From Phycisphaerales bacterium (GTDB taxonomy: Bacteria; Planctomycetota; Phycisphaerae; Phycisphaerales; SM1A02), in contig SIAP01000017.1 in NCBI GenBank assembly GCA_009691725.1, positions 1-41,583 on the forward strand: 41,583 nucleotides of DNA, written 5' to 3'. The position numbers were made by a program, and so were the translations under genes. Below the pieces are notes generated by a model. That model ran no database searches, was not told the origin of the DNA, and saw nothing but the letters and a program-made list of their open reading frames with translations. This document shows positions 1-41,583 of this stretch, piece after piece (the stretch's first letter is position 1; the number at the start of each line of letters is the position of its first letter).

Positions 1-531
1 GCACTTCGCCCACGCGTCGGCACTCAGCGGCGAGACTTCGCTCGGCTTCATCACGACCGTGTTGCCTGCGATCAATGCGGGAATGACCGACTGCGATGGC
101 ATGAGAATTGGAAAGTTCCAAGGCGTGATGACTGCCGCAACTCCCAGCGGATCAAAGACGAGTCGCGTCGAAGTCTTTTCATCTTCGAGCAGTTCGTCGC
201 GCAGCGCAGCGACGATCTCGTCGATCTCTTCCGAGAGTCCATCACTCGCGTAGTTCGCTTCGCCGACGGCCTCGTGCACGGGTTTGCCCATCTCTGCGCA
301 GGCGAGTGCGCCCATCGCGGCTGCGCCACTCTTGAGCCCCGCAATTGCGCCCTTGATTTTCGCCGCGCGGTCGTTGAGTGGGAGTGCCGCCCAGGCAGGC
401 TGCGCCGCGCGCGCACGCGCAACGATCCCGTCGATTTCGCCCAGCGGAGTTGAGTCGACCATACCGACGACTGCACCAGTGGCTGGATTGCGAATCGTCA
501 TCGAGGCGAGTGGTGCTGTGGAAGTTGTCAT
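1..531 (-). CDS. Aldehyde dehydrogenase family protein, N-terminal part (cut by window edge)
   Basis: NAD(P)-dependent oxidation of an aldehyde to an acid is the family role; the substrate cannot be told. The frame runs open to base 1, giving 177 N-terminal residues. It shows the NPATG opening usual in succinate-semialdehyde and betaine-aldehyde type enzymes. It then shows the cofactor-binding stretch ITPWNFP and the [11 protein letters not shown] segment, whose Lys normally binds the cofactor. The catalytic Cys/Glu half lies outside the window. The ATG at 531 is chosen; an ATG at 501 is the alternative. No Shine-Dalgarno is visible, but a TAGAGT hexamer sits 10 nt upstream. It follows two dehydratases and an ACP on the same strand with a 73-nt gap, so it may be co-transcribed or have its own promoter. 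Confidence 0.9.
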
Positions 532-604
532 GCGAGGACCCACTCTACGGGCAGATTGTGCTGTCTACACAGGTGCTTCTGCCCGTAACCGGGGGGTCGT
601 CTCG

Positions 605-1111
605 TCAAGCCTTGGGCAACAACCCGCCAAGAATCGCTCGGAAGTTTTCGCCGAAGACAAAGTTGTGCTCGGGCAAATCCAAGCCCGCTCGATTCTGATC
701 GACATGACTGAAAATGATCTCGGTGCGACCGATGTCGATCCATCCCCCGCCTCTGTGGTCAAACCTGCTGATCGTGCCCATTGTCGATGCACCCATGTCA
801 TCCATGCGATCAATCGTCGCGTCATATCGAATTGACTGCCCTGGAAAGACATCGCTCTCGAACACCGCCTCGGTGACCTTTGCCAAAATCACCTTCTCCT
901 TGAACTGTCTCACGCTGCCCACAAGAATGCCCGCCGTTTGCGCCATTCCTTCGAGCATCAAACTCGCGGGCATCATCGGCTGCGCAGGACCATCCGCCCC
1001 TTCGGCGAAGTGCTGATGCAAGTGATCTTCAGCGAGCGAGACATTCTTGATCGCGACAAGCCGCGTGTTGGGCTCGTGCAGCAAGATCGCGTCAATCCAA
1101 AGCCATCGCAT
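605..1111 (-). CDS. FabZ/FabA-like 3-hydroxyacyl-ACP dehydratase (hotdog fold), divergent copy
   Basis: 168 residues. Hotdog-fold dehydratases of this kind remove water from 3-hydroxyacyl chains on ACP. The catalytic pair can be placed at His34 (QHF) and Glu54 (LMLEGMAQ). The His-to-Glu distance is 20 residues instead of the 14 of typical FabZ, because of an insertion around residues 36-46 (EGADGPAQ). The usual MPG is MPA here. It lies 17 nt downstream of an ACP gene and is third in an operon with another dehydratase. The unusual loop at the active site suggests a substrate differing from the bulk fatty-acid cycle; that is inference. Family assignment is solid, exact function is not. Confidence 0.85.
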   Translation of the reverse strand: MRWLWIDAILLHEPNTRLVAIKNVSLAEDHLHQHFAEGADGPAQPMMPASLMLEGMAQTAGILVGSVRQFKEKVILAKVTEAVFESDVFPGQSIRYDATIDRMDDMGASTMGTISRFDHRGGGWIDIGRTEIIFSHVDQNRAGLDLPEHNFVFGENFRAILGGLLPKA

Positions 1112-1128
1112 AGATCACCGCTCTTGCG

Positions 1129-1521
1129 TCACGCCACCGAACTTGCGGCCAACTTCCCCTGCACAAAGTTGACGAGGCTGGTCACGGTGAAGACCTCAGA
1201 GACCTTGTCGAGTTTGGGATCTGCGGCAAATGCGCTGAAATCGACATGCGGCATCTTCTCTTTCAAGAGCGCCAAGCCCGCAGCATTCACTACGCCGTCC
1301 TGCACATACTTTGGGTCATTGATGTTGTCTGGGAAAAGTTCTCCCTGGCCGATCTTGAATCCAAAGGCCTTCTCGATGCGGAAAACGATGTCGAGAAAGT
1401 CGATCGACTCTGCGTGCAGGTCGGTGGTGAGACGCGCCGTCGGCGTGATCTCGTCCTCATCCACGCCCAGCGCATCAACGAGAACTCCCTGAACCTTCTT
1501 GAAAATCTCTTCTTGACTCAT
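1129..1521 (-). CDS. Acyl carrier protein, long variant
   Basis: 130 residues. The phosphopantetheine site is Ser39 in the stretch LHAESIDFLD, a variant of the usual DSL motif, followed by helix II (VFRIEKAFGFKI). The length is well above the ~78 residues of housekeeping AcpP. The extra sequence lies at about 60-105 (FPDNINDPKYVQDG and onward), between helix II and a C-terminal helix ending near VNFVQGKL. Such longer ACPs usually serve specialised lipid or polyketide-type routes. The start at ATG 1521 is chosen because AGGAGG lies at 1534-1539, though with a fairly long 12-nt spacing; the frame stays open upstream without recognisable homology. It is sandwiched between two dehydratases, which are its probable partners. 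Confidence 0.88.
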   Translation of the reverse strand: MSQEEIFKKVQGVLVDALGVDEDEITPTARLTTDLHAESIDFLDIVFRIEKAFGFKIGQGELFPDNINDPKYVQDGVVNAAGLALLKEKMPHVDFSAFAADPKLDKVSEVFTVTSLVNFVQGKLAASSVA

Positions 1522-1540
1522 AGACAACGAGAACCTCCTG

Positions 1541-1978
1541 TCACAATTGAAGCATCCGTACCGGGCGCATAGTAAAGCGTCCACTGATTGCTGTCTCACC
1601 GGTGGCGGCTGAGGGCGACGACGAACTCCGTACAACCGTTGCACTGCCTCGGAAGACAACGCTTCCGTCTTCTGTTTCCTTGTCGATGGTCACTTCGCTG
1701 CGCAGAGCCTCGCCTGGCTTCACGAACATCCCATACTTCAGCGCCCGAACGCCCCCAAGAACCATCCGCCGTGGCACACCTCCCGCGCGCGCGCGGTCGC
1801 GGGCCTCCAGTACGAGGCGCGCCGACTGCACCAACGCCTCCAACATGAACACCCCAGGCAACACATGAAAGCCCGGAAAGTGGTCTTGCAGGTATTCCTC
1901 GGCCAAACTCACATTCTTGAGCGTGACGGCCCGGTCTGGGCCACATTCGATGACTTGGTCGACGAGACGAAAATGCAT
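1541..1978 (-). CDS. FabZ-like 3-hydroxyacyl-ACP dehydratase (hotdog fold), canonical active site
   Basis: 145 residues. The signature HFPGFHVLPGVFMLEAL places catalytic His33 and Glu47 at the usual 14-residue distance. It probably dehydrates 3-hydroxyacyl groups carried by the ACP encoded 19 nt downstream. It leads the operon dehydratase-ACP-dehydratase(-ALDH). The ATG at 1978 (MHFRLVDQV) is preferred over an upstream TTG at 2026, because family members begin close to this strand and because TACCCT lies 8 nt upstream. The C-terminal tail is rich in Ser (about 115-130) and is probably flexible. It diverges from ftsK with about 70 bp between the start codons. Confidence 0.88.
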   Translation of the reverse strand: MHFRLVDQVIECGPDRAVTLKNVSLAEEYLQDHFPGFHVLPGVFMLEALVQSARLVLEARDRARAGGVPRRMVLGGVRALKYGMFVKPGEALRSEVTIDKETEDGSVVFRGSATVVRSSSSPSAATGETAISGRFTMRPVRMLQL

Positions 1979-1986
1979 GAAACTCA

Positions 1987-1992
1987 AGGGTA
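1987..1992 (-). promoter_or_regulatory. Candidate -10 element of the dehydratase-ACP operon
   Basis: TACCCT on the minus strand ends 8 nt before the ATG at 1978. AGGACA lies 17 bp further upstream and keeps four consensus -35 bases, so this is the best-supported of the short-leader promoter candidates. It lies in the ftsK divergent gap. Confidence 0.4.
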
Positions 1993-2049
1993 ATTGATTC
2001 AGCGCAGTCTGTCCTGCCGATGACAAACCCTATGGCAAGGAAGTCGCCC

Positions 2050-4650
2050 ATGGCTATCGCACGCCCGAGCAGTGGCTCGGGTGTTCTCCCCCCCGCCTCC
2101 GTCACAAACAAGATTCTGTGGCTCGCGAGCGCCGCGCTCTGGGTGTACCTCGCAACATCGCTGTTGAGTTTCTCGAGCACCGATTGGCCGAGTCACACCG
2201 TCGCGGTGCAGCAATATCCACCGGACAACCTGGGAGGACGGGTGGGCGCAGTGCTTGCCTACGCACTCTACGAGGGACTTGGACTGGGCATTTGGGTGAT
2301 CGTGCTCTGCGGCGGGTACGCGCTTGGCGTGATCGCATCGGGGCGAATGATTCCTCATCCAATCGTGCGTTTGATCGGCGCGGTGATTGCGATGCTTGCG
2401 GTCTCGACGCTGCACGCACTCTGGTTTCCGCATTGGGGATCACTCGCTGGCGCAGAGGCCGGACTTGTGCCGGGTTGGATGGCTGATCAAGTGTGGATAC
2501 GCTTTGGACCCATTGGGTCAAGCATCATTGTGCTCTGCGGTTGTCTGATTGGTTTCACCGTTGCTGTTGATGAAGTCGTGATGGCTCTCCCGGGTGCGCT
2601 TGTGAAGGCAGTTCGCGCACTCGATCCGGTTTGGGATTTTGATTATCGAGGATGCTTCGATCGCACAGTTCATTTCTTCACAGGTCGAAGTTCGAATCGA
2701 TTGCAGCCCGCAGTTGCGGCTGGTGCGATGTCAGATGGGGCGGATGTTGAGGACGAAAAGGGAATTGTGGAGAGCGCGCTCGAGCGTCGCCGTCGTCTGG
2801 TGCGAGAATCGCGTCAGGCGGCGGCGGCGGCGAGTCGAGGCGCCATCTTGGAAGCCGACGAGGATGAGGCTGGTGAGGCATACGCGTCCGAATCGCGCGC
2901 GGATGACGAGTCAGAATCCTCTGAAAACGCCGAGGAAACAGAGGATTCAACGCCAGCAGCGCCACCTGCTTTGACCGCGGCGCAATTGCGTGAACGCATC
3001 GCACGAATGCCGGTGCGCATGGCGGGAGTGAACAAGATTGTCGCTCGTGATGAGGACATTCCACGCGAAGTGGATTACACCGGCTACCGCTTTCCAACAC
3101 TCGATATGTTGGAAGACCCAGAAGAGAACTTCACTCTGCGCATGGAGTCCTTTGTGCGCGACCAGGCTGGTGTGCTGACCGAAGCGCTGCGAACCTATCA
3201 ACTCGATGGAGAAGTGGTCGGCATTGAAAGTGGACCCGTGGTCACGCTCTACTGCGTCGAGCTGGCGCCGGGAACGCGCGTCGCACGGCTCGAGACAATT
3301 GCCAAGGACATCGCGCGCACCCTCGGCGCACCCAACATCCGCATCATCGCCAACATGGCTGGCAGGACCGCTGTTGGAATCGAAGTGCCCAACCGTCAGA
3401 AGGAAAAGGTTCGGATGAAAGAGCTCATGTCCAGCGGACATGCAGAGGGGATGCGTCTGCCGATGTTTCTGGGAAAGGACAGTTCGGGCGAGCCGCTCGT
3501 GCTCGACCTCACCAAGATGCCGCACGTGCTGATCGCTGGAACAACGGGTTCTGGAAAGTCCGTCTGCATGAACAGCATCATCATGAGTTGGATCTACACC
3601 AAGCGACCAGATGAGTTGAAGTTGGTGCTCGTCGATCCAAAGATGGTGGAAATGAGTCAGTTCGCCAACATCCCCCATCTGATGGCACCCGTTGTGACGG
3701 ACATGAATCAGGCGGCTGGCATCCTGGAGTGGACCGTTGGCAAGATGGAGGAGCGATACGAACTCTTCCGCTCGACCGAAGTGCGTGATATTGCTGGATA
3801 CAACGCGCTGGGCGAGGAAGAACTCTTCGCTCGGCTCAAGCCAGAAGATGACACTGCTCGAGCGCGAATCCCAAAGAAACTGCCCTACATGGTCTTCGTG
3901 ATCGACGAGTTGGCCGATCTGATACTGACCAATAAGGAGGTCGAGACTCATATCGTCCGGATTGCGCAGAAGGCTCGCGCCGTCGGAATTCACTTGGTCC
4001 TCGCAACGCAGCGACCGCAGGCAAATGTCGTCACTGGACTCATCAAGGCAAACATGCCCTGTCGCATTGGCTTCAAAGTCGCCAGCGGAATGGACAGTCG
4101 AATTGTGCTCGACCAGAAGGGCGCGGAATTGCTCCTCGGCCAAGGCGACATGATGGTGCTGACTCCCTCTGGAAGCGGCGAACTTCGTCGCTGCCAGGGA
4201 ACCCTTGTCACGGATTCTGAGACCCGCAGAGTTGTCACATTCCTGAAGGATGTCGCAGCGCCGAGTTTTGAGCGAAGTCTGCTTGCTGTAAAGACTTCTG
4301 CGATCGGCAACGCCGTCGAGGGTGCGGAGATCGACCCCAACGAGAGGGACCCGATGTTCGACAAGGCGGTGGACATCCTGATCGAAACTGGCCGCGGATC
4401 GGTCAGTCTGTTGCAGCGGCGGCTCGCCATTGGATACGGTCGAGCCTCGCGACTCGTCGACCAAATGTCGGTGGCGGGAATTCTCTCAGACCACAAGGGA
4501 TCGGTTGCGCGAGAGGTGTTGATCACCGGCGATGACTGGGCGCGCATGAAGGCGATCGAGGCGGGCGGCGACGCGTCAGACGAACAGACAGGCGAACTCC
4601 TCGGCGAACGCTTAGGCGAACTGACTGTGGAGTCTGTCGACGACGAGTGA
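2050..4650 (+). CDS. ftsK: DNA translocase FtsK/SpoIIIE
   Basis: 866 residues. It is a membrane-anchored ATPase that pumps chromosomal DNA through the closing septum and activates XerCD recombination at dif. About four membrane segments lie at 22-41, 66-95, 105-123 and 148-176. An Ala/Glu/Ser-rich acidic linker spans about 225-310. The motor follows, with Walker A GTTGSGKS at 497-504 and Walker B VFVIDELADL near 615-624. A C-terminal winged-helix gamma domain at about 768-828 (RGSVSLLQRRLAIGYGRAS) would read KOPS-like polarity sequences. The start at 2050 is chosen for AAGGA at 2037-2041 with 8-nt spacing; in-frame ATGs at 2020 and 2032 lack one. All key motor residues are present, and the length is normal for a short-linker FtsK. 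Confidence 0.96.
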   Translation: MAIARPSSGSGVLPPASVTNKILWLASAALWVYLATSLLSFSSTDWPSHTVAVQQYPPDNLGGRVGAVLAYALYEGLGLGIWVIVLCGGYALGVIASGRMIPHPIVRLIGAVIAMLAVSTLHALWFPHWGSLAGAEAGLVPGWMADQVWIRFGPIGSSIIVLCGCLIGFTVAVDEVVMALPGALVKAVRALDPVWDFDYRGCFDRTVHFFTGRSSNRLQPAVAAGAMSDGADVEDEKGIVESALERRRRLVRESRQAAAAASRGAILEADEDEAGEAYASESRADDESESSENAEETEDSTPAAPPALTAAQLRERIARMPVRMAGVNKIVARDEDIPREVDYTGYRFPTLDMLEDPEENFTLRMESFVRDQAGVLTEALRTYQLDGEVVGIESGPVVTLYCVELAPGTRVARLETIAKDIARTLGAPNIRIIANMAGRTAVGIEVPNRQKEKVRMKELMSSGHAEGMRLPMFLGKDSSGEPLVLDLTKMPHVLIAGTTGSGKSVCMNSIIMSWIYTKRPDELKLVLVDPKMVEMSQFANIPHLMAPVVTDMNQAAGILEWTVGKMEERYELFRSTEVRDIAGYNALGEEELFARLKPEDDTARARIPKKLPYMVFVIDELADLILTNKEVETHIVRIAQKARAVGIHLVLATQRPQANVVTGLIKANMPCRIGFKVASGMDSRIVLDQKGAELLLGQGDMMVLTPSGSGELRRCQGTLVTDSETRRVVTFLKDVAAPSFERSLLAVKTSAIGNAVEGAEIDPNERDPMFDKAVDILIETGRGSVSLLQRRLAIGYGRASRLVDQMSVAGILSDHKGSVAREVLITGDDWARMKAIEAGGDASDEQTGELLGERLGELTVESVDDE

Positions 4651-4682
4651 CCGAGTGGGCAAGCTGTCGGTTCACGATTCCC

Positions 4683-4698
4683 CATTTCAAGCGAAATG
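4683..4698 (+). terminator. Possible terminator of ftsK
   Basis: Perfect 6-bp inverted repeat CATTTC / GAAATG around an AAGC loop, 32 nt after the ftsK stop, followed by the T-rich stretch ATCTTGATTTTT. The stem is AT-rich and therefore weak. The next gene's candidate promoter begins inside the T-rich part. Confidence 0.4.
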
Positions 4699-4701
4699 AT
4701 C

Positions 4702-4731
4702 TTGATTTTTCTTGGCAATCGAGTGTAATGC
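4702..4731 (+). promoter_or_regulatory. Candidate sigma70-type promoter for the giant coiled-coil gene
   Basis: TTGATT at 4702-4707 and TAATGC at 4726-4731 are separated by 18 bp, close to the housekeeping consensus. The site lies about 113 bp upstream of the start at 4845. It is based on pattern alone. Confidence 0.4.
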
Positions 4732-4844
4732 TCGAGTCATAATTTGGTCTCGGCGCTGCTTGGTGTGAGTGGCTCGAATCGGACTTCCCGCACTCACGGA
4801 TCGTGGAGAATCGCCAAGCGCGCTCGCCAAGGAAGGTTGCCAAG

Positions 4845-7800
4845 ATGCCGTCTATCGCCCCCACTGTTCGAACTTCCACATACGACCTGCGTCGAGCGGA
4901 TGGATCGATGATCCTCGAACTGACGCCAACTGCGATTCGGCAGCTTTCGGCCACCAGTCAACTCTTTTCAGACGACATGGTGCGTCGCAGTGGCGAGGAG
5001 AAGTGGCGCGCTGCGTCGACGCTCAGTGGGCTGGCGGTCTGCACCAGACCAGTCATTGAACTCCCAGTGATTGCTTCAGTCGTGTTGGAACCTGCGATTG
5101 CTGAACCTGATCCGAGGATCGCGATTGCAGAGGCTCGAGTGATTGATCTGGAGCGTGCGCTCGATGCTGCTGCTCAAGAAGCGCAGGGTGCGCATGAAGA
5201 AGTCACGGCTGCGCACGCGGCCACTGCGCAAGAACTCGGAGCGTCGAGAATGCAACTTGCGCAGTCGCAGTTTGATCTTGCGCAGGCGAAGTCACAACTG
5301 GAGCAGGCGACGACGGAGCACGCTCAGGCGCACAATCAACTGCAGAGCGCGGTCGCCCAGTCGGAACAGCGCGCTGCCGAATCCTTGCAGGAATCACAGC
5401 GCACTGCCCAGATTTCTGCCCAGATTTCTGCCCAGAATTCTGCCCAGAATTCTGCCCAGAATTCTGCCCAGATGATGGCCCAGCTGACTGCCGAGATGGA
5501 GGGCAGGATTGCGACATTGACGCACGCACAGGATGAGTTGCAGTCCACGAACGAATCGCTTCAAACTCAATTGACTGATGGACCCACGGTTCGTGCGCTC
5601 GAAACTCTCGTGCGCGATCACGCCGCAGCGCAGCGGGCGTGCACCGATGCCATCCACCAACGCGATCAACTTGCTGCTTCGCTGACGCATTCAGAAGATG
5701 CGCTGCGGGTTGCTGATGAGTTCCGACGCGCGCTCGAAAAGACGAACGCACACCTCCATGCGAGTGCATCGGAACACACCGCCGAGTTGTCCGTCGCGCG
5801 CGCAAGCCTTGTTGAGCTTCAAGCGACCTGTTCGGCCCTCGAGCGCCGGACGACGAGTGCAGAGTCTGCGGTCGCAGAGTCCCGGCGTGAGCAACAAGAA
5901 GTCAACGCAGGTTCTGCGCTGATCGCACAGCAGCGCGACGCAGCAGTCAAGTCGCTCGAGGAAACCACCATCGCGCGCAATCAAGCGATCTCAGCGCATT
6001 CTGGAGCCATCCAAGAACGCGACACGGCGCGGGCGCTCGCCGATGCCATTCAAACAGAACTTGCGCGATCCCGTCGTGAGTTCGACGGGACGCTGCGTGA
6101 TTACAACGCTGCGGCAGCAGCACTTTCGCAGGCGTCTGCGCAACTCGAATCGATCACGGGAGAACTGGCACAATCACAATCCAGCGCAGGCGAGATGGTC
6201 GCACAGAACGAAGCGCTGCGCCTTGAACTCAGCGGCGCGGTCACCCGCCTCGCCATCGCCGACTCCGCAGCAGATGAGGCGAGAAAACTGCAAGCCGATG
6301 CAAACGTCTGGATTGCTCGAACCACGGAGCAACGCGATATCGCCGTCGCAGAGCGCGACGGCGCACTTGCCGAACGCGATTCGACGCGACTGGCGGTCGG
6401 TGCGACTCAGACGGATCTCGTCCGCATGCGCCGCGATTTCGATGCGCTGCAAGGCAACTACGACTCGATCGGCACAGCGCTGACTGAGCAAACCGCCCGA
6501 GCCGCGGGACTGGAAATCGCAGTCTCGCACGGTCGCACACAGAATGAACAACTCGCGCACGAGTGCGCCGATCGCGAGGCCGAAGTCGAGGCGTTGCTCG
6601 CCAACAGCACGACGCTCAATCAATGCATCAGTGACCACCTGAAGGAGCTGGATGCGATACGAGTCCGTGAGTCGGCCGTCGAAGCCAACCTCGCAGAGGC
6701 CCAGAATGACCGCGATTCCGCACGGTCTGAGTCCGCATCGTTGCAGAGCGACATCGCGGCGGCGCGCGAATCATTTGCGATCCAGTCGCAGCGACTCGCA
6801 ACGCTCGAACGAGAAATCGCCGAGGAGCGCAGCAGAATCGTCGCCCGAGATGAACTGATATTCCGCGATTCACTACGCTCGGAGGAACGCGATTCGGATA
6901 ATCGAAGGCTCAGCGCGAACCTCGCAGCACTCCGCGCCGATCACGACACGCAGCAGCGACGTGCGGAGGATGCGCTGAGCCAGATTGCGGCCGTGCAGCG
7001 TGATGTGGAGGAGAGTCGTGCAGTGGTCGCATCCCAACAAGCCGAGAGTGCCGCCGCACAAGTCGCCTTGGACAAACTGACCTTTCTCGAGGAGTCTGCG
7101 CGTGCATCACTGGTTGCCGCAAGTCGAGAGCGCGATGAACTCGCCAGTGCGCTCGCCACGACACAAGCTGCCGTTGCGTCGCGTGAACAACAAGTTTCTG
7201 CTGAACGCGGGCTTCGCGAGCAGGCTGAGGGAAGTTCTCGGCAGCTGCTCACGAGTTACGAAAAGCTCTCGCAAGACACTGGTCGCCGAATCACCGACCT
7301 TGAAGTCAAACTCACCGAGACCAACCACGACATGCAGGCCGTGCGAATTCGTGAGGAGCAAGCGCTGGCATCGCTCGCCGAAGCGCTTGCCCAAGCGAAG
7401 AGTGTTGCACAGCGCCTTGCAAGCGTCGAAGAGCAACGAGCTTCGATCACACGCGACCGAGACTCGCACGCCAAGCGCGCCGCCGCCGAGGCGTCTGCCA
7501 GAGCGGCCGCCGAGGACAAGATTGCTGCGGCAAACGAACGCGCCGCCAAGGCGGAACGCGATGCGCGATCGATGCATGAGCGATCCATTCAGGCCGCCAT
7601 GATCGCATTCGCAGGAACCAAGCAGCGCCTCGATGGTGACTACGCAAAGTCCTGCGAGGAACTTGGTGCGCTTGAGCAACTCGTCGCGGAGTCCAGCCAA
7701 AAGTTGATCGCATCGGGCGGCACCATCCCCGGAGTTCCACTGCTGCCCCGTGAGGCTGTGGCGCAGGTTGCAGCGAAAGCAGCCGCAGATGCGAAGGTGG

Positions 7801-10361
7801 CGGCAGAGCACGCGGCACGTCTCGCGGCACAGTCCGCGGCTCCCGCACCCGTGATTGCCCCTCCCGCTGCAAATGTGCAGCGCCCCGACACGCAACGCAG
7901 TCCTCCTTCGACGACCAACTTTCGAATGATCGATGCGGATGCTGATGACGCCCTGCCCTCGCGCCCTCAACCATCGCGCACGAGTGCCCCCGCGAGTGCC
8001 CCCGCGAATTCCTCGACGGGCGCAGCGGCGGGTGCGATTGGACGAGCAGGAGGACAGCGCGAGCGTGTCTCGCAACCACGCACGCAAGGCACGACTGCAT
8101 CAGACGACGACTCCAGTTCTCACGACGCTGAGCCGTCAACGGGAGCGCCGAAGCGGCGGAGTGTGCAATCGACTGCGGAAGCTCGCACACCCTCTGCCCT
8201 CGGATTGGTGAGTGATCCGTGGATCGATGATCACTGCGCCGCGCGTGTCGGGGAATCTGCGCCAGGCGCACTCGTCTTCACCGCGATGACTGCGTTGGCC
8301 ATCGCGATTACTGCCACCATCGCAGCAACTCCGGACTTCCTCGCACATGATCTGCGCGGCGCGTTCATGCGCATTGGTGTGTGGGTCGTCGGCGCGTCCA
8401 TCCTCGCAGGATGTGCGCAGCGCGTTGCGGTTCTCTGCAAGCCAACTTTGGCTCGGCGAATTCCGATACTGACTTCCGTGATGCTGTGTCTTGCGCCTCT
8501 GTCGCAACTGCTCCTCCAATCAGACACGCAACCAACACTGTCATGGGCGCCGTGGATCGGGCTCATGCTCATCGCGTCGGCCACTCTCTATCCGTGGTTG
8601 GTGATCTACGCAGCATGGCCAGATCCGCGACTCGCACGCAGCGACGCGTTCAGTGGACGGGCAAACTCCGCAGCGCTCACTGCGGCAGCGCTCGCAGTCG
8701 TCGCACTCGCTGCGACACTCACGCCATGGACGCTCGATGGCGCACGTGCGATCGCAACGCCAACAGGCGGGCTCTGTGCGATGCTCCTGCTCGCGCTCGC
8801 GACGACCGCAGTCTTCCAGTCACTTCGCGCGATCACCATCCTCTTGGCGTGGAGCGCGTGCATCGTGGTGGTCTCCACCCTTGCAGGAACGATCGCACAG
8901 GATGGCATCGCCATCACACTCCACACACTGACGCCTGCGCCGTGGATCGCACTCATCGCAGTCTGGAGCGCGCTCGCCGCATCGACGCTCGCTGCGGCTT
9001 GCTCACCAGAGCGCCTTCGAGATGCGCGCACCGCGATTGAAGATGACGACGCCCCCTCGCTCGTTGCGCATGAACGCGTCCATGCCGCGTGCGTGATGGC
9101 ACTCTGTGCGATCTTTCCGATCGCGCCAGCGCTTGTCGCCCTCCGACTCGTTCGGGAGCGATCACGCAGAGCGGAGAGCCAGCTGCGATCGCTCGCCAAC
9201 TTTGAATTGTGGTTCGCAGTCGCGCTGCTGCTCTCGCTCTTCATCGGGCTCGTCGCGCCACTCTCGGTCGGAGCGAGTGCAGCGCTGGGCCTCATCGCGA
9301 CGCATGGCGCTCTCTGCATCGGAGCGGCCATCACCCTGGGAGCAGATCGATTCGTGCGCTTCCCATCGCCCTTCGCAATGATCGCACGACCCGACACCGG
9401 ACTCGATCTTCCGACGCCACTCGTGACTGTCCAACGCACCGCCGAGCAATCTCTCCACCGACCGCTTGTTCATCCTTGCGGAACGACGACCTTTGGAGCG
9501 ATCACGCTCGTGATGGGTTGCCTCGCGGTGGCAAGTATCACCCACAATCTTGGATGGGCGCTCTCTCTGGGACCGATGGTCGGACTCGCCACATGGCTGC
9601 CATCGCTAATCGCATCGCGCTGCCGACACCAAGACACGATCGTGCTCTCTGCGCTCTCGACCGTAGCGCTTTCGGTCGTCACGGCTGCTGCGTTTGTGCT
9701 GGGAGTCACGAAGAATCCAGCCGAACTTCCCACGCTCATTGCGATCGCTTCAGGATGCGTTGGTTCATGGGCGCTGCTCGTTGGCTGGGCATTCCAAGGA
9801 CTGGATCAACTTCCAACACTGTTGCGTGCGTCGGCACGCCCTGAGTTCGACGATGCAGGTGATCCACTTGCACCGATTGATCGCCCCATCGCCTCTCGGC
9901 GTCGCGCGACCATCATGGGTCGAGTTGTCATGGGAAGTTGCGCTGCCGCATCCTTCGGCGCGATGGTCATGGTCCTTGCGCAATTCAATCCATTGCGGAT
10001 GTCCCCTGCGCTCTTCTGCGGCGCACTCTCCATCCTGTCCTCTGCGACGGTGATGCTCGTTGCCTACTTCGGCGGGGCTGCTCGCGTCGCAGTGAATGCA
10101 CGGCTCTATTCCGTGGTGCTGCTTGCAAGTTCATTCTTCGCAGCACTTCCATTTTTCTTCGTTGCGAGTGATGTCGGCGCGCTCGCAGCACTTGGCGCAC
10201 TTCCATTCTCGGCTGCAACTGCCGTCGTTGCACTTCTGGCTGCTGGCGTCGTCAACACACTGCGGCAATCCACCGCATCATCTCGCACACGCGCATCGAG
10301 GTCGTACCAATCCACCCGTCGGTCGCATCGCGCAAGCGCACCGCATGGAGTTCGATCATGA
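4845..10361 (+). CDS. Giant GYF-like / coiled-coil / polytopic membrane protein of unknown function
   Basis: About 1838 residues; I do not recognise the full architecture. Residues ~13-63 resemble a GYF_2-type module (ADGS...LTPTAIRQL...DDMVRRSGEEKWRAASTLSGL), which in other proteins is a small interaction domain. About 96-960 is continuous Ala/Glu/Gln/Arg-rich coiled coil with internal repeats: ERDTARALADAIQTEL near 391 and ERDSTRLAVGATQTDL near 510, plus five ISAQ/NSAQ units. About 960-1120 is low-complexity Ala/Pro/Ser. About 1135-1810 holds roughly 16-20 hydrophobic segments, followed by a basic tail. There is no signal peptide, so the coil should be cytoplasmic. The ATG at 4845 is chosen for AAGGAAGG at 4829-4836; a GTG at 4803 is in frame. 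It overlaps the deaminase by 4 nt. A cell-envelope scaffold role is a guess. Confidence 0.9.
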   Translation: MPSIAPTVRTSTYDLRRADGSMILELTPTAIRQLSATSQLFSDDMVRRSGEEKWRAASTLSGLAVCTRPVIELPVIASVVLEPAIAEPDPRIAIAEARVIDLERALDAAAQEAQGAHEEVTAAHAATAQELGASRMQLAQSQFDLAQAKSQLEQATTEHAQAHNQLQSAVAQSEQRAAESLQESQRTAQISAQISAQNSAQNSAQNSAQMMAQLTAEMEGRIATLTHAQDELQSTNESLQTQLTDGPTVRALETLVRDHAAAQRACTDAIHQRDQLAASLTHSEDALRVADEFRRALEKTNAHLHASASEHTAELSVARASLVELQATCSALERRTTSAESAVAESRREQQEVNAGSALIAQQRDAAVKSLEETTIARNQAISAHSGAIQERDTARALADAIQTELARSRREFDGTLRDYNAAAAALSQASAQLESITGELAQSQSSAGEMVAQNEALRLELSGAVTRLAIADSAADEARKLQADANVWIARTTEQRDIAVAERDGALAERDSTRLAVGATQTDLVRMRRDFDALQGNYDSIGTALTEQTARAAGLEIAVSHGRTQNEQLAHECADREAEVEALLANSTTLNQCISDHLKELDAIRVRESAVEANLAEAQNDRDSARSESASLQSDIAAARESFAIQSQRLATLEREIAEERSRIVARDELIFRDSLRSEERDSDNRRLSANLAALRADHDTQQRRAEDALSQIAAVQRDVEESRAVVASQQAESAAAQVALDKLTFLEESARASLVAASRERDELASALATTQAAVASREQQVSAERGLREQAEGSSRQLLTSYEKLSQDTGRRITDLEVKLTETNHDMQAVRIREEQALASLAEALAQAKSVAQRLASVEEQRASITRDRDSHAKRAAAEASARAAAEDKIAAANERAAKAERDARSMHERSIQAAMIAFAGTKQRLDGDYAKSCEELGALEQLVAESSQKLIASGGTIPGVPLLPREAVAQVAAKAAADAKVAAEHAARLAAQSAAPAPVIAPPAANVQRPDTQRSPPSTTNFRMIDADADDALPSRPQPSRTSAPASAPANSSTGAAAGAIGRAGGQRERVSQPRTQGTTASDDDSSSHDAEPSTGAPKRRSVQSTAEARTPSALGLVSDPWIDDHCAARVGESAPGALVFTAMTALAIAITATIAATPDFLAHDLRGAFMRIGVWVVGASILAGCAQRVAVLCKPTLARRIPILTSVMLCLAPLSQLLLQSDTQPTLSWAPWIGLMLIASATLYPWLVIYAAWPDPRLARSDAFSGRANSAALTAAALAVVALAATLTPWTLDGARAIATPTGGLCAMLLLALATTAVFQSLRAITILLAWSACIVVVSTLAGTIAQDGIAITLHTLTPAPWIALIAVWSALAASTLAAACSPERLRDARTAIEDDDAPSLVAHERVHAACVMALCAIFPIAPALVALRLVRERSRRAESQLRSLANFELWFAVALLLSLFIGLVAPLSVGASAALGLIATHGALCIGAAITLGADRFVRFPSPFAMIARPDTGLDLPTPLVTVQRTAEQSLHRPLVHPCGTTTFGAITLVMGCLAVASITHNLGWALSLGPMVGLATWLPSLIASRCRHQDTIVLSALSTVALSVVTAAAFVLGVTKNPAELPTLIAIASGCVGSWALLVGWAFQGLDQLPTLLRASARPEFDDAGDPLAPIDRPIASRRRATIMGRVVMGSCAAASFGAMVMVLAQFNPLRMSPALFCGALSILSSATVMLVAYFGGAARVAVNARLYSVVLLASSFFAALPFFFVASDVGALAALGALPFSAATAVVALLAAGVVNTLRQSTASSRTRASRSYQSTRRSHRASAPHGVRS
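5412..5471 (+). repeat. In-frame 12-bp tandem repeat, five units
   Basis: Units are 5412-5423, 5424-5435, 5436-5447, 5448-5459 and 5460-5471, each reading ATTTCTGCCCAG or AATTCTGCCCAG and encoding ISAQ or NSAQ in the coiled-coil region. The first two units match each other exactly, as do the last three, with one base separating the two sets. This points to recent copy-number expansion. Confidence 0.95.
7981..8004 (+). repeat. 12-bp tandem duplication in the linker of the giant protein
   Basis: CGAGTGCCCCCG occurs twice in direct succession (7981-7992 and 7993-8004) and keeps the frame, giving SAPASAPA in the low-complexity linker before the membrane region. Confidence 0.9.
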
Positions 10362-10807
10362 ATCACGACATCATCGAGCGCGGTCTGGCAGCAGCGATCG
10401 AACAGGCCGAGAAGGGTTGGTGCGAGGGAGGAATCCCAATTGGCTCGTCCCTACTGAATGAAGAGGGCGAAATCGTCGCCCGTGGACACAATCAGCGGGT
10501 GCAATCGGGTGATCCAACGGCGCACGCCGAAGTGGATTGTGTCCGCAAGGCGGGGCGACGCCGAGACTGGCATCGACTCACATTGGTGTCGACCCTTTCG
10601 CCCTGCCCAATGTGCTCCGGCACGGCGATCCTCTTCAAGATCCCTCGGGTCATCATCGGTGAGAACAAGACATTTCTCGGCGCGGAAGAGTGGATGCGTG
10701 CGAGCGGGGTTCAATTGCTCGTCCTCGATGACCCCCGTTGCATCGCATTGATGGAGCGCATGAAGCGCGAGAAACCAGACCTGTGGGCTGAAGACATCGG
10801 CGAGTAA
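10358..10807 (+). CDS. Cytosine deaminase, fungal Fcy1-like (CDA superfamily)
   Basis: 149 residues. It probably deaminates cytosine to uracil for pyrimidine salvage with a zinc-bound water. Zinc ligands are His56 (in TAHAE), Cys83 and Cys86 (SPCPMC), with Glu58 as the proton shuttle. As I recall yeast Fcy1, the resemblance extends beyond the core: EGGIPIGSSL, RGHNQR, GENKTF, VLDDPRC and the terminal WAEDIGE all have close counterparts there. This is unlike bacterial CodA, which is an amidohydrolase. Its ATG overlaps the stop of the giant gene (ATGA), suggesting translational coupling. A more general nucleoside or guanine deaminase is the alternative, but the C-terminal tail favours cytosine. 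Confidence 0.88.
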   Translation: MNHDIIERGLAAAIEQAEKGWCEGGIPIGSSLLNEEGEIVARGHNQRVQSGDPTAHAEVDCVRKAGRRRDWHRLTLVSTLSPCPMCSGTAILFKIPRVIIGENKTFLGAEEWMRASGVQLLVLDDPRCIALMERMKREKPDLWAEDIGE

Positions 10808-10842
10808 GTGGTCGCACCCCATCGCCGCATGGACACTGACTT

Positions 10843-10855
10843 GGCGCAGCGCGCC
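10843..10855. terminator. GC-rich hairpin between convergent genes
   Basis: GGCGC-AGC-GCGCC is a perfect 5-bp stem in the 55-bp gap between the deaminase stop and the epimerase stop. It could act for both directions, but there is no U-tract, so this is a weak call. Confidence 0.25.
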
Positions 10856-10862
10856 GACCCCG

Positions 10863-11831
10863 TTAGCGACTCATCAAAGTCGCACGCAAGCCCTCTGCGA
10901 ATGGCATCACGGGTTCGTACCCGATGAGCGCCTTCGCCGCGACAACTGACGCGAGACTGTCGCGAACATCACCCTGACGGGTCGGCTCAAACTTCGGTGA
11001 AATCTTTGTGGCGAGAAGTCCATTCATCTGATCGAGCAGCTCGAGCAACGTGAACTTGTCCGCGCAACCGATATTGACCATCTCACCGTGCAGTTGATTC
11101 GTGCATGATCCCGCCAGCAAATTTGCGTGGACCGCGTTGTCGACATGCGTGAAGTCGCGGGTTTGACCACCATCGCCAAAGATGGTTGGCGAGAGTCCTT
11201 GCCGCAGCGCTGTCGCAAACTTCGGGATCACCGCGGCGTACTGCGAATCCGGTCTTTGACGTGGTCCAAAGATATTGAAGTAGCGCAGGCTGATCGTGGA
11301 CAACCCATAGCAGATCGCCCACGCACGGCAGAGATGCTCGCCTTCGAGCTTGGCCACTGCGTATGGTGAGCGCGGATCTGGAACCATCGTCTCGATCTTG
11401 GGCAGCGTTGGCGTGTCGCCGTACGCCGAACTCGAAGCGGAATACACCACACGCGCAACGCCTGCCGCTCGCGCAGCTTGGAGCACCATCATCGTGCCAG
11501 TCGCGTTGGTCTCCTGAAACCGTTCGGGTGATTCAAGCGATGCGGGCACAGAACCAAGAGCCGCAAGATGGAACAGCACCCGCGCGCCACGCGCCGCGTC
11601 CGCCATCGACGAACGATCCAAGATGCTCGCCTCGATCAATCGAACTCGATCGGACAGTCCAACGAGATTCTCACGACGACCGTTGGAACAATCATCAATG
11701 ACGGTGATGTGCGCACCGAGTTGATCGAGCGTGGCAACGATGTGCGAACCGATAAACCCAGCGCCACCAGTGACGCAAACAGAACAATCCCGATACGAAT
11801 TGCGATGCTGGTCGAGCCAGCGCGGGGTCAC
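10863..11831 (-). CDS. NAD-dependent epimerase/dehydratase (UDP-glucose 4-epimerase-like, extended SDR)
   Basis: 322 residues. Extended short-chain dehydrogenases of this type interconvert or dehydrate nucleotide sugars for polysaccharide or LPS synthesis. The Rossmann motif TGGAGFIGS is at about 21-29, the Ser region YSASSSAYG near 131, and the catalytic YAVAK has Tyr157 and Lys161. The ending, with the [11 protein letters not shown]-type tail, fits GalE/WbpP-like enzymes. The GTG at 11831 overlaps the atpA stop as GTGA, so the two are probably translationally coupled; a GTG at 11843 is an alternative. It occupies the place where atpG would be expected. The exact sugar substrate is unknown. 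Confidence 0.88.
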
Positions 11832-13384
11832 GCTGGCTTCCACGATTGCTTGAATGAACGCAGCGCAGCGAGGAACTTGTCTTCAAGCCCCTTGAACGAC
11901 TTGGACTTGGATAGCTCATCGCGCAGCGACTTCTGCGGACCCTTGAAGTAACTGAGCATGTCGCTCTCGAACGCGTTGACCTTGTCAATTGCAACATCAT
12001 CGAGGAGCCCCTTGGATCCGGCGAACATCGAGATGCACTGGTCAATTGTGTCGAAAGGCGTGTACTGACCCTGCTTGAGAATCTGCACCATGCGCGCACC
12101 GCGATCGAGTTGACGCTTGCTCGCAGCATCGAGTTCTGTTCCAAGTTGAGCGAACGCTTCGAGTTCTCGGTAAGCGGCCAAATCGAGACGCAGGGATCCT
12201 GCGACTTCCTTCATCGCCTTGATCTGCGCGGCTCCACCCACGCGACTCACGGAGATACCGACGTTGATGGCGGGACGCACACCTGCCGAGAACAGTTCCG
12301 GCTGGAGGTAAATCTGACCATCGGTGATCGAGATCACATTCGTTGGGATGTACGCCGAGACATCGCCTTCTTGCGTCTCGATGATCGGGAGTGCGGTGAG
12401 CGATCCGCCACCATTCTCCTTGGACAACTTCGTTGATCGCTCAAGCAATCGCGAATGCAGATAGAAGACGTCGCCGGGATACGCCTCGCGCCCTGGTGGT
12501 CGACGGAGCAAGAGCGAGAGTTCGCGGTACGCAACGGCCTGCTTCGACAAATCGTCGTAGACGCAGAGCACATGCTTTGGACCGGTGTAACTCGGGTCCT
12601 TGCCCTTCCACATGAAGTACTCGCCCATCGCACATCCGGAATATGGCGCGATGTACTGCATCGGAGCAGACGACGACGCGCCTGCGTTCACGATGATCGT
12701 GTAGTCCATTGCGCCGTGCTTCTTGAGCGTCTCAACGACGCCTGCAACGGTCGAGTCCTTCTGACCGACGGCCACATAGATGCACACCACAGCATCGGGA
12801 GTTCCCCAGTATTGCCGCTGATTGATGATGCAGTCGAGGCAGACTGCCGTCTTGCCAGTCTTGCGATCACCGATGACGAGTTCGCGCTGACCACGTCCCA
12901 CGGGAATCATCGCGTCGACAGCCTTGATGCCGAACTGCATCGGTTCCTTCACCGGCTGCCGCTTGGAGATTCCAGGCGCGACGATGTCGACCTTTCCGGT
13001 TTCTTGGGTGCCAAGCGGAGCGCCGCCGTCGATGGGGTATCCCAGCGGGTCGACAACCCGACCGAGCAACTGCGGACCCACGGGAACTTCGAGGAGTCTT
13101 CCCGTCGAGCGCACTGTGTCGCCCTCTCGCACACGAGTCGCATCGCCGAAGAGCGCGATTCCAACGGTGTCGGACTCGAGATTCATCACCTGCCCGATGA
13201 TGCGACCGCCGGTGGACTCGCATTCGACGAGTTCACCCGCCATGGCCTTGCCGAGTCCATACACGCGCGCAATACCGTCGCCAACTTCGACGACCTGTCC
13301 AACATCGCTGATTTCGAGCGTGTTGCCAAACTGTTCAATTTCTTGGCGGATGACAGATGCGATTTCGTCGGTCTTGATCTTCAT
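11828..13384 (-). CDS. atpA: F1 ATP synthase alpha subunit
   Basis: 518 residues, near the usual ~510. This is the non-catalytic nucleotide-binding subunit of the F1 hexamer. The P-loop GDRKTGKTA lies near 172-180. The N-terminal beta-barrel ([25 protein letters not shown]) and the conserved [13 protein letters not shown] segment with the alpha-type arginine are present. AAGGA lies upstream of the ATG. It is the last ATP-synthase gene in this operon. The gamma, beta and epsilon genes do not follow; a nucleotide-sugar epimerase does, with a 4-nt overlap. Confidence 0.97.
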
Positions 13385-13413
13385 AACAGGGTCCTTGAAA
13401 AAGAGATGCGGGA

Positions 13414-14028
13414 TTAGCCAATGAATCGTTTCGAGTCGCGACGAACGGTCGCGCCTCCCGATTCAATCATTGCGTGTTGCAGACGGCGCAGACGGGTTGC
13501 GACGGAACCATCGACGAGTTGATCGCCGATTTGGAGCTTGATGCCACCAATCATTGCGGGATCGGAGTAGTAGTGAAAGATCGCTTCCTTGCCGATGGCG
13601 GCGCGCAGCTTTTCGCGCATCAGAGACTCGGTGGACTCGCCCATCGACTTCCCATCAACTGTGTAGACATCGACCTCGGTCATGCCGAAGAGTTCCTGGA
13701 GCAGCGCGTCGTATGCCTCTCCAATGGCGAGCAGGTGTCCGAGCCGTCCCTTGCGATTCAGCGTGATCACGAATCGATAGAGCAGATCGCTCACGCGACC
13801 CTTGAGCACGCGATCAATCGTCTCCGTGCGGCGCGCGCGTGACACGGCTGGCGATCCGAGGAACGACACGAACTTCTTGTCGGCGGCGAACACTTCGCAG
13901 AGTGCAGCGAGTTCTTCGCCAACCTGCTTCGCACCAGAGTTTCCGTCACCGGTCAACGCGCCCTGTGCCACGGCCAGTTCGAGCAATGCGCTCGCATAGA
14001 CCTTGGCGATTTCGTTGTGTGCGCTCAT
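13414..14028 (-). CDS. atpH: F1 ATP synthase delta subunit (OSCP)
   Basis: 204 residues, somewhat longer than the usual ~180. It joins the peripheral stalk to the top of F1. The N-terminal helical domain opens [17 protein letters not shown], and the C-terminal part has the conserved [25 protein letters not shown] segment close to the end. It sits 25 nt after atpF and 29 nt before atpA. No clear Shine-Dalgarno is seen. The extra length is mostly in the loop around residues 20-35. Confidence 0.94.
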
Positions 14029-14053
14029 GATCGAGTGGGTTCAGCGGTGCGAC

Positions 14054-14566
14054 TCACCCGCGCGTGGAACTCATTCCCGCAAGTGATTGCTCAACCATCC
14101 GCTTCTGATCTGCTGGAGTGATCTCGCGTTCCAGAATCCGACCGGCGATTGCGACAGCCAACGACGCAGCATGCGCTTCCAGTTCTGCGATGGCGGTTCG
14201 CCGAGCATTCTCGATCTCTTCACCCGCACGGCGGGCTCGGTCAGCGAGATCGCTCTCGTTCTTGGCTCGGATCTCGTCGCCCAAACGAAGAGCCGCGGCT
14301 CGTGCCTCGCGCAACATTCGATCCGACTCTTCCAGCGCCGCAGCGAGTTTGGCCTCAAACTCCTTCTGCTTCAGACCAGCCGCGACGCGAGCCGCCTCGG
14401 CAGATTCGATCTCGTGGAGGATCTTGGCATTGCGATCGTCAAGACCCTTGAGGATCTTCGGCCAGACGAACACTCCCAGCGCGAGTGCGACGATGCTGAA
14501 GACCACGATGGTGGTCAAGAACGGAAGCAGGTTGAATGCGAGCGGATCTGATGAAGCGATCAACAT
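14054..14566 (-). CDS. atpF: F0 ATP synthase b subunit
   Basis: 170 residues. It forms the peripheral stalk dimer. One N-terminal membrane helix lies at about 13-33 (NLLPFLTTIVVFSIVALALGVFVWP), followed by a long charged amphipathic helix (about 38-160) typical of the b dimer. GAGGAGAG lies about 6 nt upstream of the ATG at 14566, a strong ribosome-binding site. Order and spacing after atpE are as in standard F-type operons. Only one b gene is seen; there is no b-prime copy. Confidence 0.95.
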   Translation of the reverse strand: MLIASSDPLAFNLLPFLTTIVVFSIVALALGVFVWPKILKGLDDRNAKILHEIESAEAARVAAGLKQKEFEAKLAAALEESDRMLREARAAALRLGDEIRAKNESDLADRARRAGEEIENARRTAIAELEAHAASLAVAIAGRILEREITPADQKRMVEQSLAGMSSTRG

Positions 14567-14641
14567 GAGACTCTCCTCAGGCGCATCACTCCCCCAAGCA
14601 CATGCTTGGGATCATGCACGCAGAAAACGACAAGGCGCGAA

Positions 14642-14953
14642 TCACGTGAAGTTCATGAATCCCGCAACGACTGCGAAGAGCGCGACGCCTTCGACAAACG
14701 CCGCAGTCAAAATCATGTTGATGAAGATGCGGGGCGCCATTTCTGGCTGGCGCGCGATCGCCTCAACAGCACTGCCGCCGATTCGGCCGATTCCGATACC
14801 AGCTCCGACTGCGCCAAGACCGCACGCCAGACCGGCACCGAGGCCCTTGCCTTGGTTCACTGCTTCAACAGCAGCAACAGGATCAGCCGCCGAAGCGAAG
14901 TTGACGAAAACGAGTCCTGCGGTCATTGCGAGGGCGAGATGAGTGAGCTTCAT
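14642..14953 (-). CDS. atpE: F0 ATP synthase c subunit with N-terminal signal-like extension
   Basis: 103 residues. It is the proton-carrying ring subunit. Two hairpin helices are at about 36-60 (Gly/Ala-rich, GAVGAGIGIGRIGG) and 76-100, joined by the conserved ARQPE loop. The ion-binding carboxylate is Glu88 (AFVEGVALF). Ligands typical of sodium-type c subunits are absent: the Gln of helix 1 is Ile and the Ser after Glu is Gly. Proton coupling is therefore inferred. Residues 1-22 (MKLTHLALAMTAGLVF...ASA) look like a cleavable signal peptide, which some bacteria add to this subunit. ATG 14953 is chosen for GGAGA about 10 nt upstream. Confidence 0.95.
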   Translation of the reverse strand: MKLTHLALAMTAGLVFVNFASAADPVAAVEAVNQGKGLGAGLACGLGAVGAGIGIGRIGGSAVEAIARQPEMAPRIFINMILTAAFVEGVALFAVVAGFMNFT

Positions 14954-15054
14954 GTGTGTCGAGTCTCCGTTTGGAAAGCAGTGTTCAAGGGGCGATTCTG
15001 AAAAGACCTCGCGAGCGAACATCGCCGCAAGGGGTGGACAATATAGCGATTTTT

Positions 15055-16056
15055 CTAATGTTGGGGATGCGCCACGCCTGAAGATGCGTGGCTCGCGGTA
15101 GCGCCGGCGCCGCCACCGCCCACGATCTCGTGCTCGGCGTGCCCCGCCGCATCCTCGTGCGCCATCAGGCTGATGAAGACTGCCGTCAAGAACATGAAAA
15201 TGAAGGCCTGCAGCCCTGCAACAAAGACCTCGAGAAAGGTAATCAGGATGGCGCCGATGCCGCTGACGATGGTGATCGCCGTCACGGAGGTCGTTCCCAG
15301 CCCAGCCTTGATCGCCATCGCTCCGAACATCGTGACCGTGATCAGCAAGGTGTGACCTGCAACAATGTTGGCGAAGAGTCGGATGGCGAGCGCGGCGGGT
15401 TTGACGAAAAGTCCAAAGAACTCCACCGCAAAGATGATCGGCACAACGAGCCAGAGGAAAATGGATCCGTGAACGAGCTCGTGACCACCGCACAAGTGTT
15501 CCAGCCAACCCTTGACTCCGAGTTCTCGAAACCCTTGAGCCTGAATGACGATAAACGCGATCAGTGCGAGCGCGCCCGTCACAGAAATGCTCGCAGTTGC
15601 CGCTCCACCAAAGATCGCAGAGGTTTGGTGTTCTTGCAGATTGAACGACTTGCCCATCAATCCATAGATCGCGTCCTGGATTTCGACGAATGGGATCAAT
15701 CCCATGACATTCAGCGTCAAAATGAAGAAAAACATCGAGAGCAAGAAGGAGAGATAACGCTTGGTGAGCCGCTCGCCCATCACTGGAACAAGCATCTCGT
15801 TGCGCAGATAGGCGACCACAACTTCGACAACCGCGGAGAAAGATCCATTTGGGAGATACCGTCGATTGCCCATCGAGGCAGGACCGGTCTCGATCGCCTT
15901 GGCGGCCTTATGCAGCACGAAGAAGAGACCCACCGCGCAGACCAACACGGTGATCATGCTCAGCATCACGGGATTGTCCCACAGGGTCAGTTCGAAGACA
16001 CCCTTGTCGACGATGTGCGCAACAGGGTCTGACTCGCTCGCTAGGAAAACTGACAT
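15055..16056 (-). CDS. atpB: F0 ATP synthase a subunit with His-rich tail
   Basis: 333 residues, longer than the usual ~270. This membrane subunit forms the proton half-channels against the c ring. The essential arginine is in ALAIRLFANIVAGH, around residue 225. LTLNVMGLIPF and FVAGLQAFIFMFLTAVFISL are further conserved helices. The C-terminal ~35 residues (from HEDAAGHAEHE onward) are His/Gly/Ala-rich and extend past the normal end, possibly binding metal or forming a flexible tail. GAGGTG lies 8 nt before the ATG. A 139-bp gap with a short tandem repeat separates it from the upstream atpI-like gene. Confidence 0.96.
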   Translation of the reverse strand: MSVFLASESDPVAHIVDKGVFELTLWDNPVMLSMITVLVCAVGLFFVLHKAAKAIETGPASMGNRRYLPNGSFSAVVEVVVAYLRNEMLVPVMGERLTKRYLSFLLSMFFFILTLNVMGLIPFVEIQDAIYGLMGKSFNLQEHQTSAIFGGAATASISVTGALALIAFIVIQAQGFRELGVKGWLEHLCGGHELVHGSIFLWLVVPIIFAVEFFGLFVKPAALAIRLFANIVAGHTLLITVTMFGAMAIKAGLGTTSVTAITIVSGIGAILITFLEVFVAGLQAFIFMFLTAVFISLMAHEDAAGHAEHEIVGGGGAGATASHASSGVAHPQH

Positions 16057-16129
16057 TCGCCGCGCACCTCGTGTCGGAACTTTCCGAGTCGCTCACCACC
16101 GACATTGGCGAGGACCCAATTTGCCATCT

Positions 16130-16172
16130 CTGGACTCACGCTGGACTGACTCTGGACTGACTCTGGACTGAC
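16130..16172 (-). repeat. 11-bp tandem repeat in the ATP synthase operon
   Basis: CTGGACTGACT recurs at 16141-16151 and 16152-16162, with a nearly complete copy from 16163 and a divergent first copy (CTGGACTCACG) at 16130-16140. It lies in the untranslated gap between the atpI-like gene and atpB, and would be transcribed in the operon mRNA. Confidence 0.85.
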
Positions 16173-16195
16173 CGAACCGAGCGACCAAGATCGAC

Positions 16196-16642
16196 TCATG
16201 TCTTTGCCGCCGTCGAACGGGGCAATCCTGTCGCAACCACTGCGACTTCGCACAACAATGTTGCGAAGTAACACGCTCCCACCGCAGCAATAAATTGCGT
16301 GCGCGGACCACATTGGGCGAGGGAGTATATCGCGAAGCTCGCCAGCGGGGTCAGCAGTAATCGAATCACCGTTCCAGCGAGCCAGACGGTGACGAGGTCG
16401 ATCGCAGGGCGCGCCTTCCACGGTGCGACGATCAGCCATCCAACGAGCGAAACAGGCAAGACCGCGACAAACGCATGCGATGAAACCTGCCAACCAACCC
16501 AATCGAATTGAGGGGCGACGATCGTCCACACGCCAGCGACCGCGCCGCACCCGGCCGCCATCGCGAACATGACAGCGATCCAGCGGATCTTGATCGGTGG
16601 TCCAAACTTGAGGCTCGATGGAGTTGAGACATCACGGGTCAT
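16196..16642 (-). CDS. Small membrane protein, ATP synthase subunit I-like
   Basis: 148 residues with about four hydrophobic helices, at roughly 22-42, 52-72, 83-105 and 115-140. AtpI-like proteins assist c-ring assembly or magnesium handling in ATP synthase operons. Sequence similarity to AtpI cannot be judged by eye; the call rests on the membrane profile and on its place between atpZ and atpB. Its ATG overlaps the atpZ stop (ATGA, 4 nt) and no Shine-Dalgarno is visible, so translational coupling is likely. Confidence 0.65.
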   Translation of the reverse strand: MTRDVSTPSSLKFGPPIKIRWIAVMFAMAAGCGAVAGVWTIVAPQFDWVGWQVSSHAFVAVLPVSLVGWLIVAPWKARPAIDLVTVWLAGTVIRLLLTPLASFAIYSLAQCGPRTQFIAAVGACYFATLLCEVAVVATGLPRSTAAKT

Positions 16643-16959
16643 GCGTCGTCGTTCTTGGTGGAGGGATCCGCAAGCGGCATGGGGCGTGGGCGACCAGAGG
16701 CGCGATCGATTCTCTCGAGCGCTGAATTCAACTTGAGCGCACCGCGAATGAGCGTGTAGGTGGCGACGATGAGCCCCACTCCGGTCCCGATCATCGCGCC
16801 GATCATCTCATCGCCGAGCCAGAGTCCGATGCCCCATCCCAAGAAGGCGCCCGCGAGCATCTCGGACACAAACTGCCAGCCAAGCCCCATCATTTTCCAT
16901 CCGATGCGCATTTGCGCCTGCTCGCTCGAATCGCGCGAAGTGTTGGACTGGGGACTCAC
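16639..16959 (-). CDS. AtpZ/AtpI family protein, first gene of the ATP synthase operon
   Basis: 106 residues. Two hydrophobic helices carry the family pattern GWQFVSEMLAGAFLGWGIGLWLG and GAMIGTGVGLIVATYTLIRG. Members sit at the head of F-type ATP synthase operons and are thought to help assembly or magnesium transport. The GTG at 16959 is chosen because a TACTAT hexamer lies just 6 nt upstream, consistent with a leaderless message. The ATG at 16911 (MRIGWKMMGLG) is the alternative start. The charged C-terminus overlaps the next gene by 4 nt. Confidence 0.82.
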   Translation of the reverse strand: MSPQSNTSRDSSEQAQMRIGWKMMGLGWQFVSEMLAGAFLGWGIGLWLGDEMIGAMIGTGVGLIVATYTLIRGALKLNSALERIDRASGRPRPMPLADPSTKNDDA

Positions 16960-16965
16960 GCACAG

Positions 16966-16971
16966 ATAGTA
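16966..16971 (-). promoter_or_regulatory. Candidate -10 element of the ATP synthase operon
   Basis: TACTAT on the minus strand is separated by 6 nt from the GTG at 16959, so transcription would start at or next to the start codon. No convincing -35 at 17-bp spacing was found; TTGGTC lies 14 bp upstream. Confidence 0.4.
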
Positions 16972-17113
16972 GTGATGGAATTCGAGACCAACGCTCCGCG
17001 TGACGCCGCGCCCGCTCGGTTGCGCTGATCCCACCGGCGACGCGCCGAGAATCCCAAGTTCTTGGTGCTTTGGGCTCGCAACGCGGCGGACGCACGGGGG
17101 TCGAGAGACCCAC

Positions 17114-17119
17114 TATCCT
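17114..17119 (+). promoter_or_regulatory. Candidate -10 element of nuoI
   Basis: TATCCT lies 9 nt before the ATG at 17129 and no Shine-Dalgarno is present, consistent with a very short or absent leader. No -35 match was seen. Confidence 0.35.
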
Positions 17120-17128
17120 GCGACTCCC

Positions 17129-17686
17129 ATGCCGATGCGAGATGACGAAGTCGTTGATGTCACACCGAAGCCATTGACGCTGGTGGAGAGTCTCTTCGTG
17201 CCGAGCATCCTCCAAGGTCTCGGGACCACCCTTCGCCATTTCGTTGAGAATGTCGGACGCGATGGCACCACGAAGAAGAACCTTTGGGTTGTGCAGTACC
17301 CCGAACAGAAACGCGATGATCGACCCGTCGAACAAGGCGGTCAGTTTCGCCCCACCTTCCGTGGAGTGCATCGGCTCAACAAGGACGAGGATGGTCGAGT
17401 GCGCTGCGTGGCGTGTTTCATGTGCGCGACGGCCTGCCCCGCGAATTGCATCCACATTGTTGCCCAAGAGAGCCCGTGGGAAGACCGAGAGAAGTATCCA
17501 AAGCAGTTCGACATCGATGAGCTTCGCTGCATTTACTGCGGCATGTGCGAAGAGGCCTGTCCCGTCGACGCGATCGAACTGACACCGCATTACGAACTCA
17601 CTGGTCTCACCCGCGCAGAGATGATCTTTGACAAAGCGAAACTGCTCGAGGTCTACGACCAGACTGTCGCCGAAAAGCCGATGTGA
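17129..17686 (+). CDS. nuoI: NADH-quinone oxidoreductase subunit I (two 4Fe-4S clusters)
   Basis: 185 residues. It carries clusters N6a and N6b that pass electrons along the peripheral arm of complex I. Cluster cysteines are 93, 96, 99 and 103 (CVACFMCATACP) with Cys107, and 134, 137, 140 and 144 (CIYCGMCEEACPVDA). The N-terminus before the clusters (about 20-60) keeps the amphipathic segment LFVPSILQGLGTTLRHF seen in the family. ATG 17129 is chosen; the frame is open further upstream, but that part is not family-like. No other nuo gene lies in the window; its neighbours on both sides are on the opposite strand. The RPTFRGVHRL stretch is typical of NuoI. Confidence 0.93.
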   Translation: MPMRDDEVVDVTPKPLTLVESLFVPSILQGLGTTLRHFVENVGRDGTTKKNLWVVQYPEQKRDDRPVEQGGQFRPTFRGVHRLNKDEDGRVRCVACFMCATACPANCIHIVAQESPWEDREKYPKQFDIDELRCIYCGMCEEACPVDAIELTPHYELTGLTRAEMIFDKAKLLEVYDQTVAEKPM

Positions 17687-17689
17687 TTG

Positions 17690-17703
17690 GGGGGTGTGCC
17701 CCC
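17690..17703 (+). terminator. GGGGG/CCCCC hairpin after nuoI
   Basis: A 5-bp pure G:C stem around a TGTG loop begins 4 nt after the nuoI stop, in the gap between convergent genes. No T-tract follows, so termination is only possible. Confidence 0.3.
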
Positions 17704-17724
17704 TGCCCGCGATGCGAGGCAGCG

Positions 17725-17764
17725 GCGGGAGACCTGCATCATTTGCGGGAGACCTGCATCATTT
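17725..17764. repeat. 20-bp perfect tandem duplication at the 3' end of the AsmA-like gene
   Basis: The 20-bp unit beginning GCGGGAGACC and ending TGCATCATTT occurs at 17725-17744 and again at 17745-17764. The second copy contains the stop codon of the AsmA-like gene, so the repeat duplicated the gene's last codons into the intergenic gap without changing the protein. Confidence 0.95.
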
Positions 17765-20700
17765 GCCAAAGAGTCCCTTGAGCTTGTCGATCGCGCCGCC
17801 GATGTCCTTGATCCCCTTCTCAATCTGTTTCACATTGATCGCTGAAGCGTCGAAAACCAGTTTGACTTTGCTCGCGAGCGGTTCCTTCTTGCCGTTGACC
17901 TCGCCGAGCGGACCGCTGAGTGTGATGTCTGCTTGAACGAGCTCGCCCGGGTCGATCGGCAACTCTGCGATCGCCTCACTGAGTTTGACCATCGTCGCAG
18001 AGAGTGCGCCCGAGGCGCCTCCCACACTGCGCGCGAGAGATGCGAGTGGATAGCGACAGGTGATCGCGTTTGCGTATGGCGGTGTGCGCACAAGGTTGAT
18101 GTCGCCCGACAACTTCAGCGTCTGTTGCCACTGATTGCCCAGTTTTCCAGCGTGAATCACAAAGTCCCCGTAGGTGAGTTGGCCGCCGCGCACGGTCAAC
18201 AGGAGCGGATTGATTTCCGCTGGGATTGTCTCCGACTTGGCTTGCTGCGCGAGAAGCAAGACCCCGAGGACCTGATTGCTGCGCACGATTTCGACATTGC
18301 CGATTTCGATGCGCGCGTCAAGATCGAGCCCCGCGAGATTGCCATCGAGCGGATACGCAGCCTGCGAAAGCGTCACCACGATCGGCGGCGCAGTGCGAAT
18401 ATCGGCGAGTACTGGACTCACTGGTTCGAGAATGCGACGCCGCAGGGCGGAATTGAGTGTGAAGGTGCAGCGCAGGGGATTCGCTGGAGTCACGATCGCT
18501 TTCCCATTCGATAAGAGCAGGCTCGGTACTGCGACGTCGAGATACTGCGATTTGAGAGTCGCTGCAATTCGAGTCTCTTCGACGCCGTGAGCGTTTGCGA
18601 CGAGCGTTGTGTCAACGGTCGCATCCACGGTTGGACCGAGCGCTTCAACGAGTTGTCCTCCTTGACCTGCGACCGCATCAATCATGGCAGTCGCAACACC
18701 CTGCAACAGCGCATGGGCTGTCCATGCTGCTGCGCGTGGATTGAATGCACCGGTTGCGGTGACGAGTCGGACTCCTGAAGCGGTGGCAGCGATCGTCCCG
18801 CCTCGCATTCCGCCACTCGTGAGCGTGAGCGCGACCGAGTCTGCAACGCGCGATGACTGCAGCGTGACTTTCGTCTGAGCCACCGAGAATGTGGGCATTC
18901 CCTTGGGTTCGATGTCCAGTGCGGCAAGCGTCAGTGCTGCGTCGATCGCAGCATTGCTGATGCCACTCGATGGAAGCGTGAGGGCATTGATCGCAAGCGT
19001 TGCGTTGACATCACCCACGCGAGTCAGCGCCGCGGTGGCGTCCTGTGTTTCCTGCAACCAATCGACAAGCGCGAGCACCAGTGAGCCTGGCGCCTGCAGT
19101 TGCACTTGGCTCTCGCGCAGAGTCAACGGTTGATCGGATGCGCCAAAAAGTGCGCGCAAGTCTCCTGTGGCATCAACCGACAGAGACAGCGCACTCGCTG
19201 CGGACTCGTTCGCTTGGACCGTTCCACGCACGGATGCGGTGAGTGCCCTGGCGAGTTGTTGCGAACGAACCGAGACGGTCGTTGCGCCAACCGTGAGCTT
19301 TGACTTGCCTGCGGGAGTAACGCTGGTCGGTGCAAGAGCGATCGACGCATCGATCGATCCACTCTCGAGGTCTGCATTTCCAAGCGCGAGCGCAGTGATC
19401 TGGATCTCGGCGGCGATGTCGCCGAGTTGCGTGACGGCCAGCGGTGCGGAATCCGTCCCGTGCGCCCACTGCGCAAGCGCGAGTGCGAGTGGCCCTGGAG
19501 CTTTGATCGAGATGTGGCTGTCTGAAAGCACAAGCGGTTCGCCTGTTGCGCCGAGCAGCGAGTTCAGTTTCCCCTTCGCGTCGATCGAGAGAGCAAGCGC
19601 ACCTGCAGCGGCAGTCCCGACTGTGAAACTGCCCGCGACTGAAGCCTTCGCACGATCCGAAAGACGCGGACTGCTGATGGTCACGTTGAGTTGTTCAAAG
19701 GCAATCGGAGGGCGACCCGGCAGCGAGCACGATCCAGGCTCAATCACCGCAGTCATGACAGCGGACGCATCCTCCGCCTTCCCGTTCCATTTGAAAGTGT
19801 CAATGTCGACCGAACCAATGATGGATGGTCCACTGCCAAGTCTCAGAAGCGCAGCTGGAACATCGAGTGTCGCAGTCGTTTTGCGAAGTTCGAATCCTGA
19901 TGGGGTGAGCTCCCCTGCGCCGGTGAGCGTGCACCGTGGCAGCGTCGAATTGGCGGTGAATGAATCACCACGCGCGGTGCGATTGAAAGTGGCGCGCACT
20001 CGACCAGGTCCTGCCAACATCGGCGTGAGCTCGCCGGCATCGATCACCTTGGAAAGCGTCTCTCCAGCGGGCACGGTGATGTCGGCGGTCGATCGCCACG
20101 ACTCTGCGGAATCGTCGGCGGTGGCGAAGGTGGCAGAGATCGTTCCGGCGTCCGCTGCGCCATCGAACACCCGCGCACCAAGCGAGGCATCGATCCCACT
20201 GATGGTTCCGTCAGCGCGAGTCGTCAATGTGACGGTGGTCTTGAGCTGCGCCAGCGTGACGCCATGGGTCAGCCCCGGGCACCTGGCGATCTCGATGCGA
20301 TCGGACGAAATCGACGCGACGACTTTGGCTGGAACAATCCTTCCAACACGCAACTCCTGAAAACTCAATACCGCTGGCGCGATCAGGACTGCGAGATTGG
20401 ACGCACCAGCGGTCGCCACACTTGGAGGCGCGTACTTCGCGAGGACCGCTGGCGAAACGGTCACCGCGACTGAGATTGCTCCGGTGGAAAGACTTTCGTT
20501 GCTCCACGAACAACTGGTCGCAATCCGCGCTTCGCTCAACTGCAGCGAGATCGTCGCGTTGCCGGCATCGAACCCTCCATCGTTGTCGATCTGCGCCGCG
20601 ATCGACGAGATGTTGCACGAAGCGAGGGTCTCCTTGAGGTTGATCGGCAACCAGCTGGCAGTCGCCAGCGTGGACGCATCCAGATGGATCGTTCCCCTCG

Positions 20701-22234
20701 CGTGCGCAGCGTGGAGTGCAAAGCCCGTCGAATCACTGAGATTCGTGATGGTCTGGACCACTTGAAGAGGCACGCCATCCACCGACGAATCGACCTGGAG
20801 CTGCAGCGCGGTGGAAAGGTCTCGGCAACTCAGCTGCACGCGCGTCGCACCGACCGCGAGTGTGGTCGCGTGCTTCTCTTGGGTCACTGACGAGAGGCGA
20901 ACGGTCGCAGGCGCAAGTGTGATCGCAATCGATCCCGCAGCACCCTGCCATCGCGTCGCTGGAGAATCGCTCGACAGCGGCAGCGCAATCGCCGAACCGA
21001 CAACCGTGACCACGACGGGTGACTCGATGTCGATACTCGCTGCGACCAACGCAGGATCCACTGTCGCATGCACATTGAATTCGTCGAGTGTCAGCAGACG
21101 GCCCTCTTCATCCAGCGCGCCGCGTGCGGTGAGTCCGACCTTCGATGCCGCCACCTCGACCGATCCTGATCGCCCCTCGAAGGATGCACGCACCGTGAGG
21201 GACGGACCAATGTCGCGCGTCGCAAGAATTGTGGCGGGCAACCACGGTCGCAGTGCCGTCGTCGGAAGGTTGTCAACAACGATCTCCCCTGCAAGAGTCC
21301 GGAGCTTCTCGTCCATGGGGTTCGCTGCATCCAAACGCACCGACACTCGTGCAGATTCGCCCGTGGCGAGTTGAATCGTCGTTTTGCCATCCACCGCCAC
21401 CCCCGATGCGACTTTCTTCGAAGTGATCGCGAAAGAGAGTTCGCTGAACTCGAGCGCATCATCGGTCGCAGGAAGCACCAGTGCCGACGCCTGCACATTC
21501 ACATCGACCGATGCCTGTGCGAAGTCGATCGAACCATCACTTCCAAAGAGCTCATCGACGGATCCCTTGACGGAGAGCGATCCGCTCTTGGATCCCACAT
21601 GCGTTCCCGCCGAAAGGTCAATGCGAACTTCGCCACCATCGACGCTCAGCACTCCCGTGATGTCGCTCAACGAATTGACTTGACCCGACGCCGAACTCGT
21701 CGCCTTCACGGAGAGACCTGCAATCTCGATGCGGAATCCGTTGAGTTGCTGCTCCAGCGTCCTACCGCGTTCTGCGACTGCTGTGTTCACTTGTTCGACA
21801 GGGATCGGTGCCGGTGCGGCGGGATCGACGAAGATCTCCCGCAGCGATGTTGTTCCATCGACTCGGTACACCGTCGTGATCGAACCGCGAAGTGTGACGC
21901 GCGGCGGCTCTGACCCTCGCACCAGTCTGATGAGCCCATTCTGCGCGGTGACATCGACTGCGATCGATGCGCCATCTGCGCCGGTGATGGTGAGTCCAGA
22001 GATCGACTGCGGTCCACTCCACGAGAGCGAAAGTTCAGCCAGCGAAATCTCGCCTCGCACATGCGGTGCCGCGAAGTGCAGTGCGACGCTGCGACCGATC
22101 GATGACGACAACAGCACTGGAAGGAGAGCGACGACCGCACCAAGCAGAGCAACAACAGTGACTGCGATCGCGAGCATCCATCTGCGCCGACCCGAGTGCA
22201 CTGGAGAAAGAAGTGTTGGGTCGGGCGGCGTCAT
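17759..22234 (-). CDS. Very large AsmA-like protein with one N-terminal membrane anchor
   Basis: About 1491 residues. One membrane helix lies at about 19-42, after a basic RRR. The rest is a long Ser/Thr/Ala/Val-rich protein made of short beta-type segments (alternating hydrophobic/polar, e.g. SGLTITGADGASIAVD). This is the profile of AsmA/TamB-like proteins that span the periplasm and help place lipids or outer-membrane proteins. Two adjacent blocks of about 136 residues (roughly 880-1015 and 1016-1150) are clear repeats: LNSLLGATGEPLVLSDS against LRALFGASDQPLTLRES. The C-terminus is an amphipathic helix (IEKGIKDIGGAIDKLKGLFGK). ATG 22234 lies 10 nt after the nadA stop. AsmA-like assignment is by architecture; other giant beta-rich periplasmic proteins remain possible. 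Confidence 0.82.
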   Translation of the reverse strand: MTPPDPTLLSPVHSGRRRWMLAIAVTVVALLGAVVALLPVLLSSSIGRSVALHFAAPHVRGEISLAELSLSWSGPQSISGLTITGADGASIAVDVTAQNGLIRLVRGSEPPRVTLRGSITTVYRVDGTTSLREIFVDPAAPAPIPVEQVNTAVAERGRTLEQQLNGFRIEIAGLSVKATSSASGQVNSLSDITGVLSVDGGEVRIDLSAGTHVGSKSGSLSVKGSVDELFGSDGSIDFAQASVDVNVQASALVLPATDDALEFSELSFAITSKKVASGVAVDGKTTIQLATGESARVSVRLDAANPMDEKLRTLAGEIVVDNLPTTALRPWLPATILATRDIGPSLTVRASFEGRSGSVEVAASKVGLTARGALDEEGRLLTLDEFNVHATVDPALVAASIDIESPVVVTVVGSAIALPLSSDSPATRWQGAAGSIAITLAPATVRLSSVTQEKHATTLAVGATRVQLSCRDLSTALQLQVDSSVDGVPLQVVQTITNLSDSTGFALHAAHARGTIHLDASTLATASWLPINLKETLASCNISSIAAQIDNDGGFDAGNATISLQLSEARIATSCSWSNESLSTGAISVAVTVSPAVLAKYAPPSVATAGASNLAVLIAPAVLSFQELRVGRIVPAKVVASISSDRIEIARCPGLTHGVTLAQLKTTVTLTTRADGTISGIDASLGARVFDGAADAGTISATFATADDSAESWRSTADITVPAGETLSKVIDAGELTPMLAGPGRVRATFNRTARGDSFTANSTLPRCTLTGAGELTPSGFELRKTTATLDVPAALLRLGSGPSIIGSVDIDTFKWNGKAEDASAVMTAVIEPGSCSLPGRPPIAFEQLNVTISSPRLSDRAKASVAGSFTVGTAAAGALALSIDAKGKLNSLLGATGEPLVLSDSHISIKAPGPLALALAQWAHGTDSAPLAVTQLGDIAAEIQITALALGNADLESGSIDASIALAPTSVTPAGKSKLTVGATTVSVRSQQLARALTASVRGTVQANESAASALSLSVDATGDLRALFGASDQPLTLRESQVQLQAPGSLVLALVDWLQETQDATAALTRVGDVNATLAINALTLPSSGISNAAIDAALTLAALDIEPKGMPTFSVAQTKVTLQSSRVADSVALTLTSGGMRGGTIAATASGVRLVTATGAFNPRAAAWTAHALLQGVATAMIDAVAGQGGQLVEALGPTVDATVDTTLVANAHGVEETRIAATLKSQYLDVAVPSLLLSNGKAIVTPANPLRCTFTLNSALRRRILEPVSPVLADIRTAPPIVVTLSQAAYPLDGNLAGLDLDARIEIGNVEIVRSNQVLGVLLLAQQAKSETIPAEINPLLLTVRGGQLTYGDFVIHAGKLGNQWQQTLKLSGDINLVRTPPYANAITCRYPLASLARSVGGASGALSATMVKLSEAIAELPIDPGELVQADITLSGPLGEVNGKKEPLASKVKLVFDASAINVKQIEKGIKDIGGAIDKLKGLFGK

Positions 22235-22244
22235 CAGAGCGCAC

Positions 22245-23474
22245 TCAATCGACAAGCGCAGTTTTCTGGGTTGCAGCATTCGTCAACATGCGGTCGAGCG
22301 CGACGCGCGCCCACTCCCGTGCGTTTGGATGCACACGGATCTCGTTAAAAACCTTCCCCTGCGCCAGTCCATCGAGAACCCACGCAAGGTGCTGCTGATC
22401 GATGCGATACATGGTTGTGCACAGGCACTGACAGCCCGAGAGCATTTCGACACGCACGCCACGCTCCGCAGCTGCGCGCGCGAGTCGCGTCACAAGATGC
22501 ACTTCTGTCGCGACTGCGAAACTCGCTCCCGCCGGTGCATTCTCGATGGTTTTGATAATGAACTCCGTCGACCCAAACAGGTCCGACAGGTCGACGACTT
22601 GCTGTGCGCACTCGGGATGCACCACGATGGTCGTGCCATCTTTCCGCGCGCGGATCACAGCAACATGCTCTGGACGAAAGAGTTTGTGCACACTGCAGTG
22701 CCCAGCCCACAGGATCACATCGACTGCGCGCACTGCCTCGGCAGTCACTCCCCCGTGTGGCAGTTTGGGATCCCACAGTGCCGTTTGCGCCGACTGCTTC
22801 GACGTCACGGCATCGACTTCGGTGATCAGTCCGCGTGCGTGCGCTGTGTTCCTCCCCAGATGTTGATCGGGCAAGAAGAACACCTTGATCTTTTCTCCAC
22901 GCGCCTTGGGCTGATCTCCTCCAGCGAGCGCCCATGCAAAGACCTGATTGGCGTTGGAACTTGTGCAACACGCTCCGCCGTTCTTCCCAACGAACGCTTT
23001 GATTGCAGCGCTTGAATTGACATAGGTGATGGGAATGACCCGATACTTCTGCGACTGTTGCGGCGTGGTCCCAATCGATGCGTTGATGAACTCCCACGCA
23101 TCGACGGCGTCCTCATATGCCGCCATATCCGCCATCGAACATCCCGCTCCGAGGTCGGGAAGAATGACCCGCACCGATTCATCGGTCAACACATCTGCCG
23201 TCTCCGCCATGAAATGCACGCCGCAGAAGACGATGAACTCCGCCCCGCGTTGCGCGCATTCTGCGGCCGCAATCTGACTGAGTTTGAGGCTGTCTCCGAT
23301 GAAATCCGCGTGTTGGATCACATCGTCCTGCTGATAGTGATGACCCAATATCAAGAGTCGTGACCCCAACTCTTCGCGCCGCGCGGTGATCCATCGCGCA
23401 AGCTCCGCTGAGGGCGCTCCTCTATACCTCGCAGGAAGTTCTGGTTGCCAGAGCATGTGTGCAATTCTAGTCAT
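22245..23474 (-). CDS. nadA: Quinolinate synthase A
   Basis: 409 residues, somewhat longer than E. coli NadA. It condenses iminoaspartate with dihydroxyacetone phosphate to quinolinate for NAD synthesis, using a 4Fe-4S cluster. Three homologous modules are visible: LILGHHYQQDDVIQHADFIGDS at 41-62, the GVHFMAETADVL segment at 85-96, and the later CTSSNA and HPEC stretches. Probable cluster ligands are Cys112 (GAGCSMAD), Cys170 (CTSSNA) and a cysteine of the CQCLC cluster at 348-352. It leads a two-gene minus-strand unit with the AsmA-like gene and diverges from ispE with only 35 bp between starts. nadB and nadC are not in the window. Confidence 0.96.
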   Translation of the reverse strand: MTRIAHMLWQPELPARYRGAPSAELARWITARREELGSRLLILGHHYQQDDVIQHADFIGDSLKLSQIAAAECAQRGAEFIVFCGVHFMAETADVLTDESVRVILPDLGAGCSMADMAAYEDAVDAWEFINASIGTTPQQSQKYRVIPITYVNSSAAIKAFVGKNGGACCTSSNANQVFAWALAGGDQPKARGEKIKVFFLPDQHLGRNTAHARGLITEVDAVTSKQSAQTALWDPKLPHGGVTAEAVRAVDVILWAGHCSVHKLFRPEHVAVIRARKDGTTIVVHPECAQQVVDLSDLFGSTEFIIKTIENAPAGASFAVATEVHLVTRLARAAAERGVRVEMLSGCQCLCTTMYRIDQQHLAWVLDGLAQGKVFNEIRVHPNAREWARVALDRMLTNAATQKTALVD

Positions 23475-23491
23475 CGATCCGCCTGCTTCCC

Positions 23492-23497
23492 TATGAT
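23492..23497 (+). promoter_or_regulatory. Candidate -10 element of ispE
   Basis: TATGAT, five of six consensus bases, lies 12 nt before the ATG at 23510 inside the 35-bp nadA-ispE gap. A -35 at normal spacing would fall at the nadA start codon and does not match consensus. Confidence 0.4.
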
Positions 23498-23509
23498 TCG
23501 CCCCCCTGC

Positions 23510-24469
23510 ATGACCATCAACGCACATGACCACACCATGAGCCAATCTCTCCTTTGCCGAGCGCCAGCCAAACTGAATCTCGCGCTGTCCATCGGCGCAC
23601 CACAACCGACGAGTATGCCGAATCGCCCCACGATGCATCCACTGGCGAGTTGGATGGTGACGGTCGACCTCTTCGACGATCTCTACCTGCAGCGGTTGCC
23701 ACCACAGAGTTTCTCGCTCTTTGCAACCATTTGGCACAAGGACGCGCTGCGCCGCAGTGAGATTGACTGGTCGCTCTCCAAAGACTTGGTTCACCGCGCG
23801 CATGATGCGCTTGAGAAGTTCGTCGGCCTCGAACTGCCTGTGAAGAGTCGATTGGAAAAGCGAATTCCAGTCGGCGGAGGGCTTGGCGGTGGATCAAGCG
23901 ATGCCGCAGCGATGCTGCGTGGTCTCAATGAACTCTTCGCACTCGATGTCAGCGACGCCGATCTCGAGCGAATCGCAGCGACGGTCGGGTCGGATGTGCC
24001 ATTCTTGATTCGTGGTGGATCCGCATTCGTCGGCGGATTTGGCGATGTGATCGAGTCGCTCGGCGATCCTCCGCTGGTGCATGCGGTGCTGTTCTTTCCA
24101 GATGTGCAATGCCCAACGAGCAAGGTGTACGAGTGCTTTGATCAAACCGCTCCCGTCGCCGCTGTCCGAACCGAGCGGGTGCGAGCGCTCGCGGCACAGT
24201 CGACTGTGCACGCCCATGATCCCTTCAACGATCTCGCCGATGCGGCACAGCGCGTGGCACCGGCGATGGTCGACGACCTCAACGGAATTGCTGGGATTGC
24301 TGACATCCCCGTCCATGTGTGCGGAAGCGGGTCGAGTCTCTTCGTGATTTGCGCTGATGCGATGCATGCTGCGGCACTTGCCACGACCGCCTCGACACGC
24401 CTGCGCATCCCCGCCGTGGCGGTCACGACAACAGTTCCGCCGAAATCGAGCCCGAGTCTCATCCTATGA
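23510..24469 (+). CDS. ispE: 4-diphosphocytidyl-2-C-methyl-D-erythritol kinase
   Basis: 319 residues. It phosphorylates CDP-methylerythritol in the non-mevalonate isoprenoid pathway. It is a GHMP kinase with the N-terminal APAKLNLALSIG substrate segment at about 18-29 and the glycine-rich ATP loop PVGGGLGGGSSDAAAM at 120-135. The VGSDVPFLIRGGSAFVGGFGD stretch and a C-terminal VCGSGSSLF glycine motif complete the fold. ATG 23510 is taken; ATG 23537 (MSQSLLC) is also possible. Residues 30-45 add a short insertion. The stop overlaps the start of the M3 peptidase gene as ATGA. Confidence 0.94.
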   Translation: MTINAHDHTMSQSLLCRAPAKLNLALSIGAPQPTSMPNRPTMHPLASWMVTVDLFDDLYLQRLPPQSFSLFATIWHKDALRRSEIDWSLSKDLVHRAHDALEKFVGLELPVKSRLEKRIPVGGGLGGGSSDAAAMLRGLNELFALDVSDADLERIAATVGSDVPFLIRGGSAFVGGFGDVIESLGDPPLVHAVLFFPDVQCPTSKVYECFDQTAPVAAVRTERVRALAAQSTVHAHDPFNDLADAAQRVAPAMVDDLNGIAGIADIPVHVCGSGSSLFVICADAMHAAALATTASTRLRIPAVAVTTTVPPKSSPSLIL

Positions 24470-26163
24470 TCGACCGCCCCATGAAACTTCCTGCACAACT
24501 GGACGCAACCGCCTGGGATCAACTCGCACCGCTCTATCACGCACTGCAGGAGCGCACGCTAGCAACGGTTGCCGAGCTGGAGCAACTCATTTTGGATCGC
24601 AGCGATCTTGACGCCATCGCAGAGGAGGCGCAAGCCAATCTCTATATTGCGATGACCTGTCACACAGATGACGAAGTACGACGCGATGCGTTTCTCGCCT
24701 TCGTGAAGGATGTTGAACCAAATCTGCGCAGAGCCGGCGCAGTGCTCGACCGCAGGATTGTCGAGAGCCCCTTCGCAGCGCAACTCTCTCCCGCTCGCTA
24801 CGAGACATACTTGCGCGCACTGAGGCAAGAGGCACGCCTCTTCCGTGAAAACAATATCCCGCTGCAAACCGAAGCCACCACCTGCGATCAGGAGTACAGC
24901 CGAGTCAGCGGCGCGATGTCGGTCACATTCGATGGTCGCGAGCAGACGATGCCGCAGATGGCGAAGTACCTCGAGGACACCGATCGATCTGTCCGTGAGG
25001 GCTCATGGACCGCGGTGTCTGCTCGAAGACTCCGAGATCGCGACACGATCGACGGAATCTTCGACACACTCATTGAGTTGCGCCATCGCATGGCGCTCAA
25101 TGCGGGCTTCGCCAATTTCAGAGATTTTCAGCACGAGCGCATGCAGCGCTTTGACTACAAGCCAGCGGACTGCGCGAGATTCCACACTGCGGTCGAAGAG
25201 ACATGCGTTCCGTTGATGCGTGTTCTTCACCGTGAACGCGCAGAGGCGCTGGGTATTCCAACGGTGCGACCTTGGGATGGCAAGGTCGACCTTCGCGGGC
25301 GCGCTGCGCTGCGTCCATTCGCCGACACCACCGAATTGGTTGCTCGAACATCGCGCGCATTCCACAGGCTCGACCGCGAATTGGGTGTGATGTTCGACTC
25401 CATGCGCGGCGGCGCGTGCCTGGATCTTGAAACACGCAAGGGCAAGGCACCGGGCGGCTACCAATACCAACGACAACACTCTCGCTCTCCATTCATCTTC
25501 ATGAATGCTGCGGGACTGCAGCGCGACCTCGTGACGATGGTCCACGAAGCTGGACATGCGTTCCACTCGATTCTCAGCAAGCACGATCCGCTTCTTGCGT
25601 ATCGCGGAAGTCCAACTGAGTTTGCGGAAGTGGCATCGATGAGTATGGAGTTGCTCACCTTCCCGCAGCTCGATGAGTTTTACACACCCGAAGATGGTGC
25701 CCGCGCGCGCCGTGATCTCTTGGAGAATCTCGCAACACTGCTGCCGTGGGTTGCGACAATCGATGCCTTCCAACATTGGATCTACACCAATCCCGGTCAT
25801 ACACGTGCAGAACGCGTCGAGTGTTGGCTTGACCTGAATCGTCGCTTCGGTGGAGACATTGATTGGAGTGGTCACGAAGACGCTCTCGCAGCACTCTGGC
25901 AGCGACAACTGCATCTCTTTGGGTCGCCCTTCTATTACATCGAATATGGCATCGCACAACTCGGCGCATTGCAATTGTGGCGACAGTCCAGACGCGATCC
26001 ACAGGCCGCTCTGACCAATTACAAGCGCGCGCTCACGCTCGGCGGCTCCAAGCCACTGCCAGAACTCTTTTCGGCTGCAGGGCTGACCTTTGACTTTGGT
26101 CCAGCGACGGTGCGCGGATTGATGGAAGAAGTGCAGACAGAGTTGGCGACGATTCCTGCGTGA
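24466..26163 (+). CDS. M3 family zinc oligopeptidase (PepF-like)
   Basis: 565 residues. It is an intracellular metallopeptidase cleaving short peptides. The zinc motif HEAGH is at 360-364 (TMVHEAGHAFHS) and the third ligand is the Glu of EFAEVASMSMEL near 388. The Tyr-rich substrate-binding region (FYYIEYGIAQLGALQLW, about 490-506) is characteristic of the family. It has an N-terminal helical domain and no signal peptide. It overlaps ispE by 4 nt, which suggests coupling, though no functional link with isoprenoid synthesis is evident. Substrate preference cannot be read from the sequence. Confidence 0.93.
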   Translation: MIDRPMKLPAQLDATAWDQLAPLYHALQERTLATVAELEQLILDRSDLDAIAEEAQANLYIAMTCHTDDEVRRDAFLAFVKDVEPNLRRAGAVLDRRIVESPFAAQLSPARYETYLRALRQEARLFRENNIPLQTEATTCDQEYSRVSGAMSVTFDGREQTMPQMAKYLEDTDRSVREGSWTAVSARRLRDRDTIDGIFDTLIELRHRMALNAGFANFRDFQHERMQRFDYKPADCARFHTAVEETCVPLMRVLHRERAEALGIPTVRPWDGKVDLRGRAALRPFADTTELVARTSRAFHRLDRELGVMFDSMRGGACLDLETRKGKAPGGYQYQRQHSRSPFIFMNAAGLQRDLVTMVHEAGHAFHSILSKHDPLLAYRGSPTEFAEVASMSMELLTFPQLDEFYTPEDGARARRDLLENLATLLPWVATIDAFQHWIYTNPGHTRAERVECWLDLNRRFGGDIDWSGHEDALAALWQRQLHLFGSPFYYIEYGIAQLGALQLWRQSRRDPQAALTNYKRALTLGGSKPLPELFSAAGLTFDFGPATVRGLMEEVQTELATIPA

Positions 26164-26182
26164 TGTCGAACGCACGCGCAGT

Positions 26183-26210
26183 CACACTATTGAAGCCACA
26201 CTATTGAAGG
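26183..26210 (+). repeat. 14-bp tandem duplication in the leader of the dehydrogenase gene
   Basis: CACACTATTGAAG(C/G) occurs at 26183-26196 and 26197-26210. The final AAGG of the second copy forms part of the Shine-Dalgarno AAGGAG (26207-26212) of the downstream gene, so the duplication changes the spacing in front of that site. Confidence 0.9.
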
Positions 26211-26219
26211 AGATTGATC

Positions 26220-27293
26220 GTGAAGAAGGTTGTGATCCTCGGCGGCGGAAAGATTGGACGGATGGTTGGGTTCCTCTTGGGAACCTGTGGTGACTACGAA
26301 GTCCGCATTGGCGATCTTCACCTTGATACCGCGCAAGCGGCCGCCACGATCTTCGGCGGCACGGGTGTCTCGGTGGACCTGTCCAATGCGGCGCAAGTGG
26401 AGGCATTCGTCAACGACGCGTGGGCGGTCGTCTCATGCGCCCCATTCCACTGCAATGAGTTGATCGCCAAGAGCGCGCGCATCGCGGGAGCGCATTACTT
26501 CGACTTGACTGAGGATGTCGGAGTGACTCGCAGCGTCATCGCCCTTGCCAAGGGAGCAAAGACTGCCTTTCTCCCGCAGTGCGGACTTGCGCCGGGATTC
26601 ATCACGATCGCCGCCAACGCATTGGCGAAACCATTCGCAGAGATCGACTCGCTTCGACTGCGCGTTGGTGCCCTTCCGCGCACGCCATCCAATCGACTTG
26701 GCTACAACCTGACATGGAGTACCGAGGGTGTCATCAACGAGTACATCAACGACTGTGATGCCGTTCGTGATGGCGCCCTCGTGCGTGTGCCAGCGTTGGA
26801 AAACCTCGAGCGGCTCATCATTGACGGGATTGAATTCGAGGCGTTCAATACATCAGGTGGGCTTGGCACACTCGCAGAGAGTCTCAACGGTCGTGTTCGC
26901 AACCTCGACTACAAGACGATTCGATTTCCCGGGCATTGCGATCTGGTGAAGTTTCTCTTTCAGGAGTTACGGATGAGTGAGGATCGCGCCGCGCTGCGCA
27001 CGATGCTCGAGCGAGCCATCCCCAGCACCACCGATGATCAAGTGGTGATTTTCGTGAGCGCAAGCGGCATGCTTGATGGCAGACTCACAGAACGGGTCTA
27101 CGCAAAGCGCGTGCTTTCACAGACCATCGGCGGACACCACTGGACCGCGATCCAAATCACGACGGCTGCTGGGATCACCGCACTCGTGGATCTCTTCGCA
27201 GAGGGCAAGACCCCACGTGCGGGACTCGTACGCATGGAAGATGTCACGCTCGAAGACTTCATCGCCAATCGATTCGGTCGGCTCTATTCGTGA
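26220..27293 (+). CDS. Saccharopine dehydrogenase-like / lysine 6-dehydrogenase-like oxidoreductase
   Basis: 357 residues. The N-terminal Rossmann motif is ILGGGKIG at 6-13. As I recall Geobacillus lysine 6-dehydrogenase, several signatures are shared: CGLAPGFITI, a TSGGLGTL stretch and YKTIRFPGHC. The likely reaction is NAD(P)-linked oxidation at the epsilon-amino group of lysine or cleavage of saccharopine. GTG 26220 is chosen for AAGGAG at 26207-26212 with 7-nt spacing; a TTG at 26214 is in frame. It follows the M3 peptidase by 56 bp on the same strand, so peptide and lysine breakdown could be linked, but this is speculative. Confidence 0.85.
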   Translation: MKKVVILGGGKIGRMVGFLLGTCGDYEVRIGDLHLDTAQAAATIFGGTGVSVDLSNAAQVEAFVNDAWAVVSCAPFHCNELIAKSARIAGAHYFDLTEDVGVTRSVIALAKGAKTAFLPQCGLAPGFITIAANALAKPFAEIDSLRLRVGALPRTPSNRLGYNLTWSTEGVINEYINDCDAVRDGALVRVPALENLERLIIDGIEFEAFNTSGGLGTLAESLNGRVRNLDYKTIRFPGHCDLVKFLFQELRMSEDRAALRTMLERAIPSTTDDQVVIFVSASGMLDGRLTERVYAKRVLSQTIGGHHWTAIQITTAAGITALVDLFAEGKTPRAGLVRMEDVTLEDFIANRFGRLYS

Positions 27294-27320
27294 TAAATCT
27301 GAATTGGACAACAGGCCCGG

Positions 27321-27396
27321 CAGGTTGAGAGAGACCGACAGGTTGAGAGAGACCGACAGGTTGAGAGAGACCGACAGGTTGAGAGAGACCGACAGG
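27321..27396. repeat. 18-bp tandem repeat, four full units plus 4 bp
   Basis: CAGGTTGAGAGAGACCGA recurs without any base change at 27321-27338, 27339-27356, 27357-27374 and 27375-27392, then CAGG. It fills the 123-bp gap between two convergent genes. There are no spacers, so this is not a CRISPR. It is non-coding unless the dehydrogenase stop were read through. Confidence 0.97.
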
Positions 27397-27416
27397 CGCC
27401 CACAGGTAAGACGCGA

Positions 27417-28298
27417 TCAACCTCGGCGGACCGTAATCACCACAACCTCTGCCGGACAATTCACTCGGAGCGGAAACCATCCGCCAGCTCCAGTGGTCAC
27501 GAAGAGGTGCGAATCTCCCGCGTGGTAGTGGCCAGCGCGGAGTGTCTTCGCCGTCGCATCGCGCGGCTGACGGCGGCGCGTGGGGAGCAACGCAAACTGC
27601 CCACCGTGTGTGTGTCCCGCGAGTGTGAGCGGAACGCTCCACCGAGCCGCCTCTCGAAATGCCTTTGGATTGTGTGCGAGCAGCAGATGAGGAATCACAC
27701 CCTCTTGAACAATGGGGCGAAGACCCTCTGCATTCCCCGCAAGGGTTCGCGCCCAATCGATTCCTGCGATGCGCAGCCCACCCTTCACTGTCAACATTTC
27801 GCCTCGAAGCGTCTTGAGTCCCGCAGACTGCGCAAGACGCACCACCCGCTGGGTGCTTTCCAGCATGTCGTGATTCCCAAGCACAAAGTAGCGACCGAGT
27901 TTCGCGCGCAGACTTCCGAGCGCCGCGAAGACCGGTTCGCATCCATCAACATCGAGATCGACAACATCACCGGTACAGGCGATCAGGTCAGGCTCCGCCC
28001 TCTGCAGAAGTTGAACGGCTTCGAGCGCGCGTGGCAGAGGCATCAGGTCGCCAACATGCAAATCACTGATGTGCCCGATGCGCACGCCATCGAAACGCGC
28101 GGGCCAATTCGCAATGCTCACTTCGATCTTGCGAAGTGTGATTGTGCTGTGCAAGTGCCGTCTCATGAGCGCCCCACCCACAAGTCGATCCGGCAAGAGT
28201 GTGAAAGCGGCGTGGCGCAATTTCGCGCGCGCAAGTCGCGCAGCGTCACCGCCGCCAGTTGCGGTCTTGCCAACCGCCAACAGGTGCTTGATCGTCAC
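27417..28298 (-). CDS. Calcineurin-like metallophosphoesterase (YkuE/YaeI type)
   Basis: 293 residues. It is a di-metal phosphoesterase. Metal ligands are seen in order: Asp79-x-His81 (ISDLHVG), CTGD at 108-111, GNHD at 141-144, then a HNP stretch and GHTHGGQF. The last motif with its GGQ is typical of the YkuE/YaeI group, which includes membrane-linked UDP-sugar or phospholipid pyrophosphate hydrolases. The N-terminus is basic and helical without a clear signal. GTG 28298 is chosen as the first start after the barrel gene's stop at 28315, but start confidence is low and no Shine-Dalgarno is seen. It is probably co-transcribed with the barrel gene. Confidence 0.88.
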   Translation of the reverse strand: MTIKHLLAVGKTATGGGDAARLARAKLRHAAFTLLPDRLVGGALMRRHLHSTITLRKIEVSIANWPARFDGVRIGHISDLHVGDLMPLPRALEAVQLLQRAEPDLIACTGDVVDLDVDGCEPVFAALGSLRAKLGRYFVLGNHDMLESTQRVVRLAQSAGLKTLRGEMLTVKGGLRIAGIDWARTLAGNAEGLRPIVQEGVIPHLLLAHNPKAFREAARWSVPLTLAGHTHGGQFALLPTRRRQPRDATAKTLRAGHYHAGDSHLFVTTGAGGWFPLRVNCPAEVVVITVRRG

Positions 28299-28314
28299 GC
28301 GCGTCCGACGTGGT

Positions 28315-29271
28315 TCAGAATTTGATGTTGGCGCCAAAGTAAAGCCCCTGCACTCCGCCGTCGAACTCTGCTGAGTTGTTGTTGAGTGTGAAGTTTTCCA
28401 AGCGATATCCCGCTTCGACCCCCCACACAGGTCCCCACTGCGGCGTGAACGCAACGCTGACACCAGCGCGCGCAAACGTAAAGTTCTGACCGTCAACGAA
28501 ATTCGATCCAACACCGCCAGCCGCTTCGATCGTGATTCGCTCCACCATCGCAACGATTCCTTTGGTGTTGAACGATAGGTCGAAGCCACCACCAACGCCG
28601 GGCATGACTGCGCTGAGCGCCCACGAGTCAGACTGCGCAGTGGTCGTGTCATTCACCGACAATGTCGCGCTGTACCAACGCACCGATGCGATCGCCTTGA
28701 GCCGCAGGTCTGCTTTGGAGTTGCCATCCGCCGCAGTGTTCTGCGGATTCCGAGACGTGCCGCCCCATGGAGTTTGACGATCCGCAAATGGTCTAAACAG
28801 GGTGAGGTCGAACTCGGCACCCGCGCTTGCTGCTGCAAAGTCTGTCTCGAGATGATCGCCAGCGGTCATCGTGACACTTCCAAACCCGCCCGTCGTCGTC
28901 GAGGTGATTCCGGCGGAAGTCGAGAAGCACCATCCATCAATCATGACTTCGTAGAACCCCCCCCATGTTCCGGTCAACTCGCCGCTAAACGCAGCCTCGT
29001 ACCCGTTGAGACCAAAGTCGTCGTCAATGACAAAATTTGGACCACCAAACGATGTGTCCGCTCGCACGCGCGACATCCACGCTGCGGGGCGAAGCGCGAT
29101 GAGAAGTTCGTCCCGATCGCGTGATGCTGCAGTGGGCGGCGCAGTCGATGGCGCAGGCGATGGCGCAGTCGGCAGCAGCGTCGCAGCATCGTCCATCGCA
29201 CTCTGACCACCCGAACTGGCACTCAACAACAAAACAGCAAGCAGACTCGACGATTTGCGGGTGAAATGCAC
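28315..29271 (-). CDS. Putative outer-membrane beta-barrel protein
   Basis: 318 residues, no named family recognised. Residues 1-25 form a signal peptide (RKSSSLLAVLLLSASS) and ~30-50 are a Pro/Ala/Ser spacer. The rest alternates aromatic and polar residues (e.g. AAFSGELTGTWGGFYEVMIDGW, VSVAFTPQWGPVWGVEAGYRLENF) in barrel-like strands. The protein ends in Phe (GLYFGANIKF), as expected for a BAM substrate. The GTG at 29271 is the start and has a TAGTCT hexamer 6 nt upstream rather than a well-placed Shine-Dalgarno. That GTG directly abuts the ATG of the divergent arfB-like gene. Confidence 0.8.
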   Translation of the reverse strand: MHFTRKSSSLLAVLLLSASSGGQSAMDDAATLLPTAPSPAPSTAPPTAASRDRDELLIALRPAAWMSRVRADTSFGGPNFVIDDDFGLNGYEAAFSGELTGTWGGFYEVMIDGWCFSTSAGITSTTTGGFGSVTMTAGDHLETDFAAASAGAEFDLTLFRPFADRQTPWGGTSRNPQNTAADGNSKADLRLKAIASVRWYSATLSVNDTTTAQSDSWALSAVMPGVGGGFDLSFNTKGIVAMVERITIEAAGGVGSNFVDGQNFTFARAGVSVAFTPQWGPVWGVEAGYRLENFTLNNNSAEFDGGVQGLYFGANIKF

Positions 29272-29754
29272 TGCGTGAGACTACCGCCTCCCACTCGTCC
29301 ATCGCACGCGATTGCCCTTGGACCCATCGCGTGGGTGCTCGAGTCTTCGCTGCACTTTTCCTACGCCCGTTCTGGCGGACCCGGTGGGCAGAATGTCAAC
29401 AAGGTCGAATCGAAGGCGCAGATGCGCGTCCCCATCGCATCGATCGGCGGACTCGATCACGCAGCGCGAATGCGACTCGCCACCTTGGCTGGATCGCATC
29501 TCGCAGGTGCAGACGCCACAGATCCGATGTCGGTTGAGTCGTCGAGCGCAGAGATTCGCTTTTCCGCAGAGGAGCATCGCTCACAGCGCGCCAATCATGA
29601 TGCGTGCATTGAGCGATTGCACGAACTCGTGTTGCGCGCCGCCACGGCCCCCAAACGCAGACGCAAGACCAAGCCAACTCGAGGTTCGCGCGAGCGGCGC
29701 CTTGAATCCAAACGAATTCAAGGTGACAAGAAGGATCGCAGGCGCGAGCCTTGA
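29266..29754 (+). CDS. arfB: ArfB/ICT1-type peptidyl-tRNA hydrolase (ribosome rescue)
   Basis: 162 residues. It releases nascent chains from stalled ribosomes by hydrolysing peptidyl-tRNA. The catalytic GGQ is at 40-42 in ARSGGPGGQNVNKVESKAQ. The C-terminal third (about 128-162) is very basic (KRRRKTKPTRGSRERR...), the tail that enters the empty mRNA channel. The tail and short length separate it from RF1/RF2. The ATG at 29266 is used, but the family usually begins nearer the SLHFSYARSGG segment, so the GTG at 29335 is a real alternative. The first 23 residues look non-conserved. It ends 7 bp from the convergent purM. Confidence 0.9.
   Translation: MHCVRLPPPTRPSHAIALGPIAWVLESSLHFSYARSGGPGGQNVNKVESKAQMRVPIASIGGLDHAARMRLATLAGSHLAGADATDPMSVESSSAEIRFSAEEHRSQRANHDACIERLHELVLRAATAPKRRRKTKPTRGSRERRLESKRIQGDKKDRRREP
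29278..29283 (-). promoter_or_regulatory. Candidate -10 element of the barrel gene
   Basis: TAGTCT on the minus strand lies 6 nt before the GTG at 29271. It sits inside the arfB-like frame if that gene starts at 29266. Confidence 0.35.
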
Positions 29755-29761
29755 CTCGCCG

Positions 29762-30841
29762 TCACTTCAGCCGCACTTCTCCGGAGCCCTTTTCAATCGA
29801 CCCGATGATCGTCGGCTTCTCACCACTGCGCGTAAGCAGTTTCATCATGCGGTCCACAGAATCGGGGCGAGAGAAAATCGTGAAGCCGATGCCCATATTG
29901 AAAACTCGGTACATCTCGACCTCATCAACTCCGCCGTGTCCTTGCAGAAATGGAAAGATTGGCTGCCGCTGCCACGACGACTTCTCGATGACCGCATCGA
30001 GTTTCTTCGGCAACGCGCGACAGACATTGCCTGGGAGCCCGCCGCCCGTAATGTGTGCCATCCCGCTGATCGCCTTCTTTTTGCGCAGCGCACCGACGAG
30101 TTTGACGATTGACTTCGCGTAGATGCGCGTTGGTTCCATGAGAATCTCGCAGAGTGTGCGATCACCGAGTTCTGCATACTTCGCATTGAGATCAAGCCCC
30201 GCATCTCGAACGATTCGCCGCACGAGCGTGTATCCGTTGGAGTGAACACCCGAACTCTCGAGTCCGATGATGATGTCGTTCTTCTTGACGCGTGTTGAAT
30301 CGATGATGTTGTCGTACTCCACAACGCCCACGCAGAATCCTGCGATGTCGAAATCGCCGGGCTTGTAGATGTCTGGCATTTCGGCGCATTCGCCGCCGAG
30401 GAGCGCACATCCTGCAATCTCGCAGCCGCGCGCCACGCCTTCGATCATCGCGCTCGTGTCCGCAGGCTGCAATGTGGAGAGGCCGAGATAATCGAGAAAG
30501 AAGAGTGGTTCCGCGCCCTGCACGATGAGGTCGTTCACATTCATCGCCACGCAGTCGATGCCGACAGTGTTGTAGACCCGTCGTTCTGCCGCCATCAAGA
30601 CCTTGGTGCCAACGCCGTCCGTGCAGGCCACCAGCACGGGTCTGCGATAGTTGCGGCGCATGCTCTTCTTGGCGAAATCGAGTTGGAACATTCCCGCGAA
30701 TGCACCGTGTCGTCCGAGCACACGCGAACTGTGGGTGCGTTTGAGCACCGGTTGAATGAGATCAACGACTTCTTCGCCTGCGTCGATATTGACACCTGCG
30801 TCGCGGTAGGTCAGACCCTTCGAGAGTGGAGTTGCGCTCAT
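29762..30841 (-). CDS. purM: Phosphoribosylformylglycinamidine cyclo-ligase (AIR synthetase)
   Basis: 359 residues. It closes the imidazole ring of purines (FGAM to AIR) with ATP. Signatures are [13 protein letters not shown] near the N-terminus, [11 protein letters not shown], the GGECAEMP loop, [13 protein letters not shown] and [13 protein letters not shown]. All are in family order, and the length is near normal (~350). ATG 30841 is chosen, with TGTAAT 6 nt upstream and no Shine-Dalgarno. It diverges from sucD with 50 bp between the two start codons. No other pur gene is in the window. Confidence 0.96.
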
Positions 30842-30847
30842 TCGGTC

Positions 30848-30853
30848 ATTACA
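30848..30853 (-). promoter_or_regulatory. Candidate -10 element of purM
   Basis: TGTAAT on the minus strand (five of six consensus bases) lies 6 nt before the purM ATG, in the 50-bp gap shared with sucD. Confidence 0.35.
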
Positions 30854-30875
30854 CACGATTCCAGACAAATCGGTC

Positions 30876-30881
30876 TATGCT
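30876..30881 (+). promoter_or_regulatory. Candidate -10 element of sucD
   Basis: TATGCT lies 10 nt before the ATG at 30892. The two opposing elements for purM and sucD are 22 bp apart, so their -35 regions would overlap. Confidence 0.35.
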
Positions 30882-30891
30882 CGCCAACCCT

Positions 30892-31824
30892 ATGTCGATT
30901 CTCATTGATGGCAACACGCGGGTTCTTTGTCAGGGCATCACTGGCGCCGCTGGAGCATTCCACACCAAAGGATGTTTGGACTACGGAACGCAGATGGTCG
31001 GCGGAACGACTCCTGGCAAGGGCGGACAGCGTGATGCGAATGGACTTCCAGTCTTCGAGACCGTCGTCGATGCCGTCAAGGCGACTGGCGCAAACGCAAC
31101 GATGATCTTTGTGCCGCCTCCATTTGCGGGCGATGCGATCATCGAAGCGGCGGATGCCGGCATCGCACTGATCTGCGCGATCACCGAGGGGATCCCAGTC
31201 CAAGACATGATTCGCGTGCGCGCGATGCTCGACAAATATCCTGACACCACGCTCGTCGGTCCCAACTGTCCCGGTGTGATTACTCCGGGTCGCAAGGTCG
31301 GTGAGGGCAAGTATGAAGGCGGATGCAAGATTGGAATCATGCCCGGATACATCCACATGCACCGAACCGATGCACCATCGCGCAAGGCGGTGGGAATCGT
31401 GAGCCGGTCGGGAACGCTGACCTATGAAGCGGTCTGGCAGTGTTCCGCGCGCGGCATTGGGCAATCCACATGCATCGGGATCGGTGGCGACCCGATCAAG
31501 GGGCTCGACTTCATCGACGTGCTCGAACTCTTCGCAGCAGATCCAGAAACGAGCGCGATCGTGATGATCGGCGAAATCGGCGGAAGTGCAGAGGCGGATG
31601 CGGGACGATGGTTGCAAGCGAACACACAGAAGCCAGTCGTCGCATTCATTGCGGGCAGGACCGCGCCCGCTGGGAGACGCATGGGTCATGCTGGAGCAAT
31701 TGTTGGTGGTACAGAGGACACGGCACAGTCAAAGATCGACACGCTGCGCGCGTGTGGTGTGCATGTCGCAGAGAGCCCTGCAGACATGGGTGCGCTGACG
31801 GCGAAGGCACTTGGATTGAACTGA
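30892..31824 (+). CDS. sucD: Succinyl-CoA ligase (ADP/GDP-forming) alpha subunit
   Basis: 310 residues. It converts succinyl-CoA to succinate with nucleotide formation in the TCA cycle, together with a beta subunit SucC that is not encoded here. The CoA-binding N-terminus ([16 protein letters not shown]) is present, as are [13 protein letters not shown] and the phosphorylated histidine His266 in [11 protein letters not shown]. The [17 protein letters not shown] segment is also conserved. ATG 30892 is preferred; the frame continues upstream into the purM leader without homology. There is an insert around 155-170 ([13 protein letters not shown]) and the usual PGY.MPG order is rearranged slightly. 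It is otherwise a normal SucD. Confidence 0.95.
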
Positions 31825-31891
31825 ATTCTGTCGTGTCGGAGGAATCCTCATCGGTTGGAGCCGTTCTGCGCGAAGTTGAAGTGTGCGGCGA

Positions 31892-31897
31892 TACGAT
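31892..31897 (+). promoter_or_regulatory. Candidate -10 element of the GDSL-like gene
   Basis: TACGAT ends 7 nt before the ATG at 31905, the spacing expected if transcription starts at the start codon. Confidence 0.35.
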
Positions 31898-31904
31898 CGC
31901 ACGC

Positions 31905-32900
31905 ATGCAGCTGCGACGATCGACCGGAATTGCGACCGACCTCGCCCTCGTCTTCTTCGTCTTCGTCTTCGCCGCGGTTCTCGCTGAGCCGCAGGTCCAA
32001 TCGTTTGCGGAGACAGACCATGATCCAACGACGCCAGCGCTCGCGTCGGAAACCGACCGAACATCCGAGGCAGTCGTTGTCCCCGGCCATCTCTACGACC
32101 GAATCGCGGTCATTGGCGCGAGTGTGTCTGATGGGTTTGGCGTGGTCGTGCAGAATCAGACTGCGCACACCGACGCGAGTGCCACACCGCCCGAGGAACG
32201 GCGCATGAATCTGAGTGATGTGCTCTGCTCCGCGTCATCGGTCACTCCTGCTCCCATCGTCCACCACTATGCCAGCGAGCTCTTCTTTGCAAACCCCGGC
32301 CTCGTCGGCAAGAGTGAGATTGATCGCGCCCTTGCCATCAAGCCCACGCTGGTCCTCGCGCTGGATTATCTCTTCTGGTACCTGTACGGAACAGTCACGG
32401 TTGCGGGCGAGCCCATGCAGAGCGAGGCCGAGCGACTTGCAAATTTCGAAGTGGGGCTTGCGCAACTCGATCGCGTGCTCACGACACATGTGCCCATCGT
32501 CATTGCCGATATTCCAAACATGAGCGATGCGATCGGCAAGATGCTGTACGAGTCGCAGGTCCCAAGTGGTTCGACAATTGCTAAAGCAAACGCGCGCCTC
32601 ACAGAGTGGGTTCGGACGAGACCCGCGGTCAAGATGATGGCACTCACGACCGTGCTTGCAGCGCTGAAGTCGGGTGGCGTGATTGAGATTGCTGGTCGCA
32701 CTTGGATTCCTGCAGACTGCGGTCCACTGATCCAGAAGGATCAACTGCATCCCACATTTGCGGGGACGGTCGTCCTCGCCGCGGGACTCATCGACCTTGT
32801 GCGAGCGAGTGACTCGTCAATGCCGCCACCTTTCGCTTTTGAGATCGACGCGATTCGCACTCGCGCACTGGCGGGAGAGCCCCTTTCCAAGCCCAAGTAA
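31905..32900 (+). CDS. SGNH/GDSL-like hydrolase-type secreted or membrane-anchored protein
   Basis: 331 residues. A hydrophobic N-terminal segment at about 10-27 (IATDLALVFFVFVFAAVLA) is a signal or anchor. Block I reads AVIGASVSDGFGV with Ser73 in the nucleophile place; the usual GDS is GAS. Block V is DQLHPTFAG, with Asp279 and His282 forming the usual D-x-x-H pair. The central GxND block is not evident. It could be an esterase or acyltransferase on envelope sugars, or an inactive relative. It follows sucD by 80 bp with no obvious functional link. Confidence 0.75.
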   Translation: MQLRRSTGIATDLALVFFVFVFAAVLAEPQVQSFAETDHDPTTPALASETDRTSEAVVVPGHLYDRIAVIGASVSDGFGVVVQNQTAHTDASATPPEERRMNLSDVLCSASSVTPAPIVHHYASELFFANPGLVGKSEIDRALAIKPTLVLALDYLFWYLYGTVTVAGEPMQSEAERLANFEVGLAQLDRVLTTHVPIVIADIPNMSDAIGKMLYESQVPSGSTIAKANARLTEWVRTRPAVKMMALTTVLAALKSGGVIEIAGRTWIPADCGPLIQKDQLHPTFAGTVVLAAGLIDLVRASDSSMPPPFAFEIDAIRTRALAGEPLSKPK

Positions 32901-32969
32901 CCACCGATTGCGGGCAGATCCTCGGGTCGACGCGCTGGGGTCAGCGTGCAACCGGGAAGCGCAGGAACA

Positions 32970-34979
32970 TCACGAATTCATTTTGGCGAGCAGGTCAGTC
33001 AGCCGTTTGCGCGACTGCTCATTCGTCGTCCTCGACACCCACGGCGCAACTGCCTCGCGTGCCGCACCGGCACCGGCGACGCGCGCAATCTCCGGAGCAA
33101 GCCGCGAGAGATCAACTGCCGGACGCTCTGGCCGCACTTGTGTCGCGAACCACACGAGCACTGCGGGATCGTTGATCGACGAAAGTTGTTGCGTCCACAA
33201 CTGCCAAAGCATGTCTTGATCGATCGGCGTTGGCGTGGCGATCATTCGATACGCCGCGAGAAACAATTCACTCTGACGCTGCCGAAAGAGCGATCCAAGC
33301 GCAATCTCCGCGCACGCGGCTGCGATGTTGGATCCTTGATTCGCTGCGACGCTCCACAATTGCACTGCCATCGCGTCATCGCCAGTCAACACAACATCGG
33401 TCAACGCCTTGGCGTAGTCGCTCGGCGCGCTTGAGGTCTTCGCCGCTGTGAGCGCGATCACTGCAGCCGTCTTCACATCACTCTCACCATGCGCGGGATC
33501 GACGTCAAAGGTCGTACTCCGCGGCGGCGTCGGGGACGATGGCGGCATCATCACCATCAGAGGATCGCCAATCGTCGTGATCCGCCACACCGCATCGAGT
33601 GGACCATCACACCAACGACTCGCCACGAGGAAGGGAACGAAGTTCGCAGTGCGCTCTGCCACGAGCGCGGGCGGCACGAATGCGACCAGATATGGCTCAA
33701 AAACACTTCCTGCGTAGGCGTAGACACCGTGTTCGAGCCAACGACCACCGACCGTGTCTCTACTTTCGGGCGATGTCAAACTCCACGAGTGAATCAGGTG
33801 CATGGCGAGCGGTCGTTGCAGCATCGGAACATCTTCTGGATAACACTCTTGAGCATTCCACATGTTGAAAAAGTCCATGTTTCCCATCGAGTTCATGTAC
33901 AGCACATCCGACTTGAAACCACCCATCAAGAGATTCAACCACGGCACCACCGATGCCTCTGGTCCCGAGAGCTCCATCGTTTCGTATCCCGCCCCCTTCA
34001 GCGCCGTGACCGCTTCCGTCACCGAGTAGCGCCGCCACTCACCATCGGACTGATAGGTGTTCACCATCATCAACGAGCGCGGTGCCAGATAGAGGCTGCA
34101 CATCGCGGTATATGCACTGCGTACTTCACTGCCGAAGATCCATGAGGCGACTGCCCATCGTTTTCCATCTGCGCTTCGACAGAGCGCATCTGTCACTGCG
34201 ATCGGTTCTCCCGGCTTCGCTGGCGCCATGGACGGCGGCGCCCACTGCGCGCCGGGGGGAGCGACCGCTTTCGCTGGCATCGATCTGCAGAGAGTGACTG
34301 CGTCGATTGTGTCGCCGAGTTGCGCATACGAGAGTCCAGTCGATCGCGTGACAGCTTCGATGTGCGCGGACAGTTCCTGCAACTGCTGAGCCGACAAGAT
34401 CGAACTCGGCGGATCGAATGTGCCGTCGATCCAATTCAACACTTGCCCATGACCAGCGGCGAGCGCGACGGCAGCAGTCCATGCGGGGTCGCCCATGTTG
34501 GCAAACACAATTCCCATCGGCTCGAATCGCACGGATGCGTACGCCTCTGCTGGATTCGTCGGCTTCGCATCGCTGCCGGGAATTGTCCACGCCTGCGTGA
34601 CTGCGTGCCGTGCGAGTGCGCGCTGCGCCTCTTCGCCTTCTGCCATCGCTCCAATGGATGTGCGACGAATGACCTTGCTGGGCTTGAATGCTCGCACAAA
34701 CAAGGGCGCGAAGAAGTCATCCTCGATCAGCACTGGCCAACGACCGCGCAGCGTCCACTTGGAAATCTCGTCGAGATACGTCGCACCATCTGGAACAAGG
34801 ACGACCTTGTCGATCACCGAAATGCGCGCCTGCACCTGAAAGGATCGCACACCCATTTTCACTTGCCACGAGACCTCTTGGGTGACAGTCGGAGTCGGAG
34901 TCTCAGTCGGCACAGGCGCTTGTGCGCCCGCTAATGTTGAGGCGACGAGCAACGCACACACACTTCGCAGAGTCATCAT
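32970..34979 (-). CDS. Large secreted protein of unknown function
   Basis: 669 residues. Residues 1-21 are a signal peptide (MMTLRSVCALLVASTLAGAQA), followed by a Pro/Thr spacer (about 22-33). The middle carries VLYMNSMGNMDFFNMW. The region WLEHGVYAYAGSVFEPYLVAF ... WRITTIGDPLMVMMPP is reminiscent of the end of caspase/gingipain-like secreted domains (TIGR03790-type), where a similar 'SEPY ... GDPL' order occurs. I cannot confirm catalytic His or Cys by eye. The last ~180 residues are helical, repeat-like and Ala-rich. It is last in the glp operon, 26 nt after glpD. Confidence 0.75.
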   Translation of the reverse strand: MMTLRSVCALLVASTLAGAQAPVPTETPTPTVTQEVSWQVKMGVRSFQVQARISVIDKVVLVPDGATYLDEISKWTLRGRWPVLIEDDFFAPLFVRAFKPSKVIRRTSIGAMAEGEEAQRALARHAVTQAWTIPGSDAKPTNPAEAYASVRFEPMGIVFANMGDPAWTAAVALAAGHGQVLNWIDGTFDPPSSILSAQQLQELSAHIEAVTRSTGLSYAQLGDTIDAVTLCRSMPAKAVAPPGAQWAPPSMAPAKPGEPIAVTDALCRSADGKRWAVASWIFGSEVRSAYTAMCSLYLAPRSLMMVNTYQSDGEWRRYSVTEAVTALKGAGYETMELSGPEASVVPWLNLLMGGFKSDVLYMNSMGNMDFFNMWNAQECYPEDVPMLQRPLAMHLIHSWSLTSPESRDTVGGRWLEHGVYAYAGSVFEPYLVAFVPPALVAERTANFVPFLVASRWCDGPLDAVWRITTIGDPLMVMMPPSSPTPPRSTTFDVDPAHGESDVKTAAVIALTAAKTSSAPSDYAKALTDVVLTGDDAMAVQLWSVAANQGSNIAAACAEIALGSLFRQRQSELFLAAYRMIATPTPIDQDMLWQLWTQQLSSINDPAVLVWFATQVRPERPAVDLSRLAPEIARVAGAGAAREAVAPWVSRTTNEQSRKRLTDLLAKMNS

Positions 34980-35005
34980 CACAGGACGATACCGCTCGCG
35001 ACCAC

Positions 35006-36589
35006 TCACGCCTTCAATTGGTAGCCCAGCGCAAGTTCGCAAAACGCCGCAGCATCAGCCGCCGCCCACGCGCTGTCCTTTCCCAGTTCCTGTGCCACGA
35101 TGGTCGCAACGGAGGACGCGACCTCACTCGCAGCGGCCGCATCGAGCAAGAGAGCTCGCGTTCGTCGAGCGAGCACATCTTCGGTCGACCGAGCCATCTC
35201 ATGTCGCACCGCATACGCCGCCACGCCACGTGGATAGGGCAGGCGCTCATGCATGGGATCGCTCCACTGCGCTCGTTCACCACACACCGCACGCACCTCT
35301 GGCGCATCGCTTCCATACACACGCAACCAATCCTCGGTCGGCGTCGCGCTGTCATCTCGCGCAAGCCATCCATGCACGCGCAGCGATTCCGTCGCGCATG
35401 AACGCCGATCCAACTGACCGACATCGATGACGCGATCCATCGTGTCTTGTGCCATCCGACGATAGGTCGTCCACTTGCCGCCCATGATGGACACCATGCC
35501 GCTGGCACTCACCACCACCTTGTGCGATCGTGAGATGGATTTCGATTTCGCGTCGATTCCTCCCTCATGCACGAGCGGTCGCATCCCAGCGTAGATCGCA
35601 CGAACATCCGCGCGCGTGGGATCGCGTTGCAAGTATCGCCCTGCATTTCGCAGGATGAAGTCGATTTCTTCGGGCAGCGCTCGAGGCTCGATGACCGCCT
35701 GTTTCATCGGCGTGTCGGTCGTGCCGACGATGATCCGTTCATGCCACGGGATCACGAAGAGCACGCGCCCATCATCAGTGTGCGGAACCATGATCGCTCG
35801 GTCGCTTGGCTGCATCGCGCGATCAAAGACCAGATGCACTCCCTGCGCCGGCTCGATCATGCGAGGCGTGGTTCCATCATCGAGCAGTCGAATCTCATCC
35901 GAGAAGATCCCACATGCATTCACCACAACGCGCGCGCGAATCTCGATTGATCGCCCGCTCTCGTTGTCCGTTGCCATCACACCACACACTGTGTCCTGCG
36001 AATTCTTCAAGAGCGCAGTGACACGCACTTGATTCAGCACGACGGCGCCAAGATCGGCCGCTGTTCGAGCGAGCGCAAGTGCCATCCGCGCGTCATCGAA
36101 TTGACCGTCGTGATACTCGACGCTGCCGAGGAGCCCATCACGCGCAACATTTGGGATCGCAGCGATGGTCTCATCCATCGAAAGGAAACGGCTCGGTGCG
36201 AGATTGCGTTTGCCGGCGAGCAGGTCATACAGTTTCAAACCAGCGCCATAGAAGGGACCCTCCCACCATGTGTATCGCGGCACGAGGAATGCCAAATCGT
36301 GCACCAGATGCGGGGCGTTCTGATGCATCAACCCGCGCTCATGGAGCGCTTCCATCACCAAGGCGATGTCGAGTTGCTCCAAGTACCGCACACCACCATG
36401 GACCAGTTTCGTGCTGCGACTTGATGTGCCCTTGGCAAAGTCGTACGCCTCAACGAGACAGGTCGAATACCCGCGAGATGCGGCATCCACTGCAACTCCA
36501 AGTCCAGTCGCACCACCGCCGACAACGACCACATCGAATGCGCTGCCATCCGCACGCGCAAGCATCGCCGCCCTCGAAAACACACTCAT
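35006..36589 (-). CDS. glpD: Glycerol-3-phosphate dehydrogenase (FAD, aerobic type)
   Basis: 527 residues. It oxidises sn-glycerol 3-phosphate to dihydroxyacetone phosphate and feeds electrons to quinone. The FAD motif VVVGGGATGLGVAVDAA lies at 21-37. The family block GTSSRSTKLVHGGVRYLEQ follows, then the GTTDTP stretch and the MGGKWTTYRRMAQD segment. It has the C-terminal cap domain of GlpD/GlpA-type enzymes. ATG 36589 is chosen for GGGAGG at 36597-36602 with 7-nt spacing. It overlaps the glpK stop as ATGA. No glycerol facilitator gene is seen in the window. Confidence 0.96.
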   Translation of the reverse strand: MSVFSRAAMLARADGSAFDVVVVGGGATGLGVAVDAASRGYSTCLVEAYDFAKGTSSRSTKLVHGGVRYLEQLDIALVMEALHERGLMHQNAPHLVHDLAFLVPRYTWWEGPFYGAGLKLYDLLAGKRNLAPSRFLSMDETIAAIPNVARDGLLGSVEYHDGQFDDARMALALARTAADLGAVVLNQVRVTALLKNSQDTVCGVMATDNESGRSIEIRARVVVNACGIFSDEIRLLDDGTTPRMIEPAQGVHLVFDRAMQPSDRAIMVPHTDDGRVLFVIPWHERIIVGTTDTPMKQAVIEPRALPEEIDFILRNAGRYLQRDPTRADVRAIYAGMRPLVHEGGIDAKSKSISRSHKVVVSASGMVSIMGGKWTTYRRMAQDTMDRVIDVGQLDRRSCATESLRVHGWLARDDSATPTEDWLRVYGSDAPEVRAVCGERAQWSDPMHERLPYPRGVAAYAVRHEMARSTEDVLARRTRALLLDAAAASEVASSVATIVAQELGKDSAWAAADAAAFCELALGYQLKA

Positions 36590-38103
36590 CCCTGTTCCTC
36601 CCATCGACGCGACTTCTCGACTGCGAACTTCCATCGGCGGCGCGCCGTCGTGCGCGCCTCCACACTTATCGTCGGTTCAAACACGCAGTCAACTCGACGA
36701 AGCGACTCGATGTCTCCAAGCGATGACCACACGCCAGTCGCCAGCCCCGCCAAGAACGCCGCACCAAGTGCAGTCGATTCCACAACCGCCGGGCGCTCCA
36801 CCCGCATTCCAAGCAGATCCGCTTGCAATTGCATCAGCAGATTGCTTGCGCACGCGCCACCATCCACACGCATGACGGATGCGCCCTGTCCTGAACCACC
36901 AGTCGGCATGTCAGCGTTCATCGCCTCGATCACATCGACGACTTGCATCGCAACCCCTTCGAGCGTCGCCCGCGCGATGTGCGCTGCGGTCGTTCCACGA
37001 GTCAGCCCCAAGATAGCCCCGCGCGCAGACGCATCCCAGTGCGGAGCGCCGAGTCCCGTGAACGCAGGCACCATCACCACGCCGCCAGAATCTGCCACAC
37101 GCGCCGCAAGTTCATTCACCTCTGATGCGCTGCGAATGATTCCAAGTCCATCCCGAAGCCACTGCACAGACGCACCGCCCATAAACACACTTCCTTCGAG
37201 CGCGTAGATCGCCGGCGATCCCTTGATCCTCCATGCGACCGTGGTCAACAGTCGCGAGCGACTGCGAAGAATGTCCGTGCCAGTATTCGCCAACAGAAAA
37301 CATCCAGTGCCAAATGTGGTCTTGGACATCCCCGGTCGCACGCATGACTGCCCAAACAATGCGCACTGTTGATCGCCCGCAACGCCGGCGATTGGTATCG
37401 CGTGCCCAAAGTGTCCGGGATCGGTTTCGCCGCACACGCCGCTACTGTCGATGATCATCGGCAGAATCGCACCGGGAATGTTGAACAACTTCAAGAGCCA
37501 CGGATCCCACGCCAGTGTTCGCAGGTCCATCAGCATCGTTCGAGATGCGTTTGAGACATCGGTCACATGCACACGACCGCCCGTCAGATTCCAGATGAGC
37601 CAAGAGTCGATCGTCCCCGCCGCAAGTTGGCCGCGTTCTGCGCCCTCGCGCGCACCTTTGACATTGTCCAGAATCCACTCCAACTTCGACGCGCTGAAAT
37701 ATGGATCGAGCAGGAGCCCCGTCTTTGCAGTGATTTCCCCTTCGACACCCAACTTCCTCATCTGCGCCAAACTCTCTGCGGTGCGACGATCCTGCCAGAC
37801 GAGTGCGTTGTGGATGGGTTCACCAGTGGCGCGATCCCACACGACGATCGTCTCACGCTGATTTGTGATGCCGATTGCCGCGATGTCTTGCGCACGCACA
37901 CCACCGCTGGCCAGCGCATGCTGCGCCGTCTCGAACTGTGCCTTCCAAATCTCCCGCGCATCGTGCTCAACCCATCCCGGTTGCGGAAAGTGCTGGCGAA
38001 ACTCGCGCTGCGACACTGCGGTCAATTGACCTTCGCGGTTCACGATCGCGCTGCGCGAACTGCTGGTCCCCTGATCGAGCGCGAGTATGAGTGAACGAGC
38101 CAT
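36586..38103 (-). CDS. glpK: Glycerol kinase
   Basis: 505 residues, the normal length. It phosphorylates glycerol to sn-glycerol 3-phosphate. FGGY kinase motifs are ALDQGTSSSRSAI at 9-20, GWVEHDAREIW, GITNQRETIVVWD and later VDGGACASNLLMQLQADLLG near the C-terminal half. A TAGAGT hexamer lies 12 nt upstream, but it partly coincides with the stop codon of the preceding gene, so its meaning is unclear. It starts 15 nt after the 855-residue gene's stop and overlaps glpD by 4 nt. Confidence 0.97.
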   Translation of the reverse strand: MARSLILALDQGTSSSRSAIVNREGQLTAVSQREFRQHFPQPGWVEHDAREIWKAQFETAQHALASGGVRAQDIAAIGITNQRETIVVWDRATGEPIHNALVWQDRRTAESLAQMRKLGVEGEITAKTGLLLDPYFSASKLEWILDNVKGAREGAERGQLAAGTIDSWLIWNLTGGRVHVTDVSNASRTMLMDLRTLAWDPWLLKLFNIPGAILPMIIDSSGVCGETDPGHFGHAIPIAGVAGDQQCALFGQSCVRPGMSKTTFGTGCFLLANTGTDILRSRSRLLTTVAWRIKGSPAIYALEGSVFMGGASVQWLRDGLGIIRSASEVNELAARVADSGGVVMVPAFTGLGAPHWDASARGAILGLTRGTTAAHIARATLEGVAMQVVDVIEAMNADMPTGGSGQGASVMRVDGGACASNLLMQLQADLLGMRVERPAVVESTALGAAFLAGLATGVWSSLGDIESLRRVDCVFEPTISVEARTTARRRWKFAVEKSRRWEEQG

Positions 38104-38118
38104 CGCTTCGTGGCGACT

Positions 38119-40686
38119 CTACTTGATTCCTGCCCTGCGCAATTGATCCTCGTTGAGCGTGTTCTTCAGTCTGACGATGAGTTTGTCGCGCGCTGCGTCG
38201 CGCGCAAACGAGTATCGCTCGACCTCCTCGGCCTGCTCACGCACTTTCGTCCACCGTTGGATCTGCGCGGCGTCATCGTCTGCGACACTCGCGCGATCGG
38301 AGTCCTCCTTGGGTGTTCCAGTCCTCATGTGATCGATCATCCCTGCGACGGCAGCCCCACGCTCCGTGGTGTAATCGTCGCGGGCAATCGACAACGCGCC
38401 GCGCTGCGACTCGGTGAGATCTGTCAGCGCGCATGCCCGCGAGAGCGCGTCCGCAGCTGGTTCATTCCCTTCCATCGCTGTGAAGTACCCATCTCGCAAA
38501 AACGCGCACTGCACAGCACTACGCGCTGCTTCTGGTACGACCGCAATCGCCGCATCAAACGCCGCTCTTTGACTCGCAGCCTTGGCTTGCGCGGCGGCGA
38601 GTCCCTTCGCGATCATCTCAGTCTCCTGCGTGCGAATCAGTCGAGACAATTCCGCTGCGCGCGCGTGATCGATGATCTCTCGGAAACCCCGCCACGCCAA
38701 TTGGTGTGATTGCTCCACGCGAAAATACTCGGTGATGGCCGCCTGCCACAGTTCGGCAGTGCGCTGCAGATCACTCAAGTGTGGGGCGAGTGTCTTGGCC
38801 ACCTGCGCGCACTCTGCTGCCGACAAATGCGCGTCTGTGATCGCAAGAACCACATTCGCATTCTCTTCACCGCCTGGAATGTGATCGAACATCGAGTCGA
38901 GACCATCCAATCGATCGCCACAGATTCGTGCGACGCGCAACATTTCCACGATGGGTGTCTGTGCTGGCTCTGCTACCACACTGGCGACATCGGCGAAGAA
39001 CTGATTCTCAACCTCGCGCTGCACACGCGTGAGTGCCGCAGCCCGTTCCACCAGCCGTGCCACATCCGACTCATCACGGATCACAGGAGTGGGCTCGGCT
39101 GGTTTCTGTGCGGCGTTTCCATCCTCTGTCGTCAAGTATTCCTCCATGTTCGCAACCAGCAGCATCAACCGCGAAGCTTCGGGCTTGATTCGCGCATCCC
39201 ACGCCTTCCAGTAATCCTCCTTGAGCGAATCGAGAACCGCCTGCGGACCCGCTGCAAGTCCCAGCGACTCCGAAATGCGAATCATCCATTTTTCATCCAT
39301 CCGGTTCACCAACCACACCGTTTCGGTTGGGTTGGGCGCTTTGGTGTCACCAACGCCATCGCCAATCTGAGCGGCGATGTCGAGCGGCCCAGAAATGGCG
39401 CCATCGAGACTGACTTCGCCAACGGGCAAGAACACCACAGCACCATCTGCCGTGTCGCTCTTGTCGATGATCGCTTGCGCATCGGCGCCAATGATTGACT
39501 TCATCGCCTCCCATGTCGATTCAGCGATTCCCGTCGCCTTCAGTTTCAGTTCATCGACTGCAGTGAGGTACGCGTCCAATGCCTCATGATCGATTCCCAA
39601 CAAATTCTCCTCGTCTCGATCCCGTCGGCGATCCTCGACGACCAGCAACTCATCGACGATTCGATCGTCTTTCGGTTGCCACTCGCCATACAACAAGCGG
39701 ATCGCCGCACGCTGCTCCTGGTCCAATCGTTTGAGCCGAAGCGCCCGAAGCGTTGAGGAATCCATGAATGCACCACAACTCACCTTCGCAAGGTATGGGT
39801 ACGAGGCATCGATGTACGCAAGTCGAAACCGGCGAGCCAACCTTGCATCCCGCAACAACAGCGCGTCGCGAACTGCGCGGTACCCCCGTTGACCGCTTGA
39901 ACGAAGCGCACGGTGAAGCGTCTTCACAGGGTCGAATGCCTTTGCATACGCGGTTTGTGTGAACTCCATCTGAGCCCGCAGTTGCTCCTCAGAAGGCTCC
40001 TCTGGATTGCGTCCACCTCCCAAGAGTTCCTCTTGACCCTCAAACATAGTCGCAAGGTCGGTGCTGGCCTTGATCGCAGCAGCCGACAACTCGCGCATCA
40101 ACTTGCCGTGGCGCGCGTCGAAATCCCCCAGTGCGAGATGACACTCTTGACGTATCGAACGCGCCTCTGGAATGTCGCGCCAGTCCAATCGCCGCAGCAG
40201 CATCGGAATGTCCGCATCTCCAATCGGGCCTCCCTCCGTCAGTAACGCACGACGCAAGGTGTGCCGTTCGCGCTCGGCACGCGCCCGAGCCAGTCCGGTG
40301 TGATCCTCGATTGGAAACGCGAGTTGGATCTCTTCGAAGAGTGCTTGGTCGAGTGCCAAACTGCGCTTCAGCGCGACCGCGAACTGATCCATGATCTTTC
40401 GTCCGTCTCCACTTCCGCGACTGAGTTCGTTTCTCGACTCCTGCAGTTTTTCAATCTGCGTGCTACGAAGTTCCGCACATGCTGCGAGGTACTTCACATG
40501 CGCCGCCTCAATCGCGCTGTAGCGGTCGCGGTACTGCACCGCACCCTGTTCGAGCAACTCGGTCAATTCGACCAATCCAAGTGGGTCTGCCAACATCCCA
40601 GACGTCCCCTGCGCCTGCACTCTCGGGTTCACACCCGCCACACACATCACCAATGCGATGAGGATGACGCGTGCGCGCAGTATCAC
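38119..40686 (-). CDS. Large secreted helical protein of unknown function
   Basis: 855 residues. Residues 1-26 form a signal peptide (RARVILIALVMCVAGVNPRVQAQ). The remainder is almost wholly helical and charged, with heptad-like stretches (YRDRYSAIEAAHVKYLAACAELRSTQIEKLQ; TRVQREVENQFFADVASVV). The beginning at about 35-130 and the end at about 740-855 both look like four-helix-type bundles. No domain is recognised. GTG 40686 is chosen because it follows GGGAAG and overlaps the DinB stop as GTGA; the longer upstream reading is the shadow of dinB. The bundle style, after a secretion signal, fits Spy/CpxP-like or planctomycete-specific proteins; this is speculative. Confidence 0.8.
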   Translation of the reverse strand: MILRARVILIALVMCVAGVNPRVQAQGTSGMLADPLGLVELTELLEQGAVQYRDRYSAIEAAHVKYLAACAELRSTQIEKLQESRNELSRGSGDGRKIMDQFAVALKRSLALDQALFEEIQLAFPIEDHTGLARARAERERHTLRRALLTEGGPIGDADIPMLLRRLDWRDIPEARSIRQECHLALGDFDARHGKLMRELSAAAIKASTDLATMFEGQEELLGGGRNPEEPSEEQLRAQMEFTQTAYAKAFDPVKTLHRALRSSGQRGYRAVRDALLLRDARLARRFRLAYIDASYPYLAKVSCGAFMDSSTLRALRLKRLDQEQRAAIRLLYGEWQPKDDRIVDELLVVEDRRRDRDEENLLGIDHEALDAYLTAVDELKLKATGIAESTWEAMKSIIGADAQAIIDKSDTADGAVVFLPVGEVSLDGAISGPLDIAAQIGDGVGDTKAPNPTETVWLVNRMDEKWMIRISESLGLAAGPQAVLDSLKEDYWKAWDARIKPEASRLMLLVANMEEYLTTEDGNAAQKPAEPTPVIRDESDVARLVERAAALTRVQREVENQFFADVASVVAEPAQTPIVEMLRVARICGDRLDGLDSMFDHIPGGEENANVVLAITDAHLSAAECAQVAKTLAPHLSDLQRTAELWQAAITEYFRVEQSHQLAWRGFREIIDHARAAELSRLIRTQETEMIAKGLAAAQAKAASQRAAFDAAIAVVPEAARSAVQCAFLRDGYFTAMEGNEPAADALSRACALTDLTESQRGALSIARDDYTTERGAAVAGMIDHMRTGTPKEDSDRASVADDDAAQIQRWTKVREQAEEVERYSFARDAARDKLIVRLKNTLNEDQLRRAGIK

Positions 40687-41228
40687 ATCGCGCTTCCCAA
40701 GCCCATGACTCTGCGCCACGCGCTGATTTGTCCAAGATGCATCATGTTGTGAGCGAGGCACATGAACGAAACGAGTGCGCCAATCGTCGGAGCGCGCTCG
40801 ACCATGTGCGCAACTGGATTTGGTTTGGCGAACTGTGCGTCCGCCACCGTTGGAAGCAACAACGCAACCCTGTTCCACCCCTTTGTGAAGTGGATCACAA
40901 GTTCATCCTTCGATGGATAGTGGCCCGGCGTCGCAACACACGGCGCACCATTCTTGAAGAGCGGCTCGTAGGTGGATGGAAGCGCGTCCGCTTGCGGATG
41001 CCCCATCATCTCGCAGACCCACGGGGCGTAGAGCGCGAGATGTCCGATGCAGAACGCAGGGCTGTTCAGGTCTGACTTTGGCATCACCGCGAACTGGTCA
41101 GCAGGAATCGACACGAGCAACTTCTCTGCATAACCCATCGACATCTTGAGCGCGGGTGCGAGCGATGATCCCAGCATGGTGGTGGTGGTGACCGTCGTGG
41201 AGCAGCACGCGTTCGTCACAGTGGTCAT
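40683..41228 (-). CDS. DinB-like four-helix metal-binding protein
   Basis: 181 residues. DinB/YfiT-like proteins hold a metal with three histidines; many act as thiol-dependent S-transferases. The likely ligands are His63 (FCIGHLALY), His160 and His164 (LAHNMMHLGQISAWR), in the usual helix 2 and helix 4 places. ATG 41228 is chosen; TACCCT lies 6 nt upstream, so it may have its own promoter although it starts 28 nt after the preceding gene. Six residues of the first 18 are Thr and two are Cys. Its stop overlaps the next start as GTGA. Confidence 0.85.
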   Translation of the reverse strand: MTTVTNACCSTTVTTTTMLGSSLAPALKMSMGYAEKLLVSIPADQFAVMPKSDLNSPAFCIGHLALYAPWVCEMMGHPQADALPSTYEPLFKNGAPCVATPGHYPSKDELVIHFTKGWNRVALLLPTVADAQFAKPNPVAHMVERAPTIGALVSFMCLAHNMMHLGQISAWRRVMGLGSAM

Positions 41229-41234
41229 GCAAAC

Positions 41235-41240
41235 AGGGTA
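41235..41240 (-). promoter_or_regulatory. Candidate -10 element of the DinB-like gene
   Basis: TACCCT on the minus strand ends 6 nt before the ATG at 41228. The same hexamer precedes the dehydratase start at 1978 with 8-nt spacing (1987-1992). Confidence 0.35.
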
Positions 41241-41256
41241 CCCCGACTCGTGCCCA

Positions 41257-41583
41257 TCACAACCCGACATATTGGGTGTAAATGCGCCGAGCGTCACTCG
41301 TCTCGGTCGATCCGCGCACGATGGCTCGACCGTCAGAAAAGACAGTGAGTTCAAAGCACCCGCCGTCGCTGGTGCGTTCACCGCGCAGTTCGCCACGAAG
41401 ACGCCCGCTCTCGACGGTGAACGATCCATGCGGTGCGAGACGTCCGGCAAGACCTTCCAAGTCCACTTTCTGCACCGTCGCAGGCAAGACCTGCACTGCA
41501 TTGCGCCCGCAGAGTGTCGTCGTTTGAGAGGCGCGCGATCCATCAAGAAACTCAAACTCACGGCGCACACACGCAGAACAATT
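41257..41583 (-). CDS. ThiF/MoeB-like adenylyltransferase, C-terminal part (cut by window edge)
   Basis: 108 residues run from the right edge to the stop. The fragment opens NCSACVRREFEFLDG, a CxxC zinc-type motif followed by the conserved EFL stretch. CGRNAVQVLP and FSDGRAIVRG follow, ending DARRIYTQYVGL. From memory this matches the C-terminal tail of ThiF/MoeB/HesA-family adenylyltransferases. These activate ubiquitin-like sulphur carriers for thiamine or molybdopterin synthesis. The catalytic N-terminal half is not in the window, so the partner pathway is unknown. It lies 28 nt upstream of dinB on the same strand. Confidence 0.75.
   Translation of the reverse strand, partial: NCSACVRREFEFLDGSRASQTTTLCGRNAVQVLPATVQKVDLEGLAGRLAPHGSFTVESGRLRGELRGERTSDGGCFELTVFSDGRAIVRGSTETSDARRIYTQYVGL

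Follow-up and report, generated by a model that had tools for sequence, protein, structure and literature searches.

The stretch of DNA analysed here (the window) is the 41,583-nucleotide contig SIAP01000017.1 of a Phycisphaerales bacterium (assembly GCA_009691725.1), whose genome of 2.07 Mb is 92.6% complete. Between a gene for FtsK and a gene for a deaminase lies a single giant gene (Table 1). Its product starts with a small GYF_2-like head and continues through a very long coiled coil, a linker rich in alanine, proline, and serine, and a membrane half, ending in a basic tail. This order of parts, with its coordinates, had been proposed in the original prediction, and is confirmed by the analysis.

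Table 1. Features of the giant gene and its neighbours (positions in the window; residues counted from the conserved ATG)
Feature	Position	Strand	Remarks
ftsK, neighbour	2020..4650	+	Pfam FtsK_SpoIIIE, FtsK_alpha, FtsK_gamma, FtsK_4TM
Ribosome-binding-site-like AAGGAAGG	4829..4836	+	Precedes the conserved ATG; read from the sequence
Whole giant gene	4845..10361	+	1838 codons, single uninterrupted frame; same frame in 12 spanning relatives
GYF_2-like head	4878..5033	+	Residues ~12-63; Pfam stretch 4923-5033; PF14237, window below cut-off
Variable-length N-terminal coiled coil, internal repeats	5115..6341	+	Residues 91-499
Fixed-length coiled coil	6342..7724	+	Residues 500-960; 461 residues, indel-free in 13 sequences
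Ala/Pro/Ser linker	7725..8222	+	Residues 961-1126; holds the conserved GRAGGQRERVSQPR stretch
First membrane block	8271..9080	+	Hydrophobic segments 1-8
Probable DUF4870/HOTT (Tic20-like) domain	9081..9380	+	Residues ~1413-1512; segment 9 (best read as re-entrant), then a charged loop and a pair of membrane helices
Conserved loop, predicted cytoplasmic	9336..9479	+	Residues 1498-1545
Second membrane block	9480..10265	+	Hydrophobic segments 12-19
Basic C-terminal tail, predicted cytoplasmic	10266..10358	+	Residues 1808-1838
Deaminase, presumably TadA-like, neighbour	10358..10807	+	Pfam dCMP_cyt_deam_1; first 4 nt shared with the end of the giant gene

The deaminase, presumably TadA-like, was recognised by Pfam in the window and in loci L020 and L028, and elsewhere by its PCxMC motif. 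Its four-nucleotide overlap with the giant gene occurs in the window and, among the 11 relatives in which the junction is visible, in 10; the exception, L019, has the deaminase frame in the corresponding position with an ambiguous start, and L029 ends too early. Elsewhere in the window, which holds no tRNA, genes for ATP synthase subunits a, b, delta, and alpha (10863-16056, reverse strand) are followed not by gamma and beta but by an epimerase on the same strand (10863-11843). The epimerase frame overlaps that of the alpha subunit, and relatives, L020 and L024 among them, have frames of equal length. Three long frames, also on the reverse strand, have no Pfam match at E ≤ 1e-5. One of 1506 amino acids (17759-22279), with an N-terminal stretch that looks hydrophobic by eye, is reminiscent of large AsmA-like envelope proteins; the others encode 919 (38119-40878) and 690 (32970-35042) amino acids.

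A gene that joins such dissimilar parts might, of course, be the product of an assembly or frame error that fused two genes. Relatives decide this. Loci were gathered through ftsK by taking the best 80 of 282 ftsK relatives; a frame matching the N-terminal 130 residues of the giant protein (E ≤ 0.05) was present in 16 of the 80. Twelve of these span the gene, and four (L023, L025, L030, and L031) leave the contig. A weak seventeenth locus, L032, was seen at E 0.005 in a smaller search and is absent from the set of 16. The nearest ftsK matches come from metagenome-assembled genome (MAG) records titled Phycisphaerales, Planctomycetia, Singulisphaera, or uncultured bacterium. The closest among the matches listed, L019 (a record titled Phycisphaerales, Baikal-deep), is 88% identical. 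Three loci (L020, L022, and L027) are titled Singulisphaera sp. GP187, have ftsK genes 81-87% identical to that of the window, and carry the giant gene; the species label on them is probably wrong.

In the window, the frame is open on the forward strand from a GTG at 4803 to the stop at 10361. The conserved start is the ATG at 4845, which gives a protein of 1838 amino acids, and all 13 genes have GGAAGG a short way 5' of this ATG in the alignment. In all 12 relatives whose contigs span the gene, a single frame runs through head, coil, linker, and membrane half. The stop is reached in 11 of them; the contig of L029 runs out within the last residues. Counted from the conserved ATG, the relatives encode 1655-1782 amino acids, making the range 1655-1838 over the 13 proteins.

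Thus, the single frame of ~1838 codons at 4845-10361 that was originally proposed is borne out by the open frame, the conserved ATG, and the 12 relatives, which keep the whole architecture. The prediction had named as its own undoing the finding of relatives that encode the two halves separately; none of the 12 spanning relatives splits the gene. These are separate MAG loci that share the single frame, and they already refute the idea of an artefact, in favour of which no evidence was found. We give it virtually no credence.

The ratio of nonsynonymous to synonymous substitution is low throughout all parts of the gene. Over five regions and four close pairs, simple Nei-Gojobori-type estimates of dN/dS, in which several dS values exceed 1, fall at ~0.05-0.24. 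The fixed-length coil has the lowest value in every pair (0.05-0.10, versus 0.11-0.15 for the membrane half). A fifth pair, the window and L019, gives ~0.14-0.30 with synonymous sites near saturation (pS 0.64-0.70). The giant is a real, conserved gene of one planctomycete genus.

How narrowly it is distributed was seen in searches for the membrane half that covered the genus, the family, and the class, together with plasmid and phage records. With the membrane half of the window as the query, 17 of the genus's 18 other genomes gave a match, and none of 42 outside the genus did (one draw). The single genome of the genus lacking a match, G001, is 82% complete. Profile A1 matched 4 of 101 genomes of the family, all of the same genus (1 of 45 genera), and profile A4 matched only the window's own genome among 101 of the class (1 of 82 genera). 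The fixed coil reached slightly further as a query, matching 7 of 121 family genomes in 2 of 45 genera (E ≤ 1e-6). The additional genome, from the second genus, contains L032. In that locus ftsK is followed by a GYF_2-like head and a coil, and the frame is cut off at 650 amino acids by the end of the contig. The membrane half was not found in that genome at E ≤ 10; its absence is no sign of a split gene, because the genome is incomplete (86%) and fragmented (410 contigs). Within these class-level draws, then, the membrane half is found in one genus only, and head plus coil in one sister genus. An origin in phages, plasmids, or defence systems was considered and set aside; the whole protein has no match in PHROGs or PADLOC, and its membrane half has none in plasmid or phage records.

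The coil is the largest part of the protein. The stretch corresponding to residues 91-960 holds 691-870 coil residues across the 13 proteins, and this variation is not spread evenly. In residues 500-960, the alignment of 13 sequences has 461 columns with no gap and no insertion, so changes in coil length are confined to the part before residue 500. When the entire protein is taken in blocks of 50 residues, the two with the highest conservation (751-800 and 851-900) both fall in the fixed coil, and in the window residues 501-960 include no proline. Freedom to change length before residue 500, set against 461 residues free of indels after it, is what would be expected if the register and length of a rod matter.

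The periodicity of hydrophobic residues points the same way. Averaged over 13 sequences, hydropathy in residues 500-960 shows a 3.5-residue period of strength 2.83, above the maximum of 2.30 in 200 shuffles. In the window by itself, residues 90-500 give 2.81 against a shuffle maximum of 2.32, and residues 500-960 give 1.90, below the shuffle maximum of 2.14; it is for this region that the averaged profile is needed. A single heptad register runs from 500 to ~780, followed by two shifts. A continuous coil of ~860 residues had been foreseen; the window has 870, and the heptad period of the averaged profile lies above all 200 shuffles. Internal repeats had been foreseen as well, and a 12-bp DNA tandem repeat is indeed present in the variable coil (5.8 copies, 5404-5472). 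A longer duplication at the protein level, of ~382-485 onto 501-636, is possible; the self-match has 27% identity, and its score, computed without correction for composition, is inflated by the composition of the coil. The rise of a coiled coil is 0.1485 nm per residue, and 691-870 residues would therefore extend over 103-129 nm. We infer that the coil forms an oligomeric cytoplasmic rod of ~100-130 nm.

At the amino end of this putative rod, the head of the window matches the Pfam family GYF_2 (PF14237) over residues 27-63 with 20.9 bits (21.3 bits in a genome scan), where the cut-off is 25.8. The family is recognisable at E ≤ 1 in all 14 rows of the head alignment, which includes L032, the best at 5e-6. 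The GYF-like amino terminus of the original prediction thus stands as a family resemblance; as the window itself falls under the Pfam cut-off, we call the head GYF_2-like. GYF domains bind proline-rich or other peptides. The GP pair of this order's typical GYF_2 domains (L112, L152, and L153) is absent from the head of the window, which makes peptide binding uncertain. Elsewhere in the window's genome, the frame G000:C51:3425-3754 (L113) has two GYF_2 stretches over the cut-off, followed by what appear by eye to be a hydrophobic segment and Asp-rich repeats.

At the other end of the protein, the averaged hydropathy profile of the membrane half has 19 hydrophobic segments, agreeing with the ~16-20 membrane helices first proposed. 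Their topology was examined by the positive-inside rule, with the chain starting inside, under 20 hypotheses: crossing by every segment, or by all but one of the 19. The hypothesis in which segment 9 does not cross wins in 13 of 13 sequences, which are kin and hence not 13 independent tests. Its mean inside-minus-outside difference in Lys plus Arg is +36.6, compared with +29.7 for the next best, -15.4 if all cross, and +21.5 for the best pair of non-crossing segments. The 19 segments are therefore best read as 18 crossings and one re-entrant segment. Under these counts, the head side, the long loops, and the tail (a mean of 7.9 Lys plus Arg in residues 1808-1838 over 13 sequences) are all on one side. 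Both chain ends would then be cytoplasmic, and the anchor would be made of ~18 crossings and the re-entrant segment.

A clear match of this half to a known transporter family would have overturned the original prediction, and was looked for in sequence and in fold. The whole membrane half of the window has no Pfam match, and among PDB sequences it meets only three antibody chains (E at least 3.1). An AlphaFold model of the half (mean pLDDT 72.5, pTM 0.72) has no Foldseek match in the PDB at E ≤ 0.001; the top rows are sugar and organic-cation transporters of the MFS type, with E at least 0.84 and probability at most 0.15, and Tic20 is not among the best 50 of the 54 matches. With no significant match in Pfam, NCBIfam, PDB sequences, or PDB folds, the identification of the half as a known transporter was rejected; nor was there a significant match to enzymes. 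A match of the L033 segment to DUF389 (E 0.014) is at chance level.

One part of the membrane half does recall a named family. When membrane halves were scanned over their whole length by hmmscan, 5 of 15 rows (one a duplicate) matched DUF4870, the best at E 0.00096. When 166-residue segments from 9 of the 13 proteins were compared with PF09685, 8 matched at E ≤ 10 and 6 at E ≤ 0.01; L033 had no match at E ≤ 10. Only the segment of L019 (E 7.8e-6) exceeds the cut-off of 25 bits, with 26.3; that of the window scores 20.0. NCBIfam gave the segment single-member matches only, the best at E 0.011. A scan of the window's genome at E ≤ 1 locates DUF4870 at a single site, 9081-9380, where the match (E 6.4e-4) falls short of the cut-off. 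The same scan finds matches in 12 of 14 control genomes, 3 of them over the cut-off, which makes this result weak by itself. With the threshold tightened to E ≤ 1e-5, the giant's segment is missed in G004, G007, G010, and G011 as well as in the genome of the window.

Profiles were compared as well. Against 30 of the best DUF4870 stretches of the order, the segment matches with E 2.4e-5 and 4.2e-5 (probability 75 and 70%); seven other segment profiles used as controls give E of at least 0.057, and three reversed profiles at least 0.28. The register is as expected, with ..RAESQLRSLANFELW.. aligned on ..VDDQGKEALNFQIT.., and the aligned stretch begins at the end of segment 9. When the query is the entire membrane half, the match weakens to E 0.0024 (probability 12%). 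A search by profile comparison for a duplicate of the segment elsewhere in the half gave no convincing pair: the score of tm1b with tm1c comes from their shared overlap, and tm1b matches hott at E 0.003 with a probability of 10%.

The predicted structure of the segment agrees with this reading. In an AF2 model (block means of pLDDT 79-93, residues 11-100), it is a helix, a break, and a helix, followed by two helices. The loop is Arg-rich except for one invariant acidic residue (E50 of alignment A5). Paulus et al. (PMC11628618) describe HOTT and Tic20 as having a re-entrant-like first helix, a charged loop, and two helices. The DUF4870 match has as its first helix segment 9, the one chosen as non-crossing, and the charge pattern fits best if this segment is re-entrant, as in Tic20/HOTT. 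Foldseek found no PDB match to the segment model at E ≤ 0.001, and Tic20 is not among the best 50 of 83 matches. This, with the score of the window under the cut-off, makes the assignment of residues ~1413-1512 to DUF4870/HOTT, the bacterial Tic20-like family, probable rather than proven.

In the order, DUF4870 is widespread: 103 of 151 genomes have a match at E ≤ 1e-5. Five of its regions, picked for long frames or kinship, were opened. Two of the five hold a compact gene for GYF_2 followed by DUF4870, both over their cut-offs: L152, in G015 of the same genus, and L153, in G112 of the same family. Regions chosen in this way show that compact GYF_2-DUF4870 proteins exist, not how frequent they are; among 30 further top-scoring DUF4870 loci viewed by eye, most encode short DUF4870 proteins. 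The other three of the five regions, from three genomes of genus g46 in the same family (L149, L150, and L151), hold frames of 945, 947, and 984 amino acids that appear to combine DUF4870 with a kinase-like region and were dismissed as relatives of the giant. In L151, the only one of the three scanned, the region beyond DUF4870 matches the protein kinase domain of Pfam.

What might such a protein do? The reading that we prefer, at even odds (a probability of about 0.5), is that the giant is an inner-membrane protein of a single genus, of the GYF_2-DUF4870 (HOTT) type expanded in its middle, and acts as a long-reach cytoplasmic tether or scaffold. In such a device, the head, at the far end of the rod, would bind a partner, either cytoplasmic or bound to a membrane. 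Distance would be set by the part of the rod that has a fixed length, the linker would supply flexibility, and the half that bears the HOTT segment would hold or recruit membrane proteins. An inner-membrane-anchored cytoplasmic tether, judged from the sequences, is the most likely function, and this part of the original prediction fits the conservation, the heptad periodicity, and the topology. Against the reading as a whole weighs the fact that both named domains are below their cut-offs in the window (GYF_2 20.9, DUF4870 20.0 bits). Further, ~18 crossings exceed what a mere anchor needs, which suggests that the membrane half has some additional activity.

The giant could instead be a device for targeting or inserting membrane proteins, in which HOTT receives clients that the GYF head and the coil have captured and delivered, much as in MamF-like proteins and Tic20. 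According to PMC11628618, the targeting of some magnetosome membrane proteins requires MamF-like HOTT proteins, which are also proposed to insert them. In this paper, the one found that studies the HOTT family, organelle protein targeting by these members is the only tested role, and the family is described as otherwise uncharacterised. The giant does have a HOTT-like segment, but under the cut-off in the window, and with an acidic residue, E50, that is invariant among the arginines of the charged loop; we consider this account improbable. The conserved loops of the membrane half, with invariant R, H, D, P, and W residues, and its ~18 crossings would suit a genus-specific transporter, flippase, or membrane enzyme, with the coil serving only oligomerisation or regulation. 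The MFS-type rows at the top of the fold search would suit it as well, were any database match significant. On such an account it is also awkward that dN/dS is lower in the fixed coil than in the membrane half in four pairs, and we hold it to be distinctly unlikely, slightly more so than a role with FtsK.

A scaffold for division or chromosome segregation that works with FtsK is itself rather unlikely. Its attraction is the gene order: ftsK immediately precedes the giant gene, in the window as in the loci examined, and, given the overlap with the deaminase gene, all three may be transcribed as a unit. The original prediction had drawn from this neighbourhood a possible relevance to unusual cell division. 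The loci were, of course, collected through ftsK, and so the constancy of the adjacency is partly by construction. Moreover, in L059, L060, and L067 the deaminase directly follows ftsK without the giant gene, which may thus have been inserted into such a pair, and in other loci of the sample ftsK has other neighbours. We know of no division role for the deaminase. Of the original prediction, the tether is the part that fits, and the link to division is doubtful. In six other loci (L039, L044, L046, L047, L049, and L082, the last ending at a contig end), ftsK is followed by a frame of 550-629 amino acids in place of the giant; by eye these look like nuclease/helicase proteins, NERD-UvrD-like. 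Frames of similar length follow ftsK in L045 and L048.

A bolder extension of the tether would make it a single-protein targeting scaffold. Here, a Tic20/HOTT domain built into a tether more than 100 nm long would capture distant clients or opposing membranes and organise the inner membrane of these small-genome planctomycetes. This is speculative, and we rate it lowest of the functional proposals. Planctomycetes have unusual membranes and division, and a conserved rod with its anchor, at this size, is a tangible candidate for a factor that shapes or tethers those membranes. The giant joins GYF_2 to the Tic20-like HOTT, both of them bacterial domains that are little understood, in one conserved protein whose middle appears to have grown into a rod of fixed register. 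This second, very different context for HOTT helps in asking what that domain does.

The literature on its domains and on planctomycetes (mostly open-access) yielded no published description of the giant protein, and the original prediction knew of no named family with its order of parts. This holds for the whole fusion with its rod, but not for the components, since the membrane half holds a probable DUF4870/HOTT domain and the order of GYF_2 then DUF4870 exists already. The likeness to SMC and other long coiled-coil proteins lies in the composition of the coil, and the other parts of the giant have no match there. Kinship with SMC was rejected: SMC_prok_B matches with 45.6 bits against a cut-off of 567.35, over coil only (residues 396-664), a generic coil similarity. 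MamF-like proteins are small, and DUF4870 frames of the order are mostly short; the segment of the giant, in contrast, is inside an 18-crossing half fused to a rod, and has no PDB fold match. With HOTT/DUF4870, MamF-like proteins, and Tic20, as PMC11628618 presents them, it shares a segment best read as re-entrant, the charged loop, and the two helices, together with a weak HMM and profile match. Planctomycete proteins with paired GYF domains and a TM-rich region (PMC7159879) resemble it in joining GYF to membrane helices, but have two GYF domains and are coupled to GTPase-centred conflict systems; the available text of that source mentions no long coil.

A close comparison is with the compact proteins L152 and L153. 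In these, as in the giant, GYF_2 precedes DUF4870 and the membrane end comes last. Counted from where GYF_2 begins, they are ~190-220 residues long, with no coil and with the DUF4870 helices only; the giant adds 691-870 coil residues and ~16 crossings. It looks like such a pair expanded by a rod of ~100-130 nm and ~16 crossings. Because the order is kept, with the rod between and the extra helices around, descent from a compact GYF_2-DUF4870 pair is the origin that we prefer. Judged by its domains, the giant would then be a variant of GYF_2-HOTT membrane proteins, and not a protein without kin.
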